This document shows, piece by piece, positions 1 to 64,000 of a stretch of 64,000 nucleotides of DNA. The notes below the pieces were generated by a model. That model did not search any database and was not told the DNA's origin. It saw nothing but the letters and a program-made list of their open reading frames with translations. Source of the DNA: Neisseria sp. Marseille-Q6792 (GTDB taxonomy: Bacteria; Pseudomonadota; Gammaproteobacteria; Burkholderiales; Neisseriaceae); contig NZ_OW969598.1 of the NCBI RefSeq assembly GCF_943181435.1, positions 372,001-436,000 on the forward strand, given 5' to 3'. Position numbers and translations under genes: made by a program. Every line of letters starts with the position of its first letter. The stretch's first letter is position 1.

Positions 1-1
1 A

Positions 2-112
2 CGTCTGCCAAACGGCCCTCTGAAAGCCGTTGGCGAGTATGAAGTAGAAGTTGCTTTGCACACTGATGCCGTTGCTAAAATTACCGTTGCCGTCGTTGCT
101 GCAGCTGAGTAA
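2..112 (+). CDS. rplI: 50S ribosomal protein L9, C-terminal end (partial)
   Basis: The reading frame is open from the left edge to a TAA stop and encodes 36 residues beginning [15 protein letters not shown]. This is the typical C-terminal domain of ribosomal protein L9, in which the conserved P-IK-LGE-V pattern is recognisable. The gene starts outside the window. An inverted uptake-sequence terminator follows 14 bases after the stop, so this is probably the last gene of the rpsF-priB-rpsR-rplI operon; that operon context is inferred from the usual neisserial order and is not visible here. Confidence 0.9.
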
Positions 113-125
113 TTGAAATTATCAG

Positions 126-180
126 AATGCCGTCTGAAACCATGTTCCGATTATCGGTAAGGTTTCAGACGGCATTTCTT
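126..180 (+). terminator. Inverted uptake-sequence terminator after rplI
   Basis: Two inverted copies of the 12-base uptake sequence (near 127-138 and 165-176) form a 16-17 bp stem with a run of T after it. Confidence 0.85.
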
Positions 181-313
181 TTACTTTTAGATTTCCAATG
201 AGGAAAGTGTGCAGTTTTTTGCTGTTTCCGCATATCGGTATCGTCGGTGTGTCGGTTAATAATGTTATGTTGCCGTAACTGTTTTTATTTTCTGTATCTG
301 TTTGGGGTTTTCT

Positions 314-1381
314 ATGAAAACGATAAAAATACTTCCGTTGGCAATTTGTTTGGCTGCTTTGTCTGCCTGTACGACGGTTAAGACAATTGAGAAAGAAGGA
401 AATGAACGTCCGCAAAATGAACGTCCGCAATTTGATGTTGTGGCAGAATCAGTATCCAGCAGCGGGTTTGCCGCCAATGCCAATGTCCGCCGTTTTGTGG
501 ATTATGAGGTTGAAAAGGGAGATTTTTCCCGAGTGGAATTAGGGAATTTTTTTGATAATGCGGTTTATAAGGCAAACATTATCAATATTATGTACAAACC
601 TTCTACATCCAGACCGTGGTATGAATTTAAGGTTGGCAATTCGGGAGCTGCAAAATTTAACGGGGCCCGGAAGTTTTATTCTGAAAATCAGGCAGTAATT
701 GAAAGAGTGGCGGATGAATATGGCGTACCGGCCGAACTTATCGTGGCGATTATAGGGATTGAAACGAATTACGGTAAGAATATGGGCAGTTTCCGGGTTG
801 CCGATGCATTGGCAACTTTGGGCTTTGATTATCCCCGCCGTGCCGAGTTCTTCCAAAAAGAATTGGTTGAGCTTTTGCGGTTGGCAAAGGAAGAAGGCAG
901 TGATGTTTTTGCTTTTAAGGGCAGTTATGCGGGTGCAATGGGTATGCCGCAATTTATGCCTTCGAGCTACCGGAAATGGGCGGTAGATTATGACGGAGAC
1001 GGACATCGGGACATATGGGGCAATGTTGGCGATGTGGCGGCCTCGATTGCCAATTATATGAAACAGCACGGTTGGGTGACCGGAGGAAAAATGCTGGTAC
1101 CCGTTACGCTGACGCCGAGTGCGGATATTCAAGCCATAATTGGAGAAAAAACGGCATTGGTGCGGACAGTTGCAGACCTGAAGGCTTATGGCATCAAACC
1201 TCAGGAAGAGCTTGCAGATCATGAAAAAGCAATCTTGTTCAGCTTGGAGGTTAAGCCCGGCGTATTTGAATATTATTTAGGTTTAAACAATTTTTATACG
1301 GTTTGGCAATACAATCACAGCCGGATGTATGTAACGGCAGTCAGGGATATTGCCAATTCGCTTGGAAATAGGAGGCTCTAA
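314..1381 (+). CDS. mltB: Lytic murein transglycosylase B-like lipoprotein
   Basis: The product is a 355-residue lipoprotein that should cleave the glycan strands of peptidoglycan to give 1,6-anhydromuramic acid ends at the periplasmic face of the envelope. Residues 1-19 are a lipoprotein signal ending in the lipobox LSAC, with Cys19 the expected lipidation site. The SLT family-2 domain fills roughly residues 90-340. It contains IGIETNYG with the likely catalytic Glu150, followed by GAMGMPQFMPSSY and DGHRDIW, all typical of the MltB family. I chose the ATG at 314 because it is directly followed by the signal peptide; an in-frame TTG at 302 adds only four residues. The gene is transcribed separately from rplI (terminator upstream) and is followed by a Correia element. 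Confidence 0.92.
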   Translation: MKTIKILPLAICLAALSACTTVKTIEKEGNERPQNERPQFDVVAESVSSSGFAANANVRRFVDYEVEKGDFSRVELGNFFDNAVYKANIINIMYKPSTSRPWYEFKVGNSGAAKFNGARKFYSENQAVIERVADEYGVPAELIVAIIGIETNYGKNMGSFRVADALATLGFDYPRRAEFFQKELVELLRLAKEEGSDVFAFKGSYAGAMGMPQFMPSSYRKWAVDYDGDGHRDIWGNVGDVAASIANYMKQHGWVTGGKMLVPVTLTPSADIQAIIGEKTALVRTVADLKAYGIKPQEELADHEKAILFSLEVKPGVFEYYLGLNNFYTVWQYNHSRMYVTAVRDIANSLGNRRL

Positions 1382-1435
1382 TATTTCTTTTCAGATATCG
1401 TTTTAAGAAAATATAAACGATATGGAATATCTATG

Positions 1436-1542
1436 TATAGTGGATTAAATTTAAATCAGGACAAGGCGACGAAGCCGCAGACAGTACAAATAGTACGGCA
1501 AGGCGAGGCAACGCCGTACTGGTTTAAATTTAATCCACTATA
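1436..1542. repeat. Correia repeat element (NEMIS/CREE), 107 bp
   Basis: The element begins TATAGTGGATTAAATTTAAA and ends with the inverted match TTTAAATTTAATCCACTATA. Its core carries the typical GCCGCAGACAGTAC and GGCAAGGCGAGGCAACGCC segments. Elements of this kind are non-autonomous miniature mobile sequences restricted to Neisseria. It sits between mltB and the adhesin gene. Confidence 0.95.
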
Positions 1543-1851
1543 GATTCATGAATCACATAATGTTACCAATACATTATCTTTATGGTTGACAGTATCGGCA
1601 ATTGATAGGCAGGTCGGCAAACCCTTTTTTTCTGTGGAGAAGATTTGGTTATTATAGAAGGTGTGTAGGAAATGTATTAAGGAAATAAATGTTTGGTTAA
1701 TTTAAGTAATTCTATTAGTTTTCCAGACTAGTTCTATATAAAATGCCGACCTCATATGCCTATCCTGATAAATTATAGTAGCTTGGCAGGCTGTGCCGTC
1801 AAAAAACAGGGATAGAATAAATTTAACTATATTAAACGGGGATTACTCATA
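1543..1851 (+). promoter_or_regulatory. AT-rich upstream region of the trimeric adhesin
   Basis: This 309-base gap has no gene that I can support. It is AT-rich and holds the presumed adhesin promoter. A plausible ribosome binding site, GGGG at 1838-1841, lies about 10 bases before the ATG. I see no homopolymer or short tandem tract that would suggest phase variation, unlike promoters such as that of nadA. Confidence 0.5.
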
Positions 1852-4800
1852 ATGAATAAGATTTTCAAGGTGGTTTACAATAAGGCGACTGGCAGATATG
1901 AAGTTGTATCGGAGCTGGCAAAAGCCGAAGGTAAAGCATCTTCGTCAACTCTGCAGAATAAATCTATATTTTCCAAACAAGTGTCCAGATTGACCATGCT
2001 TTCCTTGTGTTTGGCATCGGTAGGTTTTGCGGCCGCGGCAGATAATTCATATATCAATGTGAATGGGGAGAATGCAGAAAGGAATGAAGCCTTCTTTCAG
2101 AAAATGGGTAAGGATGGTACTACTCCTGTTAATTTGCGTCTAAATTATGAAGGAAGAAACCCTGGAGGACCGGTAAATGATAATAAAACCGTTGGTACGA
2201 GTGGAGCGGTAGGTGCTCGTTCAATCGCATCAGGCGTTTTTGCCAATGCTTTGTCAAAGGATTCGATTGCCATTGGTACCGGAGCGAATGTAAATAACTA
2301 TTGGGGATCTCAGCGAAATGAGGCAGTTGCCGGTATTGCAATTGGCAAACACGCTCAGGTTGAAGGGTCTGCCGGTGCAATCGCATTTGGCAGAGGAAGT
2401 ACGATTCTTAGGAATGAATCTTATAATCTAGGGGCGAATAATGCAATTGCGATTGGTAATAATAGCAAAATTACAGCTGCAAGCGGCGCAATTGCGATTG
2501 GTAATGCAGCAAATATTACCGCTATAAATACAGGTAGCGGTAATGGTGCGACAAATGCGGTAGCAATTGGCAATAGTGCGACTGTTGAGCGTGAAAATTC
2601 GATTGCCATGGGTAATTCCGCTACAGCTAATCGTGAAAATTCGGTTGCCTTAGGTAATTCCACTACGGCGAAACGTGAGAATTCTGTTGCGATAGGTACA
2701 AATGTAACTGTAGAAAGAGAAAACTCTGTTGTTATCGGTCAAAATGCAAGCGCAACGAGAGAAAGGGTTGTCGCCATTGGTGCTTACGCAAAAGCAGATG
2801 GGGATAGAACAGTTGCAATTGGCCCAGAAGCGACAGCCAGTGCCTCAAAATCTATTGTAATTGGTGGCTTGGGAGATAATGCAAAAGATAATCAAGCAAA
2901 ATCAGAAGCAGGTGCAACTCAAGCTATTGTAATTGGTAATGGTGCACAAGCGAAAGCTGCTGCAAGTTATTCTGTTACTTTAGGTAATAGTGCTAAAACA
3001 GAGGCTGTTACAGGGATTAGCATTGGTGATCGTGCTAATGTTGCTTCTGGCGCAAATTCTGGTATTGCCTTGGGTAAAAGTGCAGTTGCCAATAAATCTG
3101 GCGATATTGCTATTGGCGAATCTTCAAGTACATCGGATAAACATACAGTAAGTGGCCTTCAAATTGGTGATGCAATCTTATCTACAGGCGTTGCCGCAAC
3201 CAATAATGGCACTGTAAGTTTTGGTAATAGCACTATTAGACGCCAGATCCAAAATGTTGGAGCTGGTGAAATCTCTGAGACATCGAGTGATGTAATCACT
3301 GGTTCACAACTTTACCATGTAATCAAAGCTGCCGATGAAATTGCTAAAACGGAATATAAGTTCCAAGTAAATGGCTCGGATATTAAAACTATGAGCAACA
3401 AAGGCACATCAGCAACCAATAATGCTAATAATGTGCTTGATTTCAAAGCTGGCGATGGGTTAGATGTTGCATATGAAAATGCTGCAGTAACTTACAAACT
3501 AAATGCTGATTCTAAGCAAGCAATTGCAGATGCTAAAACCGCAGCACAAACTGTAACTGCTAAACTTGACCAGATTAATCAATCTGTTGCACGAGCCGAA
3601 ACAGCTGCGGGTAAAGCAGAAGCAGCCCAAGCAGCGGCAGAGACATCCGCAACAGAGGCAGAAAGTGCCAAGAATGCGGCAGTAGCAGCTCAAGGCAAGG
3701 CAGAAGAAGCTAAAGCCGGTGCGGTAGCAGCCCAAGGCAAGGCAGAAGCAGCCAAAGCCGGTGCAGAAACAGCCAAAACTGCGGCAGCGGCATCCGCAGC
3801 AGAGGCAGTAAGAGCCAAAGCCGATGCAGAAGCAGCCAAAGCCGGTGCAGAAGAAGCGAAAGAAGCGGCAGTAGCAGCTAAAAATGCGGCGGAAACCGCC
3901 CAAGCTGGTGCAGTAGAAGCTAAAAATGTGGCGGAAACCGCCCAAGCTGGTGCAGAAGCAGCCAAAGATGCGGCAGTAGCAGCCAAAAACGAGGCAGCGA
4001 CATTTGCAACAGCGGCAGGAAATGCCAAAGCTGGTGCAGAAGCAGCCAAAGAAGCGGCAGCGGTATCCGCAACGAATGCCACCAATTCGGCAACAGCGGC
4101 AGCGGCATCCGCAGCGGAGGCCACCCATTCTGCAGCAGAGGCAAGAAATGCCAAAGAAGCGGCGGAAACCGCCAAAGCCGGTGCGGTAGCAGCCCAAGGC
4201 AAAGCAGAAACAGCTAGGGATGAAGCAGTCGCAGCGAAAGAAGCGGCAGCGACATCCGCAACAGAGGCAAGAGATGCTAAAGCTGGTGCAGAGGCAGCGA
4301 AAGATGCGGCAGAAACCGCCAAAGCCGGTGCAGTAGAAGCTAAAAATGCGGCGGAAACCGCCAAAGCTGGTGCAGTAGAAGCTAAAAATGCGGCAGAAAC
4401 CGCCAAGACCGGTGCAGAAGAAGCCAAAGTTGGTGCAGTAGAAGCTAAAAATGCGGCGGAAACCGCCAAAGCTGGTGCAGTAGACGCCAAAGTTGGTGCA
4501 GAGGCAGCCCAAGCTGGTGCAGAAACAGCCAAGACTGCGGCAGAAGAAGCCAAAGCAGCGGCAGCGACATCCGCCACGAATGCCGCCCATTCTGCAACAG
4601 ATGCGGCAACAGCCAAAGCCGGTGCGGAAGCCGCCAAAACTGATGCAGAAGCAGCGAAGACTGGTGCAGAAGCAGCGAAAGAAGCGGCAGTAACCGCCAA
4701 AGCCGGTGCGGTAGCAGCTCAAGGCAAAGCAGAAACAGCTAGGGATGAAGCAGTCGCAGCGAAAGAAGCGGCAGCGACATCTGCAACAGAGGCAGAAAGT

Positions 4801-6927
4801 GCCAAGAATGCGGCAGTAGCAGCGAAAGATGCGGCAATGATATCCGCAGCAGATGCGGCAACAGCCAAAACCGGTGCGGAAGCTGCCAAAAATGCGGCAG
4901 AAACCGCCAAAGCCGGTGCGGTAGCAGCCCAAGGTAAGGCAGAAACAGCCAGGGATGATGCAGTTGCAGCGAAAGAAGCAGCAGCGGTATCCGCAGCAGA
5001 TGCGGTAAGAGCCAAAAACGAGGCAGCGACATCCGCCACGAATGCCGCCAATTCGGCAACAGCGGCAGCGACATCCGCAACAGAGGCAGGAAATGCGAAA
5101 GCTGGTGCGGAAGCAGCCAAAAACGAGGCAGCGGCATCTGCAGCAGAGGCAGTAAGAGCCAAAGCCGATGCAGTAGCAGCCCAAGCTGGTGCAGTAGAAG
5201 CTAAAAATGCGGCGGAAACCGCCAAAGCCGGTGCGGTAGCAGCCCAAGGTAAGGCAGAAACAGCCAGGGATGATGCAGTTGCAGCGAAAGAAGCAGCAGT
5301 GGCATCCGCGGCAGATGCGGCAAGCGCAAAAACTGCAGCAGAAACCGCCAAAGACGCGGCAGTGACAGCACAAGGTAAAGCAGAAGCAGCGAAAGATGCA
5401 GCAGTAACAGCGAAGACCGGTGCAGAAGCAGCAAAAACTGCAGCAGTAGCAGCTAAAAACGAGGCAGCGACATCTGCAGCAGATGCGGCAACAGCCAAAA
5501 CCGGTGCGGAAGCTGCCAAAAATGCGGCAGAAACCGCCAAAGCCGGTGCAGAAGCAGCCCAAGGTAAGGCAGAAACAGCCAGGGATAATGCAGTTGCAGC
5601 GAAAGAAGCGGCAGCGACATCTGCAACAGATGCGGCAACAGCCAAAGCCGGTGCAGAAGCAGCCAAAGAAGCGGCAGCGGCATCCGCGACAGAGGCCGCC
5701 CATTCTGCGACAGAGGCAGGAAATGCTAAAGCTGGTGCAGAAGCAGCCAAAGAAGCGGCAGCGGCATCCGCGACAGAGGCCGCCCATTCTGCGACAGAGG
5801 CAGGAAATGCTAAAGCCGGTGCAGAAGAAGCGAAAGAAGCGGCAGTAGCAGCTAAAAATGTGGCGGAAACCGCCAAAGCTGGTGCGGTAGCAGCGAAAGA
5901 TGCGGCAGAAACCGCCAAAGCCGGTGCAGTAGAAGCCAAAGCAGCGGCTGAGACATCTGCAACGAATGCCGCCAATTCTGCTACAGAGGCAGGAAATGCT
6001 AAAGCTGGTGCAGAAGCAGCCAAAGAAGCGGCAGCGGCATCCGCAATAGAGGCAGGAAATGCGAAAGCTGGTGCAGTAGAAGCTAAAAATGCGGCGGAAA
6101 CCGCCCAAGCTGGTGCAGAAGCAGCGAAAGAAGCGGCAGCGGCATCCGCAATAGAGGCAGGAAATGCGAAAGCTGGTGCAGTAGAAGCTAAAAATGCGGC
6201 GGAAACCGCCAAAGCTGGTGCAGTAGCAGCCAAAGATGCGGCAGAAACCGCCAAGACCGGTGCAGAGGCAGCGAAGGATGCTGCTGTAACAGCCCAAGGT
6301 AAAGCAGAAGCAGCCAGAGACGAAGCGGCTGGTGCGCTTCAGAAAATCGAATCTTCTGGTTTGATTGGTAAGGATGGCAAGGTTTCTTTTGCTGCTGATA
6401 ATGCAGGTAGTCGGGATAGTGCGCGGGCAGTAGGTATTGATTCAACTGCTTTGGGCTATGGTTCGGAAGCGAAGGGCAATGATTCTACTGTAATCGGCAA
6501 CCATGCGTTTGCTAGTGGAACAGGTTCGGTTGCTTTGGGTAATGGTTCTGTGGCTTCTGAGGATTACACGGTTTCTGTCGGTTCGGCTGGTCATGAACGT
6601 CGTATTACAAATGTTCAGTCTCCACGCCATGCAACTGATGCGGCAAACAAGGCTTATGTGGATTCTATTCGTGATGAGTGGAAGTCGGCCGATAAAAAAC
6701 TGCGTGGAGGTGTTGCAGGTGCGACTGCGATTGCAAATCTTCCGCAGGCAAATGGTAGCAGTAACAGTATGCTCAGCCTTGCTGTAGGTAATTATAGGGG
6801 TCAGAATGCATTTGCCATCGGTTATTCAAAGGTAAGTGACAATAATAGGGTTATCTTGAAGATAAGTGGTTCTGCCTCTACTGCCGGTGATTATAATGTT
6901 GGTGCAGGTATCGGCTTCCAATGGTAG
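1852..6927 (+). CDS. Trimeric autotransporter adhesin (YadA/Hia type) with giant alanine-heptad stalk
   Basis: This 1691-residue protein should trimerise in the outer membrane and display a fibre (type Vc secretion). In order it has: an extended signal peptide (ESPR, starting MNKIFKVVYNKATGRYEVV) with cleavage near residue 63; a YadA-like head of repeated AIG-x-x-A units from about 120 to 460; a neck (about 465-490, ending TGSQL); a stalk from about 584 to 1498 made of exact 7-residue units such as AKAGAEA, AKEAAAA, SATEAGN and AQGKAEA; a second short head (about 1520-1570); a second neck with ATDAANKAYVD; and a C-terminal YadA anchor of about 80 residues ending GIGFQW. It is not NadA or NhhA by architecture. 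The host ligand is unknown. The stalk DNA contains perfect tandem duplications, so length should vary between strains. Confidence 0.93.
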   Translation: MNKIFKVVYNKATGRYEVVSELAKAEGKASSSTLQNKSIFSKQVSRLTMLSLCLASVGFAAAADNSYINVNGENAERNEAFFQKMGKDGTTPVNLRLNYEGRNPGGPVNDNKTVGTSGAVGARSIASGVFANALSKDSIAIGTGANVNNYWGSQRNEAVAGIAIGKHAQVEGSAGAIAFGRGSTILRNESYNLGANNAIAIGNNSKITAASGAIAIGNAANITAINTGSGNGATNAVAIGNSATVERENSIAMGNSATANRENSVALGNSTTAKRENSVAIGTNVTVERENSVVIGQNASATRERVVAIGAYAKADGDRTVAIGPEATASASKSIVIGGLGDNAKDNQAKSEAGATQAIVIGNGAQAKAAASYSVTLGNSAKTEAVTGISIGDRANVASGANSGIALGKSAVANKSGDIAIGESSSTSDKHTVSGLQIGDAILSTGVAATNNGTVSFGNSTIRRQIQNVGAGEISETSSDVITGSQLYHVIKAADEIAKTEYKFQVNGSDIKTMSNKGTSATNNANNVLDFKAGDGLDVAYENAAVTYKLNADSKQAIADAKTAAQTVTAKLDQINQSVARAETAAGKAEAAQAAAETSATEAESAKNAAVAAQGKAEEAKAGAVAAQGKAEAAKAGAETAKTAAAASAAEAVRAKADAEAAKAGAEEAKEAAVAAKNAAETAQAGAVEAKNVAETAQAGAEAAKDAAVAAKNEAATFATAAGNAKAGAEAAKEAAAVSATNATNSATAAAASAAEATHSAAEARNAKEAAETAKAGAVAAQGKAETARDEAVAAKEAAATSATEARDAKAGAEAAKDAAETAKAGAVEAKNAAETAKAGAVEAKNAAETAKTGAEEAKVGAVEAKNAAETAKAGAVDAKVGAEAAQAGAETAKTAAEEAKAAAATSATNAAHSATDAATAKAGAEAAKTDAEAAKTGAEAAKEAAVTAKAGAVAAQGKAETARDEAVAAKEAAATSATEAESAKNAAVAAKDAAMISAADAATAKTGAEAAKNAAETAKAGAVAAQGKAETARDDAVAAKEAAAVSAADAVRAKNEAATSATNAANSATAAATSATEAGNAKAGAEAAKNEAAASAAEAVRAKADAVAAQAGAVEAKNAAETAKAGAVAAQGKAETARDDAVAAKEAAVASAADAASAKTAAETAKDAAVTAQGKAEAAKDAAVTAKTGAEAAKTAAVAAKNEAATSAADAATAKTGAEAAKNAAETAKAGAEAAQGKAETARDNAVAAKEAAATSATDAATAKAGAEAAKEAAAASATEAAHSATEAGNAKAGAEAAKEAAAASATEAAHSATEAGNAKAGAEEAKEAAVAAKNVAETAKAGAVAAKDAAETAKAGAVEAKAAAETSATNAANSATEAGNAKAGAEAAKEAAAASAIEAGNAKAGAVEAKNAAETAQAGAEAAKEAAAASAIEAGNAKAGAVEAKNAAETAKAGAVAAKDAAETAKTGAEAAKDAAVTAQGKAEAARDEAAGALQKIESSGLIGKDGKVSFAADNAGSRDSARAVGIDSTALGYGSEAKGNDSTVIGNHAFASGTGSVALGNGSVASEDYTVSVGSAGHERRITNVQSPRHATDAANKAYVDSIRDEWKSADKKLRGGVAGATAIANLPQANGSSNSMLSLAVGNYRGQNAFAIGYSKVSDNNRVILKISGSASTAGDYNVGAGIGFQW
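3600..6345 (+). repeat. 21-bp periodic heptad-coding repeat array
   Basis: About 130 consecutive 21-base units encode alanine-rich heptads. Higher-order copies are visible: an 84-bp unit (four heptads) is perfectly duplicated at 5650-5733 and 5734-5817, and a unit recurs at a 105-bp offset (five heptads) from about 6028 and 6133. Such repeats allow in-frame expansion and contraction. Confidence 0.9.
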
Positions 6928-7024
6928 AAAGGGCTTGAGATTATCTGATTCGGTTTCTGTTTTAGTTTTTATGATACTGTTACCGTCAGATGGTTAGCCG
7001 GCATCTTTTTACAGTCTGATATTT

Positions 7025-7060
7025 AATCCCGTCCGATTATATTCGGACGGGATTTTTTAT
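7025..7060 (+). terminator. Rho-independent terminator of the adhesin gene
   Basis: A 12-bp perfect stem, AATCCCGTCCGA paired with TCGGACGGGATT around a 6-base loop, is followed by a run of T. Confidence 0.85.
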
Positions 7061-7121
7061 TAATCATCTGCCTGTGAATATGCGGTTTAGGGTAAAACTT
7101 GTTTAAGACGGCATTTCTTGA

Positions 7122-9134
7122 TTAGGGTTTGTTTGAGGTTGGAGATTTTCGTTCTTGTTCTGTCGATGGTGGAAGGAAAAGTATATAGGGATTGGTTTTA
7201 ATCTGATTCCAGAAACTTTTGATTAGGTTGCGGATGCTGCTGATTTTTGTGCCTCGTGCTCTGAGGGCGACAAATAGTGCAAGGCTGAAACTCACGCAGA
7301 GGTTGACCAGACCGATGGCAAGAATGTTTAGAATGCCAAGGGTGAAGCTGATAATACCGATATTGCCGCTGACGGCGGCATAGCCGAGGTTGGCGGATGA
7401 GAATGCGACGTGGCGGATGTCTAGGGGGAGGCCGATAAGTTGGCCGATGTAACCCGTCATACCCAGCAGCATCCCGAAGATAAAGTTGCCTGCCAAGGAG
7501 CCGTAGTGTTTGTGTATGTAGGAAGCAAGGGCCCGGCGGGGTTTGGGGCGCATGATTTTGCGCAGCAGCGGGTTAAAGGGAAGACGCTGGCGAAGGTTGA
7601 GGTAGTCGGCACGGTTATCGAAAAAACCTGCGATGATTCCGGAACAAAAGAGCCATACCCCTGCGATGGCGGCATACCAGAGGGTGGGTTGGGTAAAAAT
7701 ATCGATTGATTTGAATTGGTAGGCGGTGGTATGGGCATCGAGTATGGGTTGTCGGTACAGATGGGTATAGCCGATTGATATGGTACATGCCAAAAGGATG
7801 GCGACGGAGACATTGCCGAAAACGGCGACACTTTGCGAGCGGCATACGTCGATTAGGAGTTTGGCGAGTTTATTGTCCGCTGCTTTGCCTCCTTCGTTGA
7901 GATCGACCTGTTCGGCGAAGCTGGCGGCGGTCATGGCGGGCTGTTTCGTTGCAACAGTGCAATGCAGTATGTGGATGAGCATGAAGCCTATGCCGTAGTT
8001 AAGCCCGGATAGGAAGGCTGTGGCAAAGGGGCTGAAACCAAGTGTGCCGATATGGATTTTGTGCAGTGCCATCAGGGAGATGATGACGCCGCCGCCCGCT
8101 GCGGAGTAGAACATTTTGAAATATTCTTTGCGGTTGCGGGTAATGTAGTGTTCGCCGTGGTTGCTTTTATTTTCAGTAATGCTGCGGGCAAGCATTCTAA
8201 TGCTGCTGCGGCGCAGGTGGCGGGTGCTGTATTGTTCGACTGCGGCATAGATGAGAGAGTTCATCAGGGCAATGGTAAGCCGGCTGTGGTTGCTGATATC
8301 GGTTTGAATGTCGGTCAGGAGTTTCAGACGGCATAGGGTCTGTTGGAGTCGTTCGAGCAGGTGGGCAACCTTTACGGACGATCCCGAACCTGCACCCGTA
8401 CCTCGACGGCGCAAGTAGTCGATTTGGGTTCCGCATTGGTCGAACATAACTTCAAGATGTGCGGTATCGTAAGGATTGTGCTCTTTTCGGTAGTGTTCGA
8501 CCAGCTTGGCAGTTTCGCGTTGGAGGGCGACAAAAGGCGAGTCTGCCTCAAGCAGGCGAGGTGCAATGCGGATGAGGTCGGGTTCGATGGCTTCGGAGGC
8601 AATCCAAATGGCAAGCATTTCAATAGCGCGCAGCCGGGCATCGGCAAGTTGTCGGCATGCTGTTTGCAACAGTGCGGGTTCGGCATTGGCGCGGATAAGC
8701 TCGTATAGGCCCAGCCACTGGCGGATATGGAGGGTTTGCAGCCATTTGTCGTCGTTTTCGGAGTGGAAAAGGTAGAGGAATACTTCATGCAGGTTGGCAA
8801 AGTCTTTGTAGGATGGGCTGAAGCGTTCGTATATGCGTATACCCATTTCCCGGGAAAAGCTGTGGCGCGAGAAAATACCGAGTTTGATAAGGGCGGGGTA
8901 GATGTGGACTTGGGAAAGCCATGTATAGAAGCGTCGGCTGAAATGGCGGCAGAGTGCTTCGTCTTGTTTGAGCGTGGTAATGATTAAATCGAAGTGTTCC
9001 GCAGCCTGTTTTTTGCCGCCGCGGCGGATGAATTTGATTAACGCATTCAGGATGAGGACGAAATCGGTATCGTTCAGACTTTCGGAAAGGAGCGGATGCA
9101 GGTTTTGCCGGGTAATTTTCTTCATATTTGTCAT
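7122..9134 (-). CDS. gcr: Gcr/'site-specific recombinase' family integral membrane protein
   Basis: The protein is about 670 residues and matches the family annotated in Neisseria as site-specific recombinase Gcr (Pfam SpecificRecomb). The N-terminal 300 residues are soluble and helical. From about residue 330 to 630 there are several long hydrophobic segments, for example IIAGFFDNRADYLNLRQRLP flanked by membrane helices, and late segments such as GIISFTLGILNILAIGLVN. I see no serine or tyrosine recombinase signature, so the recombinase name is doubtful and the function should be treated as unknown. The start may be the ATG at 9134 or the one three codons later at 9125; neither has a strong ribosome binding site. 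It lies downstream of yejF on the same strand. Confidence 0.85.
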   Translation of the reverse strand: MTNMKKITRQNLHPLLSESLNDTDFVLILNALIKFIRRGGKKQAAEHFDLIITTLKQDEALCRHFSRRFYTWLSQVHIYPALIKLGIFSRHSFSREMGIRIYERFSPSYKDFANLHEVFLYLFHSENDDKWLQTLHIRQWLGLYELIRANAEPALLQTACRQLADARLRAIEMLAIWIASEAIEPDLIRIAPRLLEADSPFVALQRETAKLVEHYRKEHNPYDTAHLEVMFDQCGTQIDYLRRRGTGAGSGSSVKVAHLLERLQQTLCRLKLLTDIQTDISNHSRLTIALMNSLIYAAVEQYSTRHLRRSSIRMLARSITENKSNHGEHYITRNRKEYFKMFYSAAGGGVIISLMALHKIHIGTLGFSPFATAFLSGLNYGIGFMLIHILHCTVATKQPAMTAASFAEQVDLNEGGKAADNKLAKLLIDVCRSQSVAVFGNVSVAILLACTISIGYTHLYRQPILDAHTTAYQFKSIDIFTQPTLWYAAIAGVWLFCSGIIAGFFDNRADYLNLRQRLPFNPLLRKIMRPKPRRALASYIHKHYGSLAGNFIFGMLLGMTGYIGQLIGLPLDIRHVAFSSANLGYAAVSGNIGIISFTLGILNILAIGLVNLCVSFSLALFVALRARGTKISSIRNLIKSFWNQIKTNPYILFLPPSTEQERKSPTSNKP

Positions 9135-9178
9135 TATACCGTATTGATTTTCAGTAGATATCCTATAAGAGGGGTTTG

Positions 9179-10732
9179 CTAATCTAATATATGCCGGAAC
9201 TTCATCAGATGGCGCGTGTAATCGCTGGAAGGGTTGGCAAATACGGTTTCGCAGTCGCCCTCTTCGACGATTTTGCCGTCTTTCAGCACCATCACGCGGT
9301 GCGACAGGGTGCGGATGACGGCGAGGTCGTGGCTGATGATGATGAGGCTGAGACCGTGTTTTTTCTGCAAATCGGCGAGCAGCTCCAGAATCTGTTGCTG
9401 CCATTGTACGTCGAGCGCGCTGGTGGGTTCATCCAAAACGAGGATTTTCGGGCGGACGATGATGGCGCGGGCGATGGCGAGCCGCTGGCGTTGTCCGCCG
9501 GAAAAAGCGTGCGGATAGCGTTCGAGCGCGTCTTCGGGCAGACCGACCTGCCGCAATACGTCTTGCACGCGCTGCCGCATTTCTGCGCGGGGTAAATCGG
9601 GTTCGTGGACGCGCAGGGCTTCGGAAACGATGTTAAAGACGTTCATGCGCGGGTTGAATGCGCCGAACGGGTCTTGGAACACCATTTGTATATCGCGTCT
9701 GGATTCGTGTTTCCAGTCTTCGCCGTTGATTTTTAGACGGCCTTCCGCGTCGATAAGGTGCATGACGGCTTTTGCCAGCGTGGTTTTGCCGCAGCCGCTT
9801 TCGCCGATAATGCCCAGCGTTTCGCCCGCTTTCAAATCGAAGGAAACCGGCTCCAGCAGGGTTTTGCTGCGTTTTTTAAACCAGCCCGCGGTTTCTTTGA
9901 CGGCAACGGAAAGCTGCTCCGCCTGTAAGACGGTAGCGGGGTTGTCCGCCAAAGGGACAACCTTGCGCGTGGCGCCGGCGTTCAACAGCATTTTCGTGTA
10001 TTCGTGTTGCGGACGGGCGAACACTTCCGCCGCCGCACCCGTTTCGACAATGCGTCCGCCGCGCATCACGGCGACGTCGTCTGCAAAGCGGCGGACAAGG
10101 TTCAGGTCGTGGGTGATGTAGAGCATGGTCATGTTGTGCGCCTGCTGCAAACGCGCCAACAAATCGAGAATCTGCGCCTGCACGGCGACATCCAAGGCGG
10201 TGGTCGGTTCGTCGGCAATCAGGAGCTTGGGTTCGGCGGCAACCGCCATCGCAATCATCGCCCGCTGCCGCTGTCCGCCGGAAAGCTGAAAGGGGTAGGC
10301 AAAGGCTTTCTGCTCCGGCTCGCGGATGCCGGTTTCCGCCAAGAGTTCGACCGCCCTGGCCCATGCCTGTTTTTTGTCTAAACCCAGATGCTGCGTCAGC
10401 ACTTCGGCAATCTGCGTGCCGACGCGCATCACGGGATTGAGCGCGGTCATCGGTTCTTGAAACACCATGCCGATTTCCCGCCCGCGCAGCTTTTGCAGGG
10501 CGCGTTCGGATTGGGTCAGCAAATCATTGCCGTCAAATTTCAGATGCCCTTTAAACGACACCAGCGGATTCAGCCGCATAATGCCCTGCGCCAGCACGGT
10601 TTTACCACTGCCGCTCTCGCCGACCAATGCCAGTTTCCTGCCGGTCTGTACGGTCAGGCTGACATCGTGCAGGACTTGCTTGCCGGGGAAAAAGGCGTTT
10701 AGGTTTTCAATCTCAAGGATGGGGCGGGTCAT
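9179..10732 (-). CDS. yejF: Peptide ABC transporter ATPase with two fused nucleotide-binding domains (YejF-like)
   Basis: The 517-residue protein energises import of oligopeptides (microcin C/dipeptide type) through the YejB-YejE pore at the inner membrane. It has two ATPase halves. The first has Walker A GESGSGKT, signature LSGGQRQR and Walker B LLIADEP. The second has GESGCGKTT, FSGGQRQR and ILVLDEP. Each half ends with the oligopeptide-type C-terminal extension. The permease genes lie upstream on the same strand but are separated from it by an acyl-CoA ligase gene, which is an unusual layout for a Yej operon. No periplasmic binding protein (YejA) is seen in the window. Confidence 0.9.
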   Translation of the reverse strand: MTRPILEIENLNAFFPGKQVLHDVSLTVQTGRKLALVGESGSGKTVLAQGIMRLNPLVSFKGHLKFDGNDLLTQSERALQKLRGREIGMVFQEPMTALNPVMRVGTQIAEVLTQHLGLDKKQAWARAVELLAETGIREPEQKAFAYPFQLSGGQRQRAMIAMAVAAEPKLLIADEPTTALDVAVQAQILDLLARLQQAHNMTMLYITHDLNLVRRFADDVAVMRGGRIVETGAAAEVFARPQHEYTKMLLNAGATRKVVPLADNPATVLQAEQLSVAVKETAGWFKKRSKTLLEPVSFDLKAGETLGIIGESGCGKTTLAKAVMHLIDAEGRLKINGEDWKHESRRDIQMVFQDPFGAFNPRMNVFNIVSEALRVHEPDLPRAEMRQRVQDVLRQVGLPEDALERYPHAFSGGQRQRLAIARAIIVRPKILVLDEPTSALDVQWQQQILELLADLQKKHGLSLIIISHDLAVIRTLSHRVMVLKDGKIVEEGDCETVFANPSSDYTRHLMKFRHILD

Positions 10733-10862
10733 ATCGGATGCCGTCTGAAAAGGAGGTTTGACAAAATGATGGAAGCGGTATTTGCTAGGATAAGGGGCAG
10801 TGTTGTGCCGATATAAAAACCGGAACGGTATCCGTATGCCCCTTGCCTTTAGGCGGTATTTT

Positions 10863-12410
10863 TCATTTCCCTTGCTCGAACTGTTCTTTCAATACCCGTT
10901 TCAGAACCTTGCCTGTGGCGTTGCGCGGCAGCTCGTCTTTGAAGTAAATCTGTTTGGGAACTTTGAAATTTGCCAATTGCGCGCGTACATGGTTGCGGAC
11001 GGTGGCTTCATCCAGTTCGGCCCCTTCTTTGAGCTGGATAAAGGCGATGATTTCTTCGTCGGCATATTGGTCTTTCACGCCGATGACGGCAGCGGCTTCG
11101 ACGGCGTCGAGTTTGTAAATCGCCTCTTCGATTTCTCGCGGATAAACGTTTTGCCCTTTGGAAATAATTAGGTCTTTTTTGCGGTCGACGATAAAGATGA
11201 AGCCGTCTTCGTCTATTGTGACAAAATCGCCTGTTTTCAGCCAGCCGTTGACGATGGCTTCGTCCGTGGCATCGCGCATATTCAGGTAGCCCTGCATGAC
11301 CGAACCGCCCTTGACGATGAGTTCGCCCACTTCGCCCGTCGGCACTTCGACCAATTCCTCGTCGACGGCTTTGACTTCCAATCCGGGCAAGGCGATGCCG
11401 ACGCTGCGGGCTTTCTGCCTTTCGGGCGTGTTGACGGCGACGACAGGCGAGCATTCGCTCAAGCCGTAGCCTTCCAAAAGCTTGGCACGCGGGAACTTCG
11501 CTTTAAAATCAAGGATGGTTTGTTCCGCCAAAGGCGCGCCGCCGCTGATAAATAGACGGACGCGGTTGAACCATCTGAAATACCAAGGGATTTTTGCTTT
11601 GCTCATGGCGGTGTAAATCGCGGGTACGCCCAAAAACACGGTCGCGCGTTTGAGCAAAACCTGTTTCAAAACGTTGGAGAACGGGAAAACGGATTTCACC
11701 AAAATAATCGAACACGCCATATAAATCGGCAGCAACACCATAGCCGTCAGCGTAAAGCTGTGGAACATCGGCAGAAAAACAACAAAGCGGTCGCGTTTGG
11801 TAATCTTAAAGATACGCTCGATGCCTTCAAGGTTGGAAAACAGGTTGCCATAGCTGATTAATGCGCCTTTGGGGTGGCCTGTCGTGCCGGAAGTGTAAAT
11901 AATATGCGCCAAATTATCGATTTTCGGCTGGCGGCTTAAATCGGGCGTACCCGAAAAACGGCGCGCTTCTTCAAAACGCACATCGGCTTCGTCTGCCGCT
12001 TTCGCCTCATCTATCCAAATGATTTTTTCGACGGGAGTCTGTTTTTTCAGCCCCTTCAATTCTTTCTGCAAACCTGCCGAAGCAAACATAAACCGTGCTT
12101 TGCAGTCGTTTAAAATATACGCGTATTCGTTGTTTTTCAAAAACGTATTCATCGGTACGGCAACCGCGCCGATGGCGGAGATGGCAAAATAGGCGCTGAT
12201 AAATTCCGGCGAATTGGATACCGCCAAAGCCACTTTATCGCCGAATTTGACGCCCATATTTTGCAGATACGCCGCTATGGCATCGACTTCCTGCTTGAGT
12301 GCTCGGTAGGTGGTTTTTTCTTTGTCGTTGAACACTGCCGTGCCGTTGCCGTTTTTACGGCAGGCAGCGGTCAGCATTTCGTAGAAGTTGGTGTTGTTTG
12401 TTTGATTCAT
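10863..12410 (-). CDS. Long-chain fatty-acid--CoA ligase (AMP-binding family)
   Basis: The 515-residue enzyme should activate a fatty acid with ATP and join it to CoA. The family motifs are all present: the phosphate loop IIYTSGTTGHPKG, the A5 motif GYGLSECSP, the A7/A8 region GWLKTGDFVTIDEDG and DRKKDLIISKGQNVYPREIE, and the C-terminal catalytic lysine in RNATGKVLK. The substrate chain length cannot be deduced from sequence. It has been placed between the yejE and yejF genes on the same strand, 130 bases from yejF and 106 from yejE, and may be co-transcribed with them. FadD-like and other acyl-CoA synthetase subfamilies are the alternatives. Confidence 0.9.
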   Translation of the reverse strand: MNQTNNTNFYEMLTAACRKNGNGTAVFNDKEKTTYRALKQEVDAIAAYLQNMGVKFGDKVALAVSNSPEFISAYFAISAIGAVAVPMNTFLKNNEYAYILNDCKARFMFASAGLQKELKGLKKQTPVEKIIWIDEAKAADEADVRFEEARRFSGTPDLSRQPKIDNLAHIIYTSGTTGHPKGALISYGNLFSNLEGIERIFKITKRDRFVVFLPMFHSFTLTAMVLLPIYMACSIILVKSVFPFSNVLKQVLLKRATVFLGVPAIYTAMSKAKIPWYFRWFNRVRLFISGGAPLAEQTILDFKAKFPRAKLLEGYGLSECSPVVAVNTPERQKARSVGIALPGLEVKAVDEELVEVPTGEVGELIVKGGSVMQGYLNMRDATDEAIVNGWLKTGDFVTIDEDGFIFIVDRKKDLIISKGQNVYPREIEEAIYKLDAVEAAAVIGVKDQYADEEIIAFIQLKEGAELDEATVRNHVRAQLANFKVPKQIYFKDELPRNATGKVLKRVLKEQFEQGK

Positions 12411-12516
12411 TGAAATTCTTTAAAAATGAAGTGGGTAAAATATTATAGAGGTTGTCTCAAACTCCTGAAGGCACGGATCGCGCATTGATGTACGCCCGCA
12501 AGACTCCGTGCTTATA

Positions 12517-13539
12517 CTATCCCCTCGCGCGCACGTCAAACGCCTGCCGCAAGCCTTCGCCTATCGTTACCAGCAAAAGCAGCATGATAGTCAGCATGCC
12601 GACAGTAGACAAGCCTATCCACCAAGCGTCTAAGTTGTCCTTGCCCTGAGACAGAAGTTCGCCCAAGCTTGCCTGCGACGCGGGAACGCCCAAACCGAGG
12701 AAATCTAAGCTGGTCAGCGCAAGCACCGCGCCGGAGATGCGGAAAGGCAGGAATGCTAATACGGGCGTGAGGCTGTTGGGCAGGATATGCCGCCACATAA
12801 TCGCGCGGTTGCCCACACCCATTGAACGCGCCGCCAAAACGTAATCCGCCTGCCGGTTTTTCAAAAATTCGGCGCGGACGTAGTCCGACAGCCCCATCCA
12901 GCCGAACAGCGACAGCAACACCAGCAAAATCAGCAAACTGGGATTGAAAAACGAAGACAGGATAATCAGCAGATAAAGTTCCGGCATCCCGCCCCAGATT
13001 TCGATAAAACGCTGCATCAAGAGGTCGGTCTTGCCGCCGAAATAACCCTGAACCGCACCGGTAATCACGCCGATTACGGTCGTTACAAAGGTCAATGCAA
13101 GGGCAAACAGCAGGGAATCGCGAAATCCGTAAATCAAACGCGCCAAGACATCACGGCCTCGGTCGTCCGTGCCGAGCAAGTGCCTTTCAGACGGCATTGC
13201 CGGATCGGGTTGGGTGTCAAAATCATTGAGCGTATCGGCATCGTAGGGATTGGGCAGATAAACAGCGTAATTGCCGTCTGAAGTAATATTGCGGCGGATA
13301 AGCGGATCCAAATAGTCCGCAGGCGTATCAAAATCGCCGCCGAACACGGTTTCGTTATATTCGTTTACCAGCGGAAAATAATATTCGCCCTGATAACGTA
13401 TCCACAAAGGCTTATCGTTGCTCCACAAAGGCGCAAGCAGCGCGACGGCGAACAAAACGGCTAAAACCCGCAACGCAAACCAGCCGCGTTTGTGTTGCTT
13501 GAATGCCTGCCAAGTGGAGTTTGAGGTGTGTGTTTTCAT
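12517..13539 (-). CDS. yejE: Peptide ABC transporter permease (YejE-like)
   Basis: This 340-residue inner-membrane protein forms half of the oligopeptide import pore with YejB. It has one N-terminal membrane helix after HKRGWFALRV, then a periplasmic loop of about 100 residues, then about five helices. The permease EAA-type loop lies in ARSMGVGNRAIMWRHILPNS. The long loop between helices 1 and 2, containing YYFPLVNEYNETVFGGDFDT, is a trait of the YejE subgroup rather than DppC/OppC. It follows yejB by 50 bases on the same strand. Confidence 0.9.
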   Translation of the reverse strand: MKTHTSNSTWQAFKQHKRGWFALRVLAVLFAVALLAPLWSNDKPLWIRYQGEYYFPLVNEYNETVFGGDFDTPADYLDPLIRRNITSDGNYAVYLPNPYDADTLNDFDTQPDPAMPSERHLLGTDDRGRDVLARLIYGFRDSLLFALALTFVTTVIGVITGAVQGYFGGKTDLLMQRFIEIWGGMPELYLLIILSSFFNPSLLILLVLLSLFGWMGLSDYVRAEFLKNRQADYVLAARSMGVGNRAIMWRHILPNSLTPVLAFLPFRISGAVLALTSLDFLGLGVPASQASLGELLSQGKDNLDAWWIGLSTVGMLTIMLLLLVTIGEGLRQAFDVRARG

Positions 13540-13579
13540 GGTTTGGAAAGATTTTTAGTCATGATTCGGAAACATATTT

Positions 13580-13591
13580 TTCAGACGACCT
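13580..13591. other. AG-mucDUS uptake sequence
   Basis: TTCAGACGACCT, the complement of AGGTCGTCTGAA, is an exact match to the uptake dialect of the Neisseria mucosa group. It overlaps the yejB stop codon. The window otherwise mostly uses ATGCCGTCTGAA. Confidence 0.8.
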
Positions 13592-14642
13592 ATTTCTGTC
13601 CGCCGAAATGAATGCGCGGATCAACCCACGAATAAGAAATATCCGACACCAATTTCGCCAGCAAACCCATCAGCGTGAACACATACAGCGTCCCCATCAC
13701 CACCGGATAATCGCGCTTCATCACCGCCTCATAGGAAAGCAGCCCCAGCCCGTCGAGCGAGAACAAAGTTTCAATCAGCAGGCTGCCGGTGAAAAACGCG
13801 CCGATAAAGGCAGCGGGAAAGCCGGTAATCAGCGGAATCATCGCGTTGCGGAAAACGTGTTTCCACAAAATCTGTTTTTCCGGCAAACCTTTGGCGCGGG
13901 CGGTATAGACATATTGGCGGCGGATTTCTTCGAGAAACACGTTTTTTGTCAGGATGGTCATCACCGCCAGATTGCCTGCTACTGAAGCCGTAATCGGCAG
14001 CGCCATGTGCCACAGATAATCTTTGATTTTACCCGCCCACGACAATGTGTCGAAATCGTCGCCGACCAAACCGCCCTGCGGAAACCACGCAAAAAAGCTG
14101 CCGCCGCCGAACAACACCAGCAGCACCAAACCCAACACAAACGGCGGTATGGTATAACCGACCAGCACCACCATCCCCGTTACCGCATCAAAACGGCTGC
14201 CGTCGCGCACCGCCTTGGCAATGCCCAACGGGATACAAATCAGATAAGTCAGGAAAAACGTCCACAAGCCCAAACTCATCGACACCGGCATTTTCTGTTT
14301 GACCAGCTCGAACACGGTTTCATGATGGAAAAAACTCTCGCCCAAATCAAAACGGGCAAACTGCCACACCATATCCGCAAACCGCGTCAGCGGCGGCTTG
14401 TCGAAACCGTACAGCGCATTTAACGCCGCCAAATCTTCCGGGCTGATGCGGTTGCCGTTTTTCATCATATTGCCTGCCGCCGCGTTCGCCGTCTCGCCGC
14501 TGATCGCACCATGCGTCAACTGCTGCACCATCTGCTCCACCGGCCCGCCCGGAACGAATTGGATTACGGCAAAAGTAATCGCTAAAATCCCCAACAGCGT
14601 GGGGATTAAGAGCAATAGGCGGTGGAGGATGTAGCGGTACAT
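13590..14642 (-). CDS. yejB: Peptide ABC transporter permease (YejB-like)
   Basis: The 350-residue permease is the partner of YejE. It begins MYRYILHRLLLLIPTLLGI, the standard first helix of DppB/OppB/YejB permeases, and continues with a periplasmic segment and five further helices. The coupling loop lies in TARAKGLPEKQILWKHVFRN. It ends WVDPRIHFGGQK, as is common in this subfamily. It is the first of the Yej genes in transcription order; yejE follows after 50 bases. A YejA binding protein gene would normally lie upstream but is replaced here by a NERD-domain gene. Confidence 0.9.
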   Translation of the reverse strand: MYRYILHRLLLLIPTLLGILAITFAVIQFVPGGPVEQMVQQLTHGAISGETANAAAGNMMKNGNRISPEDLAALNALYGFDKPPLTRFADMVWQFARFDLGESFFHHETVFELVKQKMPVSMSLGLWTFFLTYLICIPLGIAKAVRDGSRFDAVTGMVVLVGYTIPPFVLGLVLLVLFGGGSFFAWFPQGGLVGDDFDTLSWAGKIKDYLWHMALPITASVAGNLAVMTILTKNVFLEEIRRQYVYTARAKGLPEKQILWKHVFRNAMIPLITGFPAAFIGAFFTGSLLIETLFSLDGLGLLSYEAVMKRDYPVVMGTLYVFTLMGLLAKLVSDISYSWVDPRIHFGGQK

Positions 14643-14675
14643 GGTTGTGCTTTCTATCTGATGCCGTCTGAAACA

Positions 14676-15614
14676 CTATTTTTGTCCGACAGTTTTCTGA
14701 CAAGTGAAACAATAGACTTTTCCGTTGAATTTTACTTTATTCTGCCAGCAAAACTTAGCCACATTCTCGGAAACGGTTTTATGGCATGAGCAGCAGAACA
14801 AACGTTGAGCGGGTACGGGCTGTGTTTCATCTTTAGGGTTTGTTTCAGGGATGTTTTCTGACTCAACAATACCAAAGCGTGCCTTCCAATTAATTCGTAA
14901 CGGTTTATGAAGTTTGACCAGTTTTTGAGCTAAGTCCATAACTGTGTCTGTGGATACAATTTTTGACATGGAAGCCATTTGATGCAGAAAGGTAGATGGG
15001 CTGATTTCATCAATATCTTTGTCAATCCGTTTTTTCAATTGCTCATTCTTGATAATTCTTTCCAACTCTTTTGGATTTTGACTTTTCTTGGGCCTATGGA
15101 TAATGGCAGAGTTTGCAACCAAAATAAGACTATGTAGGGAGGGCTTCATTTTCAGCCCCATTCTGACGGGCAGTTCGATTTCGTCGCTTCTGAACAGTCT
15201 GGACAAAAACAACTGGTGACGGTTGTTTTGTTCGATAGGTGAAGCGATGCCATAGGGTTTACCTTGGTAAAATGCCGAAAATTCCCCATATTCATTAATG
15301 GCAATACCTTCACCAAACCGTTTGCTTTCGCAAACATAGATTTCTAAGAAACGGTTGATTAATAAGTGATCAATCTGCGCGGAATGTCCTTCCAACTCTA
15401 AGCGTAAATCATGAATGACTGCCCAATTTTTGTTGTTTCCATAGAGGAAGTTGATTTGATAAGCGGCTTCTTTTTCTCCTTTTAATCCAGACTGGATGTT
15501 GCGGATTTCTCTCTGAATCTGATTTTTCTGCTCTTGGGACAGCTGTGGCAATTCAAGCAGCCGGTTTAATTCCGATAAATCATTTTCCCGATTATCAGAA
15601 TCTTTAATAATCAT
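14676..15614 (-). CDS. NERD (nuclease-related) domain protein with C-terminal zinc ribbon
   Basis: This is a 312-residue protein. A NERD domain occupies roughly residues 45-160, with GLKGEKEAAYQI, then HSAQIDHLLINRFLEIYVCESKRFG. The D-x-L and E-x-K pattern is that of the restriction-endonuclease-like fold. The C-terminal 50 residues hold four cysteine-rich elements (FCCSCHK, FCWQ, CFTCQK) that probably bind zinc. It has no signal peptide and is presumably cytoplasmic. The substrate, DNA or RNA, is unknown. It is upstream of and on the same strand as yejB. Confidence 0.85.
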   Translation of the reverse strand: MIIKDSDNRENDLSELNRLLELPQLSQEQKNQIQREIRNIQSGLKGEKEAAYQINFLYGNNKNWAVIHDLRLELEGHSAQIDHLLINRFLEIYVCESKRFGEGIAINEYGEFSAFYQGKPYGIASPIEQNNRHQLFLSRLFRSDEIELPVRMGLKMKPSLHSLILVANSAIIHRPKKSQNPKELERIIKNEQLKKRIDKDIDEISPSTFLHQMASMSKIVSTDTVMDLAQKLVKLHKPLRINWKARFGIVESENIPETNPKDETQPVPAQRLFCCSCHKTVSENVAKFCWQNKVKFNGKVYCFTCQKTVGQK

Positions 15615-15692
15615 ATTGTTTCCTTAATGTTTTCTATTTACAGTGTTTTCAGAAGGCACCTGTATTTTTCATACCGTCTGAAAGTCTTGGGT

Positions 15693-16886
15693 TTACGGTT
15701 TTGCGTGTGCGGAACGGACGAGTTCTTCCAAGTTGTCGGCAAGCATTTCTGCCGACCGTTGGTAGCCTTTGGCGGAAAAGTGTACGCCGTCTTTGGCGGC
15801 CCATCCGTGGTTGAGCCAGTTTTTCATGCTGCATATGCCGCCCATGGCGTTTTGCCAAGACCAGAACATGGTTTGTCCCTGCCGGGCGACGCGCCGCTGC
15901 ATCTGTTGGACTTCGGTCAGGCGGACGGGGCGTGTGCCGCATACGCCGATCGTGTTTTTCAGGGATTCGGGTGCGCCGATGATGAGGATGCCGGCGGCAG
16001 GCAGGCTGTCGCGGATTTGGCGGACGGTATCCAGCCATTTCTGTTCGGTGTCGGCAATGTCGATGTTGTCGCCGAAGGCTTCGTTGGTACCGTAGGCAAG
16101 GATGACTAGATCGGCACCGGTTTGGGCAAGGTCGTTCATACGGTCGGCACGCCATTTCGACCAATGGGTCAATTGTGCGCCGTTGATGCCCATGGCGGAA
16201 ACGGTAATGCCGCCGGCAGGGTTTTCGATATTGACAAATCCGATGTCCCACGGCATTTCGGTCTGTATGGTCAGGGGGAGTGCCGCGCCCGTATCCAGTA
16301 CCTGCCAGCCGCCGCCGTTGGCGGAGACGGTGTTGCCGTTGACGGTCAGGGTTTGTTCGGCGAGCAGGGGTTTGGCAAACAGGGAAATGCGCTGTTTGCC
16401 GGTCTGGCCGTCGGATGCGGTCAGGGTCATGCTGCCGTTGTCGCCCGTCCGGGCAAGGATGCCGCCGAGCGGGAAGTCTCCGGTATTGTTCCTGCTGGTG
16501 AGGCTTTGCCAGTTGCCGCTGTAGCGGACGGCCGCCATGCGCTGCCCTTTGACGTTGGCGGGGTAAACCCAGCCTATGCCGCCGTCGCCCCATGTTTTTT
16601 GCAGGCGTTTGCGCAGGGTGTCGGTAAAGAAGTCGCCAGCGGTATGCGAGTCGCCGATTTGCAGGATGCGGAAGGTTGCACCGCCTCCTTGTGCGACGGA
16701 TTGGAGTTTTTTCATCCAAGGAGAGGCGGCGGCGTTGCTGTAATCGGTCAAGAGGCCGTCTTCGCCGGTATAGGGCGCGGACGGGGAAACGGTAATGGTG
16801 TCGAGGCTGACGGAGGCAACGGGCAGGGCGTTTGCCTGGGTTGCGGCGAACAGGGCGGAAAATGTGATGAAGTGTCTGAGGTTCAT
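15693..16886 (-). CDS. ape1: Peptidoglycan O-acetylesterase Ape1
   Basis: The 397-residue enzyme removes O-acetyl groups from peptidoglycan MurNAc residues in the periplasm, which allows lytic transglycosylases to act. It has a signal peptide (residues 1 to about 20) and an SGNH/GDSL hydrolase domain. The nucleophile lies in IGDSHTAGD at Ser80, and KDGVHFSAKGY supplies Asp366 and His369. These are the catalytic triad positions I know for the gonococcal enzyme, so the start choice is well supported. Its ATG overlaps the pacB stop (ATGA), which indicates translational coupling with the acetyltransferase genes. Confidence 0.96.
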   Translation of the reverse strand: MNLRHFITFSALFAATQANALPVASVSLDTITVSPSAPYTGEDGLLTDYSNAAASPWMKKLQSVAQGGGATFRILQIGDSHTAGDFFTDTLRKRLQKTWGDGGIGWVYPANVKGQRMAAVRYSGNWQSLTSRNNTGDFPLGGILARTGDNGSMTLTASDGQTGKQRISLFAKPLLAEQTLTVNGNTVSANGGGWQVLDTGAALPLTIQTEMPWDIGFVNIENPAGGITVSAMGINGAQLTHWSKWRADRMNDLAQTGADLVILAYGTNEAFGDNIDIADTEQKWLDTVRQIRDSLPAAGILIIGAPESLKNTIGVCGTRPVRLTEVQQMQRRVARQGQTMFWSWQNAMGGICSMKNWLNHGWAAKDGVHFSAKGYQRSAEMLADNLEELVRSAHAKP

Positions 16887-17854
16887 GGTTGTCGGTCTGG
16901 TGTAAAAGTGAGTTTTTCCATTATTTTTTCCGCCAGCAGTTTTTGTCCTTCGGCGGTAAAGTGTATGCCGTCTTTACTGCGGTAGCGGACGGATTTTCCG
17001 TTGACGTTGACGGAGTCGGTGTAGCGGTCTTCCCCGCCGCTCAAGGTGTGCGCGGTGGGAATCAGGATGATTTTGCCTTCCAGGTGTTCCGAAAGCAGTT
17101 TGTCAAGGTAGCGCATCTGCCCGTCGAGCTTGGCTTTTTTCATGTAGGGGATGCCGAGCCAGACGACTTGGACGTGGTGCGTGTGTGCGGCTTCAAGGAT
17201 GCGGTCGACGCGTTTCAGGTATTCTTGCGCCCATTCGTCGGAAGCGAATTTGAGGTAGCGTTTGCCGACGGGAAAATCCCACGGGTCGTTCGGACCGAGG
17301 AAGACGGCCAGCACGCTGATTTCGGGATGTTTTTGCAGGGTTTCTTCAATCGTTTTCGGCCAGTCGAAGAATGAGGGGTAGGACAGCCCCGTGCTTTGTT
17401 TGCTGAGGTTGACGGATTCGATGCCGTATTGCTGTTTCAGGCTTTTTTGCACGAAGGGGGCAACGCCCTGCATCAGCGAGTCACCGGCGAAAAAGACTTT
17501 GTCGCCGCTGCGGATGGCGGCGGTGTCGGTGTCCTGTTTCCATTCTTGGATTTCGCCGGTTTGAGGGACGGCTTCGGATGCGGCGGCTTCAGACGGCATA
17601 TCTGCCGAACCGCCGTCTTGAGCCGTCAGCGGCGTTTCGCCGGACAGGAATGTTTTGATGCCGTCTGAAAAGGCGTAGGCATTTTCTTGCAACGCCGCAC
17701 CGGTTTGCCACCATCCGTAGGCGGCAAGCGGTTCGATCGGACTGTTGCGGTGGTAGGTCTGCTGCCAGTAGGCGTTGATGGGGTTTTGGCTGAACCACAC
17801 GGCAATCAGGGCAGACATCAATATGGAGGCGAAAAGGGAAAGAAAGTTTTTCAT
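16883..17854 (-). CDS. pacB: Peptidoglycan O-acetyltransferase PacB/PatB
   Basis: This 323-residue periplasmic SGNH-type enzyme transfers acetyl groups, supplied across the membrane by PacA, to the C6 hydroxyl of MurNAc. One N-terminal membrane anchor (about residues 5-25) is followed by a low-complexity linker and an SGNH domain with FAGDSLMQG, GPNDPW and KDGIHFTAEGQ. I chose the ATG at 17854 because AAGGG lies about 8 bases upstream; an in-frame ATG at 17878 would overlap the end of pacA and adds eight residues. The linker includes DMPSEAAASEA, part of which is encoded by a complementary-strand uptake sequence. It sits between pacA and ape1 in one operon. Confidence 0.93.
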   Translation of the reverse strand: MKNFLSLFASILMSALIAVWFSQNPINAYWQQTYHRNSPIEPLAAYGWWQTGAALQENAYAFSDGIKTFLSGETPLTAQDGGSADMPSEAAASEAVPQTGEIQEWKQDTDTAAIRSGDKVFFAGDSLMQGVAPFVQKSLKQQYGIESVNLSKQSTGLSYPSFFDWPKTIEETLQKHPEISVLAVFLGPNDPWDFPVGKRYLKFASDEWAQEYLKRVDRILEAAHTHHVQVVWLGIPYMKKAKLDGQMRYLDKLLSEHLEGKIILIPTAHTLSGGEDRYTDSVNVNGKSVRYRSKDGIHFTAEGQKLLAEKIMEKLTFTPDRQP

Positions 17855-17864
17855 GTTCAAACCC

Positions 17865-19301
17865 TTAAAAATTGGCATAAATAAAACCGGGTATCCCCGA
17901 GGGGGCGAGGACGATAATCAGCAGCAGGATGATGGAAATCGGGATAAACCACAGCCACATCGGGATTTTTTCCAAACCTCTGACCGCGCCGTCGAAAGCG
18001 CGTTGCAGGTAAGGGTAGAGCAGCATCACGGATGCAAACGAGGCAAGCAGCAGCATATCTGCCTGTTGCGGCGCATTCCAGCCGTTGGCATTAGCAAAGA
18101 GGGCACTGAAAACTGCGCCTGCATCGTCGGGGTTTGCGGTATTGAAGACGACGAAGGTCAGGCAGACAAAATGGAAGGTGATGAGCCACGAGAGCGGCGC
18201 AAGGTATTTCAGACGGCATAGCGCGTTGCGTCCGAAATAGCGGTCGCCCGTGTTGAGCAGCACCAGTGCCGTGCCGTGCAGCGCGCCCCAAATGAGGAAG
18301 TTCCAGCCGTAGCCGTGCCAGATGCCGGAGAGTACCATTGCCGCCATCAGGTTGAACTGTGTCCGCAAAAAGCCTTTTTTGCTGCCGCCCAAGGGGATGT
18401 AGATGTAGTCGCGTATCCAGGTAGAAAGGCTGATGTGCCATTTGTCCCAAAATGCGCGGATGTTTAAAGCACGAAGCGGTGCTGAGAAGTTTTTGGGCAG
18501 TCGGAAGCCCAGCAGCATTGCCATTCCGATAACCAAATCGGAATATCCGGAAAAGTCTAAAAAGAGTTGGAAGGTATAGCCGTACACGCCCGCCAATACG
18601 CCCCAGCCGTCGAATTGGGCGGGGTTTTCAAATACGGGCGACACCCAGTTTTCCGCCAGCATCCCCGCCAGCCACCATTTTTTGGCAATACCCAGCAAAA
18701 TCAGGGAAACGGCGAGTGAGGGGCGGACGGGTGAGCGCGGTTGGCGGGTACGGATTTGCGCCAGTGCGCCTGCCTGCTCGCCGTCTGCACTTTTGAATGC
18801 GGCGGCGCGGATAATTGGGCCGGAGGTAACGGTGGGGAAAAAACTCAGGTGCAGCAGCAGCTCGTGCCACTCGAAACGCGCGGCGTGCGGGGAGCGGAAG
18901 CAGTAAACCAGATAGGCGAGCGACTGGAAGGTGTAATAGGAAAGCCCCAGCGGCATCAGGATGTCGATTGCGCCGCCCTTACCTGCATATTGTGCAATCA
19001 GCGGACGGAAAAAGTCGAAATATTTGAAAAAGCCCAAGACGGTCAGCGAGACGGCAATGCCGAACCCCAGCCAGAAACGGCGCGTACCTTCGCGATCGGA
19101 ACGGAGTAGTTCGCTCAAAAGGTACATGCATGAGGAATAGAGGACGACGATTGCTGCAAATACGGGGCTGATATGGTAGAGCCAGCCCATACCGGCAGCC
19201 AAAAGCAGCAGGTTTTGGACGGACGGGTATTTCGCCAAGCCCCAGTAAAGCGGCAGGAAGGCGAGAAAGAAGAGTGCGAATTCGACAGACAGCAGCGGCA
19301 T
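17865..19301 (-). CDS. pacA: Peptidoglycan O-acetylation membrane protein PacA/PatA (MBOAT family)
   Basis: The protein has 478 residues and many membrane helices. It belongs to the membrane-bound O-acyltransferase family and should move acetyl groups from the cytoplasm to PacB. The family histidine lies in GIWHGYGWNFLIWGALHG at about His329, and upstream WHISLSTWIRDYIYIPLGGS is the second MBOAT hallmark. I chose the ATG at 19301 because AAGGAT precedes it at good spacing; the longer frame would need a TTG start. It is the first gene of pacA-pacB-ape1. Confidence 0.93.
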   Translation of the reverse strand: MPLLSVEFALFFLAFLPLYWGLAKYPSVQNLLLLAAGMGWLYHISPVFAAIVVLYSSCMYLLSELLRSDREGTRRFWLGFGIAVSLTVLGFFKYFDFFRPLIAQYAGKGGAIDILMPLGLSYYTFQSLAYLVYCFRSPHAARFEWHELLLHLSFFPTVTSGPIIRAAAFKSADGEQAGALAQIRTRQPRSPVRPSLAVSLILLGIAKKWWLAGMLAENWVSPVFENPAQFDGWGVLAGVYGYTFQLFLDFSGYSDLVIGMAMLLGFRLPKNFSAPLRALNIRAFWDKWHISLSTWIRDYIYIPLGGSKKGFLRTQFNLMAAMVLSGIWHGYGWNFLIWGALHGTALVLLNTGDRYFGRNALCRLKYLAPLSWLITFHFVCLTFVVFNTANPDDAGAVFSALFANANGWNAPQQADMLLLASFASVMLLYPYLQRAFDGAVRGLEKIPMWLWFIPISIILLLIIVLAPSGIPGFIYANF

Positions 19302-19386
19302 AAACCATCCTTGGAACAAAAAAATAGGCGTTAAAATACGACAAAGCTCGTTATTTTAAGCAGGGGCGGATATTTCTTCAATCAAA

Positions 19387-19423
19387 ATGCCGTCTGAAGG
19401 GCGGGAGGGGCTTCAGACGGCAT
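19387..19423 (-). terminator. Uptake-sequence terminator after the MFS exporter gene
   Basis: Inverted ATGCCGTCTGAA copies at 19387-19398 and 19412-19423 lie just beyond the stop of the MFS gene and upstream of pacA. Confidence 0.75.
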
Positions 19424-19430
19424 CGCGCGG

Positions 19431-20588
19431 TCAGGTTCGGATATGGCGGTTCAGGTTCAGGCATACCCACAGCCCGGCCGCCGCCGCAAGCATACCGGCG
19501 ATGCCGATACGGGAAATGCCGGCATATTGCGTTACCCAATGTCCCAACAGCGCGCCGCCGCCGATACCGACGTTGTAAAGTCCCGAATAAATCGAGTTGG
19601 CAAGGTCTGCGGCATCGGAGGCGAAATCCAAAACTTTGGAAACCATCCCCAAGCTGACGACCACAATCGCCGTCCCCCATACGAACACCAGCGCGTAAAT
19701 GGCGGCAGGCAAATGCACCAAAGGCAGCAAGAGCCCTGAGGACAAAGCGATGACTGATACCGCGCCCGCCAAAAATGCGCGTGGATGTTTGGTAAACCAT
19801 TTGCCGAACAGGTAAGACGCGGCAAAGCCCGCCAGGCCGTACAGACCCAGAACCATGGTAACCTGCCGGGCGGAGAAACCGCCGATTTGGATGACGAAGG
19901 GCTCGATGTAGCTGTATGCGGTAAAGTGCGCCGTGATGACCAGTACCGTCATCGCATACAGCAACATCAGTTTTTTCCGTTTTAAAAGCAGGGGCAGGCT
20001 GCTTAAAGAACCGGCATTCACGCTCGGCAGGCGCGGCAGGCTTTTGGCAAGCACTGCCATCACCGCCGCCGCACACAAACCAATCAGCAAAAAACTCGCC
20101 TGCCAGCCCAAATATTGTCCGACCATACGCCCGAGCGGAATCCCCGCCACCATCGCCATCACCGTTCCCGTACTGAGCAGGCCTAAAGCCTGATTTCCTT
20201 TTCCGACAGGGGCGATGCGTACCGCCAGCGAAGCCGTAATGGACCAGAACACCGCGTGCGTCAGCGCAATCCCCACGCGGCTTGCGAGCAGGATTTCAAA
20301 CCGCCATGCGGCAAATGACAGGATGTGGCTGACGGTAAACAGCGCAAACAGAACCAGCAGCAGGCCGCGCCTTTCCATATGGCGCGTCAGCAGCATCAGC
20401 GGCAGCGAAGTCAGCGCGACAATCCACGCATAAACCGTAATCATCACACCCGTTTCGGTCGCCGCCATACCGAAGCTTCGTCCGATGTCGCTCAAAAGCG
20501 CGATGGGGATGTATTCGGTCGTGTTGAAAATAAATGCGCCGATTGCCAAGGCAATGATGCTCAACCAGGGTTTTTGCGAAGCGTTCAT
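19431..20588 (-). CDS. MFS sugar/drug efflux transporter (SotB/AraJ-like)
   Basis: The 385-residue inner-membrane exporter has 12 predicted helices. It begins with FIFNTTEYIPIALLSDIGRS and a conserved motif A-like loop in RHMERRG. This fits the major facilitator group that includes SotB (sugar efflux) and related arabinose or drug exporters. The substrate cannot be deduced. I chose the ATG at 20588 because the conserved N-terminal helix follows at once; the upstream frame extension has no family similarity. It is transcribed divergently from the small HMA protein gene, leaving about 140 bases for both promoters. Confidence 0.85.
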   Translation of the reverse strand: MNASQKPWLSIIALAIGAFIFNTTEYIPIALLSDIGRSFGMAATETGVMITVYAWIVALTSLPLMLLTRHMERRGLLLVLFALFTVSHILSFAAWRFEILLASRVGIALTHAVFWSITASLAVRIAPVGKGNQALGLLSTGTVMAMVAGIPLGRMVGQYLGWQASFLLIGLCAAAVMAVLAKSLPRLPSVNAGSLSSLPLLLKRKKLMLLYAMTVLVITAHFTAYSYIEPFVIQIGGFSARQVTMVLGLYGLAGFAASYLFGKWFTKHPRAFLAGAVSVIALSSGLLLPLVHLPAAIYALVFVWGTAIVVVSLGMVSKVLDFASDAADLANSIYSGLYNVGIGGGALLGHWVTQYAGISRIGIAGMLAAAAGLWVCLNLNRHIRT

Positions 20589-20731
20589 TGTTGTTGTCCT
20601 GATGGAAATTGCCGCCATTATGCGCAAGCGTCCGTATTTTTTCAAACCGTCGCACCGTTTCCGCGTTTGCCCAAGTTCACGCTCCGACTTACAATAACGC
20701 CCGTCAGATTGCAGTACCAACGAAAGGAAAA

Positions 20732-20947
20732 ATGATGGAAACCCTTATTCTCGACATCGGCGGCATGAGCTGCGGCGGCTGCGTCAAAAGCGTTACCCGG
20801 ATACTGGAAAGCGTCAAAGGCGTGGCAAGCGTCGAAGTCAGCCTTGAAAACAAAAGTGCGACCGTTGGATACGATCCTGCTCAAACCGCAGCGGAAGCAC
20901 TAATTGAAGCCGTTGAAGACGGCGGCTATGATGCCGCGTTGAAATAA
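20732..20947 (+). CDS. Small heavy-metal-associated (HMA) protein, CopZ-like
   Basis: This 71-residue cytosolic protein has the metal-binding motif GGMSCGGC near its N-terminus and the beta-alpha-beta-beta-alpha-beta HMA pattern, ending EDGGYDAALK. It probably carries Cu(I) to a P-type ATPase. A CcoI/FixI-type copper ATPase is encoded later in the window at 59961, but the two are not adjacent. GAAAGGA lies just upstream of the tandem ATG ATG, and I used the first. Confidence 0.88.
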   Translation: MMETLILDIGGMSCGGCVKSVTRILESVKGVASVEVSLENKSATVGYDPAQTAAEALIEAVEDGGYDAALK

Positions 20948-20986
20948 AGCGGCAAAAATGCCGTCTGAAGCCTTTGCGCCTCCCCG

Positions 20987-21030
20987 ATGCCGTCTGAAGC
21001 ACGCTCCGTGCCTTCAGACGGCATTTTTTA
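20987..21030. terminator. Convergent terminator with three uptake sequences
   Basis: A direct copy at 20987-20998 and an inverted copy at 21013-21024 form a stem followed by T residues. A further direct copy sits at 20958-20969. It serves the HMA gene and the converging helicase gene. Confidence 0.8.
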
Positions 21031-21038
21031 TGTAAGGT

Positions 21039-26264
<5,226 letters not shown>

Positions 26265-26476
26265 GGCGGTCGGGATGCTGGCATAAAACGGTCAATATAC
26301 CATAGTGTTGCGCCTTTATCCCTGATTTTGGCAAGACGGCGGAGGGATGCGTCCGGACGTATGCGCATACCTTCAGACGGCATACTTGTTCGGAAGCCCG
26401 ATAATTTTCGTGCGGTTGAAGTAGGCAGGCGAATTGGTTAAACTTGCGGGCATATTGTCTTTAGAGTGAACAAAAT

Positions 26477-28105
26477 ATGTCGAGCAAGAAGAAAAAAGCC
26501 GCTTCCGCGCACCCCGTTATGGCGAAGAAAGCGCAGCAGACGGTTGTCGGCAGTCCTGCCTCCCATATTGAGGAACCTTCGGAAATATCGGACATCAAAA
26601 ATTCATATGATGATTTGATGTACGAATCCAGCGCGTTCCCTCAAACTGCCATCAATAATTTGGAGGCACGCGCCCGCATGATGGGTTTGCAGCCCGCGCC
26701 CGCCGCCAATGCCAAGGTCTTGGAGCTGGGCTGTTCGATGGGCGGCAACATCATCACGCAGGCACTTTATTACCCGGATGCGGAATTTGTCGGTATCGAC
26801 TTGTCCGGCAGGCAGGTTGCGCAGGGCAACGCCATCATTGAAAAAATGGGCTTGGAAAATGTGCGTCTGGAAGAAAAAGATATTTTGACCATCGATGAGT
26901 CATTCGGGAAGTTTGACTATATCATCGTCCACGGCATTTGGTCGTGGGTGCCTGACGCAGTTAAAGACAAAATCTTTTCGATTTGCCGGAACAACCTGAC
27001 CGAACACGGCATTGCCTATATTTCATACAATGTTTACCCCGGCTGGAAACGGCAGGAGCAGTTGCGCGAAATTATGTACTTTGCCGGTAGGGATGTGCTT
27101 GAAGAACCCTTGGAAGCGCGGACGCGGAAAGGCTTGGACGCGCTCAAGGCACTGGCGGAAATTTTGGAAAACGACAAGGGCTTGGGCGGCGGCGGCAAAC
27201 TTCCGGCGATTCAAAAAATATTGAATCACAATACTTATTATGTCGCACACGAATATATGGAGATATTCAACGACCCGATTTACGTCAACGGCTTCATTGA
27301 ATGGGCAAACCGCCACCGGCTGGCGTATATCGGGGATACCGATTTGTACGTGTCTTTTGTTTCTTGGATGGCGGAGCATACACGGGAGCGGATTTTGGCA
27401 TTGGCAGGGGGCGATTATATTGCCAAAGAATTTTACAGCGATATTTTATCTGACCGCCAATTCCGCTGTTCGCTTTTATGCCGTGAGGAAGTCGGGGATA
27501 CTATCAGGCGTGATGAGTCGGTTACTGTCGAAGTGATAGAAAGTTTGAATTTCCGCCCGGCAAGAGGGGGAACAATCAACTTTGATGAAAACGATACCCT
27601 GCTTTCGGGTATACGCGATGTGATGAAAACCGGAGAGCCGTTTAAAACGGAAGATGTTGCGGAAAACCTCGCTCGCCGATTTCCCGGTTTGACATTCGAC
27701 CGTATGAAAATCAATTCCCAGCTTTTATTGCAAACCATTCTCGGGCGTTTTTCTGTTTCATCAGACAATACGGGCAAACCATTTTTTGAAGACCATAAAA
27801 CCTATGTGCCGACGCGTTTTACAGATTATGTCGCCGCCTTTGTGGAACATGGTGCGGGAGCGTTTGTCCGGCCTGCCAACCGTTACAACGAAAGCACACC
27901 CTCATTCGGGTACGGGCATTTGTACATTATGCGCCAATTATCGCGGCCGACGAGCAAACAGGCGGTGATAGATGCGGTTGCCGAAAACTTGAACATCGTC
28001 AGCACCACGCCCGACGGTTTGACATTCCATCCGCCTGCCGAAGTGTATGTGGAAGAAATATTGGCAGACTTGGCAGACAGGCATTTTCTCGTTTCGGCGG
28101 ATTGA
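26477..28105 (+). CDS. SAM-dependent methyltransferase with methyltransferase regulatory domain
   Basis: The 542-residue cytosolic protein has a class I methyltransferase fold at about residues 60-190. Motif I is VLELGCSMGGN, motif II GIDLSG, and the later segment FDYIIVHGIWSWVPD. The middle and C-terminal parts resemble the methyltransferase regulatory domain family (Pfam MethyTransf_Reg). A lysine-rich N-terminus (SSKKKKAASAHPVMAKKAQQ) may be flexible. The substrate is unknown. An uncharacterised 368-residue protein is encoded 81 bases downstream on the same strand, and the two may act together. Confidence 0.85.
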   Translation: MSSKKKKAASAHPVMAKKAQQTVVGSPASHIEEPSEISDIKNSYDDLMYESSAFPQTAINNLEARARMMGLQPAPAANAKVLELGCSMGGNIITQALYYPDAEFVGIDLSGRQVAQGNAIIEKMGLENVRLEEKDILTIDESFGKFDYIIVHGIWSWVPDAVKDKIFSICRNNLTEHGIAYISYNVYPGWKRQEQLREIMYFAGRDVLEEPLEARTRKGLDALKALAEILENDKGLGGGGKLPAIQKILNHNTYYVAHEYMEIFNDPIYVNGFIEWANRHRLAYIGDTDLYVSFVSWMAEHTRERILALAGGDYIAKEFYSDILSDRQFRCSLLCREEVGDTIRRDESVTVEVIESLNFRPARGGTINFDENDTLLSGIRDVMKTGEPFKTEDVAENLARRFPGLTFDRMKINSQLLLQTILGRFSVSSDNTGKPFFEDHKTYVPTRFTDYVAAFVEHGAGAFVRPANRYNESTPSFGYGHLYIMRQLSRPTSKQAVIDAVAENLNIVSTTPDGLTFHPPAEVYVEEILADLADRHFLVSAD

Positions 28106-28186
28106 CGGGCAAGACTCGGCGGCAATCCGTCCGATATATTTTCAGACAGGAAAGACACACACTGCGAAAAGCGGTACACGACACAT

Positions 28187-29293
28187 ATGAACCAGACATT
28201 TACCTTGCCCGATACGCGCCCGTACCCCCAAAATCCGATTAAAAACCACCTGCTGCTCAATGCCTACCAGTTGGCGCATAATTCTTCCCAGGCTTCGCGC
28301 AAACTCTCGTCCGGCCAACTTCAAACCGAAATCAGGGGGATGCTTGAGCAAAACCACTATATCAACCTTTCCCTCGCGCTGACGATGTCGCCCGATGCCG
28401 GAACTTATGCCGCACTGCTTTCCAGTGTGAACGCGGTGCTCGATTGCGAGAAAGAAGGCGAAGTGCAGTGGTTCGCCCTGCCGGTCGTGCTGGTGTCCGG
28501 CTGCAAAAAAGAACGGGCAATCGAGATGAAGCTGCCGACGGAGGCCTTGTTTGCCTGCCTGCAAAACTATCCGCACCTGCGCGCGTTGACGCAAGAGACA
28601 CAATGGCTGCCTTATCTTGTACATTCCTCCGATTTGAGTGCGGTCGCGCCGGATGAGTGGTGGCGTGCCAAACAAAATACCGAAACGGCGGCGCAACACT
28701 TACGCCGTTTCGCCCCGCGCCCTTTGCTGTTGCCCGAAGGGCAGTCCGTCCACGTTGTTTACGCGCTGGGTTTCGGCAGCGACAAGGTTCAGACGGCATT
28801 GGGTCAGAACCTTCTTCAGGCAGGCCTGCCCATGATGCAGGTATGGCAGGAAAATCTTGCATCGGAAGGCGTTACGCTGTTTGCCAATCCGCTTTCCCCA
28901 GATTCTCCGGTACGCGCGCTTTCAGACGGCAGCCACACGCGCCAACGTATGGCGATGGATGTGTTTGCGGCAAACGCGATACGCGCCGTCCGTATGCAGA
29001 GTCCGCGCGTCGGCGTGGTCGCTGCGGCAAAGGCGGGCGGACAGATTCTATTCGGATTTAATGCGACCGACGGCGCGTTTGAAGTCGTGCCGCAGGTGTT
29101 TTCGTGGCAGCTCTCCTTTACCGACAATATCGCCGTTGTTCAGCAAAATTTTTTGGATTTAATGGCAGAATGCCGTGTAGAACACGTTTACCTGTTGCAC
29201 AATCCCTTGGGCGAGCAGGAAAACATCCCGAGCTATGCGGAAGCGTTGAAACGGGAAGGGCACAATCCGTTTTTCAGTACACAATACGATTGA
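28187..29293 (+). CDS. Conserved protein of unknown function, partner of the upstream methyltransferase
   Basis: I do not recognise a domain in this 368-residue protein. It has no signal peptide or membrane segment. It is mixed alpha/beta by eye, with a Gly/Ala-rich stretch ALGFGSDKVQTALGQNLLQ near residue 190. The gene follows the methyltransferase gene and ends at an uptake-sequence terminator, so the two probably form one transcription unit. Base composition matches the surrounding core genes. Confidence 0.75.
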   Translation: MNQTFTLPDTRPYPQNPIKNHLLLNAYQLAHNSSQASRKLSSGQLQTEIRGMLEQNHYINLSLALTMSPDAGTYAALLSSVNAVLDCEKEGEVQWFALPVVLVSGCKKERAIEMKLPTEALFACLQNYPHLRALTQETQWLPYLVHSSDLSAVAPDEWWRAKQNTETAAQHLRRFAPRPLLLPEGQSVHVVYALGFGSDKVQTALGQNLLQAGLPMMQVWQENLASEGVTLFANPLSPDSPVRALSDGSHTRQRMAMDVFAANAIRAVRMQSPRVGVVAAAKAGGQILFGFNATDGAFEVVPQVFSWQLSFTDNIAVVQQNFLDLMAECRVEHVYLLHNPLGEQENIPSYAEALKREGHNPFFSTQYD

Positions 29294-29300
29294 CCTGCCG

Positions 29301-29335
29301 ATGCCGTCTGAAAGGGTTTCCGCTTCAGACGGCAT
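29301..29335 (+). terminator. Inverted uptake-sequence terminator
   Basis: ATGCCGTCTGAA at 29301-29312 pairs with TTCAGACGGCAT at 29324-29335, just past the stop of the 368-residue protein. Confidence 0.75.
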
Positions 29336-29357
29336 CGCGTTGGAACAGGGCGCGGAT

Positions 29358-29813
29358 ATGAAAAAACCGAAAATCCTTTTTGTCTGCCTCGGCAACATCT
29401 GCCGTTCGCCGATGGCGGAATACATTTTGCGCCGCCGTGCCGCCGAAGCGGGCATTCCCCTTGAAACGGACAGCGCGGGGACATCGGGCTGGCACGACGG
29501 CGAGGATATGCACCGCGAGACGGCAAAGGTATTGAAAAAACACGGTATCGATGCTTCAGGCTTTACCAGCCGCAAAATCCGCCAAAGCGATACGGCGGCG
29601 TTTGACTACATCATCGCCATGGACGGCAAGAATTTGTCCGAATTAGAAAAAACTTTCGGCAGGCGGCCGGAAAAAATATTCAAGCTGACCGACCTGATAC
29701 CCGAAAGCGGTTACGACCATGTCCCCGACCCTTGGTACACGGGTGATTTTGAAGAAACATACAGGCTTGCGGATGCGGGCTGTCGGGCATTGTTGGAAAA
29801 GATTTCCAAATAA
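29358..29813 (+). CDS. Low-molecular-weight protein-tyrosine phosphatase
   Basis: The 151-residue cytosolic enzyme removes phosphate from phosphotyrosine. The active-site loop CLGNICRSP is at residues 10-18, with nucleophile Cys10 and Arg16. The general acid is in DPWYTGDFEETY. I chose the ATG at 29358 because the catalytic loop is at the expected distance; the longer frame begins inside the preceding terminator. No kinase or capsule export gene is adjacent, so its target is unknown. Confidence 0.92.
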   Translation: MKKPKILFVCLGNICRSPMAEYILRRRAAEAGIPLETDSAGTSGWHDGEDMHRETAKVLKKHGIDASGFTSRKIRQSDTAAFDYIIAMDGKNLSELEKTFGRRPEKIFKLTDLIPESGYDHVPDPWYTGDFEETYRLADAGCRALLEKISK

Positions 29814-29883
29814 AGTAATTGAATACAAATATAAAACCGTCTCCTGCCGTATCGGTTGTTCAGACGGCATAAACAGGGAATTT

Positions 29884-30360
29884 ATGAAAACAAATTTCAA
29901 ACAGAAAATTATCGAACAGGCACGCAGAGAGGGCTTGCAGGTAACCGCTTTGCGCGAGCAGGTACTCGATATCGTTTTGCAGCAAAGCGGCGTGATTAAA
30001 GCCTACAACGTCTTGTCGCAGATGCAGCAGCAAAGCGAGGGCGCGGTTGCGCCGCCTACCGCCTACCGCGCCCTTGATTTTTGGGCGGAGCAGGGCGTTT
30101 TGCACAAAGTGGCGGCGGTCAACGGCTATATTTTGTGCAGCCACGCGCAGCACGAGTGCAACGACCATTGCCACGACCACGAAGAAGCCGAAGCGCACCA
30201 CAGCGCGTTTATTTTGGTCTGCACCGAATGCGGCACGGCGGACGAGCAAACCCTCAGCCACGAATGGGCGGCATTGCGCGCAGGCGTTGCCGAAAGCGGC
30301 TTCGCGCTGAAAGAAGAACACGTCGTTTTAACCGGGATTTGTAAAAAATGTCAGAAGTAA
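29884..30360 (+). CDS. zur: Zinc uptake regulator Zur (Fur family)
   Basis: The 158-residue regulator represses zinc acquisition genes when zinc is bound. It has an N-terminal winged helix (TALREQVLDIVLQQSG; PPTAYRALDFWAEQGVLHK), a His-rich segment (HECNDHCHDHEEAEAHHS) and two structural CxxC pairs (CTECG; CKKC at the end). The His/Cys pattern and length fit Zur rather than Fur. In the window, likely zinc-related genes are the COG0523 GTPase downstream and perhaps the TonB receptor at 45701. Confidence 0.9.
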   Translation: MKTNFKQKIIEQARREGLQVTALREQVLDIVLQQSGVIKAYNVLSQMQQQSEGAVAPPTAYRALDFWAEQGVLHKVAAVNGYILCSHAQHECNDHCHDHEEAEAHHSAFILVCTECGTADEQTLSHEWAALRAGVAESGFALKEEHVVLTGICKKCQK

Positions 30361-30404
30361 TCGGTGGTTTGCATTGATAATAAGCCTTTTGGAAGGAGCA
30401 GATA

Positions 30405-30698
30405 ATGAAACCGTCTCTTTTGTTGCAAAGCAGAAAGAAAGAAATATTGGCAGTTTTCGGGAAATATCCATTGATTTGCAATCCAAGGGTATTCGGTTCG
30501 GTTTCTCGCGGAGATGATACGGAAAACAGCGACATTGATTTGTTGGTGGATGCAAAAACAGGGACAACATTATTGGATTTGGGCGGGCTGCAAGAGGAAT
30601 TGCAGAAACTCTTGGGCATAAAGGTCGATTTGCTGACACCCGATGACATCTCGGCCCACTTTAGAGATAAGGTGTTGACTGAGGCTGTCGCATTATGA
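30405..30698 (+). CDS. mntA: MntA-type antitoxin (minimal nucleotidyltransferase)
   Basis: The 97-residue protein has the nucleotidyltransferase motif GSVSRGDDTENSDIDLLV, including the paired aspartates. MntA antitoxins neutralise HepT by adding AMP to its conserved tyrosine; that mechanism is known for characterised pairs and is inferred here. AAGGAG lies just upstream of the ATG. The stop overlaps the hepT start (ATGA), as usual for these pairs. Confidence 0.9.
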   Translation: MKPSLLLQSRKKEILAVFGKYPLICNPRVFGSVSRGDDTENSDIDLLVDAKTGTTLLDLGGLQEELQKLLGIKVDLLTPDDISAHFRDKVLTEAVAL

Positions 30699-31087
30699 AA
30701 ATGCAGAAAGAATTGTCGGTCTATTTGAAACAGATATTGCAGGCAGCGCAATATATCCGGCTATATACCGACAAAATGGATTATGGGCAATTTTCTGCCG
30801 ACACAAAGACTGTGCAGGCAGTCGTTTTTAATTTGTTCCTTATCGGTGAAAACGCAACCCATATCCTTAAATCGTATCCAGAATTTGCCGAGGAAACCAA
30901 ATATTTGAATTGGATAGGGATGAGGGGTATGCGCAATAGGATTGCCCATGGCTACTTTGAAATGAACCTGTCTGTCGTTTGGGAGACGGTTTTGAACGCC
31001 ATACCGGTGATGTCAGCCGATATATTGAATTTGTTGGAACAGTTGTCAATCGATGAAGAACATGATAACAGCTGCCATCACTTTTAA
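30695..31087 (+). CDS. hepT: HepT-type HEPN ribonuclease toxin (DUF86)
   Basis: The 130-residue helical protein contains the HEPN active-site motif R-x4-H-x-Y as RNRIAHGY. Related HepT proteins cleave RNA and are inactivated by MntA. The upstream phrase GENATHILKSYPEF is typical of DUF86. The pair is inserted between zur and a zinc-type COG0523 gene. Confidence 0.9.
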   Translation: MKMQKELSVYLKQILQAAQYIRLYTDKMDYGQFSADTKTVQAVVFNLFLIGENATHILKSYPEFAEETKYLNWIGMRGMRNRIAHGYFEMNLSVVWETVLNAIPVMSADILNLLEQLSIDEEHDNSCHHF

Positions 31088-31147
31088 CATTATTTAATCA
31101 TTTAAAACACCCTATCTTCAAATTTTAAAGTGGGACATTACATAGAA

Positions 31148-32065
31148 ATGAAAAAAACCAAAGTCCACCTGATTTCAGGTTTTCTGGGAACAGGCAAAAC
31201 CACCGCGCTCAAAAGCCTGATGGAGCAGAAAGATCCGAACGAAAAATGGGTCATCATCGTCAACGAGTTCGGCGAAATCGGTATTGACGGCGCCGTATTG
31301 AGCGATAACGGCATCCCCGTGGCAGAAATCGCCGGCGGTTGTTTGTGTTGCACCGCAGGCCCGCAAATGGGCGTAACCGTGCAGAAAATGCTGCGCGATG
31401 CCAAGCCCGACCGCCTGATGATTGAGGCAAGCGGACTGGCGCACGCAGCCAGCGTCATCGACGAATTGAAAGCCAAACCGCTGGACAGTCTTTTGGAAAT
31501 CGGCGCCGTCTTTACCGTTGTCGATCCGCGCCAATTCATTAATCCCGATTACGCGCAACAAGCCTTATATAAAGACCAAATCGGCATTTGCGACGTATTG
31601 GTCGCAAGCAAAACCGATTTATGCACCCCCGAACAGCTTGCCGAATTTCACGACAAAGCGGCAAAACTGTTTCCACCCAAAGCCAAAGTGGTCGAAGTCC
31701 AAAACGCACAACTCGATATTCAATGGCTCGATATTCCCGTCATCGAAAAATCACGCTATCGCCTCAAAGCCCTGCCAGACAACACCATGGGATTCCAGTC
31801 GCAAGGTTTCACTTTCCCCGCAGGACGCGATTTCGACGGCGAAAAGCTGACCAACTTCTTCAATGATTTGCCCAAGATGACCGAAGGACTCGTCCGCGCC
31901 AAAGGCGTGTTTCAAGTATTGGGAACGTGGGTGTGGCTCAACTGGGTGGACGGACAATGGGGTGCAAACCAAGTGTCTTGGCGGCGCGATTCGCGTTTTG
32001 AATTGATTGCCAAATCGTTTGACGCGGATTTAATCGAACAAAAACTTAAAGACGCATTGGAATAG
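31148..32065 (+). CDS. COG0523/CobW-family metallochaperone GTPase
   Basis: The 305-residue GTPase has Walker A GFLGTGKTT, the metal-binding motif GGCLCC, and the later SKTDLC base-recognition motif. COG0523 proteins supply metal, often zinc, to client enzymes in the cytosol. The nearby zur gene suggests a zinc role. I chose the ATG at 31148 because the beta-strand KVHLISGFLG follows at once. I looked for a clear Zur operator in the 60 bases upstream and could not support one. Confidence 0.87.
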   Translation: MKKTKVHLISGFLGTGKTTALKSLMEQKDPNEKWVIIVNEFGEIGIDGAVLSDNGIPVAEIAGGCLCCTAGPQMGVTVQKMLRDAKPDRLMIEASGLAHAASVIDELKAKPLDSLLEIGAVFTVVDPRQFINPDYAQQALYKDQIGICDVLVASKTDLCTPEQLAEFHDKAAKLFPPKAKVVEVQNAQLDIQWLDIPVIEKSRYRLKALPDNTMGFQSQGFTFPAGRDFDGEKLTNFFNDLPKMTEGLVRAKGVFQVLGTWVWLNWVDGQWGANQVSWRRDSRFELIAKSFDADLIEQKLKDALE

Positions 32066-32077
32066 TGTTCACGCGCT

Positions 32078-32112
32078 TTCAGACGGCATATGAAATGAAA
32101 ATGCCGTCTGAA
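32078..32112 (+). terminator. Inverted uptake-sequence hairpin after the COG0523 gene
   Basis: TTCAGACGGCAT at 32078-32089 is inverted relative to ATGCCGTCTGAA at 32101-32112. It forms a stem-loop between two co-directional genes. Confidence 0.65.
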
Positions 32113-32129
32113 GGTCTGAGGAGGACGGG

Positions 32130-32684
32130 ATGAAACCCAAATTCAAAACCGTTTTAACCGCGCTGTTTTTGGCGGCTTCCCTGCCGTCTATGGCGGCAAC
32201 CCATGTTTTGATGGAAACCGATATGGGCAATATCCGTTTGGTTTTGGACGAGTCCAAAGCACCCAAAACCGTTGCCAATTTCGTGCGCTATGCCCGAAAA
32301 GGCTTTTACGACAATACGATTTTTCACCGCGTTATCGACGGTTTCGTTATCCAGGGCGGCGGATTTACCGAAGACTTGGTACAAAAGGCAACCGATAAAG
32401 CCGTTGCCAACGAATCCGGCAACGGCTTGAAAAACACCGCCGGCACCATCGCCATGGCGCGGACGGCAGACCCCGATTCCGCCACCGGCCAATTCTTTAT
32501 CAATCTCGCGGACAACGCTTCGCTCGACTACAAAAACGGACAATACGGCTACACCGTTTTCGGCAGGGTCGAAAGCGGAATGGACACCGTTTCCAAAATC
32601 GCCCGCGTCAAAACCGCCACGCGCGGCTTTTATCAAAACGTACCCGTACAGCCCGTCAAAATCCGCCGCGTTGTTGTCGAGTAA
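32130..32684 (+). CDS. ppiA: Periplasmic cyclophilin-type peptidyl-prolyl isomerase
   Basis: The 184-residue protein has a signal peptide (MKPKFKTVLTALFLAASLPSMAA) and a compact cyclophilin domain with the active-site segment FHRVIDGFVIQGG and later ATGQFFINLADN. It should speed prolyl isomerisation during folding of envelope proteins. GGAGG lies 6-7 bases before the ATG. Confidence 0.92.
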   Translation: MKPKFKTVLTALFLAASLPSMAATHVLMETDMGNIRLVLDESKAPKTVANFVRYARKGFYDNTIFHRVIDGFVIQGGGFTEDLVQKATDKAVANESGNGLKNTAGTIAMARTADPDSATGQFFINLADNASLDYKNGQYGYTVFGRVESGMDTVSKIARVKTATRGFYQNVPVQPVKIRRVVVE

Positions 32685-32764
32685 TATAACGGGAAACCTT
32701 CAGAAAGCTGAAACGGAAAAAGCAGGCGTTTGGGATTGAAAAGCGTCTGCTTCGGGCTTTTAAA

Positions 32765-32801
32765 ATGCCGTCTGAAACGCCAAACGGGCTTCAGACGGCA
32801 T
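32765..32801. terminator. Convergent uptake-sequence terminator between ppiA and ttcA
   Basis: ATGCCGTCTGAA at 32765-32776 pairs with TTCAGACGGCAT at 32790-32801, followed by T residues. Confidence 0.8.
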
Positions 32802-32817
32802 TTTTGACGGCGGAAGC

Positions 32818-33777
32818 CTATGCGCCGCAGGTTTTCGGCTTGTTCGCCAGAATGTTGATGACTTTGCGTTCGGCTTTTTGCGGCTCGATTTTGATTTCGC
32901 TCTCATCTTCTTCGCTGCCGTCTGAAAAACGTTCGGGCATTTTTTCGCTGTCAAACGCTAAATCGCCGCCGTGTTTCAGGTTTTGACCGCGTTCCAATCC
33001 GACAAAGTCAAAGAGTTCGGTATCGGCAAGGTGGGAAGGGATGACGTTTTGCAGGGCGGAGAACATCGATTCGATGCGGCCGGGGAAGCGTTTGTCCCAA
33101 TCGCGCAGCATATCGCCGATGACTTGGCGTTGCAGGTTGGGTTGCGAGCCGCAAAGGTTGCACGGGATGATGGGGAATTGTTTCAGCTCGGCGTATTTGA
33201 TTAAATCTTTTTCTTTCACATACGCCAGCGGGCGAATGACGATGTGTTCGCCGTTGTCGCTCACCAGCTTGGGCGGCATGGCTTTGAGTTTTCCACCGTA
33301 AAACATATTTAAAAACATGGTGGCAAGGATGTCGTCACGGTGGTGTCCTAAGGCGATTTTGGTGCAGCCCAATTCTTTTGCGGTGCGGTAGAGGATGCCG
33401 CGGCGTAGGCGGCTGCACAGCGAACAAGTCGTTTTGCCTTCGTCCAACACGCGTTTGACGGTGGAGTAGGTGTCTTCTTCGACGATTTTGTACGGCACGC
33501 CTATGCTTTCGAGATAGGTCGGCAATACTTCTTCGGGGAAACCCGGCTGCTTTTGGTCGAGATTGACGGCAACCAGTTCGAAATCAATCGGCGCACTGGC
33601 TTGAAGCTGGCGCAGGATATCTAAAAGGGCGTAGCTGTCTTTGCCGCCGGAGAGACAGACCATGATTTTGTCGCCCGGCTCGATCATGTTGAAATCGTTA
33701 ATCGCATCGCCGACGGCGTGGCGCAGGCGTTTGCTGAGTTTGTTGTTTTCCAGTTCTTGTTTGGTTTTTTTGGACAT
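32818..33777 (-). CDS. ttcA: tRNA 2-thiocytidine synthetase TtcA
   Basis: The 319-residue enzyme thiolates cytidine 32 of certain tRNAs using ATP and an Fe-S cluster. The PP-loop is [11 protein letters not shown]. The paired cysteine motifs [10 protein letters not shown] and CNLCGSQ are diagnostic of TtcA. The C-terminal tail ([17 protein letters not shown]) is acidic and variable and is encoded partly by an uptake sequence. Confidence 0.95.
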
Positions 33778-33837
33778 GGCGGTGGTTTGAAAAATTAGGG
33801 ATGCGGCATTGTAACCGAAAACAGGGGCGGTTTTAAA

Positions 33838-33866
33838 ATGCCGTCTGAAAAAGGTTCAGACGGCAT
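33838..33866 (-). terminator. Uptake-sequence terminator after ygfZ
   Basis: Inverted copies at 33838-33849 and 33855-33866 are separated by a 5-base loop. Confidence 0.75.
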
Positions 33867-33874
33867 TAGAGGGC

Positions 33875-34741
33875 TTATTCTGCATTTTCGGTTTTAAAGA
33901 AGAGATGAACCGCTTTGAAGATACCGCCGTTTGGGACGGTCAGTTCTTTTTGTGCGGCGGAGAATTTAATCACGGCAAGGGCGGTAAAGTTTTCCGAATC
34001 TTGAACGCTGTCGAGCACGATGCCGGCTTCTTCGCCGTCCGCCGTCAGCAGGATGCCCGCTTCGGCTGCCGAATTTCCCGACAATACCGCCAAGCCGCGT
34101 TTGACCTGCCCCCGATACTGGGCGCGCGCGATGATTTCCTGTCCCGGATAGCAGCCTTTTTTGAAGTGTACGCCGCCGATGATGTGCTGGTTGAGCATTT
34201 GGGCAACGGCAGTTTCTTTGGTAGCCGCGCATATCCACGGATAACCGCTGCGGATTTCGTGCAGCCGCCACGCGCTTTCGGCGGCGGCGTCATAAAGGGG
34301 CAGGGCGTTTTTGGGGGCGATGTGCAAAATGCCCCGATGGGGCAGGACGACGGAACAGATGCCGTCTGAAACGCATTCGGCGGTAAAGGCAAGACTGGGT
34401 TCTTGCGCGGCAAGCGGTTCGGCGGATGCTGCCAACTCTGCGCCGACGGCGTAATCTTCAAGGATTTCAAAAACGACTTTGGCACGCAGGACAAACATCC
34501 GCAGGCGTTTGATCGTTGCTTCAAGCAAGTCTTGCGCCATAATCAGCAGCAAATCGCCGCCTCGGTTGACGACAATCATATTGGCGATGACGCGGCCTTT
34601 GGGCGTGTTGTAAGTCGCGTAACACGCCTGTCCGGCCTGAAGATGGTTGATGTCGTTGGAAAGCTGTCCGTGCAGGAAGGTTTGGCGGTCTTCGCCGCTA
34701 ACGCGCGCCACGCCGAAAAAGGGCAGTAAGGTTTTCATCAT
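33875..34741 (-). CDS. ygfZ: Folate-binding Fe-S cluster assembly factor YgfZ
   Basis: The 288-residue tetrahydrofolate-binding protein assists maintenance of certain Fe-S enzymes. It shows the family hallmark KGCYPGQEIIARAQYRGQ with its conserved Cys, and an N-terminal segment with FLHGQLSNDI. Two consecutive ATG codons begin the frame, and the choice between them changes one residue. It is convergent with nothing; the RidA-like gene lies upstream on the same strand. Confidence 0.93.
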   Translation of the reverse strand: MMKTLLPFFGVARVSGEDRQTFLHGQLSNDINHLQAGQACYATYNTPKGRVIANMIVVNRGGDLLLIMAQDLLEATIKRLRMFVLRAKVVFEILEDYAVGAELAASAEPLAAQEPSLAFTAECVSDGICSVVLPHRGILHIAPKNALPLYDAAAESAWRLHEIRSGYPWICAATKETAVAQMLNQHIIGGVHFKKGCYPGQEIIARAQYRGQVKRGLAVLSGNSAAEAGILLTADGEEAGIVLDSVQDSENFTALAVIKFSAAQKELTVPNGGIFKAVHLFFKTENAE

Positions 34742-34771
34742 TTGCCTACTCTGAAATATAAGGAAATCTGT

Positions 34772-35134
34772 TTATGCGGTTGCCGCATCTTTCTTCACGG
34801 CGGTTACTTTGATTTCGACGCGCCACTCCGGACGGGCGAGCCGCGCTTCCACGCAGGCACGGGCGGGCGTTCTGCCGGCGGCAACCCAAGCGTCCCATAC
34901 GCCGTTCATTTCCGCATAGTCGCCCATATCGCGCAGATAGATGACCGCATCCAAAACGTGTGCCTTATCCGAGCCGCATTCCGCCAGCCAGCGGTCGATT
35001 TGGACAAGCACGTCGGCAGTCTGTTCGGCAGCCGTTTCACCGTTTTCGGGAACCATGCCGGAGAGGAAAATCAAGCCGTTTGCGCCGACGGCTTCGGAAT
35101 AGTGGGGCGTTGTGCCGAAATATCGGATATCCAT
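34772..35134 (-). CDS. RidA/YjgF-family protein
   Basis: The 120-residue cytosolic protein belongs to the family that hydrolyses reactive enamine/imine intermediates. Typical features are LIFLSGMVPENG near residue 20, VLDAVIYLRDMGDYAEMN, and the C-terminal ARPEWRVEIKVTAV, which includes an Arg (PARACVEAR) in the family active-site position. The ATG at 35134 has AAGGAAA upstream. It may be a YjgF subgroup without deaminase activity. Confidence 0.85.
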   Translation of the reverse strand: MDIRYFGTTPHYSEAVGANGLIFLSGMVPENGETAAEQTADVLVQIDRWLAECGSDKAHVLDAVIYLRDMGDYAEMNGVWDAWVAAGRTPARACVEARLARPEWRVEIKVTAVKKDAATA

Positions 35135-35208
35135 ATCGGTTTCCTTTGATAAAGGGGATATATGGTAACATTGCGCTTGACCGATTTCCATGTTTTGCAT
35201 GACGAAAA

Positions 35209-35688
35209 ATGAGTAAACACACTTATCCGATAACACCTGCCGTACGCGTTTTGCGTGAAAACGGCATCGAATTTGAACCTTTTACCTATGCCTATGAGGA
35301 ACACGGCGGCACGGCGCAGTTTGCGCGCCTGTTCGGCAAAGACGAACACTTAGTCATTAAAACCATTGTTTTACAGGATGAAAACAGGCAGGGGCTGATT
35401 GTCTTGATGCACGGCGACAAACAGATTTCAACCCGCAATCTGGCGCGGCATTTGGGTGCGAAACACATCGAACCCGCCACGCCCGCACAGGCAAACAAGT
35501 GGACGGGCTATCTGGTCGGCGGCACAACGCCGTTCGGCATCCGGACAAAATTGGATATTTACGTCGAGCAGTCGGTGATGGATTTGGAAACCATCTATAT
35601 CAACGGTGGAAAACGCGGGTTCATTATCGGTATCCGCCCCGATGATTTAAATATTTTGAATCCGAAAACAATACAGGCAGCGGTTTGA
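35209..35688 (+). CDS. ybaK: Cys-tRNA(Pro)/aminoacyl-tRNA deacylase YbaK
   Basis: The 159-residue protein edits mischarged tRNAs, chiefly Cys-tRNA(Pro). It has the YbaK/EbsC fold with FGKDEHLVIKTIVLQD carrying the conserved lysine, and GGTTPFGIRTKLDIYVE. It is divergently transcribed from the RidA-like gene with only 74 bases between starts, so their promoters overlap. Confidence 0.92.
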   Translation: MSKHTYPITPAVRVLRENGIEFEPFTYAYEEHGGTAQFARLFGKDEHLVIKTIVLQDENRQGLIVLMHGDKQISTRNLARHLGAKHIEPATPAQANKWTGYLVGGTTPFGIRTKLDIYVEQSVMDLETIYINGGKRGFIIGIRPDDLNILNPKTIQAAV

Positions 35689-35709
35689 CAGGGAAGTATA
35701 AGGAACAAT

Positions 35710-36432
35710 ATGGACAAAGATTTGTATGCCGTATTGGGCGTGTCGCCGCAGGCGGGGGCGGACGAAATCAAACGCGCCTACCGCAAGCTGGCGATGAAAT
35801 ACCATCCCGACCGCAATCCGGGCAATCCGCAGGCGGAAGAAAAGTTCAAAGAAATCCAACGGGCTTACGATACGCTTTCCGACCTGTCGAAACGGACGCA
35901 ATACGACGCGTCCTTCAGACGGCATGATGAACGCGGGCGGCAGGAAGAGGCATTCCGCCGCGAACAGGCGCGCAGGGAGCAGTTTTACCGCGAACAGATG
36001 CGCCGCGAACAGGCATTCAGACAAGAGTTTGAACGGCAGGCTTCACGTTCGCGCCATGCTTACGAACCGTCCGGCAGCGGAAGCGGGCGCAACTATGTCC
36101 TCGCCGCCTACATCCTGTTCGGTTTGGGTGCAATCATGCAGTTCATGCCCATAGTCGGCGTGATTTTCGCCTATATGCCCATAGTCGGCGTGATTCTCGC
36201 CTATATGAAACGGAACAGTTTGGACAGCATTGTCTATGCCGCACATACCGAATACCTGATTAAAACCTTTTGGCGCACATTTTGGCTTTATCTTTTGGGC
36301 GCGCTGACTGCCCTTTTGGGTATCGGCGTGCTGATTATTATTGCAACGAACGTCTGGTATTTCTACCGCATCATCGCCGGCTTTATACGCTTCAACGGCG
36401 GCAGGGCGGTTGCACCCGAGAAATGGATATAG
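35710..36432 (+). CDS. Membrane-associated J-domain protein
   Basis: The 240-residue protein has an N-terminal J domain (residues 1-70) with the HPD motif in [12 protein letters not shown], which stimulates Hsp70 ATPase. A charged Arg/Glu-rich coiled segment (75-115) follows, then hydrophobic helices from about 130 to 225. The first hydrophobic segment contains a tandem 10-residue repeat, [10 protein letters not shown] then [10 protein letters not shown]. It resembles inner-membrane J proteins with a DUF4870-like C-terminus; that assignment is tentative. Confidence 0.85.
36145..36204 (+). repeat. 30-bp in-frame tandem duplication in the J-protein gene
   Basis: Positions 36145-36174 and 36175-36204 differ by a single base (a T/C near the end of the unit). 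Each encodes [11 protein letters not shown]. Confidence 0.9.
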
Positions 36433-36433
36433 T

Positions 36434-37309
36434 ATGGCTTACCTGTTAATCAGCATCGTGTTCAGCGTGTCGGTTTCCATTTTGCTGAAAATGGCAAGGA
36501 AGAAAAAAATCGACATCGCGCAGGCAGTCGCCATCAATTATGTGGTCGCAGTCATACTGACCCTGCTGGTATTGAAGCCGGATGTCGGCAATATCGGCGC
36601 ATTTTTGCCGACGTGGTGGCTGTTCGCCGCTTTGGGCGTGCTGCTGCCGTCCGTATTTGTCATTATGGGCAAATCCGTAGAATCCGCCGGTATCGTCAAA
36701 TCCGACGCGGCGCAGCGTTTGTCGCTGTTTTTGCCGATTGTTGCCGCCTTGACGCTGTTTGGCGAAAAACTCAGCGAAGGCAAACTAATCGGGCTGTGCC
36801 TCGCATTTGCCGCACTGTTCTGCCTGCTTTGGAAACACAGCGGTGGCAAAAAATCAGGCAGCGCATGGCGGCAGGTGGTATTGCTGCTGGGAGTATGGGC
36901 AGGTTACGGCACTATCGATATCTTGTTTAAGCAGCTTGCCAAAAGCGGAACAGCATTTTCAGGCAACCTTCTGATTGCATTTGCTTTGTCCGGTATTTTG
37001 ATATTTGCCTACCTATTGTCCAAATCAGTCAAATGGCGCATTGAGAGTGTGGTTGGCGGCGCACTATTGGGCGGTTTGAACTTCATGAATATCGTAACCT
37101 ACATCACCGCGCACCAAATGATGAAGGATAATCCAACCTTGGTTTTTGCCGGTATGAATATCGGTGTGATTGTTTTGGGTACGCTTTCGGGCGCACTGTT
37201 TTTTAAGGAAAAAATCAACACAATCAATACGGCGGGAATCGTGTTGGCACTGTGTTCTATCGCCTGCCTGTTTTATTGGGGGGAAGTCAAGGCACTGTTC
37301 GGCATATAA
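36434..37309 (+). CDS. DMT-superfamily (EamA-type) transporter
   Basis: The 291-residue inner-membrane protein has about ten helices in two related halves, as in EamA/DMT carriers. It begins MAYLLISIVFSVSVSILLK directly after the J-protein stop (one base between), so the two genes are probably co-translated. The late FFKEKINTINTAGIVLAL is typical of the second half. The substrate is unknown. Confidence 0.82.
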   Translation: MAYLLISIVFSVSVSILLKMARKKKIDIAQAVAINYVVAVILTLLVLKPDVGNIGAFLPTWWLFAALGVLLPSVFVIMGKSVESAGIVKSDAAQRLSLFLPIVAALTLFGEKLSEGKLIGLCLAFAALFCLLWKHSGGKKSGSAWRQVVLLLGVWAGYGTIDILFKQLAKSGTAFSGNLLIAFALSGILIFAYLLSKSVKWRIESVVGGALLGGLNFMNIVTYITAHQMMKDNPTLVFAGMNIGVIVLGTLSGALFFKEKINTINTAGIVLALCSIACLFYWGEVKALFGI

Positions 37310-37331
37310 TCCGGCTGATTGATATAATTAA

Positions 37332-37369
37332 ATGCCGTCTGAAACAGGAAATGCTGCTTCAGACGGCAT
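37332..37369 (+). terminator. Inverted uptake-sequence terminator
   Basis: ATGCCGTCTGAA at 37332-37343 pairs with TTCAGACGGCAT at 37358-37369, followed by TTTT. It isolates the hemophore cassette from upstream transcription. Confidence 0.85.
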
Positions 37370-37394
37370 TTTGTTATATGGGCAGATTCAAAAC

Positions 37395-37445
37395 TTAATC
37401 AATAATAATTATTATTAATGATAATTTAAATATTAATAATAATTA
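37395..37445 (+). promoter_or_regulatory. Fur-box-like operator upstream of the TonB receptor
   Basis: A very AT-rich palindromic stretch, including AATAATAATTATTATTAATG at 37401-37420 and ATGATAATT just after, resembles overlapping copies of the Fur consensus (GATAATGATAATCATTATC). It lies about 70-110 bases before the start of the receptor gene, where iron control of a heme or iron receptor would be expected. Confidence 0.65.
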
Positions 37446-37513
37446 AAAATTTCAAATAATCCTTATGTGAGTGTATCTTAATAAATTCATTTTATATTCT
37501 CAATAAGGAATAC

Positions 37514-40500
37514 ATGATGTCCGGATTCTCCCCCAAACCTAAGACCATTATCCTAAGCCTTGCAGGTGCATTTGGCGCATTGGCTTTTGCAGACACCCCG
37601 AACAATACCGAACAGCAGAAAGAACTGAATACCATAGTCGTCCATGGCAAACGCAGTGCCGACCAAAAAGGTGCGGACGACGTGTATTACAAAAACGTCT
37701 CCAACGCCTACGTCGGTAAAGAATACCTCGAACGCTACCGCGTCCAATCCGCCGGCGACGTGCTCAAAGGCTTGAACGGCGTGTATAACATGAACACCCG
37801 CACCGCCGGCGGCGCGATTACGCCCAATATACGTGGCATTACCGGCAAGGGCCGCATCCCCGTTACCGTGGATGGTACAGAGCAAACCATTGACGTATGG
37901 ATGAACAACTACGGCGTGGGCGACCGCAACTATCTTGATCCCGCCCTGTTCCGCAGCATTGCGGTGGAAAAAAGCCCCGCCCTCACGCGCGGCGTGAAAT
38001 CGGGTGTCGGCGGCGCGGTAACCATCCGCACCATCGAAGCCGACGACATCGTGCCGGAAGGGAAAAAATTCGGCTTCCAGCTGAAAACCGAGTTTGCCAA
38101 CAACAGCCGCCGCCCAGCCAACAACCTCAACCAATGGCTGGGCTGGGAAGACTACCGCACCCTGCCGCTCGGTGCCACCGCCGACGGCGCGGGCGGCGGT
38201 GTCGACCCGCTCACCGGCGAGCAAAGCCCGCAGGCGTTGGTGGTAGACAACTTTACCCCGCCCGCACACAAAAGCGGCCGCGACAACTGGCGCTTCGGCG
38301 GCGACCGCAGTTATATGGCCGCCGCCGCCTTCAAAACCGAACTTTCAGACGGCCTGGCCGCCTACAGCTACCGCAACAAAGGCAACTACTTTGCCGGCAC
38401 CAAGGGGGCGGAAGGCTACCTGCACAATCCGGTGCACGATCTGCAAAAATGCTACGATAAAGGCGGCAGCGACTTCGACTGCAAAAATTCCGCCACCTTC
38501 ATCCCCAATATGGCGCGCATCTACCACCCCGGGGTGGAAGTGCTCAACAGCAACACCGAAACCAAAACCCTGCTGCTGAAAAACAACTGGCACCTGCCCG
38601 GCAGCCATCGGCTCGGCTGGCAATATATGCGCACCGACGTGCGCTTCGGCGAAATCAACCCCTTCCACACCACCTATGTGATGAATATGGAAGAGCATAA
38701 TCCCAGCAGCCGCCCCAAAGAACTGTCGCCACAGGCGCAGAGCATCGATTCCACCATCCGCACCGATACCTACAAACTCGGCTGGGCCTGGAAGCCGGAA
38801 GGCAGCCGCTGGGTCGACCTGCAGGCCAACCTGTGGCGCATCAAAACCAACAGCACCCGCCACCAGAGCGGCGGCATGGATTTGTCTTCCGCCTACCCCG
38901 ATCCCTTCTACGACGTTTGGTATTGGTGTACCCAACGCGGCCGGATACCGCCCGAGCACGTCGACAACTACAGCAGCTGCAACGACCTGATGAATGATTT
39001 CGGCGTCAACGGCAAGACCAAAGAACAGGTGTTGGCCATGACCCCGAATGACAACGGCCGATTCCGCGTGATTTCCGGCGCCGAGCAGAAAACCCGCGTT
39101 AGCCGCACCGGTTTCGATATCAGCAACCGCTTCCGCCTCAGCGACCGCCTGAGCATGACCTTGGCCGCCGATTATCAGAAAGAGAAACTGGCGGAGGAAG
39201 TGGAAATCGTCAATTCAAAAGACCTGTTCAATCTGGCCGGCATGGTCACCAGCATGGCCAAGCTGGCCGGCCCGCGCGGCGGCGATCGGCGCGAATGGGG
39301 CACTAATTTGGTATTCGACTGGCAGGCCACCAACCGTCTGAAAATCTCCGCCGGCATCCGCTACAACAACTTCCGGGGCTTCGATACCGCTTTGGCGGAA
39401 GGGCGTGCCCGCCGTGACCCGCGCTATCAGGCAGGCGATGGAAACCAGTATTATGCCGATGGTGCCTATCTGCCGTATTTCGAACTGGCAGGCGATCAGG
39501 AGCGGCGTGACTGGAATGTGGTGGCCGAACAGCTTCGGCAGGCGTATCAGTCAGGCGATGCTGCCGCCATTGCCGCGGCAGAACAGGCAGCACAGGCGCA
39601 CGGTGCCCGTTACCATTTGCTGAAATACTATGACGGCTCGTATCGTACCGATGGTTATGTGTATATCGGCAACGATGGCCGTGCCTATTCTGCTGGCGGA
39701 CGGTTCGGCGAGGTTAACGAGGTACAGAACCAACCGCTCTATCGGGTGCGCCCCGTTTATGTGCCGTTTGTCAACGGCAAGCTGGACAGCGGCGCATTGC
39801 CCCAGCATTTTCATGATTTCGTCAGCAATTATCAGGAAAAAGTGACCAATCCGCAGGGGCTGCACGGGACGCATTATCGATATTGGGCAGGCATGGGGAA
39901 TACTTTCGACTGTATAAGAAGTGATGCGACCTCTTGCCTTGCTCATAACCATGCGGGAAAAGCAACCAATTTTGAAGTCGGCTATCCCGAGTACAGTGAT
40001 GATACCAATACCGGTTCCAAAATCATCGGTCGGCACTATACCGAGGAACAGTATTGGGCGCAGCCCAAACCGATCCGTGCCCATGCCTGGGCGCCGACCA
40101 TCGCCGTCAGCTACGATCTGACCGACAACAGCCACCTGTCCGTACGCTATGCGCAGATGAGCCGCTTCCCCAGCGTGTATGAGGTGGGCAGTTTTTATAA
40201 CGACGTGACCTATGTCGGTATGCCGAAGGCCCCAAATTTCCGCTTCAAGCCGGAACGCAGTCGCAGCTGGGAAATCGGCTACAGCTTCAATTTTGCCCCG
40301 TATTGGAGCCGGCTGCGTGCCGGCGATATGCGCCTGACCTACTACCGCAACCGTATCCAAAATGTGATCGAAACCACAGATTATTTCCGCACCGTGCAAT
40401 ACGACCGCAAGGACACCGCCGGGCTGGAATGGCAGAGCCGCATCGACACCGGCCGCTTCTTTGCCGCGCTCGGTGCCACCTACCGCCTGAAACAGCAGAT

Positions 40501-40945
40501 GTGTGACCGCGATACCACTTTCGATTACGACCCTTATGGCGCCAAAGGCGTGCCGATCTGCATCGAAGGCGGCTACGGCAGTACGCGCGGCTATCAGGCC
40601 TTGCAGCCGAAATATTCAATAAACCTGGATGCCGGGGTGCGCCTGTTGGGCGAGAAACTGGAGCTCGGCCTGCGCGGCATCTACCACAGCCGGGTCAACA
40701 CCAAGCAATACGACCAACTGCTGCAAAAGGATTTGGGCATCATCTTCGATACCACCGGCAAGCCCCACCATTGGCGGTCATCGCTGACTTGGGACGTATA
40801 CGGCCGTTACCAGCTGCACAAAAACCTCAACGTCAACCTCGGCATCACCAACCTGACCAACCGCTACTATCTCGACCCGATGTCCAACGTTGCCGCCCCC
40901 GGGCCGGGCCGGACGGTTACCTTTGGGCTGACTGCCAAGTTCTAG
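37514..40945 (+). CDS. TonB-dependent receptor, HphR-like (hemophore/heme receptor)
   Basis: The 1143-residue outer-membrane protein has a signal peptide (to about residue 26, GALAFA), a TonB-box-like start (ELNTIVVHGK), a plug (SAGDVLKGLNGVYNMNTR; RGITGKGRIPVTVDG) and a large barrel ending TVTFGLTAKF with the expected terminal Phe. Four cysteine-bearing extracellular-loop segments are visible (CYDKGGSDFDC; WCTQRGRIPPEHVDNYSSC; FDCIRSDATSC; MCDRDTTFDYDPYGAKGVPIC). AAGGAATAC precedes the tandem ATG. The hemophilin-like and Slam genes follow, so I infer that it takes heme or another iron source from that secreted protein. Size also fits gonococcal TdfG, but I cannot confirm that identity. An AG-dialect uptake sequence occurs inside the gene at 38344-38355. 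Confidence 0.88.
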   Translation: MMSGFSPKPKTIILSLAGAFGALAFADTPNNTEQQKELNTIVVHGKRSADQKGADDVYYKNVSNAYVGKEYLERYRVQSAGDVLKGLNGVYNMNTRTAGGAITPNIRGITGKGRIPVTVDGTEQTIDVWMNNYGVGDRNYLDPALFRSIAVEKSPALTRGVKSGVGGAVTIRTIEADDIVPEGKKFGFQLKTEFANNSRRPANNLNQWLGWEDYRTLPLGATADGAGGGVDPLTGEQSPQALVVDNFTPPAHKSGRDNWRFGGDRSYMAAAAFKTELSDGLAAYSYRNKGNYFAGTKGAEGYLHNPVHDLQKCYDKGGSDFDCKNSATFIPNMARIYHPGVEVLNSNTETKTLLLKNNWHLPGSHRLGWQYMRTDVRFGEINPFHTTYVMNMEEHNPSSRPKELSPQAQSIDSTIRTDTYKLGWAWKPEGSRWVDLQANLWRIKTNSTRHQSGGMDLSSAYPDPFYDVWYWCTQRGRIPPEHVDNYSSCNDLMNDFGVNGKTKEQVLAMTPNDNGRFRVISGAEQKTRVSRTGFDISNRFRLSDRLSMTLAADYQKEKLAEEVEIVNSKDLFNLAGMVTSMAKLAGPRGGDRREWGTNLVFDWQATNRLKISAGIRYNNFRGFDTALAEGRARRDPRYQAGDGNQYYADGAYLPYFELAGDQERRDWNVVAEQLRQAYQSGDAAAIAAAEQAAQAHGARYHLLKYYDGSYRTDGYVYIGNDGRAYSAGGRFGEVNEVQNQPLYRVRPVYVPFVNGKLDSGALPQHFHDFVSNYQEKVTNPQGLHGTHYRYWAGMGNTFDCIRSDATSCLAHNHAGKATNFEVGYPEYSDDTNTGSKIIGRHYTEEQYWAQPKPIRAHAWAPTIAVSYDLTDNSHLSVRYAQMSRFPSVYEVGSFYNDVTYVGMPKAPNFRFKPERSRSWEIGYSFNFAPYWSRLRAGDMRLTYYRNRIQNVIETTDYFRTVQYDRKDTAGLEWQSRIDTGRFFAALGATYRLKQQMCDRDTTFDYDPYGAKGVPICIEGGYGSTRGYQALQPKYSINLDAGVRLLGEKLELGLRGIYHSRVNTKQYDQLLQKDLGIIFDTTGKPHHWRSSLTWDVYGRYQLHKNLNVNLGITNLTNRYYLDPMSNVAAPGPGRTVTFGLTAKF

Positions 40946-40965
40946 CCGCAGGGCGGAGTGGGGTT

Positions 40966-41004
40966 TTCAGGTAGCCTGCGGGTATGGCGGGAAGGCTACC
41001 TGAA
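40966..41004 (+). terminator. Hairpin made of inverted Eikenella-dialect uptake sequences
   Basis: TTCAGGTAGCCT at 40966-40977 is the exact complement of AGGCTACCTGAA at 40993-41004. The stem is the eikDUS 12-mer rather than the Neisseria one. It follows the receptor stop by about 20 bases and probably terminates or attenuates its transcript. Confidence 0.88.
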
Positions 41005-41087
41005 AACGGATTGGATATAACAACAAACAATTGAACACTTCGGACGCAAAACCCAACCGGCCTCGTTTATCCGAGGCAATGGTTTTT

Positions 41088-41124
41088 ACCGTTTTTTCCG
41101 CCGGTTCGGCGGTAATAAAACGGT
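41088..41124 (+). promoter_or_regulatory. Long hairpin in the leader of the hemophilin-like gene
   Basis: ACCGTTTTTTCCGCC (from 41088) pairs with GGCGGTAATAAAACGGT (to 41124) around a short GGTTC loop, with a small internal mismatch. It ends 34 bases before the ATG at 41159. It may stabilise or attenuate the mRNA; there is no T run directly after it, so it is a weak terminator candidate. Confidence 0.5.
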
Positions 41125-41158
41125 GGCTTTTGTTTAACTCTTAATTAAGGAAACGATT

Positions 41159-42142
41159 ATGTCTATACGTAATAAAACCCTGTTGGCCGTCTTGCTGTGC
41201 GGCGTTTTTGGTGTGGCTGCGGCTGCTCCGGCTGGTGGTTCCAGCCAAAGGGAAAGCCAAGATCCAATTAGTGACCCGACGACAGTTCGCCCCGGCACCT
41301 CTGACAAGCAACCTTTCGGTGCCGGTAAGGCCGGTTTGGCATTCAGTATCAATAACGGTGGAAGTTGGTCGAAATCCATCAATCTGGATGATGGTCCGGT
41401 CAAATATATCCGTGCGAAATATCAGGCACCGATTAACGGCAACGATCCCTATGCCAATGTTGATGGTACGCGCAATCTGCAATATCTGTACTTAGGTGAT
41501 GTGAAACCAGTTATCGGCTGGTTCTACAACCCAACGTTGGGTCAGGTGTGGTATGAAAACCGCCACAACAACACTGAAGTGTACAGTGTGCGCCAGATAG
41601 CCAACCCGATCATTCCCGGTGCGCCCAAGTTCGGCGGCCTGGTGATCGCCAAGGTGCCGGGTATGGGCGGCAGCAACGGCAACGTCTTCTTCGGCGAATG
41701 GGCGCCGCGTGCCGGTAACCCGCAGAAAATCAGCACCGACCTGAATATGGCGGATGGTAAACGCACCGTTTGGTATGTGGGCGACAATCCCACCGGCAAC
41801 ACCACCGGTGTGAGAACCGCCACCTACAATGTGCTGGGTATCAATAAGCACACCCCGGGGCAGAACGATTTCTATACCGGTCAGGTAACCGCCACCTTCG
41901 GTTCTGGTATAACCGGGACGATGGCAGGCAGAATCAGCCGCAGTTCCGATCACGTCGATTTTGATCACGCCAAAATCGATAACAGAAATGGTACCTTTGC
42001 CGATCCCAGTCAAGGCATGACCGGCCGCTTCTACGGCAACCAGGCGGCAGCCATGGCCGGCTATACCACACGTGGTACCGGTAATGTCGGCGATGACGTA
42101 GCTTTCGGCGGTAGCGCCACCGATATTGAGACCCGCAAATAA
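41159..42142 (+). CDS. Hemophilin-like secreted Slam substrate (TbpB-type C-terminal barrel)
   Basis: The 327-residue protein has an N-terminal signal peptide cleaved near GVAAAA-PAGG. It lacks a usable lipobox (its only early Cys is preceded by VLL), so it should be soluble and released, unlike HpuA or TbpB. Residues about 25-215 form a ligand-binding domain with no cysteine. The last 105 residues have the pattern of TbpB-type 8-strand barrels recognised by Slam: FYTGQVTATFGSG and the closing GRFYG (289-293), NQAAAMAGYTT and VAFGGSATD. The gene order receptor-substrate-Slam matches the HphR-HphA-HsmM systems described in Acinetobacter and Haemophilus. Heme as ligand is an inference. AAGGAAACG lies upstream of the ATG. 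Confidence 0.82.
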   Translation: MSIRNKTLLAVLLCGVFGVAAAAPAGGSSQRESQDPISDPTTVRPGTSDKQPFGAGKAGLAFSINNGGSWSKSINLDDGPVKYIRAKYQAPINGNDPYANVDGTRNLQYLYLGDVKPVIGWFYNPTLGQVWYENRHNNTEVYSVRQIANPIIPGAPKFGGLVIAKVPGMGGSNGNVFFGEWAPRAGNPQKISTDLNMADGKRTVWYVGDNPTGNTTGVRTATYNVLGINKHTPGQNDFYTGQVTATFGSGITGTMAGRISRSSDHVDFDHAKIDNRNGTFADPSQGMTGRFYGNQAAAMAGYTTRGTGNVGDDVAFGGSATDIETRK

Positions 42143-42269
42143 CAGCTGCCATCCGATTTGGTTTGGCAACGGCTAGGCTGGATTTAACCCCTGAGGAGTT
42201 TCAAGCTGCCGTTTTATGCCGACTGCCAAGCCATATAAATCATCCGTCCGATACGGATTGCTGCTCGGT

Positions 42270-42304
42270 TTCAGGTAGCCCGTGTTCAACACAGGCTACC
42301 TGAA
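42270..42304 (+). terminator. Second Eikenella-dialect uptake-sequence hairpin
   Basis: TTCAGGTAGCC at 42270-42280 (11 of 12 bases) is inverted relative to an exact AGGCTACCTGAA at 42293-42304. It lies between the hemophilin-like gene and the Slam gene. Confidence 0.85.
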
Positions 42305-42412
42305 ATTTGATATTTGTAAATAAACATCGCCTATCCCATACGGTTTCGGCCTATCGGACATTTTGGGACAGCAATTAAAACCTGCGTTACTTTATCTTTT
42401 CGGAAGGCAACC

Positions 42413-43903
42413 ATGAACAAACCACTCAGCCTCGCCCTCTTCTGCCTGCTTCTGCCCATCACCGCCCACGCCAACAACCCCGCCGACGAACGCCGCCGCC
42501 TGCTGGACGAGGGCAGCCGCCAAACGCAGCAATACCGCGAAAGCGGTTGGCTGGACACGGAACAGGCACGCGGGGAAGTGGGGGAAAACGACGGCTACAT
42601 CATGATAGACGGTACAGTCTACCAAGTTGGTGATACGGCGGAAGAACTGGAAAGCGCGATTTACCACGCTCTCAACGCGCGGCAGTGGCACAAGGTGCGG
42701 CAGTTCGCCGCCCGCTACGCCAAACTGCCCCGGCACAAGCCCGCGCTGATTCATTTGGCCGATGCGCTGCAAAAACGGGACGAAGGGGATTTCCGCGCGG
42801 CGGGGAACAGTTTTCAGACGGCATTGGAAGCCGAACCTGACAACCCGCGCTTGCTGCTCGAAGCGGGGCGGTTTTATGCCGAAGACAACCAAAACAAAGA
42901 GTCCGCCGCCGCGTTTGAGAAAGTTCTGAAAACGGACATTCCCTCAGAAACCCGCCCCATCGTGGAAAACTACCTGTCCGAACTGGGCAAACGCCGCCGT
43001 TGGCACGGCCAAATCAGCCTCGGCTACGGCTACAACAGCAATGTAAACCAAGGCAACGGCATCAACCAATGCGTGTGGGAAATCGCGGGCATGTGCCTGA
43101 TGGAGCGTACCCTGCCTGCGCCAACGGATTCGACCTTCTCATCCTATAGCGCGACCGCCGAAAAAACCGTCCCGCTCAAAGGGCATCACGGCGTACAGGT
43201 GCGCGGTGTACTGTACGGCAACCGCTACACGGAAAAAGACAAAGATTCGGCAGCCATGCCGGATTACGGCTATCGCAACGGTTCGCTGTACGCGGGATAC
43301 GGCTATGCCGACGCACGCTCCTCCTTTTCCCTGCTGCCCTATGTCGAATACGACTTCCGCAACCGCCACACCCACTACCGCGCATGGGGCGCGGATGTTG
43401 ACTGGTCGCGCACACTCTCCCCGCACTGGCGCATCAACGCCCGTGCCGGAGCAAAAAAGACTGGATACGGCGGACAAAGCAAAACTTATTTTGCCGATTT
43501 CAAACAATACGAACTCGGCGCGGGGGCAGAATTTTCTATCACGCCGAAAAGCGGCCTGCTTGTAAATTTCGATGCCGCACGCAAAGCCTATCCCGAAAAA
43601 TCTTCTTCCAGCAAAGAATATACGGCTCGGCTGGGCGCGTATAGGCTTTTTTCGGGCGGTACTTATTTAAATGCCGTCCTGCTCTACCGCCGCAGCCTGT
43701 ATGATGCGGCAAGTTTCGTCAGCGATAACAAACGGCGGCGCGACAAGCAATACATCATGATGGCTGCGGCGGGTTTTCCGCAATGGAATATCAAAGGCGT
43801 ATATCCCGAACTGCGTTTCAGGCGAACAATCGCACACAGCAACGCGGTGTATTACCGCTACCGCCAAAACGAATGGCTGTTGGGTTTTAAATATCGGTTT
43901 TGA
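42413..43903 (+). CDS. slam: Slam-family outer-membrane translocator (type XI secretion)
   Basis: The 496-residue outer-membrane protein moves TbpB-barrel substrates across or onto the outer membrane. It has a signal peptide (ending TAHA), a periplasmic TPR-type region (about 80-185, with DEGDFRAAGNSFQTALEAEP) and a C-terminal barrel from about 196 (WHGQISLGYGYNSNVNQG) to the end, NEWLLGFKYRF, with a terminal Phe. This is the DUF560/Slam architecture and length. GGAAGG precedes the ATG. It is encoded next to its likely substrate. The gene carries one exact Neisseria uptake sequence near 42812-42823, in contrast to the two upstream intergenic regions. Confidence 0.93.
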   Translation: MNKPLSLALFCLLLPITAHANNPADERRRLLDEGSRQTQQYRESGWLDTEQARGEVGENDGYIMIDGTVYQVGDTAEELESAIYHALNARQWHKVRQFAARYAKLPRHKPALIHLADALQKRDEGDFRAAGNSFQTALEAEPDNPRLLLEAGRFYAEDNQNKESAAAFEKVLKTDIPSETRPIVENYLSELGKRRRWHGQISLGYGYNSNVNQGNGINQCVWEIAGMCLMERTLPAPTDSTFSSYSATAEKTVPLKGHHGVQVRGVLYGNRYTEKDKDSAAMPDYGYRNGSLYAGYGYADARSSFSLLPYVEYDFRNRHTHYRAWGADVDWSRTLSPHWRINARAGAKKTGYGGQSKTYFADFKQYELGAGAEFSITPKSGLLVNFDAARKAYPEKSSSSKEYTARLGAYRLFSGGTYLNAVLLYRRSLYDAASFVSDNKRRRDKQYIMMAAAGFPQWNIKGVYPELRFRRTIAHSNAVYYRYRQNEWLLGFKYRF

Positions 43904-43922
43904 CCAGTCCGGGTGATAAAAA

Positions 43923-43958
43923 ATGCCGTCTGAAAGGGCGCTTCCTTTCAGACGGCAT
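43923..43958. terminator. Convergent uptake-sequence terminator between slam and aspA
   Basis: ATGCCGTCTGAA at 43923-43934 pairs with TTCAGACGGCAT at 43947-43958. Confidence 0.8.
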
Positions 43959-43971
43959 TTGTCCGTAATGT

Positions 43972-45369
43972 TTACAGATGAGGATTCATCAGGTTCTCGG
44001 GGGAGAGGATGCGGTTGATTTCTTCTTCGCTTAACAGGCCGCGCTCCAGTACGACTTCGCGCACGCCTTTGCCGGTCTGGGCGCAGATTTTGCCGACCAA
44101 GTCGCCGTTGTGGTGGCCGATGTACGGATTCAGATAAGTCACCAAACCGATGGAGTTGAAAACGTAACGTTCGCAGATTTCGCGGTTGACCGTAATGCCT
44201 TTGACGCATTTGTCGGACAGGTTGACTGCGGCATTGCCCAAGAGGGAAATGGTTTCAAACATACATTGGGCGATGACCGGCTCCATAACGTTCAGCTGCA
44301 ACTGACCTGCTTCGGCTGCAAAAGTGATGGTGGTGTCGTTGCCGATGACTTTGAAGCAGACTTGGTTGACGACTTCGGGAATCACGGGATTGACTTTGGC
44401 GGGCATGATGGAAGAACCGGCCTGCAATTCGGGCAGGTTGATTTCTTTCAAACCGGCGCGTGGGCCAGAAGAGAGCAGGCGCAAGTCGTTGCAGATTTTG
44501 GAGAGTTTGACGGCTGTGCGTTTCAATGCGCCGTGTACCATCACATATGCGCCGCAGTCGGAGGTCGCCTCGATCAGGTTTTCAGTCAGTTTGCAAGGCA
44601 GGCCGCTGACTTCGGAGAGTTTCTCAACGACCAAAGCCGCATAGCCTTTAGGCGTATTCACACCTGTACCGATGGCGGTTGCGCCCAAATTGACTTCCAA
44701 AAGCAGTTGGCGGGTGCGGTCGAGGTTGAGGATTTCTTCTTCCAATAACACTTGGAAAGATTGGAATTCTTGTCCTGCAGTCATTGGCACGGCATCTTGA
44801 AGCTGGGTGCGCCCCATTTTTAAAACGTCTTTAAACTCTTCGGCTTTGGTGGCAAAGGCGTTTTTCAGGACGGCCAGTTTGTCGAGCAATTCGCCGATGC
44901 TGTAATACACGGCAAGGCGGAAACCGGTAGGGTAGGCGTCGTTGGTGGATTGGCTGGCGTTGACATGGTCCATCGGATTGACGATGTCGTAGCGGCCTTT
45001 TTCGTATCCCAAGACTTCCAATGCGAGGTTGGCAATGACTTCGTTGGTATTCATGTTGACCGAAGTGCCGGCACCGCCCTGATAAACGTCGGACGGGAAT
45101 TGGTCGAGACAGCGGCCTTTGAGCAACACTTCGTCGCAAGCCTTTTCAATGGCGGCGGCGATTTCGGGATTTACTGCACCCAATTCGCCGTTTGCCTGTG
45201 CGGTCGCTTTTTTCACCATCACCATGCTGCGGACAAATTGCGGTACGTCGGAAATTTTTTGTGTGGAAATTTTAAAGTTTTCAATGGCGCGCAGGGTATG
45301 GATGCCCCAATATACTTCGGCGGGAATCTCACGATCGCCCAATAAATCGTGTTCGGTACGGACAGTCAT
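43972..45369 (-). CDS. aspA: Aspartate ammonia-lyase
   Basis: The 465-residue enzyme converts L-aspartate to fumarate and ammonia and acts as a cytosolic tetramer. It carries the fumarase/aspartase signature [15 protein letters not shown], and earlier [15 protein letters not shown] and [13 protein letters not shown], typical of AspA. It sits between the Slam cassette and a second TonB receptor but belongs to the core genome. Confidence 0.95.
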
Positions 45370-45648
45370 ATTTTTACCTTTGTAAGTCGGATAATTGATA
45401 TTTAAAAAATGCGGTATCGGAAAGATAACGCATGAAGTCGAACACTATACCACTCGGATGAACTTGTCTATATCATATGCCGTCTGAAAACGGGAACCGC
45501 CGTTTTAGGACATGCTTTCCGGCAAGCTCTGCCGGCAGCCGAAACATAGCGCGGCGGGTTGTACTTCACAGTATCAGGGCGGTAAGGGGATGATTGGGTC
45601 GGGCAATATCAGCTTACGGTTGATAAATCTCTTCATGCCGATATAAAA
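45370..45648. other. Intergenic region upstream of aspA
   Basis: About 280 bases without a supportable gene. It holds the aspA promoter region and a single uptake sequence (45478-45489). A short inverted repeat (GCCGGCAGA near GCCGGCA) is present but weak. I see no further structure. Confidence 0.5.
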
Positions 45649-45677
45649 ATGCCGTCTGAAAATATTTCAGACGGCAT
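45649..45677 (-). terminator. Uptake-sequence terminator after the second TonB receptor
   Basis: ATGCCGTCTGAA at 45649-45660 and TTCAGACGGCAT at 45666-45677 form a tight hairpin. Confidence 0.8.
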
Positions 45678-45700
45678 TTGGTTTGGCGTTTTATTTCAAC

Positions 45701-48160
45701 TTACAGCGAAATTTTCACACCGGCGCGGATAGAACGTCCGGGCAGCGGCGCAATGTATTTGAGTATGGAGTTTTGCGCGCGCGCGGTACGGTTGGTCAGG
45801 TTTCGGCCGTCCAAGAACCATTCTGTGCTGTATCTGCCGTGTTTTTGCGTATGGCTGACATAGGCATCGAGCAGGGCGTAGGAGCCGAGTGAGGGTTCTT
45901 TGTATGCCGCAGCCATGTTTCCGGTGTGTTTGGCAGCGGCGTAGCGAGTCAGGCTGCTGCCGATTTGCCATGCCCCTTTGTTCCAGCTTGCACCCAGCCC
46001 GTAGCGGGAAACAGGCAGGTTGGGCATATAGTAGCCGTCATTGCGCAGGCGGTTTGAGTCCGCATTCCTACTGTCTTTGTCGTCGGCATGATTGCGAACC
46101 CTGTCGGCAAACAGGCGCAGTTCGAGTTGTCCGTATTGTTTCAGGTCGAAAAGTTGGGTCAGCTCAATTTCCAAACCTTGGATGCGGGTATCTGCCGCAC
46201 GCCAGTATTTGGTCGGCAGGTGGTTGCCGCCGTCATGTGCAACGTCAGACAGATAAATGTAGTCGTTGAATCGGGTTTGGTAATAGTTGGCGCGGAGTTT
46301 GCCGCCGTTCCACTCGAACTCGTTGCCGAATTCCCATGTTCTGGCAGTTTCCGGACGTAAGACGGAATCGGAAGAATAATTTTCCGAAGCAAGTTGCGCA
46401 TAATGGCTGCCGCCTGCATAGAGTTCGTTAATTTCCGGCGCGCGTTGGGAGCGGCTGTAACGGGCATTTATTTTCCAAAACGGAAGGGGTTTCCAACCGG
46501 TTGACGCATGGAAGCTGTTGAGGCTGTATTTGAGGTTGCTCCGTTGCTCAAGCCCTTTTTGGGAATCGGTATTACGGGCTGTTTTGTAGCTGTCCAAGTC
46601 AAGGCCGTGGCGGACATTGCCATAACGCCAACCAAGCGAGGCTTCATAGTTGCGGTATTTGAGGTTTTCCAAGACAAATATGCCGTATTCACGACTGTTT
46701 GTATCGGGCAGGTAGGAATAGTTGCCGGTACGTTTGCCGTTTAAGCCCGAAGATTCGGTATGGCGGCGTTTGTAGTCGGCTCCTATGCTGCCGTTAAATA
46801 GGGAGGAGAAGTGGTGGTTCAGCTCGATACGGTTTTGGAGGGTACGGCTGTCGAGGCTGTTAACCTTGGTCGAGCCCAAGAGTTCGGTATTCGGCGTATC
46901 GGTGTATGAGGTCAGGAAGCTGACGTTGTCCACCCAAGAGGATTGCGGACGGTAAAGTGCGTCCACAAGCCAGCGTGTTTGCTGAGAATAGACGGATGCG
47001 GGTTCGGCGGCAAGTTTGCGGTTGCCGTTGCCGTCGATATTGTAATAGGAGAAACCGGGAATACCGGAATGGTACAGGCTGCGGCTGACAGCGGCACCGA
47101 TGTGGCCTCTCTCGCCGATATAGCTGCCGCCGAATGAAACGCTGCGGTTTTTCAGGCTGCTGTTGCCCAGGCGGCCTTCGCGGACGGGCGTATCGTCGCG
47201 CATGGCGTGGACGGTGGTTTTACGGAACTCTTTCGAACCGTCGTAAAGCGGATTGTCAATCCAATCTGCAGAATTGCCCCATGAAGGTTTGTTCAACTTG
47301 TACATTTCTGAATCATCGAGGTGTTCGCCGTACTTTTTCTCCAACTCATTCAGCCATGCTCTGCCACCTTTGTGGACATAGCGGTAATAGCCCGGGTTCA
47401 ATTCTTCAGTAATAACGGGAGTAATCTGGCAAGACCACATCAGGCGCGAGTTGAGGCGGTTCGCTGGGTCGTAGCACAAATCGGGTTTGCTTGAGCCGGG
47501 GATGCGGTAGCCCGAAATTTGGCTGTTGGAAGCATCAAGATGCCATGCGAAATTACCGGTCTTGCCGTCGAAACGGAAGGCTTCGTTGTGCGGGGTGTTG
47601 TAGCCGCCGCTCAATTCGATTTTGCCGCCGAAGTCTTGTTCCGGCAGTTTGTGCGGGATGATGCCGGTATCGACATCAACCGCGCCGCCGATGGCGTTGC
47701 CGCCGTATAGGACTGCCGCTGAAGATTTCAAAACCGTAATTTTATCTGCTAAAAACGGATTGACCATGGTCGGCAGGTTTCCGCTGATTGCGGCCATATT
47801 GGATACACCCATGCCGTTTTCGCTGATATAGACGCGCGAACCGCTCAAGCTGCGGATTTGAGGCAGACCGGTGTTGGGGCCGAAACCGGCGTTTTGTACG
47901 CCGCCGACTTTTTCCAAAGTCTGACCGAGTGAGACGGCGCGTTTGGTTTTCAAATCATGAGCGGTTAGCACGTCGCCGTCTCCTAAAACGTCCTTAGCCT
48001 GCAGGTCGCGGCTGCTTTTGTCTTTGTGCGCGTTAACGTTGACTTGCGGCAACTCGGCAGATGTCATGCCTTCTGCGTAGCATGATGCGGAAAGCAGAGA
48101 TAGCAGGATGATGTTGAGATTAAAAAGACGATGCGTATTTAGCTTAAACGGAGTAGTCAT
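45701..48160 (-). CDS. TonB-dependent outer-membrane receptor, ligand unknown
   Basis: The 819-residue receptor has an N-terminal signal sequence (LLSLLSASCYAEG), a TonB-box-like segment (ELPQVNVNAHKDKSS), a plug (SLGQTLEKVGGVQNAGFG; KITVLKSSAAVLYGGNAIGG) and a 22-strand barrel. It ends RSIRAGVKISL, so the last residue is Leu rather than the usual aromatic. The layout recalls the ZnuD branch, yet the His-rich loops of meningococcal ZnuD are absent and a Cys pair (DLCYDPANRLNSRLMWSCQ) is present instead. I would not call it ZnuD. The promoter region is AT-rich, but I cannot support a specific Fur or Zur site. Confidence 0.85.
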   Translation of the reverse strand: MTTPFKLNTHRLFNLNIILLSLLSASCYAEGMTSAELPQVNVNAHKDKSSRDLQAKDVLGDGDVLTAHDLKTKRAVSLGQTLEKVGGVQNAGFGPNTGLPQIRSLSGSRVYISENGMGVSNMAAISGNLPTMVNPFLADKITVLKSSAAVLYGGNAIGGAVDVDTGIIPHKLPEQDFGGKIELSGGYNTPHNEAFRFDGKTGNFAWHLDASNSQISGYRIPGSSKPDLCYDPANRLNSRLMWSCQITPVITEELNPGYYRYVHKGGRAWLNELEKKYGEHLDDSEMYKLNKPSWGNSADWIDNPLYDGSKEFRKTTVHAMRDDTPVREGRLGNSSLKNRSVSFGGSYIGERGHIGAAVSRSLYHSGIPGFSYYNIDGNGNRKLAAEPASVYSQQTRWLVDALYRPQSSWVDNVSFLTSYTDTPNTELLGSTKVNSLDSRTLQNRIELNHHFSSLFNGSIGADYKRRHTESSGLNGKRTGNYSYLPDTNSREYGIFVLENLKYRNYEASLGWRYGNVRHGLDLDSYKTARNTDSQKGLEQRSNLKYSLNSFHASTGWKPLPFWKINARYSRSQRAPEINELYAGGSHYAQLASENYSSDSVLRPETARTWEFGNEFEWNGGKLRANYYQTRFNDYIYLSDVAHDGGNHLPTKYWRAADTRIQGLEIELTQLFDLKQYGQLELRLFADRVRNHADDKDSRNADSNRLRNDGYYMPNLPVSRYGLGASWNKGAWQIGSSLTRYAAAKHTGNMAAAYKEPSLGSYALLDAYVSHTQKHGRYSTEWFLDGRNLTNRTARAQNSILKYIAPLPGRSIRAGVKISL

Positions 48161-48232
48161 AAAGTTTATCCAATATAATTAATAAGGATTAGTACGATAT
48201 GATATAGTAAATTCATTATGATGGAAATAAAG

Positions 48233-48260
48233 ATGCCGTCTGAAACCTTTCAGACGGCAT
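48233..48260 (-). terminator. Uptake-sequence terminator after the YceI gene
   Basis: ATGCCGTCTGAA at 48233-48244 and TTCAGACGGCAT at 48249-48260 form a stem with a 4-base loop. Confidence 0.8.
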
Positions 48261-48284
48261 CTTTATTGATTCTTATCAAAAGTT

Positions 48285-48848
48285 TTATTGTTTGGCTGCC
48301 TCGATTTGGATGTCGATGCGGACGCTTTTGGTCATACCAACGTTAACGAGGTAGTCCACGCCCCATTGGGTGCGGTCGATGGTGGTGCTGAAGTCGCCGC
48401 CGCAAACTTCGGTTTTCAACATCGGGCTTTGGTAGCAGTTGAATTTTTCGGCTTTGAGTTTGACGGGGGCGGTTTTGCCGTGCATGGTCAGGTTGCCGTC
48501 AACGGAAACAAGTTTTTTGCCGTTGAAGTTGAATTTGGTGGAAACGAAGCGGATGTTCGGATATTGGGCGGCATCGAAGATGTCGGCGGATTTCAGGTGG
48601 TCGGTAAAGTGTTGCGAACCGCTTTGCAGGTTGGCAACGGGAATGGTGATGTCGATTTTGCCATCGCGTTTTGCTTGGTCGAACTCAACGGAACCGGTTA
48701 GACCGTAAAAACCGCCGACGTTGGTGCTGGTATTGAAATGGTCGATGGCGAAACGGGCGTTGGCGTGATATTCGTCCACTTTGTAGGTGGCGGCGGAGGT
48801 AGTGCCGATGGCGGCTGCTGCGAGCGCGGCGATGATGATTTTTTTCAT
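48285..48848 (-). CDS. YceI-family periplasmic lipid-binding protein (GNA1030)
   Basis: The 187-residue exported protein matches the meningococcal antigen GNA1030 (NMB1030) along its whole length as I recall that sequence. It has a signal peptide (ending TTSAAT), YKVDEYHANARFAIDHFNTS, and the lipocalin-like YceI fold. It carries a Cys pair (NCYQ; EVCGG). Members bind polyisoprenoids such as ubiquinone in the periplasm. Confidence 0.95.
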   Translation of the reverse strand: MKKIIIAALAAAAIGTTSAATYKVDEYHANARFAIDHFNTSTNVGGFYGLTGSVEFDQAKRDGKIDITIPVANLQSGSQHFTDHLKSADIFDAAQYPNIRFVSTKFNFNGKKLVSVDGNLTMHGKTAPVKLKAEKFNCYQSPMLKTEVCGGDFSTTIDRTQWGVDYLVNVGMTKSVRIDIQIEAAKQ

Positions 48849-49010
48849 GATGATAATCCTTTGTGTGGGCCGGTAAAGGCGTTTATCCTAACATAGGCAG
48901 GGATTTATGGCATTTCCTGCCGGCAAACGGTGGGTTTGCAGGCGGTTGACGAACGGGGCGGGCGGAAAAGGGCGGATGAAAAAGCGCGGTGTGATCCGCG
49001 CTTTGTTTTT

Positions 49011-50081
49011 TTACAAGGCGGCGAGTACCGCATCGCCCATTTCGGAGCAGGAAACGAGTTTCGTGCCTTCTTCGTAAATATCGCCGGTACGCAAGCCTTG
49101 TTGCAGCACTTTTTGTACAGCGTTTTCAACTTGTTGCGCGCGGGCTTCGTCGTTCAGGCTGTAACGAAGCAGCATGGCAAGTGAGAGGATGGTGGCCAGC
49201 GGGTTGGCTTTGTTTTGTCCGGCGATGTCGGGAGCGGAGCCGTGGGACGGTTCGTACAGGCCTTTGCCGTTTTCGTCCAAAGAAGCGGAAGGCAGCATAC
49301 CGATGGAGCCGGTCAGCATGGAGGCTTCGTCGGAGAGGATGTCGCCGAAGATGTTGCCGGTGGCAATCACGTCGAATTGTTTGGGCGCGCGTACGAGCTG
49401 CATGGCGGCGTTGTCCACATACATATGGGAAAGCTCGACATCAGGGTATTCTTTGCCGATTTCTTCAAAGATTTCGCGCCACAGTTCGGTGGTTTCCAAA
49501 ACGTTGGCCTTGCCGACGGAGCAGACTTTTTTGCTGCGTTTTTGGGCGGATTGGAAGGCGACGTGGGCGATGCGGCGGATTTCGCTTTCGCTGTATTTCA
49601 TGGTGTTGTAGCCTTCGCGTTCGCCGTTTTCTAAAACACGGATGCCGCGCGGTTCGCCGAAATAAATATCGCCGGTGAGTTCGCGCACAATCAAAATATC
49701 CAAACCGGCAACGATTTCAGGCTTGAGCGTGGAGGCGTTGGCTAATTCGGGATAGAGGATAGCGGGGCGCAAATTGGCAAACAGGTTCAAATCCTTACGA
49801 ATCGCCAACAAACCGCGCTCAGGGCGCAGCGGGCGGTCAAGATTGTCGTATTGCGGGCTGCCGACCGCGCCGAGCAGGACGGCATCGGCTTTGCGGCAGA
49901 GGTTTTGCGTGAATTCGGGATAAGGATGGCCGTATTCGTCATAGGCTTCGCCGCCCAATGGGGCGTATTCGTAGCTGACGTCCAAGCCTTGGGCGATAAG
50001 TTTGTCGAGTACGCGGACGGTTTCGGCGACGATTTCAGGGCCGATGCCGTCGCCGCGCAAGATAGCGATATGTTTGGTCAT
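49011..50081 (-). CDS. leuB: 3-isopropylmalate dehydrogenase
   Basis: The 356-residue enzyme catalyses oxidative decarboxylation of 3-isopropylmalate in leucine synthesis with NAD. Features are [11 protein letters not shown] at the start, the loop [14 protein letters not shown], and the signature region [20 protein letters not shown] with the metal-binding aspartates. It is the last gene of a minus-strand series containing leuC and leuD, with four non-leucine genes interspersed. Confidence 0.96.
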
Positions 50082-50131
50082 TTCGGGTTTCCTTATGGGA
50101 AGGTTTTAGGTGAAGGGCAGGCCGACAGTTT

Positions 50132-50143
50132 TTCAGACGGCCT
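50132..50143. other. AG-dialect uptake sequence
   Basis: TTCAGACGGCCT, complement of AGGCCGTCTGAA. It is the first of five such copies between 50.1 and 51.6 kb (the others are at 51035-51046, 51240-51251, 51532-51543 and 51556-51567). A sixth is at 52613-52624. Confidence 0.8.
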
Positions 50144-50147
50144 TAAA

Positions 50148-51011
50148 TTAATTTGCTCTGAAAACGCTGATTGTACCATTATGGTACTGGTAAAGCTGGG
50201 TAGAAATCGCGTAGGCAGAGTCTTCAAATGCCTGCAGGGCAATATTCGCCATCGCCTGCAAAGCCTCTTCATCGGACGGGCTGCAAACGAGCAGGGCGTT
50301 GCGTGCAAGGACTGTAAAAACAGGATTGGCAGGAAGCATAGGATCGTCTTTAAGTACTTCGTTCAAAAGCAAAATCAGGGAGGCATCATAGATGTTGTCT
50401 AAATGGATTTGGGTCAATGACCAACCTTCGGCATGATGAATTTGAACACGTCCATTCATCCGTTGGCGCAAATTATCGATGGCGGTATGATACAAGGCGT
50501 CTTCATCTTCAATACCGGCTTCTTTCATATGCTCACGATTGAGCGTATGCATGGATTCTTCCCTATCCACCATATAAAGCAACATGATATCGCCTGCAAT
50601 CGGTTTGTATATAAAGTAATCGGCAGGTTCGGCTTCGTCCGTATTTGTAATCAGTCTGGCGTTTTCCAGATAAATCGTATTTTTAATTGTCGGAAGAATT
50701 TGTTGTGCTGAAACACTGGCATCAGCGTCCTGAATCTTATCGATAACCGCTAAATTGTCTGCAACAATAGCCTCCAAGGCCTCGGGATTTTGCAGATAAC
50801 TTGTGTAATGGTTGCTCAAATATGTGCTGAACGATGCTTCATCGTCTTCGGAAAAATGGACGATGATCGGCGAAGACGCAATAGTTTCTCCCCAGTCGAT
50901 TTTTGCCTCAAGATCCAATTCTTCTTGAATGCGACGGGCAAAGTATTCGACAAATTCCTGCCAAGTCATTAATTTAGGTTTGGAGCGGAACAACCTGCTG
51001 AAAAAAGACAT
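50148..51011 (-). CDS. DUF1444-family protein
   Basis: The 287-residue cytosolic protein resembles the DUF1444/UPF0354 family (LMTWQEFVEYFARRIQEE; KPIAGDIMLLYMVDREESM; VLKDDPMLPANPVFTVLAR). Its function is unknown. It has no signal peptide. It lies between leuB and a YhcH-family gene and is flanked by AG-dialect uptake sequences, which suggests that the block is an accessory insert. Confidence 0.8.
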   Translation of the reverse strand: MSFFSRLFRSKPKLMTWQEFVEYFARRIQEELDLEAKIDWGETIASSPIIVHFSEDDEASFSTYLSNHYTSYLQNPEALEAIVADNLAVIDKIQDADASVSAQQILPTIKNTIYLENARLITNTDEAEPADYFIYKPIAGDIMLLYMVDREESMHTLNREHMKEAGIEDEDALYHTAIDNLRQRMNGRVQIHHAEGWSLTQIHLDNIYDASLILLLNEVLKDDPMLPANPVFTVLARNALLVCSPSDEEALQAMANIALQAFEDSAYAISTQLYQYHNGTISVFRAN

Positions 51012-51064
51012 ATTGTGTCCTGAATAAGGGGATAAGGCCGTCTGAAAAATTATAGACGTTCGGT

Positions 51065-51511
51065 TTAAACACGGATTTTAAAAACAACTTTGCGTATGTT
51101 CGCCCTGTCGCCGACCAATGGGGCATGCCCATCATTCGGGAAAAATAGTGCAAATTCGCCGGGCTCCAAGGTTAACCAGGTTTCCGGCTCGCAGTCGAAA
51201 AACTCGATGTCGCGCTTTTCGTTGTAGCCTAAACCGTTTTTCAGACGGCCTCTGTCTATCCAGCCATACGTTTCGCTGCCATCAATCGGCGTTTGAATAT
51301 CAATATGTTTTAAGTGCGCTTCAGGCTGAGCCTCGCCTTTAGTCCTCATCGGCTCACTGCCGATAAAAATACGGATATTGGGATTCTCGCATGGCACTTG
51401 GCCGTCGGGCAGTTTGGCAAAATCCAAGGTCTGCAACAGATGGAAGGCTTCGGCGAAGTCGGGATGCAAAGCAGCGTAGCGGGAGACATTGCTTATGGTG
51501 TCGGTAATCAT
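51065..51511 (-). CDS. YhcH/YjgK/YiaL-family protein
   Basis: The 148-residue cupin-like protein belongs to a family often linked to sialic acid or ascorbate metabolism, although no such gene is nearby. Typical elements are EAHLKHIDIQTPIDGSETYGW and the C-terminal FALFFPNDGHAPLVGD. The start was set at the ATG at 51511; the longer frame runs through an uptake sequence and lacks family similarity. Confidence 0.85.
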   Translation of the reverse strand: MITDTISNVSRYAALHPDFAEAFHLLQTLDFAKLPDGQVPCENPNIRIFIGSEPMRTKGEAQPEAHLKHIDIQTPIDGSETYGWIDRGRLKNGLGYNEKRDIEFFDCEPETWLTLEPGEFALFFPNDGHAPLVGDRANIRKVVFKIRV

Positions 51512-51531
51512 GGTATATTTTTGTAGATTAA

Positions 51532-51567
51532 AGGCCGTCTGAAACACTTAAATTTTTCAGACGGCCT
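51532..51567 (-). terminator. AG-dialect uptake-sequence hairpin after leuD
   Basis: AGGCCGTCTGAA at 51532-51543 is inverted to TTCAGACGGCCT at 51556-51567. It lies between leuD and the YhcH-family gene. Confidence 0.75.
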
Positions 51568-51575
51568 TTTGTATA

Positions 51576-52217
51576 TCAACCGTTAAACAGCCAAGGCTGG
51601 TTTTGGCGGCGTTTTTCTTCAAAGGCGTGAATTTCGTCGGCGTGTTGCAGGGTCAGTCCGATTTCGTCCAAGCCGTTTAAGAGGCAGTGTTTGCGATGTT
51701 CGGTAATGTCGAATGTGAACGTTTCGCCGCTAGGGGTGGTCAGGGTTTGTCCGGCAAGGTCGATGGAGAGCTGATAGCCTTCGTTAGCTTCAACTTCTTT
51801 GAAAAGCTGGTCAACCTGTTCTTCTGTCAAAACGATAGGCAAAAGGCCGTTTTTGTAGCAGTTGTTGAAGAAGATGTCGGCGAAGCTGGGGGCGATGACG
51901 GCGCGGAAGCCGTAGTCGTCCAATGCCCAAGGGGCGTGTTCGCGCGAGGAGCCGCAACCGAAGTTTTTACGCGTCAACAGGATTTGCGCGCCTTGATAGC
52001 GTGGCTGGTTCAGCGAGAAATCGGGGTTCAACGGGCGTTTGCTGTTGTCCATGCCCGGTTCGCCGTGGTCGAGGTAACGCCATTCATCAAAGGCATTGGG
52101 GCCGAAGCCGCTGCGTTTGATTGATTTCAAAAATTGTTTGGGGATGATGGCGTCGGTATCGACGTTGCTGCGGTCGATCGGGGCGACGATGGCGGTGATT
52201 TTGGTAAAGGCTTTCAT
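51576..52217 (-). CDS. leuD: 3-isopropylmalate dehydratase small subunit
   Basis: The 213-residue subunit forms isopropylmalate isomerase with LeuC. It begins [30 protein letters not shown] and has the substrate-binding segment [15 protein letters not shown] chose the ATG at 52217, which gives the family length; the upstream frame extension is low-complexity and contains an uptake sequence. Confidence 0.95.
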
Positions 52218-52239
52218 GGGTTTGTGTCTTGTGCTGACG

Positions 52240-52268
52240 ATGCCGTCTGAAACGGTTTCAGACGGCAT
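52240..52268 (-). terminator. Uptake-sequence terminator between the lipoprotein and leuD genes
   Basis: ATGCCGTCTGAA at 52240-52251 and TTCAGACGGCAT at 52257-52268 form a hairpin with a 5-base loop. Confidence 0.75.
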
Positions 52269-52278
52269 CGCGAATCGG

Positions 52279-52533
52279 TTATTCGGTGGCGTTTTCGATT
52301 TTTTCGCCGAGATGGGAAATACCGCGTCCAACGGCATTGCCGCCTTTTTTGACGGCTTCTTTGGTTTTGTCCCAGCCTTTTTCGACGGCGTTGCCTGTTT
52401 GTTCGGCGGCGCGTTCGGCGGCGGCCTGTGTTTTGTCAAGATTGCGGGCGGTGTCTTGTTTCGCGCCCTGCCAAGTGCCGGCGCAGGCGGACAAGGCGAG
52501 GGCGGACAGGGCGGTAATGAAAAGTTTGTTCAT
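52279..52533 (-). CDS. Small lipoprotein, glycine-zipper/entericidin-like
   Basis: The 84-residue protein has a lipoprotein signal ([19 protein letters not shown]) with lipobox LSAC, so the mature protein is about 68 residues and helical. It contains repeated Lys/Ala/Glu segments ([37 protein letters not shown]). The function is unknown. The start is the ATG at 52533, directly before the signal peptide. Confidence 0.85.
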
Positions 52534-52586
52534 GCTTAAACTCCTTGGTTTGAATATTAAAGGTGTTTCTGCCTTACGGGACATAT

Positions 52587-52624
52587 TTCAGACGACCTCG
52601 TCAAATTCTTAAAGGCCGTCTGAA
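52587..52624 (-). terminator. Mixed-dialect hairpin after leuC
   Basis: TTCAGACGACCT (mucosa dialect) at 52587-52598 is inverted to AGGCCGTCTGAA (AG dialect) at 52613-52624. The one-base difference between the arms leaves a G-T pair or mismatch in the stem. Confidence 0.7.
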
Positions 52625-52629
52625 TATAC

Positions 52630-54039
52630 TTACGCCATCGTGCGTATGTCGGTAAAGTGTCCGGTAACGGCGGCGGCGGCGGCCATAGCGGGGCTGACGA
52701 GGTGGGTGCGTCCGCCGTTGCCTTGACGGCCTTCAAAGTTACGGTTGGAAGTGGAGGCGCAACGTTGTCCCGGGGTCAGGCGGTCGGCATTCATGGCGAG
52801 GCACATAGAGCAGCCTGGTTCGCGCCATTCAAAACCGGCTTCGATGAAAATTTTGTCCAAGCCTTCTTTTTCGGCTTGTTCTTTGACCAAACCGGAGCCG
52901 GGGACGATTAACACGCGCTGTACGTTGGCGGCTTTTTTGCGGTCTTTGGCGATGGCGGCGGCTTCGCGCAAGTCTTCGATGCGGCTGTTGGTGCAAGAAC
53001 CGATAAAGACGATATCGACAGGGATTTCGTTTAATGGTGTACCGGCTTCCAAGCCCATATATTCGAGGGCGCGTTCCATGCCGCTGCGTTTGACGGGATC
53101 GGTTTCTTCGGCAGGATTAGGCACTTTGCCGCTGATGTCCAAAACCATTTCGGGCGACGTGCCCCAAGTAACTTGCGGTTCGATGTCTTCGGCTTTGAAG
53201 TGGTATTCTTTATCGAATACGGCACCCTCGTCGGAAACCAGCGTGCGCCAGTATTCGACAGCTTTGTCCCACGCTTCGCCTTTAGGTGCGAAGGGTTTGC
53301 CTTTTACATAGTCGATGGTGGTTTGATCGACGGCAACCATACCGGAACGCGCTCCTGCCTCAATCGCCATATTGCATAAAGTCATGCGGCCTTCCATAGA
53401 AAGGCTGCGGATGGCTTCGCCGCCAAATTCGACGGCGTAACCCGTGCCGCCCGCCGTGCCGATTTGCCCGATGATGTAAAGTGCCACGTCTTTGGCGGTA
53501 ACGCCCGCTTTTAATTTGCCGTCAACGGCAATCAGCATGGATTTGGATTTTTTCGCGGTAATACACTGGGTTGCCATGGTGTGCTCGACTTCGGAAGTGC
53601 CGATGCCGTGTGCCAACGCACCGAATGCACCGTGGGTAGAAGTGTGCGAGTCACCGCAGACAACGGTCATGCCGGGCAGGGTAGCACCTTGTTCCGGGCC
53701 CATAACGTGTACGATGCCTTGGCCTTTATCCATAAACGGAAAGTAGGCGAGTGCGCCAAACTCTTTAATGTTTTTGTCCAAAGTATCGACTTGCAGTTTG
53801 GAAATCGGGTCTTGGATGCCTTTGTCCCAATCGCCGGTCGGGGTGTTGTGGTCGGCGGTGGAGACGACGCTGTCGATGCGCCACAGCTTGCGCCCCGCCA
53901 TTTTCAGGCCTTCAAACGCCTGCGGGCTGGTTACTTCGTGCACCAGGTGGCGGTCGATGTAAAGCAGGACAGTGCCGTCTTCTTCTTCGCGGACGACGTG
54001 GCTGTTCCAGAGTTTGTCGTAGAGGGTTTGTGCTGTCAT
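52630..54039 (-). CDS. leuC: 3-isopropylmalate dehydratase large subunit
   Basis: The 469-residue Fe-S subunit of isopropylmalate isomerase catalyses the second step of leucine synthesis with LeuD. It has the aconitase-family features [28 protein letters not shown] and [15 protein letters not shown], which hold the cluster cysteines. It is the first of the leucine genes in transcription order here. The 255 bases upstream separate it from divergent gshA and hold a palindrome at 54166. Confidence 0.96.
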
Positions 54040-54165
54040 GGTGTTGTTCTTTTGTGTGGGTAGTAATATAGGATGAAAATTCTAGACGGATTTTACATGT
54101 CATGCAACAAAATTTGTCTAATTTTTGAAGAAATGGAAAACTGAAAACAATTTGTATCTAAAAAT

Positions 54166-54180
54166 TAGACATATTGTCTA
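54166..54180. promoter_or_regulatory. Perfect 15-bp palindrome between leuC and gshA
   Basis: TAGACA-TAT-TGTCTA is perfectly symmetrical, and the half-site TTGTCTA recurs at 54114-54120. The pattern resembles a dimeric activator or repressor operator (for example LysR or GntR type). The regulator is not in the window, so the call is an inference. Confidence 0.5.
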
Positions 54181-54294
54181 TTTGAAAGAACAGTTATATT
54201 CAAAGAAAGATTTGATATGAAAGAATACTTGTCGGGATTCTTTTAAAGGCATTATTATTTGTACCTTGTTAAAACCACGTCAGGCAGAGGAAAG

Positions 54295-55644
54295 ATGAAA
54301 TTACCGGTTATATCGTCCGAGCATTTGGCTCAACTGCAGGCATTTGAAGCGAAAATCCTGTGTAACCACGTAAAAATCGAAGCATGGTTCCGTTCGCAGT
54401 GGAATGTGCACCGCCCGCCGTTTTATGGTTCGGTCGACATCCGCAATGCCGGTTACAAAATTTCGTCTATCGATATGAATTTGTTTCCGGGCGGCTTCAA
54501 TAATTTGAATCCCAACTTTATCCCGCTGGCGGCGGTTGCTGCGCAAGATGCGGTGCAGCGTGCCTGCGAAACGGCAAAATCCGTATTGATTATTCCTGAA
54601 AACCACACGCGCAATACGTTTTACCTGCAAAACGTTTACGCCCTCAGCGAGATTTTGCGCTCGGCAGGGTATGAAGTGCGCTTGGGCAGCCTGAATCCTG
54701 AGGTAACCGAGCCGACCGAGTTTGAAACCGCCTTGGGCGACAAAATCCTGTTGGAACCTTTATTGCGCACCCGCGAGCGCGTCCACCTTGCAGACGGTTT
54801 CTCGCCTTGTGTCGTCTTGTTGAACAACGACTTGTCTGCAGGTGTTCCCGACATTCTCAAAGACATCAGCCAAACCGTATTGCCTCCGTTGCACGGCGGT
54901 TGGACGACACGCCGCAAAACAGATCATTTCGGCGCGTATAACCAAGTTGCCGCCGAATTTGCCAAGCTGATTGACATCGACGAATGGCAGATTAACCCGT
55001 ATTTTGAAAAAATCGGCGGTTTGGACTTCCAAGGGCGGGAAGGCGAAGATGCGTTGGCAGAAGCGGTAGAACGCGTATTGGCGAAAATCCAAGCCAAATA
55101 CGACGAATCGGGCATTACCGATCAGCCTTTCGTGATTGTCAAAGCAGACGCAGGCACTTACGGCATGGGCGTGATGAGCGTCAAGTCCGCCGATGAAGTG
55201 CGCGGCTTGAACCGCAAAAACCGCAACAAAATGGCGAAAGTCAAAGAAGGCTTGGAAGTCAGCGAAGTGATTGTCCAAGAAGGAATTTATACCTATGAAA
55301 CCTTAAACGGCGCGGTGTGCGAACCCGTCGTCTATATGATGGACCGCTTCGTCATCGGCGGCTTTTTCCGCGTACACGAAGGGCGCGGTGCGGATGAAAA
55401 CCTCAACGCCGGCGGTATGGTGTTTGTGCCTCTGTCCAACAGCATCCCCACCGGCAACGGCGACAACTCCCAAGAAGCCCCCGAAGCCTGCAAGCGCGTA
55501 TTCGAGCAATGGGATGCGCTGGGTATGCCGCGATCCGAAAAAGACTGCGATGTCGATAATGTCCACAACCGCCTCTACGTTTACGGCGTAATGGCGCGCC
55601 TGTCGCTTTTGGCGGCGTCCATCGAGTTGGAAGAAACGGCGTAA
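54295..55644 (+). CDS. gshA: Glutamate--cysteine ligase, proteobacterial GshA type
   Basis: The 449-residue enzyme makes gamma-glutamylcysteine, the first step of glutathione synthesis, in the cytosol. It belongs to the proteobacterial-specific GshA family (Pfam GshA) rather than the E. coli fold. Conserved segments are HVKIEAWFRSQW, SVDIRNAGYKISSIDMNLFP and IVKADAGTYGMGVM. The ATG at 54295 follows AGAGGAAAG and gives the normal length; an upstream TTG would add 12 residues. Confidence 0.93.
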   Translation: MKLPVISSEHLAQLQAFEAKILCNHVKIEAWFRSQWNVHRPPFYGSVDIRNAGYKISSIDMNLFPGGFNNLNPNFIPLAAVAAQDAVQRACETAKSVLIIPENHTRNTFYLQNVYALSEILRSAGYEVRLGSLNPEVTEPTEFETALGDKILLEPLLRTRERVHLADGFSPCVVLLNNDLSAGVPDILKDISQTVLPPLHGGWTTRRKTDHFGAYNQVAAEFAKLIDIDEWQINPYFEKIGGLDFQGREGEDALAEAVERVLAKIQAKYDESGITDQPFVIVKADAGTYGMGVMSVKSADEVRGLNRKNRNKMAKVKEGLEVSEVIVQEGIYTYETLNGAVCEPVVYMMDRFVIGGFFRVHEGRGADENLNAGGMVFVPLSNSIPTGNGDNSQEAPEACKRVFEQWDALGMPRSEKDCDVDNVHNRLYVYGVMARLSLLAASIELEETA

Positions 55645-55662
55645 GACTGTTTTGAAATACAG

Positions 55663-55698
55663 ATGCCGTCTGAAACGCCAATCCGCTTCAGACGGCAT
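55663..55698 (+). terminator. Inverted uptake-sequence terminator after gshA
   Basis: ATGCCGTCTGAA at 55663-55674 pairs with TTCAGACGGCAT at 55687-55698. A third copy follows at 55729-55740. Confidence 0.8.
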
Positions 55699-55767
55699 TT
55701 CGGATATTTGGCGTGTGGGAACATCTGTTTCAGACGGCATCTCAGACTATTTTAAAAAAGGGAAAAC

Positions 55768-56445
55768 ATGAGCATCAAGCAATGGCCGGAAGGCGAAAGG
55801 CCCAGGGAAAAGCTGTTGGAACGCGGGGCGGCGGCTTTGAGTGATGCCGAGCTTTTGGCAATCCTTTTACGCGTCGGGACGCGCGGAATGAGCGCGGTCG
55901 ATTTGGCGCGCTACCTGTTGCAGGAGTTCGGCAGTTTGGGGAAGCTGATGAGCGCGGAGGTCGGCAAACTGTCGGCATACAAAGGAATGGGGACGGCAAG
56001 TTTCACACAGTTTGCCGTAGTCAGGGAAATCGGACGCAGGATACTGGCCGAAGAATTGCAGGAGAGCATCGTCCTGTCCGATCCGGATACGGTGGCCGAT
56101 TATTTACGCTTTCATTTGGGACAGGAAAAAGTCGAAGTCAGCGTCGTGCTGCTGTTGAACCGCCAAAACCAACTGATTGCGGTCAGGGAGCTGTCGCGCG
56201 GTACGGTTGCGGAAAACACGATTTACATCCGCGAAATCGTCAAACTGGCATTGGACGAATATGCCGACAGCCTGATTATCGCGCATAACCATCCGGGCGG
56301 CTCGCCCGAACCTTCGCAGGAAGACATCATGTTCACAAGGCGGCTGGCACAGGCCATGTCGCTGGTTGATGTTTCCCTGCTCGACCATTTTATCGTAACG
56401 GTGCAAACCGTCCGTTCGTTCAGGCAGCTCGGACTGATGCCCTGA
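55768..56445 (+). CDS. radC: RadC-family JAMM-motif protein
   Basis: The 225-residue protein has an N-terminal helix-hairpin-helix region and a C-terminal JAB1/MPN-type domain. The metal-binding motif is HNHPGGSPEPSQEDI with an upstream glutamate. It is annotated in many genomes as a DNA repair protein, but the biochemical role is unsettled. Confidence 0.93.
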   Translation: MSIKQWPEGERPREKLLERGAAALSDAELLAILLRVGTRGMSAVDLARYLLQEFGSLGKLMSAEVGKLSAYKGMGTASFTQFAVVREIGRRILAEELQESIVLSDPDTVADYLRFHLGQEKVEVSVVLLLNRQNQLIAVRELSRGTVAENTIYIREIVKLALDEYADSLIIAHNHPGGSPEPSQEDIMFTRRLAQAMSLVDVSLLDHFIVTVQTVRSFRQLGLMP

Positions 56446-56517
56446 CACTCTGTTTTACATGCGGCGGCTCTGATAAAATAGCCGCTTCAACCGTATTCGA
56501 CAGATATCGTTAAGTTA

Positions 56518-57243
56518 ATGGAAACACAAAACAAACCTACCGTTACCGACATTGACCGCCCCATACTCGTCCCGCCCGGCGGACATAAAAAAGTCTTGCT
56601 GCATTCCTGCTGCGCCCCGTGCAGCGGCGAAGTGATGGAGGCGATGCTTGCCTCCGGCATCGACTACACCATTTATTTTTACAATCCCAATATCCATCCG
56701 CACAAAGAATATATGCTCCGAAAAGAGGAAAACGTGCGTTTTGCGGAAAAATTCGGCATCCCTTTCATCGACAAAGACGACGATTACGAAAACGACCGCA
56801 AAGAATGGTTTGCCAAAGCCAAAGGTATGGAATTCGAACCTGAGCGCGGCATCCGCTGCACCATGTGTTTCGATATGCGTTTTGAAAAGGCGGCGCAATA
56901 CGCGCATGAACACGGGTTCCCCGTCTTCACCAGCTCGCTGGGCATTTCCCGTTGGAAAAACATGAACCAGATTAACGACTGCGGCCGCCGCGCCGCCGCG
57001 CCTTACGATGATGTGGTGTATTGGGATTTCAACTGGCGCAAAGGCGGCGGCAGCGCGCGCATGATCGAAATCAGCAAACGCGAAAACTTCTACCAGCAGG
57101 AATATTGCGGCTGCGCCTATTCCTTGCGCGATTCCAACGCCCACCGCAAATCGCAGGGACGCATCCCCATCAAACTCGGCGTGCTGTATTACGGCGACGA
57201 ATCGACACAATACGAACCTGCACCCATTCGGGTGGACAAATAA
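56518..57243 (+). CDS. queH: Epoxyqueuosine reductase QueH (DUF208)
   Basis: The 241-residue enzyme performs the last step of queuosine tRNA modification. The four cysteines expected to bind metal and cluster are visible in [11 protein letters not shown] and CGCAYS, with a further pair in CTMCFDMR. This is the QueH rather than the QueG type. Confidence 0.9.
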
Positions 57244-57250
57244 ACACCCG

Positions 57251-57276
57251 ATGCCGTCTGAAGGTTCAGACGGCAT
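57251..57276 (+). terminator. Uptake-sequence hairpin after queH
   Basis: ATGCCGTCTGAA at 57251-57262 and TTCAGACGGCAT at 57265-57276, with only a 2-base gap; the inner bases form the loop. Confidence 0.7.
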
Positions 57277-57359
57277 CGGGTTCGGCATCGGCACGGGGAA
57301 AGGTTTGTCGGTTTGGCAATCGGCAAGCGGAAACCGCATTGACAAGTTTGCCGTTTTGA

Positions 57360-57466
57360 TATGGTGGATTAAATTTAAATCAGGACAAGGCGACGAAGCC
57401 GCAGACAGTACAGATAGTACGGCAAGGCGAGGCAACGCTGTACTGGTTTAAATTTAATCCACTATA
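57360..57466. repeat. Correia repeat element, 107 bp
   Basis: The same element type as at 1436, with one terminal change (TATGGTGG for TATAGTGG). It ends CACTATAAAAC, 34 bases before the CAP-protein ATG, and its right end contains a TATAAA box that could serve as a promoter -10. Confidence 0.93.
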
Positions 57467-57500
57467 AAACACCCCGTTGCCGCGTCGGGAGGGCGGCATC

Positions 57501-58781
57501 ATGAAATCCCTTTTTATTTGGCTGCTTCTGTTGGGCTCGGCAGCAGGCGTTTTCTACCATACCCAAAACCAATCCCTGCCCGTGGGGGAACTTGTCTATC
57601 CGTCTGCACCGCAAATCAGGGGAGAGGGCGATGCGTTGCACTACCTCAACCTCATCCGCACACAAATCGGTTTGCACGCGCTGGCACACGCGCCGGTTTT
57701 GGAAAATTCCGCCCGCAGGCACGCACGCTACCTCACGCTCAATCCCGAAGACGGACACGGAGAATATCATCCCGACAATCCGCACTACACCGCACAAAAG
57801 CTGACCGAACGCACACGCCTTGCCGGGTATCTCTACAACGGCGTGCATGAAAACATCAGCACGGAAGAGGAAGCCGCCGAATCGTCCGACAGCGACATCC
57901 GCACGCAGCAACGCCAGGTTGACGGATTGATGAGCGCAATCTACCACCGCCTTTCCCTGCTTGACCGCCATACGGATGAGGCAGGAGCGGCATTTGTGCG
58001 CGAAAACGGTAAAACCGTCGTCGTATTCAATCAGGGCAACGGCAGGTTTGAGCGGCATTGCGCCCAAGGCAGAAATCAGCCTGAAGCGGGACGGCACTAT
58101 TACCGCAACGCCTGCCACAACGGTGCGGTCGTGTACACCGACGAAGTCATGCCCGCAACGGAATTGCTTTATACCTCCTATCCGGTCGGCAGCGGCGCGC
58201 TGCCTTATTTTTACGGGGAGCGTCCCAACCCTATGCCGGGATATGAAATGACGGGAAATCCTGTCAGCATTGATTTTTCTGAGGTGGCAGGCAAAATTGT
58301 GATGAAAAGTTTCAAGCTGTATCGGGGTAAAAATGAAATCCGTCCCGTCAAAGTTTTAACCGCCGGCAACGACCCCAACGGCAGGCTGACCGCGTACCAA
58401 TTCGCCCTTTTCCCGCTCAAGCCTTTGGAATACGGTACGCTTTATACGGCGGTATTCGACTATGTCCGCAACGGACGGCGCGCGCAGGCGAAATGGCAGT
58501 TTAAAACCCGAAAACCCGATTACCCTTATTTTGAGGTAAACGGCGGCGAGACGCTTGCGGTTAGAAAAGGCGAAAAATATTTCATCCACTGGCGCGGACG
58601 CTGGTGTTTGGACGCGTGTACCCGTTATACCTACCGGCAGCGGCTCGGCAGCCGCCTGTCCATAGGAAGGCACGAGGCGGGCGGCATCGTCTTCAGCGTT
58701 GGCGGAATGACGGGCAGCCGTATCGCGCTTGCCCCAGAAGACAGCCCGGGACGCGGCGTTACCCTTTATTTACAGGATTGA
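57501..58781 (+). CDS. Exported CAP-domain (SCP/PR-1) protein
   Basis: The 426-residue protein has one N-terminal hydrophobic segment (FIWLLLLGSAAGVFYH), so it is exported or membrane-anchored. A CAP domain covers about residues 45-180, with HYLNLIRTQIGLHALAHAP, SARRHARYL and GYLYNGVHENIS. The C-terminal half (residues about 230-426) has an Ig-like/beta-rich look with a late Cys pair (CLDACTRY). The function is unknown. The ATG at 57501 is followed at once by the hydrophobic segment. It follows a Correia element directly. Confidence 0.85.
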   Translation: MKSLFIWLLLLGSAAGVFYHTQNQSLPVGELVYPSAPQIRGEGDALHYLNLIRTQIGLHALAHAPVLENSARRHARYLTLNPEDGHGEYHPDNPHYTAQKLTERTRLAGYLYNGVHENISTEEEAAESSDSDIRTQQRQVDGLMSAIYHRLSLLDRHTDEAGAAFVRENGKTVVVFNQGNGRFERHCAQGRNQPEAGRHYYRNACHNGAVVYTDEVMPATELLYTSYPVGSGALPYFYGERPNPMPGYEMTGNPVSIDFSEVAGKIVMKSFKLYRGKNEIRPVKVLTAGNDPNGRLTAYQFALFPLKPLEYGTLYTAVFDYVRNGRRAQAKWQFKTRKPDYPYFEVNGGETLAVRKGEKYFIHWRGRWCLDACTRYTYRQRLGSRLSIGRHEAGGIVFSVGGMTGSRIALAPEDSPGRGVTLYLQD

Positions 58782-58785
58782 ATAC

Positions 58786-59964
58786 ATGACAGGCAGAACA
58801 GGCCGCAACGGCAGTACCCAAGCGCAACCCGAACGCGTCATGCTGGTGGGCGTAATGTTGGACAAAGACGGTACGGGCAGCAGTGCCGCCCGTCTGAACG
58901 GTTTTCAGACGGCATTGGCGGAAGCCGTCGAGCTGGTCAAAGCGGCAGGCGGCAATCCCGTCCTTGTGGAAACCACCAAACGCGACCGTCCGCACACCGC
59001 GCTGTTTGTCGGCACGGGCAAGGCGGCGGAGCTGTCGGAAGCAGTTGCTGCAGACGGCATCGATTTGGTCGTATTCAACCACGAACTCACGCCCACGCAG
59101 GAACGCAATTTGGAAAAAATCTTCCAATGCCGCGTATTGGACAGGGTAGGGCTGATTCTGGCGATTTTCGCCCGCCGCGCCCGCACGCAGGAAGGCAGGC
59201 TGCAAGTCGAGTTGGCACAATTAAGCCATTTGGCGGGACGCTTGATACGCGGTTACGGACATTTGCAAAGCCAGCGCGGCGGCATCGGCATGAAAGGACC
59301 GGGCGAAACCAAACTGGAAACCGACCGCCGATTGATCGCCCATCGGATCAATGCCTTGAAAAAACAGCTTGCCAACCTCAAAAAACAGCGCGTCCTGCGC
59401 CGCAAGTCCCGCGAATCGGGCAGAATCAAAACGTTTGCGCTGGTCGGCTATACCAATGTCGGCAAATCCAGCCTGTTCAACCGGCTGACCAAGTCGGGCA
59501 TATATGCGAAAGACCAGCTTTTCGCCACACTCGACACCACGGCGCGGCGGCTGTACATCAGTCCCGAATGCAGCATTATCCTGACCGATACCGTCGGATT
59601 CGTCAGCGATTTGCCGCACAAACTGATTTCGGCATTTTCCGCCACGCTGGAAGAAACCGCGCAAGCCGATGTGCTGCTGCACGTCGTCGATGCCGCCGCC
59701 CCGAACAGCGGACAGCAGATTGAAGACGTGGAAAACGTACTGCAAGAAATCCATACCGGCGATATTCCTTGCATCAAGGTGTACAACAAAACCGACCTGC
59801 TGCCGTCTGAAGAACAAAACACGGGCATATGGCGCGACGCTGCGGGAAAAATTGCTGCCGTCCGCATTTCCGTTGCTGAAAATACCGGTATAGACGCACT
59901 GCGCGAAGCCATTGCCGAGTATTGTGCCGCCGCACTAAACACAGACGAAACCGAAACGCCATGA
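58786..59964 (+). CDS. hflX: GTPase HflX
   Basis: The 392-residue ribosome-associated GTPase splits or rescues stalled ribosomes. It has the HflX N-terminal domain (KRDRPHTALFVGTGKAAEL), a glycine-rich linker (RGGIGMKGPGETKLE) and a GTPase domain with GYTNVGKSSL, DTVGFVSDLPH and NKTDL. The start at the ATG at 58786 is four bases after the CAP gene's stop codon. Its stop overlaps the next gene's ATG. Confidence 0.95.
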   Translation: MTGRTGRNGSTQAQPERVMLVGVMLDKDGTGSSAARLNGFQTALAEAVELVKAAGGNPVLVETTKRDRPHTALFVGTGKAAELSEAVAADGIDLVVFNHELTPTQERNLEKIFQCRVLDRVGLILAIFARRARTQEGRLQVELAQLSHLAGRLIRGYGHLQSQRGGIGMKGPGETKLETDRRLIAHRINALKKQLANLKKQRVLRRKSRESGRIKTFALVGYTNVGKSSLFNRLTKSGIYAKDQLFATLDTTARRLYISPECSIILTDTVGFVSDLPHKLISAFSATLEETAQADVLLHVVDAAAPNSGQQIEDVENVLQEIHTGDIPCIKVYNKTDLLPSEEQNTGIWRDAAGKIAAVRISVAENTGIDALREAIAEYCAAALNTDETETP

Positions 59965-62441
59965 AAAAAACCTGTTTCCACTGCGGGCTGGACGTTCCCG
60001 AAAACCTGCATCTGACCGTCCGCTACGAAGACGAAGACCGCGAAACCTGCTGCGCCGGTTGTCAGGCGGTCGCACAAAGCATTATTGACGCGGGCTTGGG
60101 CAGTTATTACAAACAACGCACCGCCGACGCACAGAAAAGCGAGCTGCCGCCTCAGGAAATCCTCGATCAAATCCGGCTCTATGATTTACCCGAGGTGCAG
60201 TCTGATTTTGTCGAAACCCATAACGGTACGCATGAGGCGGTGCTGATGCTGGGCGGCATTACCTGTGCCGCCTGCGTCTGGCTGATCGAACAACAGCTTT
60301 TGCGTACAGACGGCATCATCCGCATCGATCTCAATTACAGTACCCGGCGCTGCCGGGCCGTATGGGACAACGAAAAAATCCGCCTCTCCGACATTCTGTT
60401 GAAAATCCGGCAGACAGGCTACACCGCCGCACCCTATGACGCGCAAAAAATCGAAGCCGCCAATCAGAAGGAGCGGAAACAATATATCGTTCGCCTTGCC
60501 GTTGCCGGACTAGGGATGATGCAGACGATGATGTTCGCGCTGCCGACCTACCTTTACGGCGGCGACATCGAACCCGATTTCCTGCAAATCCTCCATTGGG
60601 GCGGCTTCCTGATGGTGTTGCCCGTCGTATTCTATTGCGCCGTTCCGTTTTATCAAGGCACGCTGCGCGACTTGAAAAACCGCCGCGTCGGCATGGATAC
60701 GCCGATTACCGTCGCCATCATCATGACCTTTATCGCCGGCGTTTACAGCCTTGCGACAAATGCGGGGCAGGGGATGTATTTCGAATCCATCGCCATGCTG
60801 CTGTTTTTCCTGCTGGGCGGACGTTTTATGGAACAAATCGCCCGCCGTAAGGCAGGCGATGCCGCCGAAAGGCTGGTCAAGCTGATTCCTGCGTTTTGCC
60901 ATCATATGCCCGATTACCCCGATACGCAGGAAACCTGCGAGGCAGCCGTCGTCAAATTGAAGGCGGGCGATATCGTGATGGTCAAACCGGGCGAAACCAT
61001 CCCCGTTGACGGCACGGTGCTGGAAGGCAGCAGTGCCGTCAACGAAGCCATGCTGACGGGTGAAAGCCTGCCCGTTGCCAAGATGCCGTCTGAAAAAGTA
61101 ACCGCCGGCACACTCAATACGCAAAGCCCCCTAATCATACGCACAGACCGTACCGGCAGCAGTACGCGCCTGTCCTATATCGTCCGCCTGCTCGACCGCG
61201 CACTGGCCCAAAAACCGCGCACCGCCGAGTTGGCGGAACAATACGCCTCTACATTCGTTTTCGGGGAGCTGCTGCTTGCCGTCCCCGTATTTATCGGTTG
61301 GATGTTTTACGCCGATGCGCATACCGCGCTTTGGATTACTGTCGCCCTGCTTGTCATTACCTGTCCGTGCGCCTTATCGCTTGCCACGCCGACGGCCTTA
61401 GCAGCTTCTACCGGTGCGCTGGCGCGCGAAGGCATTTTAATCAGCGGTAAGCAAACCCTGGAAACGCTTGCCCAAACCACCGACATCATCTTCGATAAAA
61501 CAGGAACGCTGACCCGGGGAAATCCCACCGTCAGCCGTATCTCATTGTTGAGCGGCACAGACGAAGCCTTTGTTCTCGCGGTGGCGCAGGCGTTGGAACA
61601 ACAGTCCGAACATCCCCTTGCCCGTGCCATCCTCAACCACCGTGTTTCAGACGGCATGATTCCTGACATACGGGTCGGACAACGCCTCAATCACGTCGGT
61701 GAAGGCGTAGGCGCGCAACTGACCATCAACGGGGAAACGCAGGTGTGGGCATTGGGCAGGGTGGCTTATGTCGCCAAAATCGCCGGAGAACCTCCGCAGG
61801 ACGAACAGGCTTCAGAAAGCGGCAGTGCGGTCTATCTCGGTAACCAGCTCGGTTTCCAAGCTGCGTTTTATCTTCAAGACCCGTTGAAGGAGGGGGCGGA
61901 GGAAGTTGTCCGCAAGTTGAAGCGGCAAAACCTGACCCTGCACCTGCTCAGCGGAGACCGTGAAACCGCCGTTGCAGAAACCGCACGCGCCTTGGGTATC
62001 GGACACTACCGTTCCCAAGCCATGCCGGAAGACAAGTTGGAATATGTAAAAGCTTTGCAGAAAGAAGGGAAAAGAGTGTTGATGATAGGCGACGGCATCA
62101 ACGATGCCCCTGTTTTGGCACAGGCCGATACTTCTGCAGCGGTGGCGGGAGGAACCGATATTGCAAGGGACGGCGCGGATATCGTCCTTTTAAACGAAGA
62201 TTTGAATACCGTTCCGCATATGCTGGCACAGGCGGGAAGGACGCGGCAGATTATTCGTCAGAACCTGTCGTGGGCGAGTGCTTACAACATCATTGCCGTA
62301 CCGCTTGCCGTTTTGGGCTATGTCCAACCGTGGATAGCCGCACTGGGCATGAGCTTCAGTTCGCTGGTTGTATTGGGCAACGCCATGCGGCTTCACAAGC
62401 AGGTGGACATGCCGTCTGAAAAAATGCCGTCCGAACAATGA
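59961..62441 (+). CDS. ccoI: Copper-transporting P-type ATPase, CcoI/FixI type
   Basis: The 826-residue inner-membrane ATPase exports or delivers Cu(I), probably for cbb3 cytochrome oxidase maturation. It has an N-terminal CFHCG and CCAGC cluster (FixI-specific), an HMA domain with GGITCAACVW, eight membrane helices with the CPC motif in CPCALSLATPTALA, the phosphorylation site DKTGTLTRG and the hinge GDGINDAPVL. The ATG overlaps the hflX stop (ATGA). Its C-terminus, MPSEKMPSEQ, is encoded by an uptake sequence plus one imperfect copy. Confidence 0.93.
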   Translation: MKKTCFHCGLDVPENLHLTVRYEDEDRETCCAGCQAVAQSIIDAGLGSYYKQRTADAQKSELPPQEILDQIRLYDLPEVQSDFVETHNGTHEAVLMLGGITCAACVWLIEQQLLRTDGIIRIDLNYSTRRCRAVWDNEKIRLSDILLKIRQTGYTAAPYDAQKIEAANQKERKQYIVRLAVAGLGMMQTMMFALPTYLYGGDIEPDFLQILHWGGFLMVLPVVFYCAVPFYQGTLRDLKNRRVGMDTPITVAIIMTFIAGVYSLATNAGQGMYFESIAMLLFFLLGGRFMEQIARRKAGDAAERLVKLIPAFCHHMPDYPDTQETCEAAVVKLKAGDIVMVKPGETIPVDGTVLEGSSAVNEAMLTGESLPVAKMPSEKVTAGTLNTQSPLIIRTDRTGSSTRLSYIVRLLDRALAQKPRTAELAEQYASTFVFGELLLAVPVFIGWMFYADAHTALWITVALLVITCPCALSLATPTALAASTGALAREGILISGKQTLETLAQTTDIIFDKTGTLTRGNPTVSRISLLSGTDEAFVLAVAQALEQQSEHPLARAILNHRVSDGMIPDIRVGQRLNHVGEGVGAQLTINGETQVWALGRVAYVAKIAGEPPQDEQASESGSAVYLGNQLGFQAAFYLQDPLKEGAEEVVRKLKRQNLTLHLLSGDRETAVAETARALGIGHYRSQAMPEDKLEYVKALQKEGKRVLMIGDGINDAPVLAQADTSAAVAGGTDIARDGADIVLLNEDLNTVPHMLAQAGRTRQIIRQNLSWASAYNIIAVPLAVLGYVQPWIAALGMSFSSLVVLGNAMRLHKQVDMPSEKMPSEQ

Positions 62442-62614
62442 CGGACAGCGTTGCTTTAGACGTATAGTTGATGAAAACAAAAATGAGACGATGAAGGATT
62501 GCAAACTTAAAGTATGTATTGTTACCGCTCAAACACGTTGGCGTTCAAAATTTGAGATCGAATTGCTAGGCATTTGATTTTTATTTTGATTTTATTAAAT
62601 AAGAGATTATATTA
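62442..62614. other. Gap between the copper ATPase and the small membrane protein gene
   Basis: No supported gene. A short open stretch near 62492-62577 codes for 28 residues with no ribosome binding site and looks like a remnant. The region becomes AT-rich toward 62600, which is consistent with a promoter for the next gene. Confidence 0.4.
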
Positions 62615-62821
62615 ATGTGGAAAAAAATTAGAAAGTGGATTTATGCGATAAATGGAATAATTATGTCAATATGGATTATTTTTTTTCCAAATACTGGCTC
62701 TGTGTATGACGATGGCAGAACAACCATTTTCAATGAAAACCATCCTTTTCATTTTATTTTCTGCATAACATTTCTTATTGGGACAATTTTTCTTATATAT
62801 CAATTATATAATGATAATTAA
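62615..62821 (+). CDS. Small AT-rich membrane protein of unknown function
   Basis: The 68-residue protein has two predicted membrane helices (KWIYAINGIIMSIWIIFF; FIFCITFLIGTIFLIYQLY) joined by a short polar loop (GSVYDDGRTTIFNENH). It resembles no family I know. Its AT content is far above its neighbours. It is followed by its own strong terminator, which supports it as a real gene. Confidence 0.65.
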   Translation: MWKKIRKWIYAINGIIMSIWIIFFPNTGSVYDDGRTTIFNENHPFHFIFCITFLIGTIFLIYQLYNDN

Positions 62822-62826
62822 TTTTT

Positions 62827-62875
62827 AACATCCTTACTGTCATATCATGATGAAATGACAATAAGGATGTTTTTC
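62827..62875 (+). terminator. Terminator of the small membrane protein gene
   Basis: AACATCCTTACTGTCAT pairs with ATGACAATAAGGATGTT (one G-T pair), a 17-bp stem with a T run. Confidence 0.85.
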
Positions 62876-62978
62876 TGCTTTGGCTACGGCAGAATACCGT
62901 CGCCATTTCCCCGCAAGTGGGAACCTATATGCTTGGTTTTTCTTTTATTTTCAAATGCTAATTAACGGATAGGTCTGG

Positions 62979-62998
62979 ATTCCCGCCTGCGCGTGAAT
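62979..62998. repeat. Degenerate dRS3 neisserial repeat
   Basis: ATTCCCGCCTGCGCGTGAAT is a 20-base dRS3-like unit; the right arm has GTGAAT instead of GGGAAT. Such units often mark recombination and insertion points in meningococcal-type genomes. Confidence 0.75.
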
Positions 62999-63032
62999 GA
63001 CGGAAATGTGCATTTCTAATTTTTACCCACTA

Positions 63033-63138
63033 TATAGTGAATTAAATTTAAACCGGTACAGTGTTGGCTCGCCTTGCCGTACTATTTGTACTGTCTGCGG
63101 CTCGCCGCCTTGTCCTGATTTAAATTTAATTCACTATA
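63033..63138. repeat. Correia repeat element, 106 bp
   Basis: TATAGTGAATTAAATTTAAA at the left matches TTTAAATTTAATTCACTATA at the right. The core has the typical GCCTTGCCGTACTATTTG and CTGTCTGCGGCTCGCCGCC. It lies 6 bases from the terminator of fpr. Confidence 0.95.
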
Positions 63139-63143
63139 AAAAC

Positions 63144-63178
63144 CCCGAATCCTGATTGGCAGGATTCGGGATTTTTGA
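63144..63178 (-). terminator. Terminator of fpr
   Basis: CCCGAATCCTG pairs with CAGGATTCGGG; on the minus strand the stem is followed by a T run (AAAAAC on the plus strand). Confidence 0.75.
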
Positions 63179-63213
63179 TTGCTGATGCCGTTCAGACGGC
63201 ATTTTCAAGTAGC

Positions 63214-63990
63214 TTATTGATCCACAAACGCGCGCTCAATCAGGTAATCGCCGCGCACGCCTGTTTTCGGAGAGACGGTCAGTCCGAAATCGTCCAAAAC
63301 TTTGCAGGTGTCTTTCAGCATCGCAGGGCTGCCGCACAGCATGGCGCGGTCGTCTTGAGGATTGATTTTGGGCAGACCGATGTCTTCAAACAGTTTGCCA
63401 CTTACCATCAGGTCGGTCAGGCGGCCGTGGTGTTCGAATTCTTCTCGGGAAACAATCGGATAGTAAATCAGTTTTTCCCTAACCAAATCGCCGAGGTATT
63501 CGTGTTCGGGCAATTCTTTGGTAAAGCGGTCGTAGTACGCCAAATCTTTTTTGTAGCGCACGCCGTGTACGAGGATGATTTTTTCAAATTGCTCGTAAAT
63601 TTCGGGGTCTTTGGTGATGCTCAAGAAAGGGGCGATGCCGGTACCGGTGCTCAACAAATAAAGGTGTTTGCCCGGATTCAGATCGCCGGCAACCAAGGTT
63701 CCGGTCGGTTTTTTGCTGATTAACACGTCGTCGCCGACTTTGAGGTGTTGCAGGCGGCTGGTCAGAGGGCCGTCTTGGACTTTAATGCTGAAAAATTCGA
63801 GGTGTTCTTCCCAGTTGGCGGAGGCGACGCTGTATGCGCGCATCAGCGGCTTGCCGTCCACCATCAGCCCGACCATAACGAACTGTCCGTTTTCAAAGCG
63901 CAACGATTCGTCGCGAGTGCAGGTAAAGGTAAAATATGCGTCTGTCCAGTGGTGTACGGACAATACTTTTTGGGTATTGAATGCTGCCAT
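63214..63990 (-). CDS. fpr: Ferredoxin--NADP(+) reductase
   Basis: The 258-residue FAD enzyme moves electrons between NADPH and ferredoxin or flavodoxin in the cytosol. It has the FAD-binding RAYSVASANWEEHLEF, the pyrophosphate loop LLSTGTGIAPFLSI and the NADP segment AMLCGSPAMLKDTCKVL. The gene is complete and starts 10 bases from the right edge. Confidence 0.94.
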   Translation of the reverse strand: MAAFNTQKVLSVHHWTDAYFTFTCTRDESLRFENGQFVMVGLMVDGKPLMRAYSVASANWEEHLEFFSIKVQDGPLTSRLQHLKVGDDVLISKKPTGTLVAGDLNPGKHLYLLSTGTGIAPFLSITKDPEIYEQFEKIILVHGVRYKKDLAYYDRFTKELPEHEYLGDLVREKLIYYPIVSREEFEHHGRLTDLMVSGKLFEDIGLPKINPQDDRAMLCGSPAMLKDTCKVLDDFGLTVSPKTGVRGDYLIERAFVDQ

Positions 63991-64000
63991 TTGGGTTTCC

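Follow-up and report, generated by a model that had tools for sequence, protein, structure and literature searches.

A putative transferable Slam cassette in Neisseria likely to pair a soluble hemophilin-fold carrier with a TdfG-family receptor

The window analysed here is a 64,000-nucleotide stretch of the Neisseria sp. Marseille-Q6792 genome. It contains three intact open reading frames on the plus strand: a TonB-dependent receptor of the TdfG family (37514..40945, 1143 aa; Pfam PF00593 and PF07715, the TonB_dep_Rec_b-barrel and Plug domains), an exported Slam cargo with a hemophilin fold (41159..42142, 327 aa), and a Slam, the outer-membrane translocator of type XI secretion (42413..43903, 496 aa). 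A first-pass annotation had described these genes in this order and at these lengths, and all three are intact where it placed them. The Slam has both a SlipAM barrel (PF04575, 119.4 bits; cut-off, 22) and an N-terminal TPR domain (PF24575, 55.6 bits; cut-off, 35.2), and it is 97% identical to the Slam of N. gonorrhoeae DSM 9188. The idea of a self-contained cassette was supported by the co-occurrence search that the annotation had proposed: the three-gene linkage is conserved, and a TonB-dependent receptor was linked to the cargo in 13/13 loci. The count of this cargo type excludes L067-L069, which encode the same kind of barrel behind a proline-rich N-terminus and in which a receptor of the window receptor's family was absent from the 14 to 16 kb examined. 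It also excludes L085 (receptor, no cargo match), L074 (a 157-aa cargo piece only) and the further hemophilin-like loci L072, L073, and L075-L084.

By empty-site comparison, the receptor, cargo, and Slam genes occupy an acquired island of 6,549 bp (37372..43920) whose edges are two DNA-uptake-sequence (AT-DUS) hairpin/terminators, the left at 37330..37371 (AT-DUS at 37332 on the plus and 37358 on the minus strand) and the right at 43921..43960 (43923, plus; 43947, minus). The spacing between the EamA gene and aspA is 71 to 74 bp in five of six close sibling genomes, in which the site is empty, and 6,662 bp in the window and in the sixth sibling, DSM 9188. Empty-site genomes align with the window until 37370 or 37371 in all five cases, and the alignment restarts at 43916-43921 in four and at 43947 in one. 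The DSM 9188 island lies at the identical site, and its proteins are 95 to 98% identical to those of the window.

The window holds three exact Eikenella-dialect DUS, all inside the island: an inverted pair at 40966..40977 (minus) and 40993..41004 (plus) and a third sequence match at 42293..42304 (plus). The nearest named Eikenella homologs of the receptor are 92 to 94% identical to it, and the three-gene cassette is apparently Eikenella derived. Its origin is unusually clear because the Eikenella DUS dialect mismatches the uptake sequence of the host species group; in published tests, meningococci yielded no transformants from Eikenella-dialect DNA (PMC3630211). We also considered an argument for separate transfer from a higher identity to DSM 9188 in the island than in its flanks. 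Flanking genes are 90 to 92% identical, but positions 32741-36177 reach 95.9%, so this argument is weak and we did not rely on it. A search for a mobile plasmid matched 2 of 72,556 plasmid records, both 2.17-Mb gonococcal entries; because these have the size of a chromosome, plasmid carriage is not claimed.

The cargo begins with a signal peptide of about residues 1-23 (41159..41227, plus strand; cleavage site judged by eye). The first-pass annotation had noted that a lipobox was missing, and this was borne out across the family: none of 76 members, the window cargo included, has a lipobox-like motif in the first 40 residues. The sole cysteine of the window cargo, Cys14, lies within the hydrophobic stretch. 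Judged by motif, the cargo is predicted to be a soluble protein exported via signal peptidase I.

The C-terminal part of the cargo is an eight-stranded barrel region (about residues 218-325; 41810..42133, plus strand), as delimited by AlphaFold2 (AF2) strands and profile matches. In the AF2 model, built on the 76-sequence alignment, the strands fall between residues 220 and 323 with pLDDT mostly above 90. The C-terminal motifs quoted in the annotation are present, and its assignment of a TbpB-type barrel held for the model, for its Foldseek matches, and for a profile match to six hemophilin-type PDB chains, but the Pfam TbpB_B_D match was weak (15.2 bits; cut-off, 26). Comparison with hemophilin and HpuA, which had been suggested as a check, gave a handle and barrel folded as in hemophilin, with hemophilins matching far better; the alignment ran over model residues 21-321 and covered 228 of the 252 residues of 6om5. 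The handle was not detectable by a single-sequence search or a profile. An earlier AF2 run with 21 relatives modelled the handle poorly (mean pLDDT, 48), and its Foldseek result was discarded. The cargo also matches NCBIfam NF041636 (97.4 bits; cut-off, 80), and the name of that family, "Slam-dependent surface lipoprotein," is at odds with a soluble carrier.

The receptor is assigned to the TdfG type by sequence family and by its adjacent cargo and Slam genes. In a 13-sequence alignment it is 50% identical both to an N. subflava protein named TdfG (P0230) and to P0239, and its mass is 128.6 kDa, compared with 136.6 and 136.9 kDa in two TdfG-type relatives. Against the heme-receptor profile TIGR01785 it scored 208.7 bits, under the cut-off of 316.85, which places it outside the heme/hemoglobin receptors of that model. 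TdfG is described as the largest gonococcal TonB-dependent transporter, one whose ligand is not known (PMC9519893); the sections of PMC9519893 and PMC6172773 consulted do not tie it to a Slam cargo.

A neisserial precedent for the gene trio exists in print. NGO0553, NGO0554, and NGO0555, numbered consecutively, are respectively a putative TonB receptor, a HrpC/hemophilin homolog named as a Slam cargo, and a SLAM (PMC8406197, PMC12918729), the same kinds of genes as in the window; the annotation, in placing this mode outside the standard neisserial iron systems, overlooks them. The common gonococcal cargo (P0316 type, 318 aa, taken as NGO0554-like) belongs to the family of the window cargo and is about 55 to 56% identical to it, the window holding Eikenella-like alleles. 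On evidence that includes locus L063, this gonococcal cargo would pair with the TdfG-type receptors of about 136 kDa, which are 47 to 50% identical to the window receptor. The annotation also invoked the Acinetobacter baumannii system under the name HsmM for its third component, which PMC8560813 gives as HsmA (HphR-HphA-HsmA). The HpuA/HpuB system with its Slam likewise combines a TbpB-type barrel cargo and a TonB receptor.

Upstream of the receptor gene, a weak, AT-rich, Fur-box-like stretch (37401..37419, plus strand) matches 14 of 19 positions of the textbook consensus. A score of 14 is also reached by 104 of 2,000 simple shuffles of this AT-rich 204-bp sequence, and the "Fur-like operator" proposed earlier is a weak element. 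Fur control of the locus is nonetheless plausible by analogy with the gonococcus, in which the counterpart, ngo0554, is reported to be Fur regulated and to have two Fur boxes; in the same study, ngo0555 itself is without one (PMC12918729). Between the receptor and cargo genes, a scan found a terminator-like hairpin followed by a T-run (41060..41077, plus strand); the scan as a whole was near chance, with 14 hairpins against 10.7 (standard deviation, 3.4) in shuffles.

In the explanation that we consider likely, a transferable Slam (type XI) cassette encodes a soluble hemophilin-fold carrier, which brings an iron-related ligand to the adjacent TdfG-family receptor. Exported by the Slam, the 327-aa protein would act as a soluble carrier, capture its ligand outside the cell, and then pass the ligand to the TonB-dependent receptor encoded next to it; the cassette thus probably secretes a protein that fetches an iron-related nutrient and hands it to its own receptor. 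Sequence and model show the genes, the fold, the missing lipobox, the conserved co-occurrence, the bounded insertion, and the Eikenella-type DUS; we infer that the carrier enters the medium, captures a ligand, and delivers it to the adjacent receptor, and that iron regulates the locus.

The first-pass annotation had called the cargo a hemophore. Heme as its ligand is an extrapolation, because the window cargo does not have the axial histidine of hemophilins and does not match Pfam HphA_N (nor, in the same profile scan, HphA_C). Five of six solved hemophilins (6om5, 8glo, 7re4, 9us7, and 8gmm) have the axial histidine in an MPDH, PPSH, or PGSH segment; the relevant part of the sixth, 8gm3, lies outside this count. 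HphA coordinates heme through H43 and H106 (PMC8560813), and hemophilin (Hpl) of Haemophilus haemolyticus (6om5) has the histidine of MPDH, whereas the corresponding segment of the window cargo, including the place of H106, reads P-x-A-P-K-F-G-G (APKFGG, residues 155-160; 41621..41638, plus strand). MAFFT and hhalign place the hemophilin histidine opposite Ala155, and HMMER (to 6om5 and 8glo) places it opposite Phe158; we therefore retain the one statement true in both registers, that the segment is without histidine. Heme is possible, but not via the axial histidine common to the solved hemophilins examined.

An ordinary heme hemophore, holding heme in the same handle pocket through other residues such as the invariant Tyr132 or the window's own His136, has a chance that we put not far short of even. 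It is favored by the hemophilin fold of the handle, by the invariance of Trp131 and Tyr132 (76/76), by the heme receptors HasR and PhuR being the nearest solved receptors by sequence, and by the coordination already differing between Hpl (one His plus Arg/chloride) and HphA (two His) (PMC8560813). HphA_N is matched by 15 and HphA_C by 14 of the 76 relatives at an E value of 0.01 (best HphA_N, 1.9e-5), but in single scans of eight family members the four that match HphA_N do so over its last 25 to 27 positions and below the curated cut-off. Against heme, a histidine within positions 150-161 occurs in 3 of 76 relatives, always at 157; His136 or His137 is found in 33; and 16, including a gonococcal NGO0554-like protein, have no histidine anywhere in the handle (positions 24-175).

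The carrier may instead have abandoned heme for a different ligand, be it another metal chelate, a molecule resembling a siderophore, or a protein of the host, with the TdfG family as a non-heme branch, and we regard this as a substantial possibility that falls below an even chance. The axial segment is changed beside strongly conserved handle charges (Glu133 and Arg145 in 76/76, Arg135 in 75/76, Lys87 and Lys157 in 71/76 each), and other Slam cargos of the genus retain the histidine (MPDHSHLGR or MPNHSHLGR, 6/6) and pair with a different receptor group, 34 to 35% identical to the window receptor. The lack of a known TdfG ligand (PMC9519893) fits such a branch, and the type XI cargos include CrpC, called a cobalt receptor protein (PMC12282271). 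The HphA_N scores of some relatives speak against it. A plug histidine was considered as anti-heme evidence and dropped: HasR and PhuR have a histidine near the plug apex (GHGQRN and QTHRNY) and the 13 aligned receptors of the window family do not, but the receptors of the six histidine-type hemophilin loci read NNRNY there (6/6). Because those receptors are also without it, the receptor gives no independent support to a non-heme ligand.

That the cargo stays at the surface as a co-receptor, as HpuA does with HpuB, is improbable given the absence of a lipobox-like motif from all 76 members and the far better match to hemophilins; the cargo does not qualify as a lipidated hemoglobin-haptoglobin co-receptor of the HpuA kind. 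A main role in peroxide protection, suggested by reports that NGO0554 guards against H2O2 damage (PMC2667262, PMC8406197), is very unlikely in view of the receptor linked in every locus and the Fur control in the gonococcus (PMC12918729), and peroxide effects can stem from iron handling.

Since the window receptor belongs to the TdfG family, TdfG-type receptors in general may each receive their ligand from a dedicated secreted carrier. The preferred reading thus offers a concrete hypothesis for TdfG, in which the direct partner is the neighboring secreted protein and not a host protein. A bolder reading, which we hold to be less likely than not, is that the TdfG-family receptors, for two decades without a partner, depend on a Slam-secreted carrier of their own, that this carrier is a hemophilin relative in which histidine ligation of heme was swapped for a different ligand, and that the pair forms a swappable Eikenella-Neisseria cassette crossing the uptake-sequence dialect barrier. 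The cargo suggests that a hemophilin fold alone need not imply histidine-ligated heme, and the hemophore annotation should therefore be tested. What is new here, beside the known NGO0553-0554-0555 precedent, is the 6,549-bp island lying between two DUS hairpins and carrying Eikenella-dialect DUS.

Three intact plus-strand genes were found where the first-pass annotation had placed a receptor, a cargo and a Slam: a 1143-aa TonB-dependent receptor with plug and barrel domains (37514-40945), a 327-aa Slam cargo (41159-42142) and a 496-aa Slam with TPR and SlipAM domains (42413-43903). The cargo scored 97.4 bits (cut-off, 80) against the NCBIfam model "Slam-dependent surface lipoprotein." Contrary to that name, a motif scan detected a lipobox-like motif in none of the 76 cargo family members, including the window protein, which agrees with the earlier description of the cargo.

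We sought the flanking EamA gene and aspA in 28 genomes and found six siblings that were at least 88% identical in both genes. The EamA-aspA spacing was 71 to 74 bp in five of them (G001, G004, G008, G063 and G067) and 6,662 bp in G020 (DSM 9188) and in the window. The two genes were also adjacent, with no island between them and aspA inverted, in genome G010. Empty-site sequence and window part ways at 37370 or 37371, then align again from 43916-43921 (from 43947 in one of five cases); these alignments bound the insertion and thus give an island of 6,549 bp, which is filled by the three genes. One DUS hairpin is present at the empty site and two at the filled site, and no integrase or transposase gene was seen in the island's ORF list. 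Segments of the island match DSM 9188 at 94 to 100% identity, against 90 to 92% for the two flanking genes, but identity alone does not single out the island, because window positions 32741-36177 are also 95.9% identical to DSM 9188. Six gonococcus-group members match the core segment 52630-57435 at 91 to 93% identity, and the window therefore belongs to this group, probably as a member distinct from all six.

We searched for the Eikenella-dialect uptake sequence using the letters that we take to define it. This choice was borne out by G073, which carries 2,836 copies versus 0 to 149 in the other 20 of 21 family genomes examined. Against 53 AT-dialect sequences, the window has only three exact Eikenella-dialect copies, and all three fall within the island's two intergenic gaps; the DSM 9188 locus holds four of the 11 exact copies in its genome. 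The nearest named receptors beyond the window's species group are from Eikenella (92 to 94% identical to the window receptor); other Eikenella records are at 81 to 84%, and N. elongata is at 81 to 82%. These sequences are best explained by an Eikenella-like donor. The donor may also have been N. shayeganii or an unsampled relative; one study assigns eikDUS to both E. corrodens and N. shayeganii (PMC3630211).

Of 30 loci examined for co-occurrence, 13 carry the window cargo type: the window, N. gonorrhoeae DSM 9188, nine more from family genomes, L024 (Alcaligenaceae) and L025 (Corticimicrobacter). The association proposed for the three genes was upheld in all 13, where the cargo is flanked by a same-family receptor and a same-family Slam in the order receptor-cargo-Slam, the one exception in strand being L061, with its receptor on the opposite strand. 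Independent loci number fewer than 13, since the window and DSM 9188 loci represent the same insertion. Across 83 genomes searched at the family level, 12 gave a match at E 1e-30, which spanned the whole model in 10 of them. Receptors at the 13 loci are 46 to 100% identical to the window receptor, versus 30 to 35% at ten loci with another hemophilin-like cargo or a receptor alone (L085). Judged by sequence, cargo type and receptor type go together. Three further loci (L067, L068 and L069) encode a Slam cargo with the same barrel type and a long proline-rich N terminus, and no receptor of the window family was present within the stretch examined around these cargos. Six receptor matches at E 1e-100, some partial, were found in the N. 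elongata genome G007, which suggests that it carries several paralogous TdfG-type receptors.

H43 and H106 are given as the heme ligands of HphA (PMC8560813). A histidine directly precedes an LG/MG motif in five of six solved hemophilin-type sequences (MPDH in 6om5 and 8glo, PPSH in 7re4 and 9us7, PGSH in 8gmm; this part of 8gm3 was not covered) and in all six aligned Neisseria homologs (MPDHSHLGR, once MPNHSHLGR); on our reading of the motif, it would be H106. The corresponding segment of the window cargo family is P-x-A-P-K-F-G-G. The hemophilin histidine aligned to Ala155 of the window cargo by MAFFT and profile-profile alignment, while that of 6om5 and 8glo aligned to Phe158 by HMMER, and in either register the window cargo has no histidine there. 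Among the 76 cargos, three have a histidine within positions 150-161, always at 157, where 71 have lysine; His136 occurs in 20 and His137 in 13. The alignment contains not a single histidine at positions 24-175 in 16 cargos, including P0316, the common gonococcal protein (410 contigs), whose source name, length and sequence suggest that it is NGO0554-like, with the match to the FA1090 gene presumed. Trp131, Tyr132, Glu133, Ser143 and Arg145 are invariant in the family.

It is possible that the cargo binds heme through residues other than an axial histidine: 15 of 76 relatives matched the Pfam heme-binding domain HphA_N at E 0.01; in four relatives scanned singly the match was limited to the last 25 to 27 positions. 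A plug-apex histidine, present in HasR and PhuR, is absent from 13 aligned receptors of the window family. We rejected this as evidence against heme because it is likewise missing from the receptors that adjoin six Neisseria loci with a His-type hemophilin, which leaves the receptor neutral on heme. At L075:7885-9800 and L076:6706-8631, tandem hemophilin-like cargo genes precede one Slam; one copy keeps the histidine (PDHSH/PNHSH) and the other has tyrosine instead (NDYSNLG), which makes these pairs a natural setting for ligand comparison.

The mode had been described as not among the standard neisserial iron systems, a claim that leaves out prior work. NGO0554 is described as a peroxide-induced, iron-repressed HrpC homolog (PMC8406197) and as a SLAM cargo whose gene has two Fur boxes, and ngo0555 is described as a SLAM (PMC12918729); the system type is therefore already known in Neisseria. 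In the literature accessible to our search, with incomplete coverage of 2024, we found no published statement of branch-wide absence of the axial histidine, a link of TdfG-family receptors to the cargo, a bounded island with the Eikenella uptake dialect, or mosaic handle/barrel alleles.

The whole island recurs beside aspA, at 96.5 to 96.6% identity, in two 2.17-Mb N. gonorrhoeae records (NZ_CP119142.1 and NZ_CP119140.1), each with one TdfG-type receptor place and one NGO0554-type cargo place at the limits used. Both are filed as plasmids in PLSDB and, from size and content, look like chromosomes. TdfG-type receptors of 136.6 and 136.9 kDa are 47 to 50% identical to the window's 128.6-kDa receptor, and PMC9519893 gives TdfG as 136 kDa. 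We infer that the window-type and TdfG-type receptors are alleles of one site. Sequence comparison shows that the cargo gene is mosaic: of the 2,850 pairings of the 76 sequences, 24 combine one highly similar half (at least 92% in the N-terminal handle or 95% in the C-terminal barrel) with a second half at no more than 65%. Compared with the window cargo, P0018 has a 95% identical handle and a 44% identical barrel, while P0013 and P0007 have a 99% identical barrel and a 71% identical handle.

Several other features of the window were recorded. One gene (aspA) past the island lies a second TonB-dependent receptor of 819 aa (45701-48160, minus strand), a distant ZnuD-like relative given its best NCBIfam match, ZnuD at 143 bits (cut-off, 950), and 80.7 bits to ZnuD in the PDB. 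A 1691-aa protein (1852-6927, plus strand) has a trimeric-autotransporter-like C terminus, with EmaA/BimA anchor matches below cut-offs. A 1741-aa protein (21039-26264, minus strand) scored 289 bits as a RecQ-family helicase, above cut-off, and its C-terminal half resembles UvrD/Rep helicases below cut-offs; it may be an unusual double helicase with a predicted UvrD/Rep-like part. The query 52630-57435 gave 42 to 49 matches per sibling in six siblings, and among the matches listed nearly all were short and fell at 57354-57435. A repeat of ~110 bp has copies at about 1436-1542, 57351-57467 and 63033-63142, and also lies beside a cargo gene in L010/L027.
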